A stretch of 39,684 nucleotides of DNA from Rhodobacter sp. SGA-6-6 (GTDB taxonomy: Bacteria; Pseudomonadota; Alphaproteobacteria; Rhodobacterales; Rhodobacteraceae). The position numbers and the translations under genes were made by a program. Under the pieces are notes generated by a model that saw only the letters and a list, made by a program, of their open reading frames with translations, searched no databases and had not been told where the DNA came from. This document shows, piece by piece, positions 1 through 39,684 of the stretch. The stretch is taken from the NCBI RefSeq assembly GCF_011043545.1, contig NZ_JAAKGP010000018.1:1-39684 (forward strand), given 5' to 3'. The stretch's first letter is position 1. Every line of letters begins with the position of its first letter.

Positions 1-214
1 GTAGCATCTTCATTTATGCGAGTCATGCCATCGCGCAGGCGAGCGATGCGAAGGCATGCCAGGACAGATCCACTGACCTTTCGTTTGGCAGGCCAAATTC
101 GCCGGACGCATTGATCGCTTGGCTCCCAGAGCCCCATCGCCTTCGACCAAAAGGCCAAGGAAATGAACTGAACGCTTTCTCCCAATCGGGGCAAGCCCAA
201 GTGACTTATCATTG
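1..214. other. Window edge with no recognisable gene
   Basis: This stretch is visibly less GC-rich than the operon that follows. On the minus strand a frame is open from an ATG at about 212 to the window edge (about 70 codons, not closed here). On the plus strand another frame runs from the edge to a stop near 236. I recognise neither product. The composition suggests mobile or decayed DNA next to the D-aminopeptidase gene, but that is only an impression. Confidence 0.3.
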
Positions 215-1780
215 TTACCCTGCGGACAAGGAATAGTCGATCTTGCGTGCGAGCCAGCAGCCGATGGTCAGCCCGATCACCCGTCCCCCTTCGTCGCGGC
301 GGATGCGCAGGGTCCATTCCCCGGGCGGCGCGGAATCCATGGCGCGGCGGCTGGTGACCGACCAGAGATCTTCGGCCAGAGGATACATCCGCTCCATCGG
401 GCCAACGCCCAGCATCCCCTCGAACCCGATGGAGGCGGCCCCGTCCCGTGCCTCGATGACCAGCGACGCACCGATCTCGTCGGAACGATAGCGCCCGGCG
501 ATCGGCGCGGCGTCGGCCCGATCCAGGGGTTGCACGCTGCGGGCCCGCACGGTCAGGTTTTCCGTTGCGCGCTCCATCACCAGAAGGTCCGCGTCGCGGC
601 GGAGCGACAGGTCGGCGCCTCCGGCACGGCCCTCGGCGGTCTGGGGCAGAACCGTGGGCGAGACGGCGTAATCCAGGCGCACGCCGCCGGGCGCATCGCG
701 GGTGCGCAGGAAAAGCGCGTTCTCCTCGTCATACCAGAGGCCGTCCCAGCCCTGGCCCGGACAGCCCGCCGCCGGGGTCTCCAGCCCGAGCGCGGCCGTC
801 ATCAGCCCCTCGGCCGCCCGCATGGCGCTGGCCTCGTGGTTGAAGATCACCACGACCGACAGCCGCTCGGCTGCGGCATGCAGCCGGTAGGAGCAGAAGC
901 CCCGGACCCCGCCCCCATGGGCCGCGACCTCGACGCCCGCCGGCCGATAACGGCGCAGGCCATAGCCGTAGGAGGCCGGCTTTCCATCGGCGAACCGCAC
1001 CGGCACCAAGAGACGTTTGTAAAGCGCGGCCGGATCATCGCGGCCGGCATCGATCCATGCCTCCCACGCCAGCATGTCGTCGAGCGAGGCGGAGACGCCG
1101 GAATCGCCGAACCAGGTGATCGCACTCTGGGCAGGCAGAAAGCCCACCTCGTCATTGCCCTCATAGCCGATCACGCCATCGACCCTTTCCGCCATATCGG
1201 CGGCGAGGCGGGCCGTCGGCATGGCGGCGGGGCCGAAGATGCGCTCTTGCAGCAGCGCCCCGAAATCGCGTCCGGTCGCCCGCTGGATCAACTCGGCGAG
1301 CAGGCGGAAATTGCCGTTGCTGTAGGAAAAATGCGCCCCCGGCGCGAAATGGCCGCTGCGGGCCTGCCCCAGCAGAGCGCGGCCATCGGCCTCGGTGAAC
1401 CGCCCTTCCGGTGCGGCCCCCTGCAACACCGTCATCGCCCAGTAGTCGCGCAGGCCCGACTGGTTGTGACAAAGCTGCGCGACCGTCGGAAGCCGCCCGC
1501 GATAGTGCGGCAGCAGCTCGGGCAACAGCGGATCCAGCGCCTCGGGCCGGTCGAACAGGTCGAGCAGCAGGGCGCAGGTCATGTGCTTGGAGATCGAGCA
1601 GATCGGCATCCGCCGCGCGGAGGTCATCGGCAGCCGTGCCGCCGCATCGGCATAGCCCCAGGCGCGCCGGGCGATGACTCTTCCCCGATGCACCACGCCC
1701 GCGACCCCGGCCGGGCCGCGGAACCGGTCGGGAAGCAGCGCCAGCGCGCGCTCCAGCGCGGCAAGATTGATCTCTGCCAC
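215..1780 (-). CDS. dap: D-aminopeptidase, serine hydrolase of the penicillin-binding/beta-lactamase fold
   Basis: The 521-residue protein has the length of the Ochrobactrum anthropi D-aminopeptidase (about 520). Its motifs fall at the same places: an SxxK motif with Ser62 and Lys65, a YSN motif with Tyr153, and an HGGG motif with His288. The N-terminal two thirds are the catalytic beta-lactamase-like domain and the rest forms the beta-barrel extensions of this family. The family removes N-terminal D-amino acids such as D-Ala from peptides and amides. No signal peptide is visible, so it should act in the cytoplasm. It is the last gene of an operon with a peptide ABC importer, a YkuD-fold protein and a diaminopimelate decarboxylase, which points to degradation of imported murein peptides. 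A general esterase or beta-lactamase-like role is the alternative, but the motif spacing favours D-aminopeptidase. Confidence 0.85.
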   Translation of the reverse strand: MAEINLAALERALALLPDRFRGPAGVAGVVHRGRVIARRAWGYADAAARLPMTSARRMPICSISKHMTCALLLDLFDRPEALDPLLPELLPHYRGRLPTVAQLCHNQSGLRDYWAMTVLQGAAPEGRFTEADGRALLGQARSGHFAPGAHFSYSNGNFRLLAELIQRATGRDFGALLQERIFGPAAMPTARLAADMAERVDGVIGYEGNDEVGFLPAQSAITWFGDSGVSASLDDMLAWEAWIDAGRDDPAALYKRLLVPVRFADGKPASYGYGLRRYRPAGVEVAAHGGGVRGFCSYRLHAAAERLSVVVIFNHEASAMRAAEGLMTAALGLETPAAGCPGQGWDGLWYDEENALFLRTRDAPGGVRLDYAVSPTVLPQTAEGRAGGADLSLRRDADLLVMERATENLTVRARSVQPLDRADAAPIAGRYRSDEIGASLVIEARDGAASIGFEGMLGVGPMERMYPLAEDLWSVTSRRAMDSAPPGEWTLRIRRDEGGRVIGLTIGCWLARKIDYSLSAG

Positions 1781-1804
1781 GGGCAGCCCCTCGTCGCTGG
1801 TTAT

Positions 1805-2320
1805 TCAGTCCCCGTCCCGAAAGCACAGCCGCGTGCCGGGCCCGGCCACGGCCAGGAACTCCAGCAGATCGGCGCGGATCAGCGCGGCGCATCCGGCGGT
1901 CGGCCCATAGCCGGCGCTGGCCACATGCAGAAAGACCGCGCTGCCTGCGCCCGGAACCACCGGATCGTCGTTCTGGCCCAGAACGACGACGATGTCGTAA
2001 AGGTCGTCCTTGCGCCACATCTCTTCATGGCTGGCCGCGAAGGGCAACTTCACCGGGCGGTTGTAGTCGGGATGGTCGGGCGCATCGCACCAGCCGTCAT
2101 CCTCGGCGATCACTTCGGTCGGAAACACCGAAACCGGCGCCGCGCCCAGCTTGTCGGCGCGGTAGAGCACGCGCCGGATCGGCCAGCAGCCGATGGGGCT
2201 GACGCCATCGCCCTCGATCCGTTTCACGGCGATGCCGCTGCGCCCCACCGCCGCGCGCCAGACCCTGTCGCCGTAGGCGGCCTGCCAGGCATCCCCCTGC
2301 CGGGTCACGATCAAGTCCAT
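1805..2320 (-). CDS. Small YkuD-fold L,D-transpeptidase-family protein without signal peptide
   Basis: This 171-residue protein carries the YkuD catalytic signature near its end: His132 followed by a glycine-rich turn and Cys144 in an AGCAAL context. It consists of essentially the YkuD domain alone. It starts with a soluble beta-strand and has neither signal peptide nor membrane segment, so it is predicted to be cytoplasmic. Periplasmic family members cross-link peptidoglycan. Short cytosolic members can act as L,D-carboxypeptidases, cutting between meso-diaminopimelate and D-Ala during murein recycling. The gene lies 24 bases upstream of the D-aminopeptidase gene and 9 bases downstream of the last ABC ATPase gene, so all are probably co-transcribed. 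The fold is clear. The carboxypeptidase role is inferred from location and neighbours. Confidence 0.75.
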   Translation of the reverse strand: MDLIVTRQGDAWQAAYGDRVWRAAVGRSGIAVKRIEGDGVSPIGCWPIRRVLYRADKLGAAPVSVFPTEVIAEDDGWCDAPDHPDYNRPVKLPFAASHEEMWRKDDLYDIVVVLGQNDDPVVPGAGSAVFLHVASAGYGPTAGCAALIRADLLEFLAVAGPGTRLCFRDGD

Positions 2321-2329
2321 CCTGTCCTC

Positions 2330-3349
2330 TCAATCCTCCAGCGGGAAGTGGCAGGCGACCGCGCGGCCGCCAAGGGTTTGCAATCCCGGGTCCTCGACGC
2401 GGCAGATGTCGCGCGCAAAGGGACAGCGGGTATGGAACCGGCACCCCTTGGGCAGGTTCATCGGGCTGGGAATCTCGCCCCGCATCATCGGGCGATCCTC
2501 GCCGCGCTTGCGCGGATCGGGGCGCGGCACCGCCGACATCAGCAGCATCGTGTAGGGGTGCAGGGGCCGGGCAAACAGCTCTTCGGTCGTGCCCACCTCG
2601 ACCAGACGGCCGAGGAACATCACGCCCACCCGGTCGGCGAACTGCCGCACGACGGCCAGATCATGGGTGATGAAGAAATAGGTCAGCTTCAGCTGGTCCT
2701 GAAGGTCGCTCAGCAGGTTCAGCACCTGCGCCTGAATGGACACATCCAGTGCCGAGACGGATTCGTCGCAAACCACGAAATCCGGCTTGTTGGCCAGCGC
2801 GCGTGCGATGCCGATCCTCTGCCGCTGCCCGCCCGAGAGCTGATGCGGATAGTTGCGCAGATACTGGCGGCGCAGGCCCACCATTTCGAGAAGCTCGGTG
2901 CAGCGGTCGCGGATTTCGGCGGGCGTGCCGTAGCCATGGCTGCGCAGCGGCTCGGCAAGGATTTCTCCGATCCGCATCCGGGGGTTCAGCGAGGCGAAGG
3001 GATCCTGGAACACGATCTGCAGGTTCTTGCGCAAGGCCCGCATCGGACCTTCGCCAAGGCCGGTCAGATCGGTGCCGCGATACCGGATCGTGCCCGAGGT
3101 CGGCTCTTGCAGGCGCAGCATGACGCGCCCCAGCGTGGTCTTGCCGCAGCCGGATTCGCCCACCAGCGCAAAGGTTTCGCGCGCGCGGATGTCGAGGGTC
3201 ACGCCATCGATGGCGCGCACCACGCGGGGCGGGCCTGCGAACATGCCGCCGCCGACGCGGTAGTGTTTGGTCAGATCGCGGGTCGACAGAACGATCCGGT
3301 CGTCCTGCGCGGCTGTCCCGGTTTCGGGCTGAAGGACGGAGCCAGTCAC
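2330..3349 (-). CDS. Peptide ABC transporter ATP-binding protein, DppF/OppF type
   Basis: About 339 residues, read from a GTG start at 3349 that overlaps the stop of the upstream ATPase gene (GTGA). The frame extends further upstream, but that part lies inside the upstream gene and is not protein-like. Seen in order: Walker A with GESGCGKTT, a Q-loop with [10 protein letters not shown], the ABC signature LSGGQRQR, Walker B with a CDES motif, and the switch His in ITHDL. The C-terminal oligopeptide-type extension carries a Cys-rich segment ([10 protein letters not shown]) of the kind that binds an Fe-S cluster in DppD/DppF proteins. It pairs with the upstream ATPase to power uptake through the two permeases. 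The substrate is inferred to be a peptide, possibly murein-derived. Confidence 0.9.
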
Positions 3350-4356
3350 CGCATCTCTCCTTCCGGCAGGGCCGCCCCGGCGGAATGCAGCCAGCAGCGC
3401 GCCGAATGGCCGACGCCGACGGGCAGCAGATCCGGCGGGCGCTGGCATTGCGGCATCGCATCGCTGCAGCGCGGGGCGAAACGGCAACCGGGCGGCAGTT
3501 TGGCAAGGTTCGGCACCATGCCGGGAATGCTCGGCATCCGACGCGCCGCCCGCGCCACGGTCGCACGCGGGATCGAGGCGAGAAGGCCGCGCGTATAGGG
3601 ATGCGAGGGCCGCTCGAACAGGTCGAACACATCGGCCTGCTCGACCATCTGGCCCGCATACATCACGTTCACCTCGTCGCACATCTCGGCGATGATCCCC
3701 AGATCGTGGGTGATCATGATGATCGAGGTGCCGACCCGGTCGCGCAGGTCGCGCATCAGGCGCAGGATCTGCGCCTGGGTCGTCACGTCGAGCGCGGTCG
3801 TCGGCTCGTCGGCGATCAGAAGCTTCGGCTCGCAGATCAGGCCCATGGCAATCATCGCGCGCTGACGCAGCCCGCCCGACAACTGGTGCGGATAGGCGTC
3901 GAGGCGGGTCTTGGGCTCGGGGATGCCCACCAAATCGAACATGTCCAGCACCCGCTTGCGGATCGCGCTGCGGCCAAGGCCCTGATGGATCGCCAAAGGT
4001 TCACCCACCTGTTCCCAGACCTTGCGGACGGGGTTCAGGCTGGTCATCGGCTCCTGGAATACCATGGCGATGTCGCGGCCCCTGATGCGGCGCATCGCGG
4101 CCGGTTCAAGCTTCGAGATGTCCCGACCGTCAAGCAGGATGGAACTTGCGCTAACATTGCCCTGCGGCCGGGGCACCAGCCCCATCAGCGACAGCGCCGT
4201 CATGCTTTTGCCGGAGCCGGATTCCCCGACCAGCCCGACGATCTTGCCGCGTCCCACATCGAAGGAAACATCGTCCAGCACCCGCACGTCGCCCCGGTCG
4301 CCCGAAAACTCGGTGCGCAGCCCCCTGACGGAAAGGATCGGATCGTCGGCGCCCAT
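3346..4356 (-). CDS. Peptide ABC transporter ATP-binding protein, DppD/OppD type
   Basis: 336 residues with Walker A GESGSGKS, a Q-loop FQEPMTSLNP, the signature LSGGLRQR, Walker B with an ADEPTTALD motif and the switch His in ITHDLG. The C-terminal region has the Cys-containing oligopeptide-transporter extension (CRFAPRCSDA). It starts 4 bases after the stop of the upstream permease gene, and its stop overlaps the GTG of the next ATPase, so translation is probably coupled. With its partner it forms the heterodimeric motor of a five-part Dpp/Opp importer at the inner membrane. Confidence 0.92.
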   Translation of the reverse strand: MGADDPILSVRGLRTEFSGDRGDVRVLDDVSFDVGRGKIVGLVGESGSGKSMTALSLMGLVPRPQGNVSASSILLDGRDISKLEPAAMRRIRGRDIAMVFQEPMTSLNPVRKVWEQVGEPLAIHQGLGRSAIRKRVLDMFDLVGIPEPKTRLDAYPHQLSGGLRQRAMIAMGLICEPKLLIADEPTTALDVTTQAQILRLMRDLRDRVGTSIIMITHDLGIIAEMCDEVNVMYAGQMVEQADVFDLFERPSHPYTRGLLASIPRATVARAARRMPSIPGMVPNLAKLPPGCRFAPRCSDAMPQCQRPPDLLPVGVGHSARCWLHSAGAALPEGEMR

Positions 4357-4360
4357 CGGA

Positions 4361-5254
4361 TCAATCCTTCATCGAGGGGTCGAGCGCATCGCGCAGCCCG
4401 TCGCCGATGAAGTTGAAGGCCATGACCGTCAACAGGATCGCGACGCCGGGCGCGATGGCGACCGCCGGAGCCTGGAACATGTATTCCTTGCCCTTGGCCA
4501 CCAGGAGGCCCCAGCTCGCCTCGGGCGGCTGCACGCCGACGCCAAGGAAGCTGAGGCTGGATTCCCACATGATCGCCTCGGGGATCGACAGCGAGAACAG
4601 CACGATCAGCGTCGGCACCACATTCGGGAAGATATGCGAGAACATGATCACCGCGCGCGAGGTGCCGTTGGCGCGGGCGGCCTCGATGAATTCCTTTTCG
4701 CGCAGGGCGAGGGTCTGCGACCGCACGACCCGCGCGACCGAGGCCCAGCCGACAAGGGCCAGCGCCAGGAAGATGTTCAGCAGGTTCGCCCCCAGCGTAT
4801 ACATCACCACCATGGCGAGCAGCAGCGAGGGGAAGGCGATCATCATGTCGGCCAGCCGCATGACGACGAAATCGGTCTTGCCGCCCATATAGCCGCTGAG
4901 AATGCCCAGGACCGTGCCGATCAGCAGCGACACGAGGCTGGGGACGATGCCCACCACCAGCGAGATCCGCGCGCCGTAAAGGATACGGGTCAGCACATCG
5001 CGGCCGAAGTTGTCGGTGCCCAGCCAATAGGTCGCCGACATCGGCAAAAGCTGTTCGTCCAGTTCGACGCGGTAAGGGTCATGCGGGCTGATCCAGGGCG
5101 CAAACACCGCGCCAAGAACCAGCAGCACCACGAAAGCAAGCCCGACCATCGCCATCCGGTTGCGGCGAAAGGCGCGCATCGTGTCGCGCAGGAAGCTGGC
5201 TTCCTCGATGGTTTCGGGTTCAAGGATCGCAGCGGGATCGGCGGAAAGGGTCAT
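4361..5254 (-). CDS. Peptide ABC transporter permease, DppC/OppC type
   Basis: 297 residues with a cytoplasmic N-terminus (FRRNRMAMVGL), a first membrane helix, then a periplasmic loop with the typical GTDNFGRDVLTR motif of DppC/OppC permeases. About five further helices follow, with an EAA-type loop (EAARANGTS) that contacts the ATPase. Its ATG lies one base after the stop of the DppB-type gene. It forms half of the membrane channel of the importer encoded by this operon. Confidence 0.92.
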   Translation of the reverse strand: MTLSADPAAILEPETIEEASFLRDTMRAFRRNRMAMVGLAFVVLLVLGAVFAPWISPHDPYRVELDEQLLPMSATYWLGTDNFGRDVLTRILYGARISLVVGIVPSLVSLLIGTVLGILSGYMGGKTDFVVMRLADMMIAFPSLLLAMVVMYTLGANLLNIFLALALVGWASVARVVRSQTLALREKEFIEAARANGTSRAVIMFSHIFPNVVPTLIVLFSLSIPEAIMWESSLSFLGVGVQPPEASWGLLVAKGKEYMFQAPAVAIAPGVAILLTVMAFNFIGDGLRDALDPSMKD

Positions 5255-5255
5255 C

Positions 5256-6191
5256 TTACGCGTCCTTCTTCATCTGCGAGCGGATGCGCGGATCGAGCAC
5301 CGAATAAAGGATGTCGGCCACGAGGTTGCCGAGGATCACCAGCACGGTCGCAAACAGCACCGCGCCCTGCAGAAGCGGCATGTCGCGCGAGGAAATCGCA
5401 TTGACGGTGATCCGGCCCACGCCGGGGATCGAGAAGATCGCCTCGGTGATCACCGCGCCGGACAGAAGGCCCGACACCTGGATCGCCATGATCGTCACCA
5501 CCGGGATCAGCGCGTTCTTCAGCGCATGCCGGGTGATCACCCCGGTTTCCCGCAGGCCCTTGGCCCGGGCGGTGCGGATGTAGTCGTGCCGCATCACCTC
5601 CAGCAGGCTCGACCGCGTCAGCCGCGCGCTCACCCCGGCCGAGGACCAGCCCAGGACGATCGCCGGCAGGACCATGTATTCCCAGCCGTAGAAACCCGAC
5701 ACCGGCAGCAGTTTCAGCTGCATGGCAAAGACGTATTGCAGCAGCAGCGCCGACCAGAATACCGGCATCGACACGCCGAGCAGCGAAAAGCCCATGAAGA
5801 ACCGGTCGAGCAGGCTGTCGCGCCGCACCGCCGACAGGATGCCGGCCGGAATGCCGATCACCCAGGACACCAGCGCCGCACAGACCGCCAGCATCAGCGT
5901 ATTGGGGAATGCCTTCAGCAGCAGGTCGGTCACCGGCCGGTTCAGCTTGATCGAATTGCCCAGATCCCCCTGCAGGGCATTCCAGAGGAAGCTGAGATAC
6001 CGCACGACCAGCGGGTCGTCGAGATGCATCTGCGCCCGCACCCGCTCGATCACTTCGGGGCTGGCATGTTCCTTCATCATCAGCGCGACCGGGTCGCCCG
6101 GAACCACGTTCAGCATGATGAACAGGATCAGCGTGATCCCGATCAGCACCGGAATCGACACAAGAATGCGCCGAAGCGCGAACATCAGCAT
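5256..6191 (-). CDS. Peptide ABC transporter permease, DppB/OppB type
   Basis: About 311 residues. The start chosen is the ATG at 6191, giving MLMFALRR followed directly by the first membrane helix as usual for DppB. An ATG 30 bases upstream is possible but would add a short charged tail unusual for the family. Family features are the PGDPV segment after the first helix, six predicted membrane helices and an EAA-type loop (RTARAKGL). The gene follows the binding-protein gene after a 126-base spacer with a stem-loop, and it abuts the DppC-type gene. Role: the second channel subunit of the peptide importer. Confidence 0.9.
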   Translation of the reverse strand: MLMFALRRILVSIPVLIGITLILFIMLNVVPGDPVALMMKEHASPEVIERVRAQMHLDDPLVVRYLSFLWNALQGDLGNSIKLNRPVTDLLLKAFPNTLMLAVCAALVSWVIGIPAGILSAVRRDSLLDRFFMGFSLLGVSMPVFWSALLLQYVFAMQLKLLPVSGFYGWEYMVLPAIVLGWSSAGVSARLTRSSLLEVMRHDYIRTARAKGLRETGVITRHALKNALIPVVTIMAIQVSGLLSGAVITEAIFSIPGVGRITVNAISSRDMPLLQGAVLFATVLVILGNLVADILYSVLDPRIRSQMKKDA

Positions 6192-6279
6192 CGGCAGACG
6201 GTCTTTCTGCTGCGCCCGCAAAAGGTGCGGGGAAAGGCGTGGCGGAAGGCGCCCGTTGCGGCCGGGCGGCGGAACCGGG

Positions 6280-6306
6280 CCGGGGCGAACCTTGCGTCCG
6301 CCCCGG
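6280..6306 (-). promoter_or_regulatory. Intercistronic stem-loop after the binding-protein gene
   Basis: CCGGGGCG (6280-6287) and CGCCCCGG (6299-6306) form a perfect 8-bp stem with an 11-base loop, 11 bases past the stop of the binding-protein gene on the transcribed strand. There is no T-run. Hairpins here in ABC importer operons commonly stabilise the binding-protein mRNA or attenuate the distal genes, so the binding protein is made in excess. That function is inferred. Confidence 0.45.
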
Positions 6307-6317
6307 ACCCGAAGGTC

Positions 6318-7907
6318 TTATTCGACCTCGACGTTGAAGTAGTTCATGTCGCTCCAGCCGTTCCACGGAACGACGAAGTTCTTCACCCGCGGCTGCACGA
6401 CATAGCTGTGATCCAGGCTGAACAGCGGAACCCATGCCGCATCCTCGCCGACGATGCGGGCCGTCAGATCCTGATAGAGCTTGCACCGCTCTTCCTGGTC
6501 CACCATCCCGCGCGCCTTTTCGATGCCGGCAAAGACCTCGGGATCGTCGTTGTTGTAGCCGCGCGTCTTGGAGCCGGATTCCGAGAAGAACGTGTAGAAA
6601 AAGTTGTCGGGATCGTTGAAGTCGGCCGACCAGACCTGGGTATAGGCTTCGGCCTCGCCGGCCTTGCGGGCATCGAGGAAGGCGGCCTCGTCGGTGGTGA
6701 CGATATTGGCCTTGAACCCGGCCTCGGCCACTTGCGCCTGGATGATCTGGTTCATGTCGGACCATTTCGTCGACCAGCTCGACACCTGTTGCAGGTTGAT
6801 CTCGACGCCGTCCGGATAGCCGGCCTCGGCCAGCAGTTCCCTGGCCTTCGCGGGGTTGTATTCGATCGGCTCCGCCGGAGCATAGCAGGTCAGGCCGCGC
6901 GGGATCACCCCGTCCTCCAGCTTGCCCTTGCCGTAGAAGTTCTTGTCCAGAATGGTCTGACGGTCGATGGCGATCTGGAAAGCCTTGCGCACACGCACGT
7001 CGTCGAACGGCTTTTTCAGCTGGTTGATGTTGTAATAATAGATCCCCACGCGCGGGCCGGACCGAATCTGGTCCTTCCACTGGTCGCTGCCGTAGAAATA
7101 GGGCGTCTGGGTCGGGGCGTAGTCGAGGTCGAGGACGTCTATCTCGTCGGATTCGAACAGCATCCGCAGGGTTTCGGAATCCGACACCACGCGCACCAGC
7201 AGCCGGTCAAGCTTCGGGCGGCCGCGCCAGTAATCCTCGTTGGCCTCCAGCATCTGGCTGTCGTTCAGCGTGTAGTCGCGCAGGATGAAGGGGCCGGTGC
7301 CGTTGGTGGTCTCGGGCGTCAGGCCGAACTGGTCGCCCGCCGCCTCGGTGAAAGCACGGTTGTAAATCGAGGCGCCCGGGGCCGCCAACAGCGCCAGAAA
7401 GGCCGCATAGGGCTGGGCCAGCGTGATCTGGACGGTGTGGTCATCCAGCGCCTTCAGACCCGACACGCTGTCTGCCGTGCCATCGAGGCGATCCTCGGCA
7501 CCGGCGATGAATGTCAGGATGTCGGTGTTCAGCGCCTTGGTGGCCGGGTTCAGCATCCGGTCGAAGGTGTAGACCACGTCGTCGGCCGTCAGCACCGCAC
7601 CGTCGTGGAACTTCACGCCCTGACGCAGGTGGAAGGTATAGGTCAGCCCGTCCTCGGACACGTCCCACGTTTCCGCCAGCCCCGGAACCAGGGCGGATTC
7701 ACCGGGACCCGTCGTCTCGGATTCGACCAGCCGGTCGAAGATGTTCAGCGGCAGGGTATAGGCATCCGTCGTCATCTGGCCGTCGGCCGTTTTCGGATCC
7801 TCGCTGTAGGACACGCGCAGCATGTTCTCGGCCAGCGCCGGGGACATCAGCATCAGGCTGGCAAGGCCGGAGGCCAGCAGCAGTTTCACCGTGGTCTTGC
7901 TTGTCAT
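6318..7907 (-). CDS. Periplasmic peptide-binding protein of the Dpp/Opp family (SBP family 5)
   Basis: 529 residues from the ATG at 7907, preceded by a GAGG ribosome binding site. The longer open frame upstream lacks a signal peptide at its start. Residues 1-26 form a typical Sec signal peptide, with Lys near the N-terminus, a hydrophobic core and an AxA-type cleavage site ending at Ala26. The mature part matches cluster C solute-binding proteins, including the GLTYTFHLRQGVKFHDG segment and a two-lobed architecture near the usual length. It should capture peptides in the periplasm and deliver them to the permeases encoded downstream. The ligand cannot be read from sequence. The neighbours suggest peptides with D-amino acids and meso-diaminopimelate. 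Confidence 0.92.
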   Translation of the reverse strand: MTSKTTVKLLLASGLASLMLMSPALAENMLRVSYSEDPKTADGQMTTDAYTLPLNIFDRLVESETTGPGESALVPGLAETWDVSEDGLTYTFHLRQGVKFHDGAVLTADDVVYTFDRMLNPATKALNTDILTFIAGAEDRLDGTADSVSGLKALDDHTVQITLAQPYAAFLALLAAPGASIYNRAFTEAAGDQFGLTPETTNGTGPFILRDYTLNDSQMLEANEDYWRGRPKLDRLLVRVVSDSETLRMLFESDEIDVLDLDYAPTQTPYFYGSDQWKDQIRSGPRVGIYYYNINQLKKPFDDVRVRKAFQIAIDRQTILDKNFYGKGKLEDGVIPRGLTCYAPAEPIEYNPAKARELLAEAGYPDGVEINLQQVSSWSTKWSDMNQIIQAQVAEAGFKANIVTTDEAAFLDARKAGEAEAYTQVWSADFNDPDNFFYTFFSESGSKTRGYNNDDPEVFAGIEKARGMVDQEERCKLYQDLTARIVGEDAAWVPLFSLDHSYVVQPRVKNFVVPWNGWSDMNYFNVEVE

Positions 7908-8002
7908 TTCCGTTCCTCGCTGTCGGTTTGCCGCTGTCGCGGCATCAGGCGACTTCATTGAAAAGAGCGGAGCCTGTCGCACGGCTGCGCCCCCGCGCGC
8001 AC

Positions 8003-9313
8003 TCACCCGGCCCGTTGCCACGGACCGCCCTGTTCCAGCTTCAGCAGATCGCGGATGCCCGCCCGGTGGCGGATGATCCTGAACTGCCCCTCCTCGATCA
8101 GCACCTCGGGGATCAGGTCCCGCGAGTTGTAGGTCGATGACATCGCGGCCCCGTATGCCCCGGCGTCGCCGAAGGCCAGCAGGTCGCCGCGGATGATCTG
8201 GCCGAGGTCGTCATAGACCCCGAAATCATCGGAGCTCTCGCAGATTGGGCCGACGAGGCGGCCGGGGCGCGAGCCTGTCCCCAACCGCGGCGGATGCAAC
8301 GTGCGGATGGGATGGCGCGCGTCGTAAAGCGCGGGCCGCATCAGATCGTTCATCGCGGCATCGACGACCACGACATCGGCATCTTCCCCCGGCTTGCAAT
8401 ACAGGACCTCGGTCACCATCACCCCGGCACGGGCGCAAAGCCAGCGCCCCGGCTCGACATTCAGCGCCAGATCGAGGCCGCCGACAGTTTGGGCAATGAT
8501 CGCGGCATATCCGGCCAGGTCGGGGCCTGCCCCGCCATCGGCCCCGATGCCGAGCCCGCCGCCCAGATCCAGACGGTCGACCCGCAGACCTGCGGCCCGA
8601 AGGCGGCGCACCAGGTCGGCCAGCACGCTCCACGCCTGCCGGAAAGGTTCCAGATCGAGGATCTGCGAGCCGATATGCACGGCCAGCCCGACCATCCGCA
8701 GCTCCGGCGGGGCGTCGGCATAAAGCGCCGGGATCTGGTCGGACGGGATGCCGAACTTGCTGTCCTTGCGGCCGGTGGTGATCTTGGCATGAGTATGCGC
8801 ATCAACATCGGGATTGACGCGCAGGGCCACGGGGGCCTGCACGCCCAGTTCCCGCGCGACCTCCGCCACCATCTCCAGTTCGGCCGGGCTTTCGACGTTG
8901 ATCTGGTGGGCCCCCACCTCCAGCGCGGCCCGAATCTCGGCCCTGGTCTTGCCGACCCCGGAGAAGATGATCCGTCCGGCGGGGCAACCGGCAGCCAGCG
9001 CGCGCCGCATCTCTCCGCCCGAAACGATGTCCATTCCGCATCCCAGCCGCGCCAGTTCGGCCAGCACATGGATGTTGCTGCACGCCTTGACCGCAAAGCA
9101 GACCGCCACCCCCAGCGGCCCGACCGCCGCCGTAAGCGCGGCGTGCCGCGCCCGCAGGGCAGGCGCAGAATAGGCGTAGAACGGCGTTCCGACCGCCGAG
9201 GCGATGCCCTCCAGCGGCACCCCATGGGCACAGAGCTTGCCGCCCTCACGGTCAAGCCAGCGCTCGGCATCCTCATGGATTCGGGGGCGCGCGAGCGATT
9301 TGGCGGCGGTCAT
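8003..9313 (-). CDS. lysA: Diaminopimelate decarboxylase
   Basis: 436 residues of the alanine-racemase-fold PLP decarboxylase family. Seen: the PLP lysine in FAVKACS (Lys76), the glycine-rich PLP-phosphate loop LGGGLGIG, HIGSQI, an EPGR motif, the CESSDDFG motif that supplies the acidic and cysteine residues of the active site, and a C-terminal AYGAAMSSTYN motif. The reaction is meso-2,6-diaminopimelate to L-lysine plus CO2. The gene is first in an operon for peptide import and D-peptide hydrolysis, rather than in a lysine biosynthetic context. It is therefore probably a catabolic or salvage copy. A divergent LysR gene starts 120 bases away and likely controls it. Confidence 0.9.
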   Translation of the reverse strand: MTAAKSLARPRIHEDAERWLDREGGKLCAHGVPLEGIASAVGTPFYAYSAPALRARHAALTAAVGPLGVAVCFAVKACSNIHVLAELARLGCGMDIVSGGEMRRALAAGCPAGRIIFSGVGKTRAEIRAALEVGAHQINVESPAELEMVAEVARELGVQAPVALRVNPDVDAHTHAKITTGRKDSKFGIPSDQIPALYADAPPELRMVGLAVHIGSQILDLEPFRQAWSVLADLVRRLRAAGLRVDRLDLGGGLGIGADGGAGPDLAGYAAIIAQTVGGLDLALNVEPGRWLCARAGVMVTEVLYCKPGEDADVVVVDAAMNDLMRPALYDARHPIRTLHPPRLGTGSRPGRLVGPICESSDDFGVYDDLGQIIRGDLLAFGDAGAYGAAMSSTYNSRDLIPEVLIEEGQFRIIRHRAGIRDLLKLEQGGPWQRAG

Positions 9314-9433
9314 GACAACCTCAGGCTAACGGTGGCTGCCCCGACTATCCCGAAAGCCGACATTCACATGAAATACTTCATGGGCGTCTTTCATTCATTT
9401 CTGATATATCTCCCCGCATCGGGAGGTCCGGAC
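9314..9433. promoter_or_regulatory. Divergent promoter region with palindromic operator
   Basis: This 120-bp gap separates lysA (minus) from the LysR gene (plus). CATGAA (9367-9372) and TTCATG (9377-9382) form a perfect 6-bp dyad around ATAC, a plausible LysR-type operator. On the minus strand TTCATG followed after 17 bases by GATAGT is a weak sigma-70-like pair for lysA, so the dyad would overlap its -35. An AT-rich GATATAT lies upstream of the LysR gene, and its ribosome binding site GGGAGG is at 9421-9426. Promoter assignments are inferred. Confidence 0.5.
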
Positions 9434-10354
9434 ATGAAGCTGAACCAGCGCCAGATCGACGTGTTCAATGCGGTCATGGTGAACAAGAGCATCACCGCCG
9501 CCGCCGCCAAGCTCGGGAGTTCCCAGCCCACCCTCAGCCGCGAGATACGGGAGATCGAGAATCGGCTGGGCTTCGATCTTTTCCTGCGCTTCGGCAAGCG
9601 GCTGACACCCACCGAACAGGCGATTCTGCTGCATGAGGTGGTGCTGCGCTCTTTCGTCGGACTCGACGAGATCGGCCGCGCGGCCTCGGCGATCCGCACC
9701 CATAATGCCGCGAATTTCAGAATCGCGAGCATTCCCGCCTATGCGGAATCGGTCATCCCGCGGGTCATCCAGCGTTTTCTGAAAGGCCGGCACGCACTGC
9801 ATTTCTCGATCCATTCGCATGAGGAACCCTCGCTGCGGCACGAGATGACGACGCAGGTGTTCGACCTCGTTCTGGCCGAGAACCTGTTTGAACGCGACAG
9901 CGCCACCGGCACGACGGTATGCGCGGGCGATATGGTCTGCGTTCTGCCCCAGGGCCATCCGCTCGCCTCGCGCGCCGAACTGGCCCCTGCCGACTTCGCC
10001 GGCCAGCCCTTCATCTACTTCAGCCAGAACGACCCCTATCGCCACAAGCTCGATGTCGTGTTCCACGAGGCGGCGGTGGCGCGAGACTATGCCGCCGAGA
10101 CCACGACGGCAGCCAGCGTCTGCGCCATGGTCGCGGCAGGCGTCGGCATCTCGGTGATAAACCCGCTGACGGCGGCCAGCCACACCGGCGGGCCGGTGGT
10201 CTTTCGGCGCCTGTCCGTGCCGGTGCCGTATGAATTGTCCCTGTGGCACCCGGCGCGCAGCAACCGTCTCGCACAGATCAAACGCTTCATCACCTTCCTT
10301 GAGGAAGAGGCGGCCGGAATGGCGGACGAACTCGACCAGCACCTGCGCCCCTGA
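9434..10354 (+). CDS. LysR-family transcriptional regulator
   Basis: 306 residues from the ATG at 9434, eight bases after a GGGAGG ribosome binding site. The frame is open far upstream, but that part is antisense to lysA. The N-terminal 60 residues are a LysR winged helix-turn-helix (SITAAAAKLGSSQPTLSREI). The rest is a two-subdomain effector-binding region with PQGHPLA and AAGVGISVINP segments typical of the family. It is transcribed divergently from the lysA/peptide-transport operon, the usual arrangement for a LysR activator and its target. The inducer could be diaminopimelate, lysine or a D-amino-acid peptide. That is an inference from the target genes. Confidence 0.9.
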   Translation: MKLNQRQIDVFNAVMVNKSITAAAAKLGSSQPTLSREIREIENRLGFDLFLRFGKRLTPTEQAILLHEVVLRSFVGLDEIGRAASAIRTHNAANFRIASIPAYAESVIPRVIQRFLKGRHALHFSIHSHEEPSLRHEMTTQVFDLVLAENLFERDSATGTTVCAGDMVCVLPQGHPLASRAELAPADFAGQPFIYFSQNDPYRHKLDVVFHEAAVARDYAAETTTAASVCAMVAAGVGISVINPLTAASHTGGPVVFRRLSVPVPYELSLWHPARSNRLAQIKRFITFLEEEAAGMADELDQHLRP

Positions 10355-10356
10355 GT

Positions 10357-10746
10357 GTCCTGTCCCTCAAGGACCTCGCCGACAAGACCCGGCGCGGCTG
10401 GATCGAGGTCGGCAAATCCGACGACGACAATGCCTATGGCACGATGTGGTCAGCCTCCGTTGATCTGGGAGAGGTCGGCTGGCTGATCGTTGCAATCCCC
10501 GATTTCTCGCCCCCGAGCCATGGTTGGATCATCTTTACCGGCTGGATCGCGATGATCCTCGCCGGGTCGAGCCTCGTCTCGCTCTACGCCGCACGAAGGC
10601 TCAGCCGTCCTCTCGAACTGATGATAGAGCCCGCGCTGTTCAAGGAATTCTGCGACGCGTTCACCAGAGCCCGGAATTCGGCGGACAAGGCCGCGGACCT
10701 CCGTGGTTCAGAGTTCAGCCTGCTGCGCCCTGCCCCTCGGCGATAG
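10357..10746 (+). pseudogene. Fragment of a membrane sensor protein
   Basis: Immediately after the LysR stop, a frame encodes a soluble segment (DNAYGTMWSASV), a hydrophobic helix around GWIIFTGWIAMILAGSSLVS, and a HAMP-like start (AARRLSRPLELM), then unrelated-looking sequence to a stop at 10744-10746. This is the layout of the end of a periplasmic sensor domain, its second membrane helix and the start of a HAMP domain, as in sensor kinases or membrane cyclases. No start codon, full sensor domain or catalytic domain is present. It is best read as a remnant. The first ATG in frame is at 10444. Confidence 0.45.
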
Positions 10747-10827
10747 CCGAACCAACGAGGTCGACCGACATAAACAGGCGCATTCGATAATTGGGCAGCT
10801 CGCCAATACTGCGGCGGCAGGCGGCGG

Positions 10828-11130
10828 CTATCCTCCCTCCTGCCGCGGAGCGCCTTCGGCTTTGGTTTCGATGTCGGACATCTGCGGCAGCAGTCGATAA
10901 AGGTTCCGCTCGCTGATGCCGAGGATACGAGCCATCTCCCGCCGGTTGCCCCGCGTTTGGTCGAGCAGGTAGCGCAGATAGGCCGCGCGCAGGTGGTCGA
11001 GACTGGGTGGGGTCTCGAAGCGCAGCACGACCTCGCCGCTGCGCGACTTTCCGCATTTGACGCCCCCCGTTTTCGGACCGGCAGCCGGGTCGTTCCGGCC
11101 GCCTCCGACAGAGGGATTTCTATCTTTTCG
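10828..11130 (-). pseudogene. C-terminal Fis-type HTH fragment of a response regulator
   Basis: The frame is open on the minus strand from 11130 to a stop at 10828. Only the last 66 codons, from a GTG at 11028, look like protein. They contain a Fis/NtrC-type helix-turn-helix (YLRYLLDQTRGNRREMARIL followed by GISERNLYRLL), as found at the end of sigma-54-dependent or PrrA-like regulators. The preceding codons (about 34) are low-complexity and have no receiver or AAA+ sequence, so the gene is beheaded. A small independent Fis-like protein from the GTG is possible but less likely, given the other remnants nearby. Confidence 0.45.
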
Positions 11131-11133
11131 TCA

Positions 11134-11579
11134 TCAATTCAATTGTTTAAGTCTGGCTCCAAAAGGGCCGGGCCTGCCAAACTGGCAGGCGGCAAGGAGG
11201 TGGCACGGAAAGATCCAGAAAAGCCGGGCCTGCGAGACCAGCGGACAGGCCATCTCGATGGCGGTAGCCGCGATCATGCGGTCGAATGGATCCGGATGAT
11301 GCCATTCCATCGACCCGGACAGCATCGCCATCCGCGCGGTATATGGGGCGATGCGGAATCCCAGGGTCGAGCACAGGCTGTCGAGGCTGCCCGCATGGGG
11401 CAGCATCTCGTCCCATTTACCCTTCCGCGGCTTGATCGTGATCTCATGGAGGGCGCAGGGCGGGACGTGGATCGTCGTGCCGCTCTCCAGCAGGCTTCGC
11501 ACCCCGGCAGGAACGAGGGCGCGACCGGCGACCAGGCCAGCACATGCGTGTCGACGACGGCATGGCTCAAGCATCCCAC
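11134..11579 (-). pseudogene. Frameshifted PIN-domain toxin (VapC-like)
   Basis: One frame starts at 11579 (GTG, or TTG at 11570) and gives the PIN start AVVDTHVLAW with the first catalytic Asp. The homology then jumps to another minus-strand frame at about 11510-11530, which continues with HVPPCALHEITIK (second acidic residue) and HHPDPFDRMIAATAIEM (third acidic cluster). The C-terminus after SQARLF is not PIN-like and lacks the last conserved Asp. A frameshift plus a degraded end indicate an inactive toxin. It overlaps the antitoxin stop (TTGA), as in active pairs. Confidence 0.6.
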
Positions 11580-11746
11580 TCCGCGAGGTCTTCCGCGCTC
11601 ATGGGTTCGAGGAAGTCCGGAACCGAGCCCGGACTCACGACGCCCTTCAGAATGCCCAGGCGCACGCCTGTCCGGGCGACGGGCACAAGCCGCGCGGCGG
11701 GCTGCGGGAGAAAATTCGATGGCTTCCCCCCGGCTTCAGTCTGGTG
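11567..11746 (-). pseudogene. Truncated Phd/YefM-like antitoxin
   Basis: A 59-codon minus-strand frame without a plausible start ends in sequence typical of Phd-type antitoxin C-termini: PAARLVPVAR, then LGILKGVV, then an acidic tail EPMSAEDLAEWDA. The N-terminal DNA-binding half is missing because the frame is closed by a stop at 11747. It sits directly upstream of the frameshifted PIN toxin, so the two are a dead toxin-antitoxin operon cut off on the side where the metal ATPase gene begins. Confidence 0.5.
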
Positions 11747-11814
11747 TCAGGATGATGCGCTATCCGCCTTCCCAGCCACTGCCGTTCGGCACAGCCAGGA
11801 CCGAAACCTTGACC

Positions 11815-13701
11815 ATGACCCTTTCGCCCGACCGTGAGGTAGTGTTGACCGCGTTGACGCTGGCCGGGCTGGCGCTGGCCGCAGCTGCGGCCTTCATGGC
11901 GCCCGGCCCCTGGGGGCCTGCCGGCCTGATGCTGGTCTATCTGGCCGGCGGCCTGCCCGCCGCCGGGCGCGCGCTGGCCGCGCTCTGGCGCGATCATGTG
12001 CTGGACATCGACCTGTTGATGGTGATCGCCGCCCTGGCCGCCGCGGGGGTGGGCGCGGCGCTGGAAGGGGCGGTGCTGCTGACGCTGTTCAGCCTCTCGA
12101 CCACGCTGGAACACCGCGCCATGACCCGCGCCCGCCGCGCGGTCGAGGCGCTGATGGCGCTGCGCCCCGATACCGCGCTGCGACAGGCGCCCGACGGCTC
12201 GGTCGCCGAGGTTGCGGCCGCCGATCTGCGCCCCGGCGACATCGTGGTGCTGCGGCCAGGCGCGCGGGTGCCGGCGGATGGCACGCTGCTGGACGGCGAC
12301 GGCGCGCTGGACGAAGCGACGATCACCGGCGAATCGATGCCGGTCCACAAGCACCCCGGCGCCAAGGTGTTCGAGGCCACGGTGAACCTGAACGCCGTGC
12401 TGCGCGTCACCGTCTCGCGCCCCGTGGCCGACAGCACGGTTGCGCGCATGATCGCGCTGGTGACCGAGGCGCAGGCCGCCCGCGCCCCGTCCGAGCGGTT
12501 CAGCGAATGGTTCGGCCAGCGCTATACCGTGGCCGTGCTGGCCGGCGCGGTGCTGGCCTTCGGCCTGTTCCTCTGGCTCGGCTGGGGGCGGGAGGAGGCG
12601 CTTTACCGTGCGGCGGTGCTGCTGGTCGCGGCCAGCCCCTGCGCCGTGGTGATCTCGGTCCCCGCCGCGATCCTGTCGGCGCTGGCGGCGGCGGCGCGGG
12701 GCGGCGTGCTGTTCAAGGGCGGCGCGGCACTGGAGACGCTGGCAGAGGTCGAGACCTTCGCCTTCGACAAGACCGGCACCCTGACCACGGGCCGGGTGGA
12801 GGTGACGGGCATCGCGGCGCTGATCCCGGAAGACGGGTTCATGGCCCTGCTCGCCGGGCTGGAGGCGCAGGCCGAGCATCCGCTGGCCGAGGCGATCCGC
12901 CGCCATGCTGAGGCGCGCGGCATCGCCGCCGCGCCGGTCAAGGGTCTGGAGACGGCGCCGAGCGAGGGCATAAGGGGCCGCGACCGAGACAGCGCCGAGG
13001 TCTGGGCCGGCAATCCCCGCATGGCGGCCCGGATGGGCGCGCCGATCGACGCCCCGGCCCTGCGCGCACTGGCCGAAACCGCCGAGACGGTGATCTACCT
13101 CGGGCGCGGCGACCGGGTGCTGGGCGCGGTGACGGTGGCCGACCGGCCGCGCGAAACCTCGGCAACCGCACTGGCGGCGCTGCGCGCGGATGGCGTGGCG
13201 CGGCTGGTGATGATGACCGGCGACCGCCGCCCGGTGGGGCTGCGCATCGGTGCCGGGCTGGGCTTCGCGCCGCAAGACATCCACGCCGATCTGCTGCCCG
13301 GGGACAAGATGGCGCTGGTGGGCGAGTTGGCGCAGGACGGCCGCGTCGCGTTCGTCGGCGACGGGGTGAACGACGCCGCGGCGCTGGCGCGGTCGGATGT
13401 CGGCATCGCCATGGGCGTCGCCGGCAGCGAGGTGGCCTTGCAGGCCGCCGATGTGGCGCTGATGTCCGACGACATGGAACGGCTGGCGGCCGCCCGCCGC
13501 CTGGCCCGCCGCACAAGGCGGGTGATCCGGCAGAACCTGGGCTTCGCGCTGGCGGCGATGGCGGTGCTGGTGGCGTCGAGCCTGTTTCTGTCGCTGCCCC
13601 TGCCGCTCGCCGTGCTGGGGCACGAGGGCGGCACGGTGCTGGTGGTGCTGAACGGCCTGCGCCTCCTCGCCGACCCGATCCGCCGCAACGCGAGGGGCTG
13701 A
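11815..13701 (+). CDS. Heavy-metal P1B-4-type ATPase (probable Co/Fe or Zn exporter)
   Basis: About 628 residues from the ATG at 11815. An in-frame ATG at 11755 is an alternative, and neither has a strong ribosome binding site. Seen in order: membrane helices without an N-terminal heavy-metal domain, actuator motif TGES (171-174), SPC in the ion-binding helix (274-276), phosphorylation motif DKTGT (318-322), hinge GDGVND, and HEGGT (603-607) in the last membrane pair. SPC together with HEGGT defines subgroup P1B-4 (CoaT/CtpD/PfeT-like), which exports Co2+, Fe2+ and sometimes Zn2+ or Ni2+, unlike the CPC-type Cu or Zn pumps. The gene stands alone among remnants of other genes and looks intact. 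Its metal cannot be settled from sequence. Confidence 0.88.
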   Translation: MTLSPDREVVLTALTLAGLALAAAAAFMAPGPWGPAGLMLVYLAGGLPAAGRALAALWRDHVLDIDLLMVIAALAAAGVGAALEGAVLLTLFSLSTTLEHRAMTRARRAVEALMALRPDTALRQAPDGSVAEVAAADLRPGDIVVLRPGARVPADGTLLDGDGALDEATITGESMPVHKHPGAKVFEATVNLNAVLRVTVSRPVADSTVARMIALVTEAQAARAPSERFSEWFGQRYTVAVLAGAVLAFGLFLWLGWGREEALYRAAVLLVAASPCAVVISVPAAILSALAAAARGGVLFKGGAALETLAEVETFAFDKTGTLTTGRVEVTGIAALIPEDGFMALLAGLEAQAEHPLAEAIRRHAEARGIAAAPVKGLETAPSEGIRGRDRDSAEVWAGNPRMAARMGAPIDAPALRALAETAETVIYLGRGDRVLGAVTVADRPRETSATALAALRADGVARLVMMTGDRRPVGLRIGAGLGFAPQDIHADLLPGDKMALVGELAQDGRVAFVGDGVNDAAALARSDVGIAMGVAGSEVALQAADVALMSDDMERLAAARRLARRTRRVIRQNLGFALAAMAVLVASSLFLSLPLPLAVLGHEGGTVLVVLNGLRLLADPIRRNARG

Positions 13702-13704
13702 GCG

Positions 13705-14239
13705 GTCAACCGCGCGGCAAGAACATCGCGCGAACCCCTCGGCCTCGCCGGGATGGGCGAGGCCAACTCCAGCCGCCCCCGCGCCGCCCGCGCGATGCTG
13801 TCGGCGATGGCGAGGCCGAGGCCCGAACCGGGCGCCGAGGCCCCGGCGCGCTCGAACCGCCGGGTCAGCCGCGCCAGTTGATCGGGCGCAACCGCCGGGC
13901 CCCGGTTGGTCACCGCAAGCCGCCCGCCCGACCGCAGCGAGACCTCGGACCGGGGTATCGGGAATGCGCGACGGCGCGCGGTCCGGCAGGTCGGCCTTCA
14001 GCCACGCCGCCGCCCTCGCGCGAGAAATCGTCGAGCGTCATCGGCCGCAGCCGGGCGCGGGTCAGACACAGCACCCAAAGCCCGCCGAGCGGCAGCAGCG
14101 CAGCCACCGGCAAGGCCAGCGCCTGCAACGTATGCCACAGCGTTTCGCGCCGATGCGCCAGTGGTTCGGCCACCGCGAGGTCGCGCCGCAGGCTGGGCGG
14201 CCGGCTCATGCCCCTGCCCGGCCGAGGCGATAACTCGCG
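13705..14239 (-). pseudogene. Remnant of a QseC-like sensor histidine kinase
   Basis: On the minus strand, sequence near 14100-14200 encodes the second membrane region of a sensor kinase (AVEPLAHRRETLWHTLQ-type linker, then VAALLPLGGLWVL and an LRPM HAMP-like end). Near 13720-13960, in another frame, lies the end of a HATPase domain (SLRSGGRLAVTNRGPAVAP, then SGLGLAIADSIARAA). The phosphoacceptor His region and the N-box are absent, so internal deletions and frame changes have killed the gene. It converges on the metal ATPase gene and may once have been its regulator. That link is speculative. Confidence 0.55.
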
Positions 14240-14575
14240 GCAGGCTTCGGCATCGTAGGGAATGGGCACTTTGCCGGATCTGGTCGAGGGGATGACGGCT
14301 TCGGTTTTGGTCGCGGCCAGCCGGTCGCGCAGGCAGTTCGCGTCATGGCCCTTGTCGGCCAGCAGGCGGGCAGGCGCGGGACATCTGTCCAGGAGTGCGG
14401 GAGCTTCCGAGATGTCGGCATGGTTGCCGGGGCTGAGTGCAAAGGCGATTGCCCGCCCGCAACCCTCTGTCAGGGCGTGGATTTTGGTGATTGTCCCCCA
14501 CGCGAGCGCCTGATGGCCTGAATTTTCGCCCCCCTTTTCCGCCGTGTGCCGAACAGAGAGAACGCATATCATCAA
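14240..14575 (-). mobile_element. IS5-family transposase remnant
   Basis: A minus-strand frame encodes the middle of an IS5/IS427-type DDE transposase: TITKIHALTEG (for the usual TKIHAL), LSPGNHADISEA, LLADKGHDANCLRDRL with the catalytic Asp, and TEAVIPSTRSGKVPIPYD. The N-terminal third and the C-terminal DDE glutamate region are missing. At about 14240 the frame runs straight into sensor-kinase sequence, so the insertion interrupted that gene and then decayed. It lies 22 bases downstream of hupC. Confidence 0.65.
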
Positions 14576-14596
14576 TAGGATGGTTGGGTCTGGAGC

Positions 14597-15337
14597 CTAA
14601 TCCTCCTTGTCGTCCTTGAAAACCCGTGTGCCCGAGATCATCGTCGAGACGATGGACTGCCGGCTCATGATGTCCTCGCGGATGGCCACGTAGATGTGGA
14701 CGATCATGAAGATCACGATCCACCACATGCCCAGATGGTGCAAGGTGTGCAGCCGCTGGCTGTTCCATACGAGGCCAAGAACCCAGCCGAACAGGTCATG
14801 CGTCAGGCTGCCCTCCTGCGCGCCCTCGGCATAAAGCGCCAGTCCGGTGACGATCATGAAGCTGACGCCCAGGGTGATGAAGAAGAACATCGCCAGTTGC
14901 GCCAAGGGGTTGTGGCCGACGTATTTCTTCGGCTCCCTGGCGAGGAACAGATACCAGCTGATCTCGAACCAGACTTCGCGCCAGTAATCCACCCGCCAGA
15001 ACGGCACGTAGAAAAGCTGCCGCGCGTGGTGGTTGCCGACGAAGGCCCAGTAGATGCGGCCCAGGAAGCCGATGGTCAGCACCATGCCCGCGGCGAAATG
15101 GGCAAAGCGGATGTAGCCGAAGACGAACTGCTCCACCGCCTCGCCGATCTGCATCGAGGGGGGCGGCGAGCCGATGAAATAGCCAGTCAGGCACAGGATC
15201 AGGATCGCGGCGGCATTGACCCAGTGCCAGATGCGGACCGGGGCCTCGTAGACATAGACCGCGGTCTGGCGGCGGACCGTGCCCAGATCCTCGGGTGCCG
15301 CGTCATCGGCCGGGATGTTGGTGGTGGGGCTTGCCAT
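14597..15337 (-). CDS. hupC: [NiFe]-hydrogenase cytochrome b subunit
   Basis: 246 residues with four hydrophobic helices and the histidines that ligate two b-type hemes in HupC/HyaC proteins: RIWHW in helix 1, RFAHFAAG and NHHARQ around helix 2, and LHTLHHLGMW before helix 4. The protein anchors HupSL to the cytoplasmic membrane and passes electrons from H2 to the quinone pool. It starts 4 bases after the hupE stop on the same transcript. It is the last gene of the minus-strand hydrogenase operon. A transposase remnant follows. Confidence 0.95.
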   Translation of the reverse strand: MASPTTNIPADDAAPEDLGTVRRQTAVYVYEAPVRIWHWVNAAAILILCLTGYFIGSPPPSMQIGEAVEQFVFGYIRFAHFAAGMVLTIGFLGRIYWAFVGNHHARQLFYVPFWRVDYWREVWFEISWYLFLAREPKKYVGHNPLAQLAMFFFITLGVSFMIVTGLALYAEGAQEGSLTHDLFGWVLGLVWNSQRLHTLHHLGMWWIVIFMIVHIYVAIREDIMSRQSIVSTMISGTRVFKDDKED

Positions 15338-15341
15338 GGCG

Positions 15342-15914
15342 TCACCCCGCCATCAGCCAGAGGCCGGAAAGCGCGATCCCGGCGCCGAGCGCCCGTTGCG
15401 CAGCCGGCTGCGCGGCGACGGCGCGGGCGATGCCGACCCCCGCCAGATGCAGCGCGGCGGTCGAGATCAGGAACCCCGCCAGATAGGCAAGCGCATTGCC
15501 CGAGGCCTCGGTCGCATGGGCATGGCCATGGGCCGAGGCGAAGGCTGCGATTGCGGCAAGCGAGGCAAGCGTCACCCCGGCCCTCTGACCCCGGCGCGAG
15601 ACCAGCGTCAGGAGGCCGAACACCACGACCGAGCCGACAATCGCCGTCTCGACCATCGGATAGCCGATGCCCGCCCAAGAAAGGCCCGCGCCGGCAGCCA
15701 TGGCCGCGATGAAGGCCGCCGCCCCCGCCCAGAACCGCCGGGGCAGCACGAAGCCCGACCACAGACCCACCGCCAGCATCGCCAGCAGGTGGTCCGGCCC
15801 GAGGACGGGATGCCCGAGTCCGTGAAGAAAGCCGTTGGCCTCGCCCGCGCCGGTATGGGCCAGCGCAGGGCCGGCGACCACGGCGACGATGGCGGCAGTT
15901 GCTAGTTTCTTCAT
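15342..15914 (-). CDS. hupE: HupE/UreJ-family metal (probable nickel) permease
   Basis: 190 residues from the ATG at 15914, preceded by AGGAGAGGG. The upstream in-frame ATG lies inside hupL. A signal-peptide-like N-terminus ends at ALA (about residue 19). The family signature HPVLGPDH follows, then about six membrane segments and a small His-rich loop (AHGHAHA). HupE proteins are associated with nickel uptake for hydrogenase. In this operon it lies between the large subunit and cytochrome b genes, whereas in R. capsulatus hupC directly follows hupL. Confidence 0.9.
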   Translation of the reverse strand: MKKLATAAIVAVVAGPALAHTGAGEANGFLHGLGHPVLGPDHLLAMLAVGLWSGFVLPRRFWAGAAAFIAAMAAGAGLSWAGIGYPMVETAIVGSVVVFGLLTLVSRRGQRAGVTLASLAAIAAFASAHGHAHATEASGNALAYLAGFLISTAALHLAGVGIARAVAAQPAAQRALGAGIALSGLWLMAG

Positions 15915-15924
15915 GTCCCTCTCC

Positions 15925-17724
<1,800 letters not shown>

Positions 17725-17728
17725 GGTC

Positions 17729-18814
17729 TCAGCCCTCCGCTTTCTCTTGGGTCTTCTTCTGGGCGCGCTTCAGGGCGCTGATCGCGGCATGAACCGCCAC
17801 CGCGCCGCCGACCACCCCCGCCGCCGCCATGCCGACCTGATCGGCATTCGCCTCGATGCCGAACTGCTTGATGTTGGTCAGCCGGTCGTAGAAGCTGCCC
17901 TGATCCCAGAACCCGTCCTCGGAACAACCGATGCAGCCGTGACCCGACTGGATCGGGAAGCTGGTGCCCTCGTTCCAGCGCACGGTGGAACAGGCGTTGT
18001 AGGTGGTCGGCCCCTTGCAGCCCATCTTGTAGAGGCAATAGCCCTTGCGCGCGTTCTCGTCGTCCCAGTGTTCGACGAACTGGCCCGCGTCGAAATGCGG
18101 CCGGCGATAGCATTTGTCGTGGATGCGCTGGCCGTAGAACATCGCCGGCCGGCCCTGACGGTCAAGCTCGGGCAGGCGGTCGAAGGTCAGCATGTAGGTG
18201 ATGACGCCGGTCATCACCTCGGCGATCGGCGGGCAGCCCGGCACCTTGATGATCGGCTTGTCGGTGATGACCTTGTGCACGGGCGTGGCCCGCGTCGGGT
18301 TGGGTGCCGCGGCCTGCACGCAGCCGTAGGAGGCGCAGGCGCCCCAGCTGATCACCGCCTTGGCATGTTGGGCGGCATGTTTCAACTGTTCGACGAAGGG
18401 CTTGCCGCCGACGATGCAGAACATCCCGTCCTCGTTCAGCGGCGGGTTGCCCTCGACGGCGAGGATGTAGTTGCCCTTGTATTTCTGGATCGTTTCCTCC
18501 AGCGCCGCCTCGGCCGCATGGCCCGCCGCCGCCATCAGCGTGTGGCTGTAGTCGAGGCTGATCATCGACAGCACCACGTCCTTGGCCAGGGGATGCGCGC
18601 CCCGGATGAAACTCTCCGAACAGCAGGTGCATTCCAGTCCGTTGACCCAGATCACCGGGGTGCGGGGCTTGGTCTCCATCGCATGGGCAATCTTCGGCAC
18701 GAAGGCCGGCCCAAGGCCAAGGGCGCTGGCCGTCAGGGCGCAGTATTTCATGAAACTGCGCCGGGTGATCCCCTGCCTGCGCATCACCTCGTAGAAGGTT
18801 TCGATCTGGCTCAA
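17729..18814 (-). CDS. hupS: Uptake [NiFe]-hydrogenase small subunit (Tat precursor)
   Basis: 361 residues from a TTG start at 18814, chosen because a strong GGGGAGGG ribosome binding site sits 6 bases before it and the product begins like known HupS proteins ([15 protein letters not shown]). The Tat motif RRSFMK (Arg18-Arg19) and an AHA cleavage site near residue 45 are clear. Cysteines for three Fe-S clusters follow: ECTCCSESF and GACASYG near the N-terminus, and the CYRR, CLYKMGC and [11 protein letters not shown] groups. A hydrophobic segment near the C-terminus is the membrane anchor. The upstream gap is long enough for the operon's hydrogen-responsive promoter. Confidence 0.95.
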
Positions 18815-19006
18815 TGCTGGCCCTCCCCGTTTCCCCGGCACGCCTGCGCGCACCGCTCCGAGGGTCAGGAAATCAGGGCACGGGGGGCGAGACAAAGAAA
18901 ACCATGCGATGGCATACCGAAAGCCTTTTCCAGTCCTTTCAAATCCTTACAAGGACATGCCATAAAGCGGGCCGGTCGCCCGCTGACCGCCTGAGCGCCG
19001 TTCTGG
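18815..19006 (-). promoter_or_regulatory. hupS upstream region with phased AAGG/CCTT repeats
   Basis: This 192-bp gap between hypF and hupS is the place expected for the HupR-controlled structural-gene promoter. CCTT occurs at 18924-18927, 18935-18938 and 18945-18948, spaced 11 and 10 bases, so on one face of the helix, about 110-135 bases before the start codon. I found no exact TTG-N5-CAA site, which is the HupR site reported in R. capsulatus, and no correctly spaced sigma-54 promoter. A promoter position is not certain. Confidence 0.4.
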
Positions 19007-21250
19007 TTAGGTGCTTTCCGCCGCCGTGACCGCGCGCGCCGCCGCGACCACAGCCTGCCCCAGCGCCAGCCCGCCGTCATTGGCGGGCGTGGTGCGGTGG
19101 ACCAGCACGGGCAGGCCCTGCAACTCTTCCAGCATCAGCCGATGCAGAAGCGCGTTCTGGAAACAGCCGCCGGAGAGTGCGACGGCCCGCGCCTCGCCGA
19201 TATCGACCCATGCCCGTGCCGCATCGGCGAAAGCCGCGGCAACGAAGCGGTGGAAGCGCAGCGCGATATCCTCGGGCCGCTGCCCCGACGCGATGTCCCG
19301 CGCAAGGGCTTGGAACATCGGCGCAGGGTCGATCTCCTCCCCGTCGGTCGCATAGGGATATTCGCCCGGATCGCTGGACGCTCCCGCCAGCGCCTCCAGC
19401 CGCATTGCGGCCTCGCCCTCATGGCTCTGGCCGTCGGGGCAGATCCCCAGCACCGCCGCAACGGCATCGAACAGCCGCCCGACGCTGGAGGACAGCGGCG
19501 CATTGATCCCCTGCGCCACCGCCTGCCGCAGCAGGGCCACCGGCTTTCCGACGAAAAGCCGATCCGCCCAATCGCCAAGCCCCGCCTGATCCAGCCGCGC
19601 CAGCCCATTGCGCCATGGCTCGCGCGCGGCGCGGTCGCCGCCGATCAGCGGCGCGGGTTTCAGCCGGACGCGGCGCTCCGCCCCGTGATAGCCGCCCACC
19701 AGCAACTCGCCCCCCCAGATTGTGCCGTCCGGGCCAAGCCCGGTGCCGTCGAGGATGATCCCCGCCACGGGACCGCCGTCCAGCGGCCAGCGGTTCTCGG
19801 CCAGGCAGGCGGCGAGATGGGCGTGGTGGTGAAAGACCTCGGCCACAGGCAGGCCCATCGCCCTGCCCGCCTGCGTGGCGCGATAGCCCGGATGGGCATC
19901 CACCGCCACCACTTCGGGCCGGTGGTCGAACAACGCGGTGTAATCCGCCACCGCCTTGCCGAATTCCGCGGCGCAAAGCGCGTCGTCCAGATCGCCCAGA
20001 TGGTGGCCCAGCAGCGCCTGCCCGTTCTTCACAAGGCAGATCGCCCCCTTCATCTGGCCGCCCAGCGCCAGCACCTGCGGCGCGCCCTCGAAGCCCGGCG
20101 GCAGGGGCAGCGCCCCCGGCACCCGCCCCCGCGCGCGGCGCAGGATCATCGGCGGGCTGGCGCGCTCCACGCTGTCGTCCAGCCGCCGGGCGATGTCGCG
20201 GTCGTGGCACAAGAGGGCATCGGCGAAGGCCGACAGCTTCTCCCGCGCCTCGCCGTTGCCGGTCACCTGCGGCTCGCCCGACAGGTTGCCGCTGGTCATC
20301 ACCAGCACCCCGCCGAAAGCATCCAGCAACAGGTGGTGCAGCGGCGTATAGGGCAGCATGACCCCCAGTTGCGCCATGCCCGGGGCAACCCCTTCGGGCA
20401 GGACCCCGCGCGAGGGCACCAGAACGACCGGCGCGGCAGGATCGCGCAAAAGGGCAAGGTCGGCCTCGGCCAGGACCGCCACCGCCTGCAAGGTCGCCTC
20501 ATGGCCCATCAGGGCGAAGGGCTTGGCCGGGCGCCGCTTGCGGGCGCGCAAGCGGCCCAGCGCCGCCGGATCGGAGGCATCGCAGGCCAGATGGAAGCCG
20601 CCCAGCCCCTTGACCGCCACCACCCGGCCCTGCCGCAGCAGATCCGCCGCCGCAAGGATGGGGTCGCCCGGCACCTCCCGCCCCTCCACCTCAAGCCAGA
20701 GGCGCGGCCCGCAGGCCGGGCAGGCCACCGGCTGGGCGTGGAAGCGGCGGTCGGCGGGATCGGCATATTCCCCGGCGCAATCGGAGCAGAGGGGAAACCC
20801 GGCCATGGTGGTGCGGGCGCGGTCGTAGGGCAGGCCCCTGAGGATGGTGAAGCGCGGCCCGCAATGGGTGCAGTTGGTGAAGGCATAGCCTGCGCGCCGC
20901 CCGGGCGCGCGGATTTCCGCCGCGCAGTCCGGGCAGGTCGCCGCATCGGGCGTCACCCGCGTCTCGGCCCCCGCCCCGCGCGAGGGCGCGATCTCGAACC
21001 CCTCGGGCAGGCTGCCCGCGAAGGCGGACAGTTCCACCGCGTCGACCCGTGCCAGCTTCGGCGCCCGGGCCGGGATGGCGGCGGCGAAGTCCCCGACACG
21101 CGCTCCCGCCGCCTCGATTAGCACGCCCTCGGGGTCGTTCAGCACCCGGCCGCGCAGGCCGAACTCCTGCGCAAGCTGCCAGATGAAGGGGCGGAACCCC
21201 ACGCCCTGCACCTGCCCCCTTACCCTGATCGAAACGGCCCCGCCCTTCAT
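19007..21250 (-). CDS. hypF: Carbamoyltransferase HypF
   Basis: 747 residues, the full length of the family. The N-terminal acylphosphatase domain has VRGQVQGVGFRPFIW (residues 10-24). Two zinc-finger pairs follow (Cys106/109 with 127/130, and 155/158 with 177/180). Then come the YrdC-like domain and a Kae1-like carbamoyltransferase domain with an HHHAHLAAC histidine motif and an LDGTGLGPDGTIWGGE loop. HypF turns carbamoyl phosphate into a carbamoyl-adenylate and passes the group to the C-terminal Cys of HypE, the source of the cyanide ligands. It is co-oriented between hupV and hupS, as in R. capsulatus. Confidence 0.96.
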   Translation of the reverse strand: MKGGAVSIRVRGQVQGVGFRPFIWQLAQEFGLRGRVLNDPEGVLIEAAGARVGDFAAAIPARAPKLARVDAVELSAFAGSLPEGFEIAPSRGAGAETRVTPDAATCPDCAAEIRAPGRRAGYAFTNCTHCGPRFTILRGLPYDRARTTMAGFPLCSDCAGEYADPADRRFHAQPVACPACGPRLWLEVEGREVPGDPILAAADLLRQGRVVAVKGLGGFHLACDASDPAALGRLRARKRRPAKPFALMGHEATLQAVAVLAEADLALLRDPAAPVVLVPSRGVLPEGVAPGMAQLGVMLPYTPLHHLLLDAFGGVLVMTSGNLSGEPQVTGNGEAREKLSAFADALLCHDRDIARRLDDSVERASPPMILRRARGRVPGALPLPPGFEGAPQVLALGGQMKGAICLVKNGQALLGHHLGDLDDALCAAEFGKAVADYTALFDHRPEVVAVDAHPGYRATQAGRAMGLPVAEVFHHHAHLAACLAENRWPLDGGPVAGIILDGTGLGPDGTIWGGELLVGGYHGAERRVRLKPAPLIGGDRAAREPWRNGLARLDQAGLGDWADRLFVGKPVALLRQAVAQGINAPLSSSVGRLFDAVAAVLGICPDGQSHEGEAAMRLEALAGASSDPGEYPYATDGEEIDPAPMFQALARDIASGQRPEDIALRFHRFVAAAFADAARAWVDIGEARAVALSGGCFQNALLHRLMLEELQGLPVLVHRTTPANDGGLALGQAVVAAARAVTAAEST

Positions 21251-21271
21251 CTTGGTCCAAATACTCCGGGG

Positions 21272-21297
21272 GGTCCGGGGGGCTGGCCCCCCGGACC
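21272..21297 (-). terminator. GC-rich hairpin between hupV and hypF
   Basis: GGTCCGGGGGG (21272-21282) and CCCCCCGGACC (21287-21297) pair perfectly over 11 bp around a CTGG loop, about 10 bases after the hupV stop. Downstream on the transcribed strand is GGAGTATTTGGACCAAG directly before the hypF ATG. Such G/C hairpins followed by GGAGTATTT are, from memory, a repeated intergenic element in Rhodobacteraceae. It may act as a partial terminator, so hypF may be made at a different level from hupTUV. Confidence 0.5.
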
Positions 21298-21307
21298 GCG
21301 TTTGCCT

Positions 21308-22720
21308 TCAATGCACCGTGCAGACCATGCAGGGATCGAAGCTGCGCACCACATGCTGCACCGCCAGCGCCCCCGGCCCCTCGATCTCCAGCCCCTCCAG
21401 CGCCGCCTCCAGCGGGCCGGGCACGCCGCCTGCGTCGCGCGGGCTGAAGTTCCAGGTCGTCGGCGCGATGATCTGGTAGCCCGCGATCCTGCCGCCCTCG
21501 ATGCGCAGCCAATGGCCCAGCGCGCCGCGCGCCGCCTCGACCAGCCCGGCGCCGCGCCCCTCGCGCGGCAGGGCGCCCTTGGCCATGAAGGCCGCCCCGG
21601 GCTCGATCCCGGCGACCAGCCGCTCCATCACCGCCTGGCTGCGGGCAAGCTCCAGCATCCGCCCGGCCACCCGCGCCAGAACGCCGCCGCCCGCCATGGC
21701 CCGCGCCAGCGGATGGCCGTCCACCACCTGCCGGGCCAGCGCCCCCACCTCATGACCCCGGCCGCCCAGCCGGGGAGCCTTGCACCAGCTGTAGCCGGGC
21801 GGCGCCATCGCCTCGTCGGGTTCGGTCACCCCGTCCCAGGGGTGGCGCGTGCCCCCTTTCATCCAGGCATGGGAGAGGTCCTCGGCAATGTCCTGCGGGT
21901 CGAAGTCCCGCAGCCCGCCGTCCCAGGCACCACGGGCGAAGACCGGCCTCTCGTCCAGCGGATAGGCCCCGTAGGAGAGATAGCGCCCCGAGCCCCGGCC
22001 CAAAGCTTCGAGGCCAAGGTCGGCGGCGATTTCCAGGAACAGCCCCAGATCGCCCCGCCCCCAGCGCATCAGCGCCTCGGGCGTCTCGATGGCGGCGAAG
22101 TCTTCCAGCGGGCCGCCGAACAGCACCCCTTCCAGATAGCGGCGAAAGGCACGCAGGGTCGCCGTCAGCCGGGCCTTTTCCCGCGGCCCCGGCGCGCGGG
22201 TGACGCCGCCGGGCTGGATCGCCAGCGTATGCGGCCATTTGCCCGCCAGAAGGCCCATGACATGCAAAAGCTCGGCCCGCGCCTGCACCGCCGCCCGCTG
22301 GGCGCCGCCCTCCATCGCGGTGAAGCGGTCGACCGCGCGGGTATGCCAGGGGCGCCCGGCATAATGCGGGCGGGCGAAATCGGGCATGAAGAACAGGTGG
22401 AAATGGGTCAGGTGATCGGCCACGTTCTCGGCCGCGTGGATCAGCGCCGCCATGGCCGCGCCCTGCGGCGCGGGCGACAGCCCCATCGCCGCGGCCAGCG
22501 CCCGCGCCGCCGCCGCCGACTGGCTGATCGAGCAGATGCCGCAGATGCGCGGGGTGATGACCAGCGCATCGCGCGGATCACGACCCATCAGCATCTGCTC
22601 GAAACCGCGGAACAGCGGCGCATTGACCTCGGCCCGGACGATCCGGCCCGCATCCAGCGTCAGCGCGACCTCCAGATCGCCCTCCACCCGGTTGAAGGGC
22701 CCCAGCACCAGCCGGGTCAT
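21308..22720 (-). CDS. hupV: Regulatory (H2-sensing) hydrogenase large subunit
   Basis: 470 residues from the ATG at 22720, which overlaps the hupU stop (ATGA). It has RICGIC (Cys60, Cys63) near the N-terminus and ends exactly at DPCMVCTVH (462-470). It therefore lacks the cleavable C-terminal extension of hupL, the hallmark of sensor-type HupV/HoxC. With HupU it binds H2 in the cytoplasm and controls HupT. Known R. capsulatus HupUV represses hydrogenase without H2 through HupT. Confidence 0.96.
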
Positions 22721-23703
22721 TTCGGCCGCCTCAGCGTCGGCGGCACCACCACCCGGTCGGCCCGGGCGTTGCGGCCGATGCGGTCCGGCGTCGCGGCCTT
22801 GGACAGCGAAGCCAGCGCCATGAACCAGGCCTTCGGCATGTCGGTCGGCAGGCCGACGGGAATGCCCGCCACCTTGGGCGTTTCCTGAAAGGCATGGGCC
22901 GGATCCTCGAAGCGCGGCGCGGTGCAGTTGATGCAGGGATAGCCGCCCCGCGTGCAGGAGCCTTCGCCGTTCCATGGCCTGATGTTGCAATCGCCCACCG
23001 CCTGCGTGCCGATGCAGCCCAGGTTCTCCATCATGCAGCCGATTTCCGACAGTTCGCGCGCGCTGGCCTTGTATTCGTAGAACTCGTTCTTCGGGCAGCC
23101 GTGATGGACCAGATGGTCGACATAGAACCGCGGCCGGGCGTAGCCGTCCAGCGCCACCGCCTCGCCCGCGGCCAGAAGCATCAGCGTCTCGGTCACCCAG
23201 CCCGGATGCGTCGGGCAGCCGGCGATGTTGACGACCGCCCCGCCGCCACCCGCCCGCCAGCCGGGGCCGAGAAGGCCGCCCGAAAGCCCGCCGTCGTATT
23301 GCAGCCCCACCGCATCCGAGGGGTTCCCCCCCGCCGCCGTCGGCCCGCCGAAGGCCGCGCAGGAGCCGACCGCCAGCACATGGTCCGCGCGCGGGGCCAG
23401 CCGCTCGACCCAATGCATCATGCTTTTCCCGGTGCCCGCAAGCATCTGGAACCGCCCGGTGCCCGCCGGGCCGCGGGCGATGGCGCCCTCGACGCACAGG
23501 ATGTCCAGCGCCTGACGGCCCTCGGCGATGTCCTCCAGCAAGGCCAGCACTTCGGCCCCGGTCTCGGCCGAGAGCGCGGGATGCCACAGGAGGCGGATGC
23601 CGGCATCCTCAAGCATCTCGAACAGGCCCGGGCTTTCGGCGCAGAGCAGCGACATGGTGCAGCCGCCGCAGCCCGCGGCCTGAAGCCAGAGCAAGGTCTT
23701 CAT
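22717..23703 (-). CDS. hupU: Regulatory (H2-sensing) hydrogenase small subunit
   Basis: 328 residues. It begins directly with [19 protein letters not shown], so there is no Tat signal, unlike hupS, and the proximal cluster motif (Cys12, Cys15) is at once present. Further cluster cysteines appear in [29 protein letters not shown] and [11 protein letters not shown]. It forms the soluble HupUV H2 sensor. Its ATG overlaps the hupT stop and its stop overlaps the hupV ATG, so the three are translationally coupled. Confidence 0.95.
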
Positions 23704-25031
23704 GCCACCCCCCCGGCCAAGGGCAGGTCAAGCCGGAAGGCCGCGCCCTCATCCGCCTCGATCAGGGCGAGGCTGCCGCCATGTTCCTCGGCGATCTTGT
23801 GGCTGATCGACAGGCCGAGGCCGGTGCCGCGGCCCACGGGCTTGGTGGTGAAGAACGGATCGAAGATCGAGGCCCGCACCGCCTCGGGCACGCCGGGGCC
23901 GTTGTCGGCGACTACCAGCACCGCCCGGTCCCCCTCGGCCCCCAGCGAAAGGCGGATGCGGCCGTCCGCGCGGTCCTCCAGCGCATCGGCCGAGTTCTGG
24001 ATCAGGTTCATCACCACCTGCTGGATATGGCCCCGCCGGCCCAGAACCTCGACCCGCCGCAGGCTGGACAGATCCAGCGTCACCGGCTGCTTCATGCCGC
24101 GCATCACCCATTGGCCCGCCGTGCGCGCCGTTTCGGCCAGATCGAAGGCCACCTTCTCACCCGCGCCGTCCGACGACAGCCGCCGCAGGTCCTCGACGAT
24201 GTCGCGCACCCGCTCGGCCCCGTCCCGCGCGCCGTTGATCGCCTCGCGCAGGTTCGCCACCTCGCGATCGAGCCGCAGTTCCTGCCGCAGCGCGATCAGC
24301 TCTTCCCGGCTGGCCCCGGCCTGCACCTTGGCGAAATAGGTCTCGAACTTGCCGGCATAGCGTTCCAGCGCGTGGGTGTTGGCATAGACGAAACTGATCG
24401 GATTGTTCAATTCATGCGCCACCCCGGCCAGAAGGCGGCCCAGCGAGGCCAGCTTCTCGTTCCTGACCAGAAAGGCTTGCGCCGTCTTCAGCGCGTCGTG
24501 GCTTTCGGAAAGCCCGGCATAGGCCTTGCGCAGCGCGCCCAGCGGACGCCCGGTCAGCACATAGCCGTCGACCCGTCCCCTTTCGTCCAGCCGCGGCGCG
24601 GCGGAAAGCTCCAGCGGCTCCATCCCCTCGGCCGTCAGCAGGTCGCATTCCAGGCTGGCGCTGCGCCGCTGCTCGCGCACACCCTGCAGCAGCGCGGCAA
24701 GCACCGGGCGCTGCGCTTCTGCGAAAAGCTCGACAAGGCCCGCGTTCACCACCTGCGCCTCGGGACGGCCGGTCAGGGTAAGGACCGAGCGGCTGACCTG
24801 TTCCACCTGCCCGGTCCGCCCCGCGACGATCAGCACGTCCGAGACCGAGGACAGGATCGCGGTCAGGAAGGTCCGCATCTCCTGCAACTCGGCGTTCTGG
24901 CGCTCCAGCCGTTCCTGATAGTCCACCAGATCGGCATAGGTGCGGTCCATGGCCGACAGCACTTCGACCCAGGCCTCATCGCTGAAGAGGGTCGGGCGGG
25001 CCGGATCAGGGGACGGGTGGGGCAGGCTCAT
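23700..25031 (-). CDS. hupT: Sensor histidine kinase of the hydrogenase regulatory system
   Basis: 443 residues from the ATG at 25031. The frame extends upstream into the AT-rich intergenic region, where it is not protein-like. An N-terminal coiled coil (about 35-55) precedes a PAS-like domain (about 55-165). The HisKA box is [15 protein letters not shown] with His206. The catalytic domain shows [20 protein letters not shown] and [11 protein letters not shown]. No membrane segments are present, so it is soluble. In R. capsulatus HupT phosphorylates HupR in the absence of H2, and HupUV modulates this. It heads the minus-strand operon. Confidence 0.94.
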
Positions 25032-25324
25032 GCCCCCGATCCTAGGCCCGCGGCACGGCCCGGCAAAGCGAAAATCACGGCGGCGAAAGGTGTTAGGCGG
25101 GCAATATGGAAGTTTGATTTCCCATTTTTCGGCAATCTGGATATTCTCTTTCCGGTTTTCAGCGCATATCCTTCTCGCCAAGCCCGGATTTCCGCCGCAA
25201 GCTCAAGCCCTTGTCCGAAAATCCCGGCATCGGAAATTTGCCGGTCACCCGACCCGGAAAAGCATGCTTTCACTTGAGGGGAGGGGTGCAAACCATTCGA
25301 CCAGCCACCAGGGAGGGGAAGCCG
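25032..25324. promoter_or_regulatory. Divergent hupT / hupD promoter region
   Basis: This 293-base gap separates the two divergent hydrogenase operons. The stretch at about 25085-25170 is strikingly A/T-rich for this genome (TTTGATTTCCCATTTTTC and similar) and is the likely place for promoters in both directions. The hupD side ends in the ribosome binding site GGGAGGGGA before its GTG. I could not identify a clear FNR/FixK, sigma-54 or HupR site, so the exact promoters are not called. Confidence 0.45.
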
Positions 25325-25933
25325 GTGTCGAGACGAATCCTGATCCTCGGGATCGGCAACGTCCTGTGGGCGGACGAAGGCTTCGGCGTGCGCTGCGTCG
25401 AGGCGATGGCGGAAACCCATGCCCTGCCCGGGAACGTCCGCCTGCTGGACGGCGGCACGCAGGGGCTTTACCTGCTGCCGTTCCTGGAAGAGGCCGATGC
25501 GCTGCTGGTCTTCGACGCCATCGACTACGGCCTGCCCCCCGGCACGATGAAGCTGGTGCGCGACGGCGAGGTGCCGGCCTTCATGGGCGCCAGGAAGATG
25601 AGCCTGCACCAGACCGGCTTTCAGGACGTGATCGCCACCGCGGCGCTGATGGGCTTCCGCCCGCCCGAGATGGCGTTGATCGGCTGCCAGCCGGTCGAGC
25701 TGGAAGATTACGGCGGCGGCCTGCGCCCGCTGGTGGCCGCCCGCATCCCCGAGGCGCTGGCCATGGCGCGCGAGGTGCTGGCGGGCTGGGGCGTCGCCAC
25801 CGCTCCGGGCCGCACCGAAAGCCCGCTTCTGGCCGATCCCGCGATCCGCCGCACCGCCTACGAGACCGGCCGCCCCTCGGAAGACGAGGCCTGCCGGACC
25901 GGCGACGCCCGGTTCTTTCCGGGGACGGTCTGA
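25325..25933 (+). CDS. hupD: Hydrogenase maturation endopeptidase
   Basis: 202 residues from a GTG start at 25325, which follows a strong GGGAGGGGA site and puts [19 protein letters not shown] at the N-terminus as in the HupD/HybD family. Upstream ATGs in frame are not family-like. The nickel-sensing residues of the family are present: Glu in the WADEGFG loop, Asp in FDAIDYG, and His in SLHQTGF. It cleaves the 15-residue tail of HupL once nickel is inserted. It is the first gene of the plus-strand operon, and its stop overlaps the hupF start (TGATG). Confidence 0.93.
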
Positions 25934-26253
25934 TGTGCGTCGGCATCCCCATGCGGCTGGTGTCGGTGAACGGCATCGCGGGCCATGCGCTGGACGGCGA
26001 CCTGCCCGCCACCGTGGACCTGTCGCTTCTGCCCGAGGCGCGGCCCGGCGACTGGGTGCTGAGCTTCCTCGGCACCGGCCATGCGCTGCTGCCCGAGGAC
26101 GAGGCGCTGAAGATCCGCGCCGCCCTGCAGGGGCTGGCCTCGCTGATGCAGGGCGGGCCGCTGGGCGATGCCTTCGCCGATCTGGAAAGCCACCCGCCCG
26201 CGCTTCCCCCCCATCTTCAGGCCGCGCTGGACGCGGGCCGCAGCACAGGGTGA
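25933..26253 (+). CDS. hupF: HypC-family hydrogenase chaperone HupF
   Basis: 106 residues starting MCVGIP. Cys2 is the catalytic and binding residue of HypC/HupF proteins. It is longer than the HypC encoded at 31848, with an extra acidic C-terminal tail, as typical for HupF. It probably protects HupL during maturation under oxygen (role known from rhizobial HupF). The start overlaps the hupD stop. Confidence 0.92.
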
Positions 26254-26257
26254 CCCG

Positions 26258-26686
26258 ATGCACGACCACTCCCCCCACGACCTGCCCCACGACGCGCCGC
26301 CCTCCGGCGCCCCGCATCCGCTGATCGCCCGGCTGGAGGCCGAGTTCGGCTATCCCCGCCTTGCCTCAGCCCATGACGTGGCGGAGTTCCTTGCCCGCCC
26401 CGGCCAGCACTGCCTGTTCATCCCCGGCGATCCGCGCCGCAATCTGGAAACCGCCGATGCGGCGGTGATCCTGCCCGAGCTGCGGCTGGCCTTCCAGAAC
26501 GCCTTCGACTGCGCGGTGATCGACGACGCCATCGAGGCGGCCTTGCGCGAACGCCATCGCGCGCTGAAGACGCCGGGCCTGCTGTTCTTCCGCGGCCCCG
26601 ACTTCCTCGGCGCGATCGAGAAGGTCCGCGACTGGTCCGACTATCTGGGCCGCGTCGGCCATATCCTGTCCCTAGAAGCCGCCTGA
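26258..26686 (+). CDS. hupG: Hydrogenase accessory protein HupG (HyaE family)
   Basis: 142 residues. After a His/Pro-rich start (MHDHSPHDLPHDAPP), the rest has the HyaE/HupG thioredoxin-like fold, with CLFIPGDPRRNLETADAAV and a TPGLLFFRG strand but no CxxC redox pair. Family members bind the Tat signal-bearing small subunit and aid its proofreading before export. It starts 4 bases after the hupF stop, in the conserved hupFGHJK order. Confidence 0.87.
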   Translation: MHDHSPHDLPHDAPPSGAPHPLIARLEAEFGYPRLASAHDVAEFLARPGQHCLFIPGDPRRNLETADAAVILPELRLAFQNAFDCAVIDDAIEAALRERHRALKTPGLLFFRGPDFLGAIEKVRDWSDYLGRVGHILSLEAA

Positions 26687-26693
26687 GGTCCAG

Positions 26694-27524
26694 ATGGTCA
26701 GCCCCTTCACCCTTCCCCCCGCCGGTTTCGGCCCCGGCTCGCAGCCCGATCCCGAGGGCGAGTTGAGCTACATGGCGATGCCCTCGGGGATGCGCACCTA
26801 TTCGCCGCATATCCCCGAGGCCGAAGACCCCGCCGCCATGGCCGAGGCGCTGGCGCTGCTGGCCGAGATGGCGGCGGCCTGCGAGGTGGTGGCGCAGGGT
26901 GCGGCGCCGGCCGTCTTCGACCTTGCCGCCCTGTCGCCCGGCGCGCGCCGGGTGGTGGCCGATGCCCTGGGACAGGGCGAGGTGTCGATGAAGATCCGCG
27001 GCGTTCCGGCCGTGATGGTGCAGGAAAGCGTCTTCGCCGGGGTCTGGATGTGCCTTGCCGCCGGGATGGACCATGTCGAGATCGCCCCCGTGCCCGGCCT
27101 TGCGCTGTCGCGCGCCCATGTCCCCCACCGCCCGGCCATCGGTGCGCTGGCGCGCAAGGGACCGGGCCTTGCCAATGCCCCGGCGATCCTGACCGAACTG
27201 GCCGAGAAGTCCCGCAGTCATGCGGGCGGGACGGCCCATGTCGTCAACCTCTCGCTCCTGCCCCATACGCCCGAAGACCTCGATTGGCTGGCCGAGGCGC
27301 TTGGCGAGGGCGCGGTCACCATCCTGTCGCGCGGCTACGGCAATTGCCGGATCACCGCCACCGCGCTGCCCCTCGTCTGGAAGGTGCAGTTCTACAACTC
27401 GATGGACACGCTGATCCTCGACACGTTCGAGGTGACGGACATGCCCGAGGTCGCCCTTGCCGCCGCCGAGGACCTGAAGGACAGCGCCACCCGCATCCGC
27501 GACGTGATCGAGGCGATCAGATGA
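26694..27524 (+). CDS. hupH: Hydrogenase expression/formation protein HupH (HyaF family)
   Basis: 276 residues of the HupH/HyaF family, recognised by position and by the conserved C-terminal part, including HVVNLSLLPHTPED, LSRGYGNCRI and YNSMDTLILDTFE. Its biochemical role is not settled. In rhizobia it is needed for small-subunit or enzyme maturation. The protein looks soluble. Its stop overlaps the hupJ ATG (ATGA). Confidence 0.9.
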   Translation: MVSPFTLPPAGFGPGSQPDPEGELSYMAMPSGMRTYSPHIPEAEDPAAMAEALALLAEMAAACEVVAQGAAPAVFDLAALSPGARRVVADALGQGEVSMKIRGVPAVMVQESVFAGVWMCLAAGMDHVEIAPVPGLALSRAHVPHRPAIGALARKGPGLANAPAILTELAEKSRSHAGGTAHVVNLSLLPHTPEDLDWLAEALGEGAVTILSRGYGNCRITATALPLVWKVQFYNSMDTLILDTFEVTDMPEVALAAAEDLKDSATRIRDVIEAIR

Positions 27525-28309
27525 GCGCGCCGGGGTTCGAGGGCAGCTATCTGGGCGCCACCGACAAGATCAGCCCGCTGGCGATCATGGAATGCAAGAT
27601 CTGCTGGACGCCCTACGATCCGGCCGAGGGCGACGACACAAGGCAGGTCCTGCCCGGCACCGCCTTCGCCGACCTGCCCGGCGACTGGTCCTGCCCGGGT
27701 TGTTCGGCGCCCAAGGCGCAGTTCCTGGTGCGCGAGGACCCCGGCGCCGCCTCGGCCCCGGTCATGGCCGAGATGGAGCGGCGGACCCGCGCGCTGACCG
27801 CGGATTTCACCGAGGTCTTCAATGGCAAGATGCGCGACGTGCCGATGGTGAACCATGCGCTGCAGGTGCAGGCGGTGGGGTTCCAGCCGCACGAGGGCGG
27901 GTTTCTGGGCGTCCTTGTCGCGCCCTGGTTCATGAACCTGGTCTTCCTGCCGCCCGAGGGCTATCCGCTTCTGGCCGCGACCGCGAAGGAGGTGATCCGC
28001 TTTCCCTCCGGCGATTACGAATTCCTGCACAATTCTCGCGAGTTGACCGGCCCCTACCTGGCCTGTTCGCTGTTCTCGCCGATGGGCGATTTCACCAGCC
28101 AGTTGCAGGCGGTGGATGTCGCCCGCGCGGTGATGGCGGAACTGTTCGAGCCCGACAACCGCGCCGAAACCGACCGCGCCGCCGACATCCGCGCACTGCG
28201 CGAGGCGGAGCTTGCCCCGCCTGCGGCCGCGGGGGAGGCCGCGCCCGCCGACGCGCCCGCCGAGGCCCCCTCGCGCCGCAGGCTGATCACCGGGGGGCTG
28301 GACGGATGA
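27521..28309 (+). CDS. hupJ: HupJ: rubredoxin domain fused to a HybE-type hydrogenase chaperone domain
   Basis: 262 residues. Residues 24-70 form a rubredoxin-like domain with Cys25/Cys28 (CKIC) and Cys58/Cys61 (CPGC). From about 80 to 215 follows the HupJ/HybE assembly-chaperone domain (MVNHALQVQAVGF, GVLVAPWFMNLVFLP). The C-terminal tail is rich in Ala/Pro and ends [11 protein letters not shown]. In rhizobia these are separate genes, hupI and hupJ. Here they are one polypeptide, so the electron carrier and the large-subunit chaperone are linked. Start and stop overlap the neighbouring genes by four bases. Confidence 0.92.
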   Translation: MSAPGFEGSYLGATDKISPLAIMECKICWTPYDPAEGDDTRQVLPGTAFADLPGDWSCPGCSAPKAQFLVREDPGAASAPVMAEMERRTRALTADFTEVFNGKMRDVPMVNHALQVQAVGFQPHEGGFLGVLVAPWFMNLVFLPPEGYPLLAATAKEVIRFPSGDYEFLHNSRELTGPYLACSLFSPMGDFTSQLQAVDVARAVMAELFEPDNRAETDRAADIRALREAELAPPAAAGEAAPADAPAEAPSRRRLITGGLDG

Positions 28310-29157
28310 CGCCTGCGGCGGCCAGCATCGTCTTCGGGCCTGCGGGGCCGGTGCTTCGCCCGGGGCCGCAGCTGCCCGTCGAGGCGATGCTCCTGGGCAA
28401 GCCCGTGGCCGAGGCCGCCGGGATGCTGCCCCGCCTCTTCAACCTGTGCCGCGTGGCGCAGGGCATGGCCGCGTTTCTGTCGCTGGGGCTGCCCGCCGCG
28501 GGCGACCTGCGGGCCGAGGTGATCCGCGACCATCTCGTGAAGCTCTGCGTGCTCTTGCCCCGCGCGCTTGGCATGGCGCCGCTGCCCCTGCCCGCCGATC
28601 CGGCCTCGCTGCTGGGTCGCCGGGGCCTTCCCGCCGATGGCGATCCGGCCGGATGGGACAGCCCTCTGGCCCCGCTGGCCGGACGGATCGCCGCCTCCTT
28701 CGCGCCGGGCGAGGCCCGTTCCGCTGCGTTGCCGCCGCCGCCCTCGCCCTTGGCCGAAGGCGCCTTCGAGAATTCCGCCGCGGGGCGGCAGGCGGGCCAA
28801 CCCGGCCTGAAGGCCATCGAGGCCGTCTGCGGGCGCGGGCCGCTGTGGCGGTTCTTCGGGCTGGTGGCCGATCTGGAGGCCGCCATCCAGGGCCGCCTTC
28901 CGGCCCCCACCGTCGCCGACGGCATCGCCCGCGTCCCGGCGGCGCGGGGGGCCTATGGCTTGCGGATCGCGCAGGCAGGCGGGATCGTCACCGGCCTTCA
29001 CCGCCGCACGCCGACCGACCACCTTCTCGCCCCCGGCGGCGCGCTGATCGGCGCGCTTGCCGCCCTGCCGGCGGCGAAGCGCGCCCTTGCGCCGCTGGTG
29101 GTGGCGCTGCACGATCCCTGCATCCCGGTGACCATCGGCGAGGCGCAGGATGCATGA
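28306..29157 (+). CDS. hupK: Hydrogenase maturation protein HupK (large-subunit-like scaffold)
   Basis: 283 residues. The ends mimic the large subunit: [10 protein letters not shown] near residue 45 resembles the RICGVCxxxQ motif with one Cys kept, and [12 protein letters not shown] near the C-terminus resembles DPCxxC with one Cys kept. The centre is unlike HupL. HupK is thought to be a scaffold on which the Fe(CN)2CO unit is built in parallel with HypCD. It begins in an ATGA overlap with hupJ, and its last codons overlap the hypA start. Confidence 0.9.
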
Positions 29158-29491
29158 GATGAGCCTTGCCGAAGGGATCAGGACCATCGTCCAGGACCAG
29201 GCCCGCGCCCACGGCTTCGCCCGTGTCACGGTGCTGCGGCTCGAGATCGGGCGCTTCGCCGGGGTGGAGAAATCGGCGCTGGCCTTCGCCTTCGACGTGA
29301 CGATGCGCGGCAGTCCCGCCGAGGGCGCGCGGCTGGAGATGATCGACCTGCCGGGCCGGGCGCTTTGCTACGATTGCATGAAGACCGTCGAGATCGCCGA
29401 CCGGCTTGCCCCCTGCCCCATCTGCGGCGGCGGCAAGCTGATCCCCGAGGGCGGCGACGAGATGCGGATCAAGGACATGGAGGTGCTCTGA
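29150..29491 (+). CDS. hypA: Nickel insertion protein HypA
   Basis: 113 residues. The N-terminus [10 protein letters not shown] carries the nickel-binding His2 and Glu3. A zinc site is formed by Cys73/Cys76 (CYDC) and Cys89/Cys92 (CPIC). HypA hands nickel to the hydrogenase large subunit together with HypB. The start overlaps the end of hupK by 8 bases, and the stop shares a base with the hypB ATG. Confidence 0.96.
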
Positions 29492-30369
29492 TGTGCACGG
29501 TGTGCGGCTGCGGCGATCTGGTGACGGCGGACGGCAAGGTGATGAGCCATGACGAGGCCCACCGTCTGGGCCTTGCCCATTCCCATACACATGCCCCCGC
29601 CCTCCGGCCCGAGGCCGCCCCGCTTCCCTTCCCGCATGTCCATGCGACGGGCGGGGATCATCACCACTACGGCACCGGCGACGCCGGGGTTTCGGTGCCC
29701 GGCCTGTCGCAGGCCCGGCTGATCGAGGTGGAAACCTCGATCCTTGCCAAGAACGACGCCATCGCCACGGCCAACCGCCGGGTGCTGAACGCGCTCGGGG
29801 TGCTGGCGCTGAACCTCGTCTCCTCGCCCGGCTCGGGCAAGACCACGCTTTTGTGCAAGACCATCGAAGCGCTGGAGGGCGCCCCCCTCGCGGTGATCGA
29901 GGGCGACCAGCAGACCTCGGCCGATGCCGACCGCATCCGCGCCACCGGCGCCCGCGCGATCCAGATCAACACCGGCAAGGGCTGCCATCTGGATGCGCAG
30001 ATGGTTGGCCATGCCATCGACGACCTGCGCCCGCGCGCGGGGTCGTATCTCTTCATCGAGAATGTCGGCAATCTGGTCTGTCCGGCCGCCTTCGACCTCG
30101 GCGAGGATGCCAAGGTGGCGATCCTCTCTGTGACCGAGGGCGAGGACAAGCCGCTGAAATATCCCGACATGTTCACAGCGGCGCGGCTTGCGGTCCTGAA
30201 CAAGCTGGATCTCGCCCCGCATTGCGACGCCGATCTCGATGCCTATGCGGCCAACCTGCGCCGGGTGAATCCGGGGATCGAGATCATCGCGCTGTCGGCC
30301 CGCACCGGCGAGGGCATGGATGTCTGGCTGGACTGGCTGCGCGCCCGGCTGGCGGAGAAGGCCGCATGA
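29491..30369 (+). CDS. hypB: Nickel insertion GTPase HypB
   Basis: 292 residues. The N-terminus MCTVCGCGD carries a Cys-rich nickel motif. A histidine-rich stretch follows between about 20 and 60 ([17 protein letters not shown]). The GTPase domain has P-loop [18 protein letters not shown] with the metal-binding Cys, and NKLDL for guanine recognition. The His-rich part suggests nickel storage as in rhizobial HypB. It overlaps hypA and hupR by one and four bases. Confidence 0.96.
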
Positions 30370-31844
30370 CCGGCCCCCGCCCCACCGTCCTTCTGGTCGA
30401 CGACGAGCCGCATTCGCTGTCCTCGATGCGCATGGCGCTGGAGGACGAATTCGACTGCGCCACCGCCCATGATGCGGACACCGCCCTGCGCAAGATGGAA
30501 GAGGAATGGGTGCAGGTCGCCATCTGCGACCAGCGGATGCCGGGGCGGACCGGGGTGGAACTGCTGACCGAACTGCGCGAACGCTGGCCCGATACCGTGC
30601 GCATCATCGTCACCGGCTATACCGACCCTGCGGCGATGGCCAGCGCCATCAACGACGCCGGCATTCACCAGTTCCTGACCAAGCCCTGGCATCCCGACCA
30701 GTTGCTGATGGCGGCGCGCAACGGCGCGCGGCTGTTCCAGCTTGCGCGCGAGAACGAGCGCATGGCGCTGGAGATGCGCTACCTCGCATCATCGGCGCAG
30801 AGCAAGCTCGACAAGCGCCGCACCGCCCTGCGCGAGGGGCTGGGATTCGAGAGCCTGTTGCACAGCCCGCAAAGCCCGATGAAGGCCGTGATCGCCGCCG
30901 CCCGCCATTTCGCCAGCTTCGACGTGCCGGTCCTTTTGACCGGCGAGCCGGGCACCGGCCGCGCCCGGCTGGCCCGCGCCATGCATTTCGCCTCGCTGCG
31001 CTCGGACCGGCCGTTCCATGCGCTGAACCTTGCGGGCCTGACCGACGAGCTGGCCCTGATCGAGCTGTTCGGGGCCAAGCGCGGCATCCTGCCGGGGGGC
31101 GTCAGCAAGGTCGGGCTGGCGCAGAAATCCGATCGCGGCACGCTTTTCGTCGAGGGGATCGAACATGCCTCGCCCGGCCTGCAACTCGCCCTCTGGCGGC
31201 TGGTGGAGGAGGGCAGCTTCACCCCCCTCGGCGGGCAGGAGGTGCAGACGGCGAACCTGCGGCTGATCGCGGGGGCGGGCGTCGATCTGGCGCGGCGCGT
31301 GGCCGAAGGCGCCTTCCGCGCCGATCTGTATTACGCGCTGGCCGTGGCGGAGCTGGCGATCCCGCCCTTGCGCGCCCGGCGCGGCGACGTGGCGCTGCTG
31401 GCGCAGGCCTTCCTAGATGACCTCGCGGCCCGCCACGGCAAGGCCGCCCACGGCTTCGCCCCCGAGGCGCTGGAATTCCTGGAGAACTGGGACTGGCCCG
31501 GCAACCTGAAGGAATTGCAGAACGAAGTGACCCGGATGCTGGTCTTCGCCCGCGGGCCGATGCTGGGGGCCGAACTGATCGGCAGGCCGATCCTGCAGGC
31601 CGCCCCCTCCGAACACGGGGCCGACCGCAGCGCCGATGCCGCCCTGATGGCCGATGGCACGCTGAAGGACCGGGTGGAACTGATCGAGATGCGCATCCTG
31701 CGCGAGACCCTGACCCGCCACCGCTGGAACAAGAGCCGCGCGGCGGTGGAACTGGGCCTGTCGCGTGTCGGCCTGCGCGCCAAGCTGGACCGTTATGGCA
31801 TCGCCGACCCTTCGGGCCGGGTGCATGAGGAAGAGGAGGACTAG
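30366..31844 (+). CDS. hupR: NtrC-family response regulator HupR with degenerate AAA+ motifs
   Basis: 492 residues. The receiver domain has the phosphoacceptor Asp55 (ICDQRMPG), the acidic pair Asp12/Asp13 and Lys106 in LTKPWHP. The central domain aligns with NtrC-type AAA+ proteins but is degraded: Walker A is GEPGTGR with Arg199 for Lys, the sigma-54 contact loop GAFTGA is replaced by GILPGG (240-245), and Walker B reads GTLFVEGIE. The C-terminus has a Fis-type HTH ([20 protein letters not shown]). This fits R. capsulatus HupR, which activates hupSL with the sigma-70 enzyme and is active when unphosphorylated. It lies between hypB and hypC, as in that species. Confidence 0.95.
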
Positions 31845-31847
31845 ACG

Positions 31848-32129
31848 ATGTGCCTGGGGATACCGGGGCGGATCACCGCCATCACCGACGAGGCCCGCCT
31901 GATGGCCATGGCCGAGGTCTCGGGCGTGCGCCGCGAGGTCAGCGTGGCCTGCGTCGCAGGGGGCGACCTTGCCGCGCTGGTCGGGCAATGGGCGCTGATC
32001 CATGTCGGCTTCGCCATGGCGTTGATCGACGAGGAGGAGGCCGCGAAGACCCTGCAAGCCCTGCGCGATCTGGGTGAGGCGCAGGAGACGCTGGAGCAGA
32101 TGGCTCTCTCGCAGGAGGCGCTGGCATGA
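31848..32129 (+). CDS. hypC: Hydrogenase maturation chaperone HypC
   Basis: 93 residues starting MCLGIPGRI. Cys2 binds the Fe(CN)2CO intermediate with HypD and then interacts with the large subunit. It has the usual family length, shorter than the paralogue HupF encoded at 25933. The start lies 3 bases after the hupR stop, and the stop overlaps the hypD ATG. Confidence 0.95.
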   Translation: MCLGIPGRITAITDEARLMAMAEVSGVRREVSVACVAGGDLAALVGQWALIHVGFAMALIDEEEAAKTLQALRDLGEAQETLEQMALSQEALA

Positions 32130-33277
32130 CCGTGCAAGCCATGAAATTCGCCTCCGAGTTCCGCGACCCCGCCGCCGCCCGCGTCCTTCTGGCTGCCATC
32201 GCAGCCAAGGCCGACCGGATCGGCGCGACGCGCGAAAAGCCCGTCCACATCATGGAGATCTGCGGCGGGCACACCCATTCGATCTTCCGCTACGGTCTCG
32301 ACAAGCTGATCCACGAAGGCGTCGAGTTCATCCACGGCCCCGGCTGCCCGGTCTGCGTGCTGCCGATGGCGCGCGTCGACGAATGCGTGGAGATCGCCGA
32401 GACGCCCGGCGTGATCTTCACCACCTTCGGCGATGCGATGCGCGTGCCCGGCCACCGCAAGTCGCTGATGCAGGCCAGGTCGGGCGGGGCGGACATACGC
32501 ATGGTCTATTCGCCCCTCGACGCGCTGGAACTGGCGCGGCGCAACCCGGGCCGCGAGGTGGTGTTCTTCGGCCTCGGGTTCGAGACCACCACCCCCTCGA
32601 CCGCGCTGTCCATCCAGGCCGCCGCGCGCGAGGGGCTGACGAACTTCAGCGTCTTTTGCAACCACATCACCGTGCCCGAGCCGATCAAGGCGCTTCTGGA
32701 CGACCCCGACATGATGCTGGACGGCTTCATCGGGCCGGGCCATGTCTCGATGGTGATCGGCATCCATCCCTACGACTTCATCCCGCGCGACTACGGCAAG
32801 CCGCTGGTGGTGGCCGGGTTCGAGCCGACCGACCTCTTGCAATCGGTGCTGATGGTGCTGACCCAGATCGCGGAGGGCCGCGCGGCGGTGGAAAACCAAT
32901 ATGCCCGCGTGGTGCCCGAACACGGCAACCCGGTGTCGCTGGCGGCGATCGCCGATGTCTACGAACGCCGCCCCAGCTTCGAATGGCGGGGCCTGGGCGA
33001 GATCGACGCCTCGGGCCTGCGCATCCGGGCGCAATACGCCGCCTTCGACGCCGAGGAAAAGTTCGGCATCGGCTACGCCGCCTCGTCCCGCAACGTCCCC
33101 GAGATCGAGGGTTGCGCCTGCGGGGCGGTGATGACCGGCAAGATGAAGCCGATGCAATGCCCGCAATTCGGGCGCGGCTGCACGCCGGAGATGCCGCTGG
33201 GCGCGCTGATGGTGTCGTCCGAGGGGGCCTGCGCGGCCTATTGGCAATATTCGGGCGCAAGGGCGGCCGCGGAATGA
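32126..33277 (+). CDS. hypD: Hydrogenase maturation protein HypD
   Basis: 383 residues with the HypD motifs EICGGHTHSIFRYG, HGPGCPVCVLP, GFETTTPSTA and the C-terminal iron-sulfur region GCACGAVMTGKMKPMQCP followed by GRGCTPEMPLGALMVSSEG. HypD with HypC holds Fe and assembles the two CN and one CO ligands. The ATG at 32126 overlaps the hypC stop. An internal ATG at 32141 would also give a family-like start. Confidence 0.96.
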   Translation: MTVQAMKFASEFRDPAAARVLLAAIAAKADRIGATREKPVHIMEICGGHTHSIFRYGLDKLIHEGVEFIHGPGCPVCVLPMARVDECVEIAETPGVIFTTFGDAMRVPGHRKSLMQARSGGADIRMVYSPLDALELARRNPGREVVFFGLGFETTTPSTALSIQAAAREGLTNFSVFCNHITVPEPIKALLDDPDMMLDGFIGPGHVSMVIGIHPYDFIPRDYGKPLVVAGFEPTDLLQSVLMVLTQIAEGRAAVENQYARVVPEHGNPVSLAAIADVYERRPSFEWRGLGEIDASGLRIRAQYAAFDAEEKFGIGYAASSRNVPEIEGCACGAVMTGKMKPMQCPQFGRGCTPEMPLGALMVSSEGACAAYWQYSGARAAAE

Positions 33278-34296
33278 CGCTGCGCGACACGCATGTGACC
33301 ATGGCGCATGGCGGCGGCGGCCGCGCCATGCGCGACCTGATCGACGAAGTGTTCACCGCGGTCTTCCAGCCGCCGGGATCGGAGGATCAGGCCCGCCTGA
33401 CCGAGGCCGCTTTGCAGGAGTCCGGCGCGCGGCTGGCCTTCACCACCGACAGCTTCGTGGTGACGCCGCTGGAATTTCCGGGCGGCGACATCGGCAAGCT
33501 GGCGGTCTGCGGCACGGTGAACGACCTTGCCGTCGGCGGCGCGCGGCCGCTGTGGCTTTCGGCCGCCTTCATCATCGAGGAGGGCTGCGAGATCGCCCTG
33601 CTGCGCCGCATCGTCGCCACCATGGCGGTGGAGGCCGCCAAGGCCGGGGTGCGCATCGTCACCGGCGACACCAAGGTGGTCGAGCGCGGCAAGGCGGATG
33701 GCGTCTTCATCACCACGGCGGGGGTGGGGGTGATCCCGCCCGGCCGCGACATCGGCGCGGCGCATATCCGCGAAGGGGATGCCGTGATCGTCAACGGCGT
33801 GCTGGGCGACCATGGCGCGGCCATCCTTGCCGCGCGCGGCGATCTGGCGCTGTCGGCCGACCTTGCCAGCGATTGCGCGGGCCTCGGCCACCTGATGCAG
33901 GCTGCCCTTGCCGCCGCACCCGGGATTCGCGCCGCCCGCGACTGCACGCGTGGCGGCCTCGCCTCGGCGCTGAACGAGATGGCGGCGGAGGCGGACGTGA
34001 CCGTCGAGATCGAGGAGGCCCGGCTGCCCCTGCGGCCCGAGGTGGTGGGGCTGTGCGAGATCCTCGGCCTCGACCCGCTTTATCTGGCGAACGAGGGGCG
34101 GCTGGTGCTGTTCTGCCCACCCGAGCAGGCCGAGGCGGCGCTGGCCGCGATGCGCGCCCTTCCCGAAGGAGAAGGATCGGCAATCATCGGCCGCGCCCTG
34201 CCGCGGCAGGCGCATCCGGTCCTGCTGCGCACCGGCTTCGGCGGCGCGCGGATCGTGGACATGCTGGTGGGCGAGCAGCTTCCGCGGATCTGCTGA
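33274..34296 (+). CDS. hypE: Hydrogenase maturation protein HypE
   Basis: 340 residues of the PurM-like HypE family: MAHGGGGRAMRDLI near the start, TTDSFVVTPLEFPGGDIG, VNDLAVGGARP, TGDTKVVERGK, and the exact C-terminal Cys340 (PRIC) that carries the thiocarbamate dehydrated to thiocyanate. It accepts carbamoyl from HypF and donates cyanide to Fe on HypCD. It is the last gene of the operon, in an ATGA overlap with hypD. A hairpin terminator follows at 34321. Confidence 0.96.
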   Translation: MTLRDTHVTMAHGGGGRAMRDLIDEVFTAVFQPPGSEDQARLTEAALQESGARLAFTTDSFVVTPLEFPGGDIGKLAVCGTVNDLAVGGARPLWLSAAFIIEEGCEIALLRRIVATMAVEAAKAGVRIVTGDTKVVERGKADGVFITTAGVGVIPPGRDIGAAHIREGDAVIVNGVLGDHGAAILAARGDLALSADLASDCAGLGHLMQAALAAAPGIRAARDCTRGGLASALNEMAAEADVTVEIEEARLPLRPEVVGLCEILGLDPLYLANEGRLVLFCPPEQAEAALAAMRALPEGEGSAIIGRALPRQAHPVLLRTGFGGARIVDMLVGEQLPRIC

Positions 34297-34320
34297 GGGG
34301 GCACGGACCCCGGCCACAAG

Positions 34321-34350
34321 AAAAGCGGGCCGCCGGACGGCCCGCTTCCT
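34321..34350. terminator. Bidirectional intrinsic terminator after hypE
   Basis: AAGCGGGCCG (34323-34332) and CGGCCCGCTT (34338-34347) form a perfect 10-bp stem with a 5-base loop, 26 bases after the hypE stop. On the plus strand the run after it is CCTTC. On the minus strand the stem is followed by TTCTTG, with TTTT spanning the stem end, so it also suits a gene arriving from the right. Confidence 0.8.
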
Positions 34351-34370
34351 TCACGCGCGAAGGATGCGGA

Positions 34371-34475
34371 TCAGGTCTCTTTCGACCGCGCCTTGCCCAT
34401 GTTCTGCCCGCCTGAACCCCACGACTGGTCACTGCCCGCGCCGGACTTGTCGCCCACCCCCAGGTTGTTCTGCCC
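34371..34475 (-). pseudogene. 3' end of a truncated minus-strand gene
   Basis: A minus-strand frame ends at a TGA at 34371 with a Gly/Asn/Gln/Ser-rich tail: GHGQNNLGVGDKSGAGSDQS, then WGSGGQNMGKARSKET. It converges on the hypE terminator, whose minus-strand side has a T-run, which is what the end of a real gene would look like. Upstream the frame passes into the serine recombinase gene, and no start codon with ribosome binding site is seen in it. I read it as the stump of a small protein cut by the recombinase-bearing element. The protein is unidentified, with a twofold GQN-containing pattern. Confidence 0.35.
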
Positions 34476-35815
34476 ATGCCCAAACTCCTTCTGCGTGTTG
34501 CGCTCTATGCGCGGTTTTCGACGGACAAGCAGCGCGATGCGTCGATCGAGGACCAGATCGACTCCTGCCGGGATCTGGCAGCCCGGAAGGGCTGGCAGGT
34601 GGTGGGCAGCTATAGCGACCGGGCGCACTCGGGAGCCAGCATGTTCCGGCCCGGGATCGAGGCGCTGCAGCGCGATGCGAAGGCGGGGAAGTTCGACCTG
34701 GTGCTGGCCGAGGCGATGGACCGGCTGTCGAGGAAGCTGGCCGATATCGCGAGGTTCCGTGAGCGGATGGAGCATCTCGGCATCGAGATCCACACGCTGA
34801 CCGAGGGCAAGGTCGATACCATGCTGATCGGGATGAAGGGGACGATGAACCAGATCCTGCTGCGCGACATCGGCGTCAAGACCCATCGCGGGCAGAAAGG
34901 CCGGGTGAAGGAGGGCAAGCTCGCCGGCGGCAATTCCTATGGCTACGACGTGCTGCCCGGGATCGAGGTGAACGGCAAATCCGAACACGGCGGCCGGGCG
35001 ATCAACCGGGCCGAGGCCGAGGTGGTGCGCCGGATTTTCACCGACTACGCACAAGGTATGTCGGCGGGGAAGATCGCCAAGGCGCTGAACCTCGAGCGCA
35101 TCCCCGGCCCACGCGGCGGCTGGTGGGGAACCTCGACGATCCTCGGCAACCGCGAGCGCTGCACCGGGATCCTGAACAATGAACTTTACCGTGGGCATCT
35201 GGTCTGGAACCGTCTGCATTACTGCAAGGATCCGGATACCGGAAAGCGGAACTCGCGGTTAAACCCCGAGGATCGCGTGACCGAAGTTGCGGTGCCGCAT
35301 CTGCGCATCATCAGCGATGACCCGCGAGACCGGCCGCGCCGACCTAGAGCGGGACCTGGCCCGCGTCACCACCGACCACAGGAAGTTGGTCGATGCGATC
35401 ATCACCGGGGTTCCTGCCGAACAGGTCAAGGACCGGATGATCGACCTCGTTGCCCGCCGCAAGGAACTGGAGCGCCAGCTCGCCGCCTCCCCTGCCCGCG
35501 ATCCACTGCGGATCCATCCCGGCATGGCGCGGACCTACCGGGAGCGGATCGGCCAACTGGTCCGGGGCCTGGCGGGAGCGGATGGACGAGGCCAAGGAGG
35601 CGCTGCGGGCCTTGGTGGAGAAGATCGTGCTGGTGCCGGTCGCGCCGGGGAGAACCCGGACGGCAAGTCCTGCGACAAGCCCGGGCTTGCGATCCACCTT
35701 CACGGCGCCCTGGCGAGCCTGCTGCGGCTGGCCTGCGGGCTGCCGGTCCACGAGATCGCCAGTGCGGCGCCTCAAATGCAGAAAGCCCCGCGGATTGCGG
35801 GGCGTGGGGGTGCGA
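34476..35815 (+). pseudogene. Decayed large serine recombinase
   Basis: The first 280 codons from the ATG at 34476 are a good large serine recombinase. They contain the resolvase domain with catalytic Ser15 (YARFSTDKQ), EAMDRLSRKLADIA, and a recombinase domain with GGNSYGYDV, NRAEAEVVRRIFTDYA and NNELYRGHLVWNR. At about 35320, right after LRIISDD, the zinc-ribbon domain is missing. Homology resumes in another frame with the coiled-coil part (ERDLARVTTDHRKLVDAIIT), then a third frame (EALRALVEKIVLVPV) at about 35580-35650, and back again. An internal deletion and at least two frameshifts make it inactive. Such enzymes mobilise integrative elements and prophages. Confidence 0.8.
35782..35806 (-). 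terminator. Hairpin inside the recombinase 3' region
   Basis: GCCCCGC (35785-35791) and GCGGGGC (35797-35803) form a 7-bp stem with a 5-base loop. On the minus strand the stem is followed by TTTCTGCATTT, so the terminator polarity is leftward. On the plus strand there is no T-run. It could stop antisense transcription into the recombinase remnant and the hyp operon. Confidence 0.5.
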
Positions 35816-35856
35816 TCAATGGCCAATCCATGGAGGTGGATTCCCAATCCATTGAT
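35815..35856. repeat. Nested inverted and direct repeats near the recombinase end
   Basis: ATCAATGG (35815-35822) and CCATTGAT (35849-35856) are an 8-bp inverted repeat. Inside it lie AATCCA (35825-35830) and TGGATT (35837-35842), and the direct repeat CCAATCCAT occurs at 35823-35831 and 35844-35852. The density of symmetry directly after a recombinase gene is typical of recombination or operator sites, but no partner site was identified. Confidence 0.45.
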
Positions 35857-35875
35857 ATAATTGGAGAATTAGTTT

Positions 35876-35897
35876 TGGTTGCGGGGGCCAGCAACCA
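35876..35897. other. tRNA-3'-end-like sequence and hairpin
   Basis: TGGTTGCGGGGGC (35876-35888) is the reverse complement of GCCCCCGCAACCA, the 3' end expected of an alphaproteobacterial initiator tRNA. Beyond these 13 bases the similarity fades. TGGTTGC (35876-35882) and GCAACCA (35891-35897) also pair with each other around an 8-base loop. It could be an attachment-site remnant or simply a hairpin. Confidence 0.3.
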
Positions 35898-36187
35898 TCT
35901 CAAATTGCGGCTTCTCTCAGCATACCGGTCCATCCTTGAACATTCGGTGCTCGCGAAGTCCAGCGGGCTGCTTCGTAGCGCAGCGTAGCACTGGCCTCAT
36001 CCCCACCAAACTGCCGCAACTGAATGGTATCATTGGAATCTCTCTCAGCAATTCACTTTGTTGTCTTCGATGCCTCAGACCGGCTCCCGCCCCAGTCTCA
36101 GCGTGGACCGCCCTGTCCCGATATGAAGCCTCGACCTGTTGCATCAACTTGAAGTCTTCACTGCCACTCGGACATTTTCTTCATCTG

Positions 36188-36216
36188 TTGTATTTATTTC
36201 ATTTGAGCCCATATAC
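36188..36216 (+). promoter_or_regulatory. Putative promoter of the toxin-antitoxin operon
   Basis: TTGTAT (36188-36193), a 17-base spacer and ATATAC (36211-36216) resemble a sigma-70 promoter in an AT-rich patch 25 bases before the antitoxin ATG. The ribosome binding site AAGGAG lies at about 36227-36232. The rest of the gap from 35989 to 36187 shows no gene that I can support. Confidence 0.45.
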
Positions 36217-36240
36217 TGCGGCAGTGAAGGAGTCCTGCCC

Positions 36241-36705
36241 ATGACCATGCTCGCCCATCGACAACTTCCGCCCTCCGCACAGGATGCCGCTATTGCGCGT
36301 GTGTCCGGCCAGCTTCTGTCCCGCTATGCCCGTCAGAAACGTCCCCTGACCTTGCGCGTCACCGATGCCGAACAAGAGCGCCCGCTCGAACTCCCTGCCG
36401 GAGCAGTCGCGCTTCTGATGGAGATCCTGGAGGCGATGGCCGCCGGGCGCGGCGTCACCCTGATGCCGGAGAATGCGGAACTGACCACAGTGCAAGCCGC
36501 CGAAGTGCTGAACGTCTCACGTCCCTTCCTCATCAAGCTGCTGGACGAAGGAGCAATCCCGCACCGCAAGGTCGGCAAGCATCGCCGCATCCGAATGGAA
36601 GACGTGATGTCCTATAAAGCAGCCATCGACCGCGAGCGCGAGGCCGTACTCGACCAGCTTGTCAGCGAGGCACAAGAACAGGATATGGGCTACCACCGCC
36701 CATGA
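36241..36705 (+). CDS. Excisionase-family HTH antitoxin
   Basis: 154 residues from the ATG at 36241, which follows AAGGAG at a good distance. The N-terminal half is helical with a strand-like centre. Residues 80-130 form an excisionase/MerR-type DNA-binding domain (LTTVQAAEVLNVSRPFLIKL, then HRKVGKHRRIRMEDV). Its stop overlaps the start of a PIN-domain gene (ATGA), the standard layout of this antitoxin family. It should neutralise the toxin and repress the pair. Confidence 0.85.
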   Translation: MTMLAHRQLPPSAQDAAIARVSGQLLSRYARQKRPLTLRVTDAEQERPLELPAGAVALLMEILEAMAAGRGVTLMPENAELTTVQAAEVLNVSRPFLIKLLDEGAIPHRKVGKHRRIRMEDVMSYKAAIDREREAVLDQLVSEAQEQDMGYHRP

Positions 36706-37271
36706 GCCGCTACACCGCTCTGCTGGACGCCAATGTCCTCTATCCCGCACCGCTACGAGATCTGTTATTGCAACTGGCCGTCACAGACGTGTTCAGGGCG
36801 CGCTGGACGGCCGACATCCATCGCGAATGGATTGAGGCGCTGCTGCGCAACGAGCCCGCGCGAGACAGGGCCGCGCTGGAGCGCACCCGCGACCTGATGG
36901 ACCGGGCCACGCGAGACAGCCTGGTCGAGGGGTATCACGCCCTCATACCGGCGCTGACCTTGCCCGATCCTGATGATCGGCACGTGCTGGCCGCCGCCAT
37001 CACCGGGCGCTGCGATGTGATCGTGACCCAAAATCTGGTCGACTTCCCGGTCGAGGCGCTGACGTCCTTCGGCATCGACGTGCAGCACCCTGACGAATTC
37101 CTGGTGAATCACCTGCATCTCGCACCCGGCCTGTTCTGCGGTTCCGTCCGCAAGGTGCGCGCCCGGTTGAAGAATCCGCCCTATAGCGTCGAGGACTATC
37201 TCGGCACCCTGACGCAAATCGGGCTGGTCGCCACGGCAGCCGAACTTGGCGGGTTTGCGGAACTACTCTGA
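36702..37271 (+). CDS. PIN-domain ribonuclease toxin
   Basis: 189 residues of the PIN family with LLDANVLYPAPLRDLLLQLA (Asp9), Glu42 or Glu45 in REWIEALL, the acidic cluster LPDPDDRHVLAAA (Asp89-Asp92) and a final Asp114 in NLVDFP. All expected acidic metal ligands are there, so the nuclease looks active, unlike the decayed PIN toxin at 11134. Such toxins cut RNA and are kept in check by the upstream excisionase-like protein. The C-terminal 70 residues (RKVRARLKNPPYSVEDYL) are typical of this long subfamily. Confidence 0.85.
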   Translation: MSRYTALLDANVLYPAPLRDLLLQLAVTDVFRARWTADIHREWIEALLRNEPARDRAALERTRDLMDRATRDSLVEGYHALIPALTLPDPDDRHVLAAAITGRCDVIVTQNLVDFPVEALTSFGIDVQHPDEFLVNHLHLAPGLFCGSVRKVRARLKNPPYSVEDYLGTLTQIGLVATAAELGGFAELL

Positions 37272-37531
37272 GGCAACCCGTCACTGATGCTGAATCATTC
37301 GTCAAAACCGGCCCATAGCCGCCGGTCGAGCTCGACATATGCTGCATTGCCGCATTCCTGGAAGCTGCCGTTCGTCTTGCGCCGCAACAGACACGCGACC
37401 AAGAGGTAGCGATACGGACGCTCAGACCAAATCACTGTATGAATTGTCGGTTGAAAACCTAACCCATGCCCGCTAACGGCTAGGAGCCTGAACAAACCGC
37501 TGTTGTAATGGCTTTTTGCCAGGGCCGGAAA
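37272..37531. other. Intergenic stretch between toxin and desaturase
   Basis: About 260 bases, less GC-rich than the flanks. A minus-strand frame of about 91 codons covers 37295-37570 from a TTG, but it has no ribosome binding site and no family that I recognise, so I do not call it a gene. No terminator for the toxin operon is evident. Confidence 0.4.
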
Positions 37532-37576
37532 TCTCTCCCTCATTGTGTCGGAGAGAAAATGTACAGGCAAAGATGA
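37532..37576 (+). promoter_or_regulatory. Five-codon leader ORF with hairpin over its ribosome binding site
   Basis: GGAGAGA (37550-37556) pairs with TCTCTCC (37532-37538) around an 11-base loop. The GGAG lies just before an ATG at 37559 that opens a five-codon frame (M-Y-R-Q-R). Its TGA at 37574-37576 overlaps the desaturase ATG as ATGA. The desaturase itself lacks a good ribosome binding site at normal distance, so it may be translated by coupling to the leader, and the hairpin could gate entry. Confidence 0.5.
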
Positions 37577-38610
37577 CAGATCAAACCGGTCGGCTCGGAA
37601 ACGCGCCTCCCCGCAACGCGCGCGCCTGGCTCAGCACCCTGGCGCGGTATCGCGGCCCGATGTCGGCGCGCAGCCTTTTCGAACTGGCGGCGACGCTGGT
37701 GCCGTTCGTCGCCCTCTGGGTGCTGGCCTGGGCGGCGCTTTCCGTAAGCGCATGGCTGGCGCTGTCCGTGGCGCTTCTGAACGGGGCATTCCTTGTCAGG
37801 ATCTTCGTCATCCAGCACGACTGCGGACATGGGTCGTTTCTGACCAACAGAAAGGCGCAGGACTGGATCGGTCGTACCCTCGGTGTTCTGACCCTGACGC
37901 CCTATGCCGTCTGGAAGCGCACCCATTCGATCCATCACGCACATCATGGAGACCTCGATCAGCGCGGTATCGGGGATGTGCTGACACTGACCATCGATGA
38001 GTACCGGGCACGCTCGGCCGTCGGTCGCCTGATGTATCGGCTGTATCGCCACCCGGTCGTGCTGTTCCTGCTGGGGCCGAGCTATCTGTTCATCCTGCAA
38101 AACCGGCTGCCCATGGGCCTTATGAACGCCGGCTGGCGCTACTGGACCTCGGCCATGGGCACCAATGCGATGATCGGCATAGCCCTAGGGTTGATGATCT
38201 GGTTCGGCGGGCTGATGCCGGTGCTGCTGATCTTCCTTCCCACCTCTGTCGTGGCGGCGACGATCGGGGTCTGGCTGTTCTACGTCCAGCACCAGTTCGA
38301 AGAGACCCATTGGTCTCGCGGGGAGCAGTGGCAGCTGCATCATGCGGCGCTCGAGGGCAGTTCACATTATGTGCTGCCGCAGCCGCTGCAATGGCTGTCC
38401 GGGAACATCGGCATCCACCATGTGCATCACCTCTATTCCCGGATTCCGTTCTATCGGTTGCCCGAAGTCCTCCGCGATCACCGCGAACTGGCAGAGGCGC
38501 AACGCCTTACCATTGGCGAAAGCCTTGCGACGGTGCGGCTGCATCTTTGGGATGAGACAGAGGGCAGACTGGTGTCCTTTGCCGAGGTTCGCGCAAGATC
38601 CGGCCTGTAG
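37573..38610 (+). CDS. Membrane fatty acid desaturase
   Basis: 345 residues from the ATG at 37573. The three histidine boxes of the acyl-lipid desaturase family are present: HDCGH (82-86), HSIHH (118-122) and HHVHH (282-286). They are separated by two pairs of membrane helices at about 37-80 and 195-250. The enzyme uses a di-iron centre, O2 and an electron donor to introduce a double bond into membrane lipid acyl chains. Length and box spacing resemble delta-12/omega-6 type bacterial enzymes, but the regiochemistry cannot be told. A cold-shock protein gene lies nearby, which would suit a role in membrane fluidity. Confidence 0.88.
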   Translation: MTDQTGRLGNAPPRNARAWLSTLARYRGPMSARSLFELAATLVPFVALWVLAWAALSVSAWLALSVALLNGAFLVRIFVIQHDCGHGSFLTNRKAQDWIGRTLGVLTLTPYAVWKRTHSIHHAHHGDLDQRGIGDVLTLTIDEYRARSAVGRLMYRLYRHPVVLFLLGPSYLFILQNRLPMGLMNAGWRYWTSAMGTNAMIGIALGLMIWFGGLMPVLLIFLPTSVVAATIGVWLFYVQHQFEETHWSRGEQWQLHHAALEGSSHYVLPQPLQWLSGNIGIHHVHHLYSRIPFYRLPEVLRDHRELAEAQRLTIGESLATVRLHLWDETEGRLVSFAEVRARSGL

Positions 38611-38708
38611 TCTTGACCAGCGACAAGGCCGACACCCTGTCTCGGCCGAAGACAACCGGGGCTGGTCCTGCAGAAAGAAACCCGGTCGCCGCGCACGCAG
38701 GCCCTAAC

Positions 38709-39074
38709 TCAAGCGGCCTGACGGCGAGAAAGGGCGATCAGATCCTCGGGGACGAAGCCAGCGCTGCGAGCGGCGGCGATGAAGGCACGGCGCGCGGTTC
38801 CGACCGAGCCCAGGCAGTCCATGGCAGCATCAAGATGATGCAGCGCACGTTCGCGAGCGTCATCTGACACCGGCCATTTTCTGGACAGCCAGTATCTTGC
38901 CTGCTCGATGGTACTGAACTTCTGCACGTCGCCTTCCGGCGACATGACAAAGGACAGGGGTTCCCCCCAGTGGATTTCTATCAAGTCAACTCTTTCAGGG
39001 AGAAGAGAACCGGCACATTCACCATGTGCATCCGGTTCAGGAGTACGGGCGGGTCCGGACAGTGCCGATCCCAC
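38709..39074 (-). CDS. DUF982 domain protein of unknown function
   Basis: Up to 121 residues. From about residue 30 the sequence matches the small DUF982 family common in Rhizobiales and Rhodobacterales (IHWGEPLSFVMSPEGDVQKF, EQARYWLSRKWPV, ACLGSVGTARRAF-like end). The first 30 residues are not family-like, and a TTG at 38984 (LIEIHWG) may be the true start. The function of the family is unknown. It follows the cold-shock gene on the same strand and converges with the desaturase. Confidence 0.65.
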   Translation of the reverse strand: MGSALSGPARTPEPDAHGECAGSLLPERVDLIEIHWGEPLSFVMSPEGDVQKFSTIEQARYWLSRKWPVSDDARERALHHLDAAMDCLGSVGTARRAFIAAARSAGFVPEDLIALSRRQAA

Positions 39075-39095
39075 CCGCAGTAAAGCTGCCTGGGC

Positions 39096-39302
39096 TCAGG
39101 CGAGCGTAAGATTCGTAGCCGATTCGCGGCCATTGCGGTCGCGCTCGATGTCGAACGATACAGCCTGACCGTCTTCGAGGCCACGCAGCCCTGCGCGTTC
39201 CAGCGCGGTGACATGGACGAAGACGTCCTTGGCTCCACCTTCGGGGGCAATAAAGCCGAAGCCCTTGGTAGCGTTGAACCATTTCACGTTGCCATTGGCC
39301 AT
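39096..39302 (-). CDS. CspA-family cold-shock protein
   Basis: 68 residues from the ATG at 39302, with an AAGGA site upstream. The single OB-fold domain has both RNA-binding motifs: KGFGFI and VFVHV (RNP1 and RNP2), plus the NGNVKWFN start. These proteins bind single-stranded RNA or DNA and melt mRNA structure, often on cold shock or in stationary phase. The frame extends upstream to 39401, but that part is not Csp-like. Confidence 0.95.
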   Translation of the reverse strand: MANGNVKWFNATKGFGFIAPEGGAKDVFVHVTALERAGLRGLEDGQAVSFDIERDRNGRESATNLTLA

Positions 39303-39508
39303 CGTGACATTCCTTTTCAAGATGCTGCCCACACGACGTAGCAGCCCGGCAAAGCTGAAGATCGAATGCTGAGCCGAAAGGAGCAGGTCCGAAAAAAACA
39401 TATGCTCATCCCATATAGGGTAAGGAGCTTGAAATTACGAGGGGTATCTGGGCGCCCCAACAAATAACTCAGACCTGTTGCGAAAGCCGGGCGGTTTTGT
39501 GGATCACT
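39303..39508 (-). promoter_or_regulatory. Upstream region of the cold-shock gene
   Basis: About 200 bases precede the csp start on the minus strand. They include AT-rich TATATGGG and CATATG steps near 39395-39415 that could hold a -10 element and would leave a leader of roughly 90-100 bases, as is common for csp genes. No promoter is certain. The stretch at 39440-39508 shows no gene. Confidence 0.3.
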
Positions 39509-39684
39509 TCAGTCGCCCGGTTCTTCCTTCACCCGTTTTTCCGGGTCTGTATCAGCGTTTGCATCCTCTTCCGCCGCCGGCTTCGACGCCGGTTTTCTTC
39601 CCCAGACGGGTTTCCGATAGGATCGCGGCGCTGATTTCTGGCTCAGAAATTCGGCCAGGTTGAACGGCGTTTTAGGCGTCGAAT
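39509..39684 (-). CDS. C-terminal end of an unidentified small basic/acidic protein (partial)
   Basis: A minus-strand frame enters from the window edge and ends at a TGA at 39509. It encodes about 58 residues: STPKTPFNLAEFLSQKSAPR, then a Lys/Pro/Ala-rich linker (RKPVWGRKPASKPAAEED) and a charged tail (DPEKRVKEEPGD). The composition is protein-like and unlike the other frames here. The family is not recognised, and the start lies outside the window. Confidence 0.45.
   Translation of the reverse strand, partial: STPKTPFNLAEFLSQKSAPRSYRKPVWGRKPASKPAAEEDANADTDPEKRVKEEPGD

Follow-up and report, generated by a model that had tools for sequence, protein, structure and literature searches.

A predicted diaminopimelate-responsive operon for the uptake and catabolism of murein peptides in Rhodobacter sp. 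SGA-6-6

What a second copy of the diaminopimelate decarboxylase gene lysA does at the head of a row of peptide importer and peptidase genes is the question raised by one end of the window, a stretch of 39,684 nucleotides from Rhodobacter sp. SGA-6-6. Our analysis suggests that this locus is probably a meso-diaminopimelate (mDAP)-responsive operon for the uptake and catabolism of murein peptides, a reading that is backed by a LysR box shared with E. coli, a LysA that exceeds its model cut-off, a leaderless YkuD protein and a sister operon that carries this box too and encodes a fusion of YkuD with AstE/AspA. Gene content, conservation, the leaderless YkuD and D-aminopeptidase proteins, the box with its spacing and the residue changes are read from the sequence, and we infer the substrates, the enzyme reactions, mDAP as inducer and LysR control of the whole transcript. 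Translations and family profile matches confirmed the nine open reading frames and the families that an earlier note had given them, and the features are as follows:

215..1780, minus strand: D-aminopeptidase homologue of S12 type carrying Arg275 (PRK13128, PDB 1ei5)
1805..2320, minus strand: YkuD-domain protein with no leader, putative cytosolic L,D-carboxypeptidase (PF03734, 33.6 bits, cut-off 23.4)
2330..3349, minus strand: OppF-type ATPase, GTG start (PF00005 and PF08352)
3346..4356, minus strand: OppD-type ATPase (PF00005 and PF08352)
4361..5254, minus strand: OppC-type permease (PF00528 and PF12911)
5256..6191, minus strand: OppB-type permease, alternative TTG start at 6221 (PF00528 and PF19300)
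6318..7907, minus strand: family-5 solute-binding protein (PF00496, 344.6 bits; signal peptide recognised by eye)
8003..9313, minus strand: LysA, diaminopimelate decarboxylase paralogue (TIGR01048)
9391..9407, minus strand: LysR box ATATCAGAAATGAATGA (pattern ATATCRNNNNTGNATRA, which includes T-N11-A)
9434..10354, plus strand: LysR-type regulator matching the E. coli LysR model (NF008239/PRK11013)

The lysR gene is divergent from the order lysA, binding protein, oppBCDF, YkuD and D-aminopeptidase. Gaps from the D-aminopeptidase gene up to oppB are 24, 9, -4, 4 and 1 bp, followed by 126 bp between oppB and the binding protein gene (96 bp if oppB begins at the TTG) and 95 bp between the latter and lysA. 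A single transcript from lysA to the D-aminopeptidase gene is plausible and would presumably run across these last two joints; a search for a sigma-70-like promoter in 7900-9500 found none, which counts against the proposed reading. Because the window opens at base 1 of contig C10, where the sequence ends beyond the D-aminopeptidase gene, the genes past it are out of view.

The whole set is conserved. Among 36 loci with a gene for a related D-aminopeptidase, 15 have the full set of nine at no less than 50% identity, a count made on one set of genome contigs with all near relatives kept in, and so the gene order is not due to chance. The earlier note had said that its idea would fall if this order were found in the present strain only, which was not the case, since the nine-gene set was found in Rhodobacteraceae and Hyphomicrobiales. 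The YkuD and D-aminopeptidase genes go together in 24 of the 36 loci, three of which (L076, L093 and L102) have no complete transporter and another (L080) no transporter, and E. canadensis carries the operon without an adjacent D-aminopeptidase gene; these exceptions weigh against the proposed reading. Several genomes seem to be the same ones across two search sets (G334/L099, G298/L071, G534/L079, G398/L069 and G316/L078).

At the same time, the nine-gene unit is patchy in its distribution: the YkuD and D-aminopeptidase pair was found in 5 of 248 genomes of the family, the cluster-type D-aminopeptidase in 2 of 13 genomes of the genus, and several copies of the cluster lie on replicons filed as plasmids. 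This patchiness argues against a role in recycling the turnover peptides of the own wall, alongside a YejBEF-YepA-like route as an auxiliary system, rather than in scavenging from outside. Own peptides would be chemically identical to external ones, and A. tumefaciens is reported to take in its own muropeptides through YejBEF-YepA, an ABC transporter whose YepA component is described as common across Rhodobacterales (PMC9790009). On the other side, LysA would divert mDAP into lysine. In this genome no Mpl exceeded the model cut-off, so that imported stems would more likely be degraded than re-ligated. We regard such recycling as quite improbable, and scavenging followed by catabolism stays the preferred reading.

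The regulator and its box point to the likely signal. The window LysR scored 291.3 bits against NF008239, a small margin over the cut-off of 288, with the next best NCBIfam model at 88 bits, and over 149 aligned residues of the N-terminal portion it is 40% identical to E. coli LysR; in R. daejeonense, the regulator of each of the two operons also exceeds the cut-off (306.6 and 304.1 bits). We take NF008239 to be the model of the E. coli lysA activator, whose co-inducer is mDAP. The box pattern has a single match in the 4.29 Mb genome, located in the lysR-lysA spacer, and its reversed-pattern control has none. It is present in 21 of 22 operon-1 lysR-lysA spacers examined (18 exact, 3 with one mismatch), the same spacers from which the pattern was derived, and in Shinella PSBB067 it lies between lysA and the binding protein gene, a placement that counts against the proposed control. 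Furthermore, the lysR-lysA spacer of E. coli K-12 holds the box with one mismatch on the same strand as in the window, and the gaps from the box to lysA and lysR are 77 and 27 bp in E. coli and 77 and 26 bp in the window. Shuffles of the E. coli spacer matched the degenerate pattern equally well in 47 of 5000 cases; a scan of this spacer with the full 17-letter consensus was not significant, the best match being 12/17, placed elsewhere and equalled by 12% of shuffles. Such an E. coli-type box ties the control to lysA, and the operon is probably switched on by diaminopimelate via LysR.

LysA itself fits this scheme. It scored 414.9 bits against TIGR01048 (cut-off 297.9) and, in an alignment with E. 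coli LysA, retains the motifs N-D-L, R-P, C-E-S-x-D and GAYG...YNSR, while another lysA, 50% identical, is found in this genome at G000:C1:316651. Identity as a DokD-type D-ornithine/lysine decarboxylase was rejected at 162.6 bits on NF052544 (cut-off 700). These scores, together with the lysA-linked box, speak against the idea that the operon imports and hydrolyses D-amino-acid peptides of other than murein origin, such as microbial D-peptides, with LysA there simply to supply lysine or with some other D-amino acid as its substrate. The D-aminopeptidase family does act on many D-Ala peptides and amides, and relatives of the window enzyme, one of them a further copy in the same genome, adjoin other peptide transporters with no match to the window YkuD or LysA. 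Yet the YkuD domains of known cases cut mDAP-D-Ala bonds (PMC8649774, PMC9239154), and we consider this explanation unlikely in comparison with the use of mDAP peptides.

The YkuD protein is proposed to be a cytosolic L,D-carboxypeptidase. His132, Thr141, Gly143 and Cys144 are invariant across 21 aligned YkuD copies of the cluster, and only three in-frame codons precede the start before a stop, so that there is no hidden signal peptide. In A. baumannii a leaderless YkuD protein, ElsL (LdtK) with catalytic Cys138, is reported to act as a cytosolic L,D-carboxypeptidase (PMC8649774, PMC9239154). The window protein has the features of this class, namely a YkuD domain, catalytic Cys and His and no signal peptide, and with Cys144 of 171 residues it is similar in size, a likeness that concerns these features; ElsL, in contrast, works in wall recycling on imported anhydro-muropeptides. 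Searched against solved structures, the window YkuD profile had no match at E 10. YkuD proteins are mostly secreted transpeptidases (PMC8649774), and one could suppose that this one is an L,D-transpeptidase acting on the wall and placed in the operon incidentally. We hold this to be highly improbable, as a periplasmic role is ruled out by the lack of upstream room for a signal peptide, the linkage to the D-aminopeptidase is held in 24/36 loci and the sister operon joins a YkuD domain to an AstE/AspA domain. A 1,3-transpeptidase of the LDTGo type was also discarded, LDTGo being exported (PMC10864386). Of 289 genomes of the class, 159 encode relatives of the window YkuD, whose gene context was viewed in a minority of cases. 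A. tumefaciens and C. crescentus are reported to have no cytosolic LD-carboxypeptidase activity on muropeptides (PMC9790009, PMC13046382), and 2 of the 14 YkuD proteins of A. tumefaciens are described as having no signal peptide (PMC11527210); if these belong to the family of the window YkuD, the family may have another function.

The D-aminopeptidase homologue scored 655.9 bits against PRK13128 (cut-off 443), matches the O. anthropi enzyme (PDB 1ei5) as a full-length homologue (E=3.4e-139) and has Ser62, Lys65, Tyr153, His287 and Asp481 retained. Eight in-frame codons lie upstream of its start before a stop, and hence it has no hidden signal peptide either. It shares the catalytic residues of the O. 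anthropi enzyme and differs at position 275, where Asn of the characterised enzyme is replaced by Arg in 25/25 YkuD-linked copies (the window and 24/24 loci). Overall, Arg275 is found in 28 of 45 aligned rows, by one change on the tree, and the other 17 have K, G, S, A, Q, D or N; because it varies within the family, this residue marks specificity and not the family. The family named in the earlier note stood, but the name D-aminopeptidase may be imprecise, because position 275 departs from the known enzyme in every YkuD-linked copy aligned. It is a distinct possibility, though one that we would not back over the current name, that within the same pathway the protein works instead as a D,D-dipeptidase or D,D-carboxypeptidase whose Arg275 would bind the carboxylate of a D-Ala-D-X leaving group, with D-Ala-D-Ala ends or D-Ala-mDAP as substrates. 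The constancy of Arg275 in the YkuD-linked copies and its spread through the alignment favour this variant, and in a 2005 study the O. anthropi enzyme was reportedly redesigned as a D,D-carboxypeptidase with the help of N275R. However, Asp481, presumably the residue that holds the free amino group of the substrate in the known D-aminopeptidase, is retained in 45/45 rows, and three loci (L088, L092 and L101) carry Arg275 with no detected YkuD partner. Asp479 and Asp481 have been discussed as lying near the acyl intermediate (PMC9053604).

The binding protein was compared with DppA, in which Asp436 is the amine anchor and Arg383 the carboxylate anchor (PMC12136057). In 20/20 aligned cluster binding proteins Asp436 is retained and Arg383 absent (precursor numbering), as are three DppA loop positions, and the window protein reached 231 bits on the DppA model NF043070 (cut-off 1005). 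The cluster protein thus retains the amine anchor of DppA without its carboxylate anchor, which we count toward a function with mDAP peptides.

Taken as a pathway, the binding protein would pick up short peptides whose amino end is free and pass them to OppBCDF, the cytosolic YkuD protein would cleave the mDAP-D-Ala bond, and the D-aminopeptidase homologue would take the N-terminal D-Ala off short D-Ala-X such as D-Ala-D-Ala, or off the D-Ala-mDAP remnant of a 4-3 cross-link. Freed mDAP would be converted to lysine by LysA, and mDAP-bound LysR, acting at the conserved box, would turn on lysA together with the rest of the operon. Release of mDAP from L-Ala-gamma-D-Glu would call for an enzyme outside the operon or for pre-cut peptides. 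None of the nine operon proteins matched families for the gamma-D-Glu-mDAP bond or the L-Ala-D/L-Glu epimerase family, the latter searched among the operon genes only, and in the whole genome there was no match to Peptidase_M14 (PF00246, MpaA-type) or Peptidase_S66 (LdcA-type). One leaderless SH3b-NlpC/P60 protein of YkfC type is encoded elsewhere in this genome and could cut the gamma-D-Glu-mDAP bond in trans. The complete dismantling suggested earlier for these genes consequently lacks support, while a diaminopimelate-centred uptake and catabolism of peptides was upheld.

Additional evidence comes from a sister operon with the order LysR2, serine hydrolase, SBP2, OppBCDF2 and YkuD::AstE/AspA fusion. 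The same LysR box is found in 5/5 of its spacers (exact in four, with one mismatch in the fifth), and 5/5 genomes with a complete sister operon also hold cluster 1, whole or partial. Sinirhodobacter ferrireducens is an example of a species with both operons. A BLAST search for homology of the AstE/AspA domain to MpaA gave nothing significant, so the reaction proposed for this domain is drawn by analogy. In the present genome, the fusion protein as query (not the AstE/AspA profile PF24827) matched only a YkuD paralogue (E 1e-20). Sister-type transporters also occur without YkuD, with an amidohydrolase instead in the one S. meliloti neighbourhood viewed, and R. jaguaris, with a plasmid match to the YkuD half of the fusion (47%), has neither operon's transporter at a comparable level and shows no box within 20 kb. 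We advance only tentatively, giving it somewhat less than an even chance, that both operons form an mDAP-sensing LysR regulon with which Alphaproteobacteria eat cell-wall peptides, using the YkuD LD-carboxypeptidase, the Arg275 S12 enzyme to open the D-Ala-mDAP cross-link or D-Ala-D-Ala, LysA, and the sister fusion to cut both sides of mDAP, and that the E. coli lysR-lysA switch is a relative of a catabolic switch.

With regard to known systems, dpp-ykf of B. subtilis includes the D-aminopeptidase DppA, a zinc enzyme, and the LD-carboxypeptidase YkfA, of the S66 family. It has in common with the window operon a peptide ABC importer and a D-aminopeptidase-type enzyme, whereas the window has an S12 serine enzyme in place of zinc DppA and YkuD in place of S66 YkfA, adds LysR and LysA, and has neither epimerase nor NlpC/P60. 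This system (DppA-E, YkfA-D) is a described functional analogue (PMC2954226) and the closest one to the function proposed here. The earlier note knew of no described system with exactly this content, and no account of the operon itself was found in a literature search that lay mostly outside subscription papers. Murein-peptide recycling in E. coli (MppA-Opp, LdcA, MpaA, YcjG) also combines ABC import of mDAP peptides with cytosolic trimming, as proposed here, but its genes are scattered, and the window genome has no S66, no M14 and no Mpl over cut-off. The E. coli lysR-lysA divergon is alike in its divergent pair, LysR model, box, strand and spacing, and differs in that the window lysA is an additional copy standing first in an operon of transporter and peptidase genes. 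YejBEF-YepA of A. tumefaciens is likewise an ABC transporter for wall fragments in Alphaproteobacteria; unlike the system proposed here it takes muropeptides, and the accessible text places dadA and glnA beside yejABEF and names no lysA, YkuD or D-aminopeptidase there (PMC9790009).

Lastly, for peptides that A. tumefaciens takes up by ABC transport, degradation for carbon or nitrogen has been suggested, and LD-carboxypeptidase and Mpl orthologues are reported missing (PMC9790009). With specific genes, a regulator together with its operator and a probable inducer, the window cluster makes the fate of imported peptides testable. Two further predictions follow from it, another role for YkuD proteins that have no leader and a change of specificity at one residue of a well-studied enzyme. 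If the two-operon regulon is true, the E. coli lysR-lysA switch, so far taken to be biosynthetic, would be kin to a catabolic one.

The nine genes that an earlier note had placed between positions 215 and 10354 of the window (operon 1 or cluster 1) were all recovered at those places by Pfam and NCBIfam matches:

D-aminopeptidase: PRK13128, 655.9 bits (cut-off 443)
YkuD domain protein: 33.6 bits (cut-off 23.4)
Two OppD/F-type ATPases, OppC- and OppB-type permeases and a family-5 binding protein: Pfam/NCBIfam
LysA: TIGR01048, 414.9 bits (cut-off 297.9)
Divergent LysR regulator: Pfam/NCBIfam

From the D-aminopeptidase gene to lysA, the intergenic gaps are 24, 9, -4, 4, 1, 126 and 95 bp. The binding protein carries a signal peptide (judged by eye). 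Because only 3 and 8 codons separate the starts of the YkuD and D-aminopeptidase genes, respectively, from the upstream in-frame stop, both enzymes would be cytosolic, barring an unknown export route. The operon LysA retains the LysA motifs and is a second copy, the other lysA (50% identical) lying on contig C1.

The window LysR scored 291.3 bits against NCBIfam PRK11013, a small margin over the cut-off of 288, with the next model at 88, and it is 40% identical to E. coli LysR over 149 residues of the latter's N-terminal region. We take PRK11013 to represent the E. coli lysA activator; the co-inducer of E. coli LysR is diaminopimelate. A box, ATATCRNNNNTGNATRA, is common to the lysR-lysA spacers (window 9391..9407, minus strand). 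This pattern, derived from the very spacers in which it was counted, was exact in 17 of the 19 spacers of a first set and had one mismatch in each of the remaining two; adding Rhizobium sp. ACO-34A (exact) and Ensifer adhaerens (one mismatch) gave 18 exact and 3 one-mismatch cases among 21 spacers, a set that includes near relatives (L081, L082 and L114). In a 22nd case, Shinella sp. PSBB067 (L117, position 6054), the box is flanked by lysA and the binding-protein gene instead of by lysR and lysA. The window genome (4,291,385 bases) holds a single copy of the pattern, in the lysR-lysA spacer, and the reversed pattern, used as a control, gave no match. The E. coli K-12 spacer, searched after the pattern was fixed, holds one copy with one mismatch; when the 4 kb source was shuffled, a match arose in 6 of 200 trials, and when the 121 bp spacer alone was shuffled, 47 of 5000 trials did as well. 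Relative to lysA this copy has the same strand as the window box, and its distances to lysA and lysR are 77 and 27 bp, compared with 77 and 26 bp for the window; among the alphaproteobacteria the box-lysR distance ranges from 21 to 99 bp. A scan of the E. coli spacer with the full 17-letter consensus was not significant (12% of shuffles as good), the best score of 12/17 falling at a different place and the box itself scoring 11.

The same box also precedes a sister operon, which has its own regulator (LysR2), binding protein (SBP2) and transporter (OppBCDF2), and in which one protein fuses YkuD to an AstE/AspA zinc-enzyme domain. In Gemmobacter aquaticus, the genes after cluster 1 encode LysR2, a serine hydrolase (PF13354; no signal peptide by eye), SBP2, OppBCDF2 and the fusion, and on a R. 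daejeonense plasmid about 20 kb separate cluster 1 from the sister operon. The latter is also complete in ACO-34A, Ensifer canadensis and genome G334, whose serine hydrolases show 46 to 93% identity to the R. daejeonense copy. The box was found upstream in all five cases (four exact, one with one mismatch), and all five genomes carry cluster 1: the full set in R. daejeonense, ACO-34A and G334, the set minus its transporter in G. aquaticus, and all but an adjacent D-aminopeptidase in E. canadensis. G. aquaticus is not an independent case, because it was reached via cluster 1; the other four were retrieved with the fusion protein as query. At E 1e-20 the fusion had matches in 17 of 149 family genomes, of which only that in G334 spans most of it (24-510). 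Against a strict tie of the operons, a 43% fusion relative on E. canadensis pT173a (L119 11959-13509) has a GntR regulator and no annotated transporter beside it; a YkuD resembling the fusion's (47%) occurs in R. jaguaris, where neither operon's transporter was detected at comparable similarity and 20 kb of sequence lacked the box; and SBP2-like binding proteins (~51%) occur in many S. meliloti plasmids. The sole S. meliloti neighbourhood viewed, on RCAM1750 plasmid p_1 (L142 3161-13231), combines a transporter whose binding protein is SBP2-like (51%) with LysR, an amidohydrolase, a P1 peptidase and a D-amino-acid transaminase, with no annotated YkuD, and is perhaps another D-amino-acid peptide system. 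The fusion may cut gamma-D-Glu-mDAP (mDAP, meso-diaminopimelate); BLAST comparison with E. coli MpaA gave no clear relation. Beside the sister operon of ACO-34A (L126 11106-19372) lie a further peptide ABC transporter and a gene annotated as 6-aminopenicillanic acid acyltransferase.

Ser62, Lys65, Tyr153, Asn155, His287 and Asp481 of the D-aminopeptidase are invariant in 45 of 45 aligned rows. Where PDB 1ei5 has Asn275, 28 of the 45 rows have Arg (the window, 24/24 YkuD-linked loci, and L088, L092 and L101) and the other 17 have K, G, S, A, Q, D or N; the Arg state requires one change on a quick tree for which exclusion of this column was requested. N275R is reportedly among the substitutions by which the D-aminopeptidase of O. 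anthropi was redesigned as a D,D-carboxypeptidase. Asp481 and Arg275 together could let the enzyme grip a short D-Ala-X peptide at two points, the amine and the carboxylate beside the cut bond, and D-Ala-D-Ala and D-Ala on the D-centre of mDAP could both fit. A second D-aminopeptidase of the window genome (G000:C33:199855-201387, L051; 51%, Ala275) has an alpha/beta hydrolase and a distinct peptide ABC transporter in its vicinity. On Paracoccus aminophilus pAMI4 (L115 13848-15413), a 60% identical D-aminopeptidase has kynureninase and D-lactate dehydrogenase genes nearby, and neither YkuD nor lysA is annotated alongside.

For the binding protein, the comparison is with DppA, where Asp436 is described as the amine anchor and Arg383 as the carboxyl anchor (PMC12136057). 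The Asp436 equivalent is kept in 20 of 20 cluster binding proteins, and Arg383 and three loop positions are absent from all 20, which would make an ordinary dipeptide a less likely ligand. His132 and Cys144 of YkuD are invariant in 21 aligned copies, and ElsL, a leaderless YkuD of A. baumannii, is described as releasing D-Ala from tetrapeptides (PMC8649774, PMC9239154). A point against is that 159 of the 289 class genomes contain relatives of the window YkuD, while cytosolic LD-carboxypeptidase activity on muropeptides is reported absent from A. tumefaciens and C. crescentus (PMC9790009, PMC13046382); two YkuD proteins of A. tumefaciens, possibly of this family, are described as lacking a signal peptide (PMC11527210). 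The window YkuD profile had no match among solved structures.

The complete dismantling of murein peptides by operon 1, as the earlier note had it, was not borne out. Peptidase_M14 (PF00246) and Peptidase_S66 had no match anywhere in the window genome, and Mpl gave three weaker matches and none above cut-off. A candidate exists in trans: the single NlpC/P60 match in this genome is a protein adjoining a leucyl-aminopeptidase-like ORF (by eye), with an SH3_16 domain, no signal peptide (by eye) and an Asp 18 residues past the catalytic Cys. Asp at that spacing is described as a mark of YkfC-like enzymes (Cys238, Asp256; PMC2954226), a tyrosine of the SH3b domain being another, so a route in trans from tripeptide to mDAP through this enzyme is possible.

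Conservation of the neighbourhood in other genomes, proposed earlier as a check, was found. Starting from five aligned D-aminopeptidases, a profile search of genome contigs returned 36 loci, at which gene presence was scored by tblastn (at least 50% identity): 15 had all nine genes and 24 had YkuD with the D-aminopeptidase. By the genera they come from, the 15 are 5 Rhodobacteraceae and 10 Rhizobiaceae or other Hyphomicrobiales. The 21 loci without the full set include three that end close to a contig edge (L069, L073 and L074), LysR-LysA-YkuD-D-aminopeptidase with the transporter missing (L080), a locus without LysR-LysA (L091), two without transporter (L076 and L102) and one that retains just OppF pieces of the transporter (L093). 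The D-aminopeptidase was found at E 1e-40 in 10 of 248 family genomes, with YkuD alongside in 5 of those, and at E 1e-100 in 8 of 13 genus genomes, of the cluster type in two (the window genome and G534, 66%, where the nine genes are present); these counts are keyed on the D-aminopeptidase, and operons without it escape such searches. In R. daejeonense, ACO-34A, E. canadensis, E. adhaerens and Shinella, operon 1 is carried by replicons recorded as plasmids. The distribution of operon 1 is patchy.

Elsewhere in the window, a putative transposase fragment (13910-14575, by eye) lies beside a P-type ATPase-like reading frame (10957-13701), and a NiFe hydrogenase region occupies 15925-33277:

15925-17724, NiFe hydrogenase large subunit
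17729-18895, NiFe hydrogenase small-subunit gene
19007-21250, HypF
22717-23703, NiFe hydrogenase small-subunit gene
32126-33277, HypD

A serine recombinase (Resolvase and Recombinase domains, 34476-35855) is followed by a stretch of lower G+C (36001-38000, 0.607) with a fatty acid desaturase gene nearby, a possible insertion boundary.

Apart from complete dismantling, the outline of the murein-peptide operon idea is supported by the regulator box and the sister operon. That the two operons form one system with cross-link opening is a bolder reading, which we put forward tentatively and consider somewhat doubtful. Operon 1 itself, as far as its sequence allows, probably serves murein-peptide utilisation, resembling B. 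subtilis dpp-ykf in function but differing from it in its protein families and in a proposed mDAP-LysR switch.
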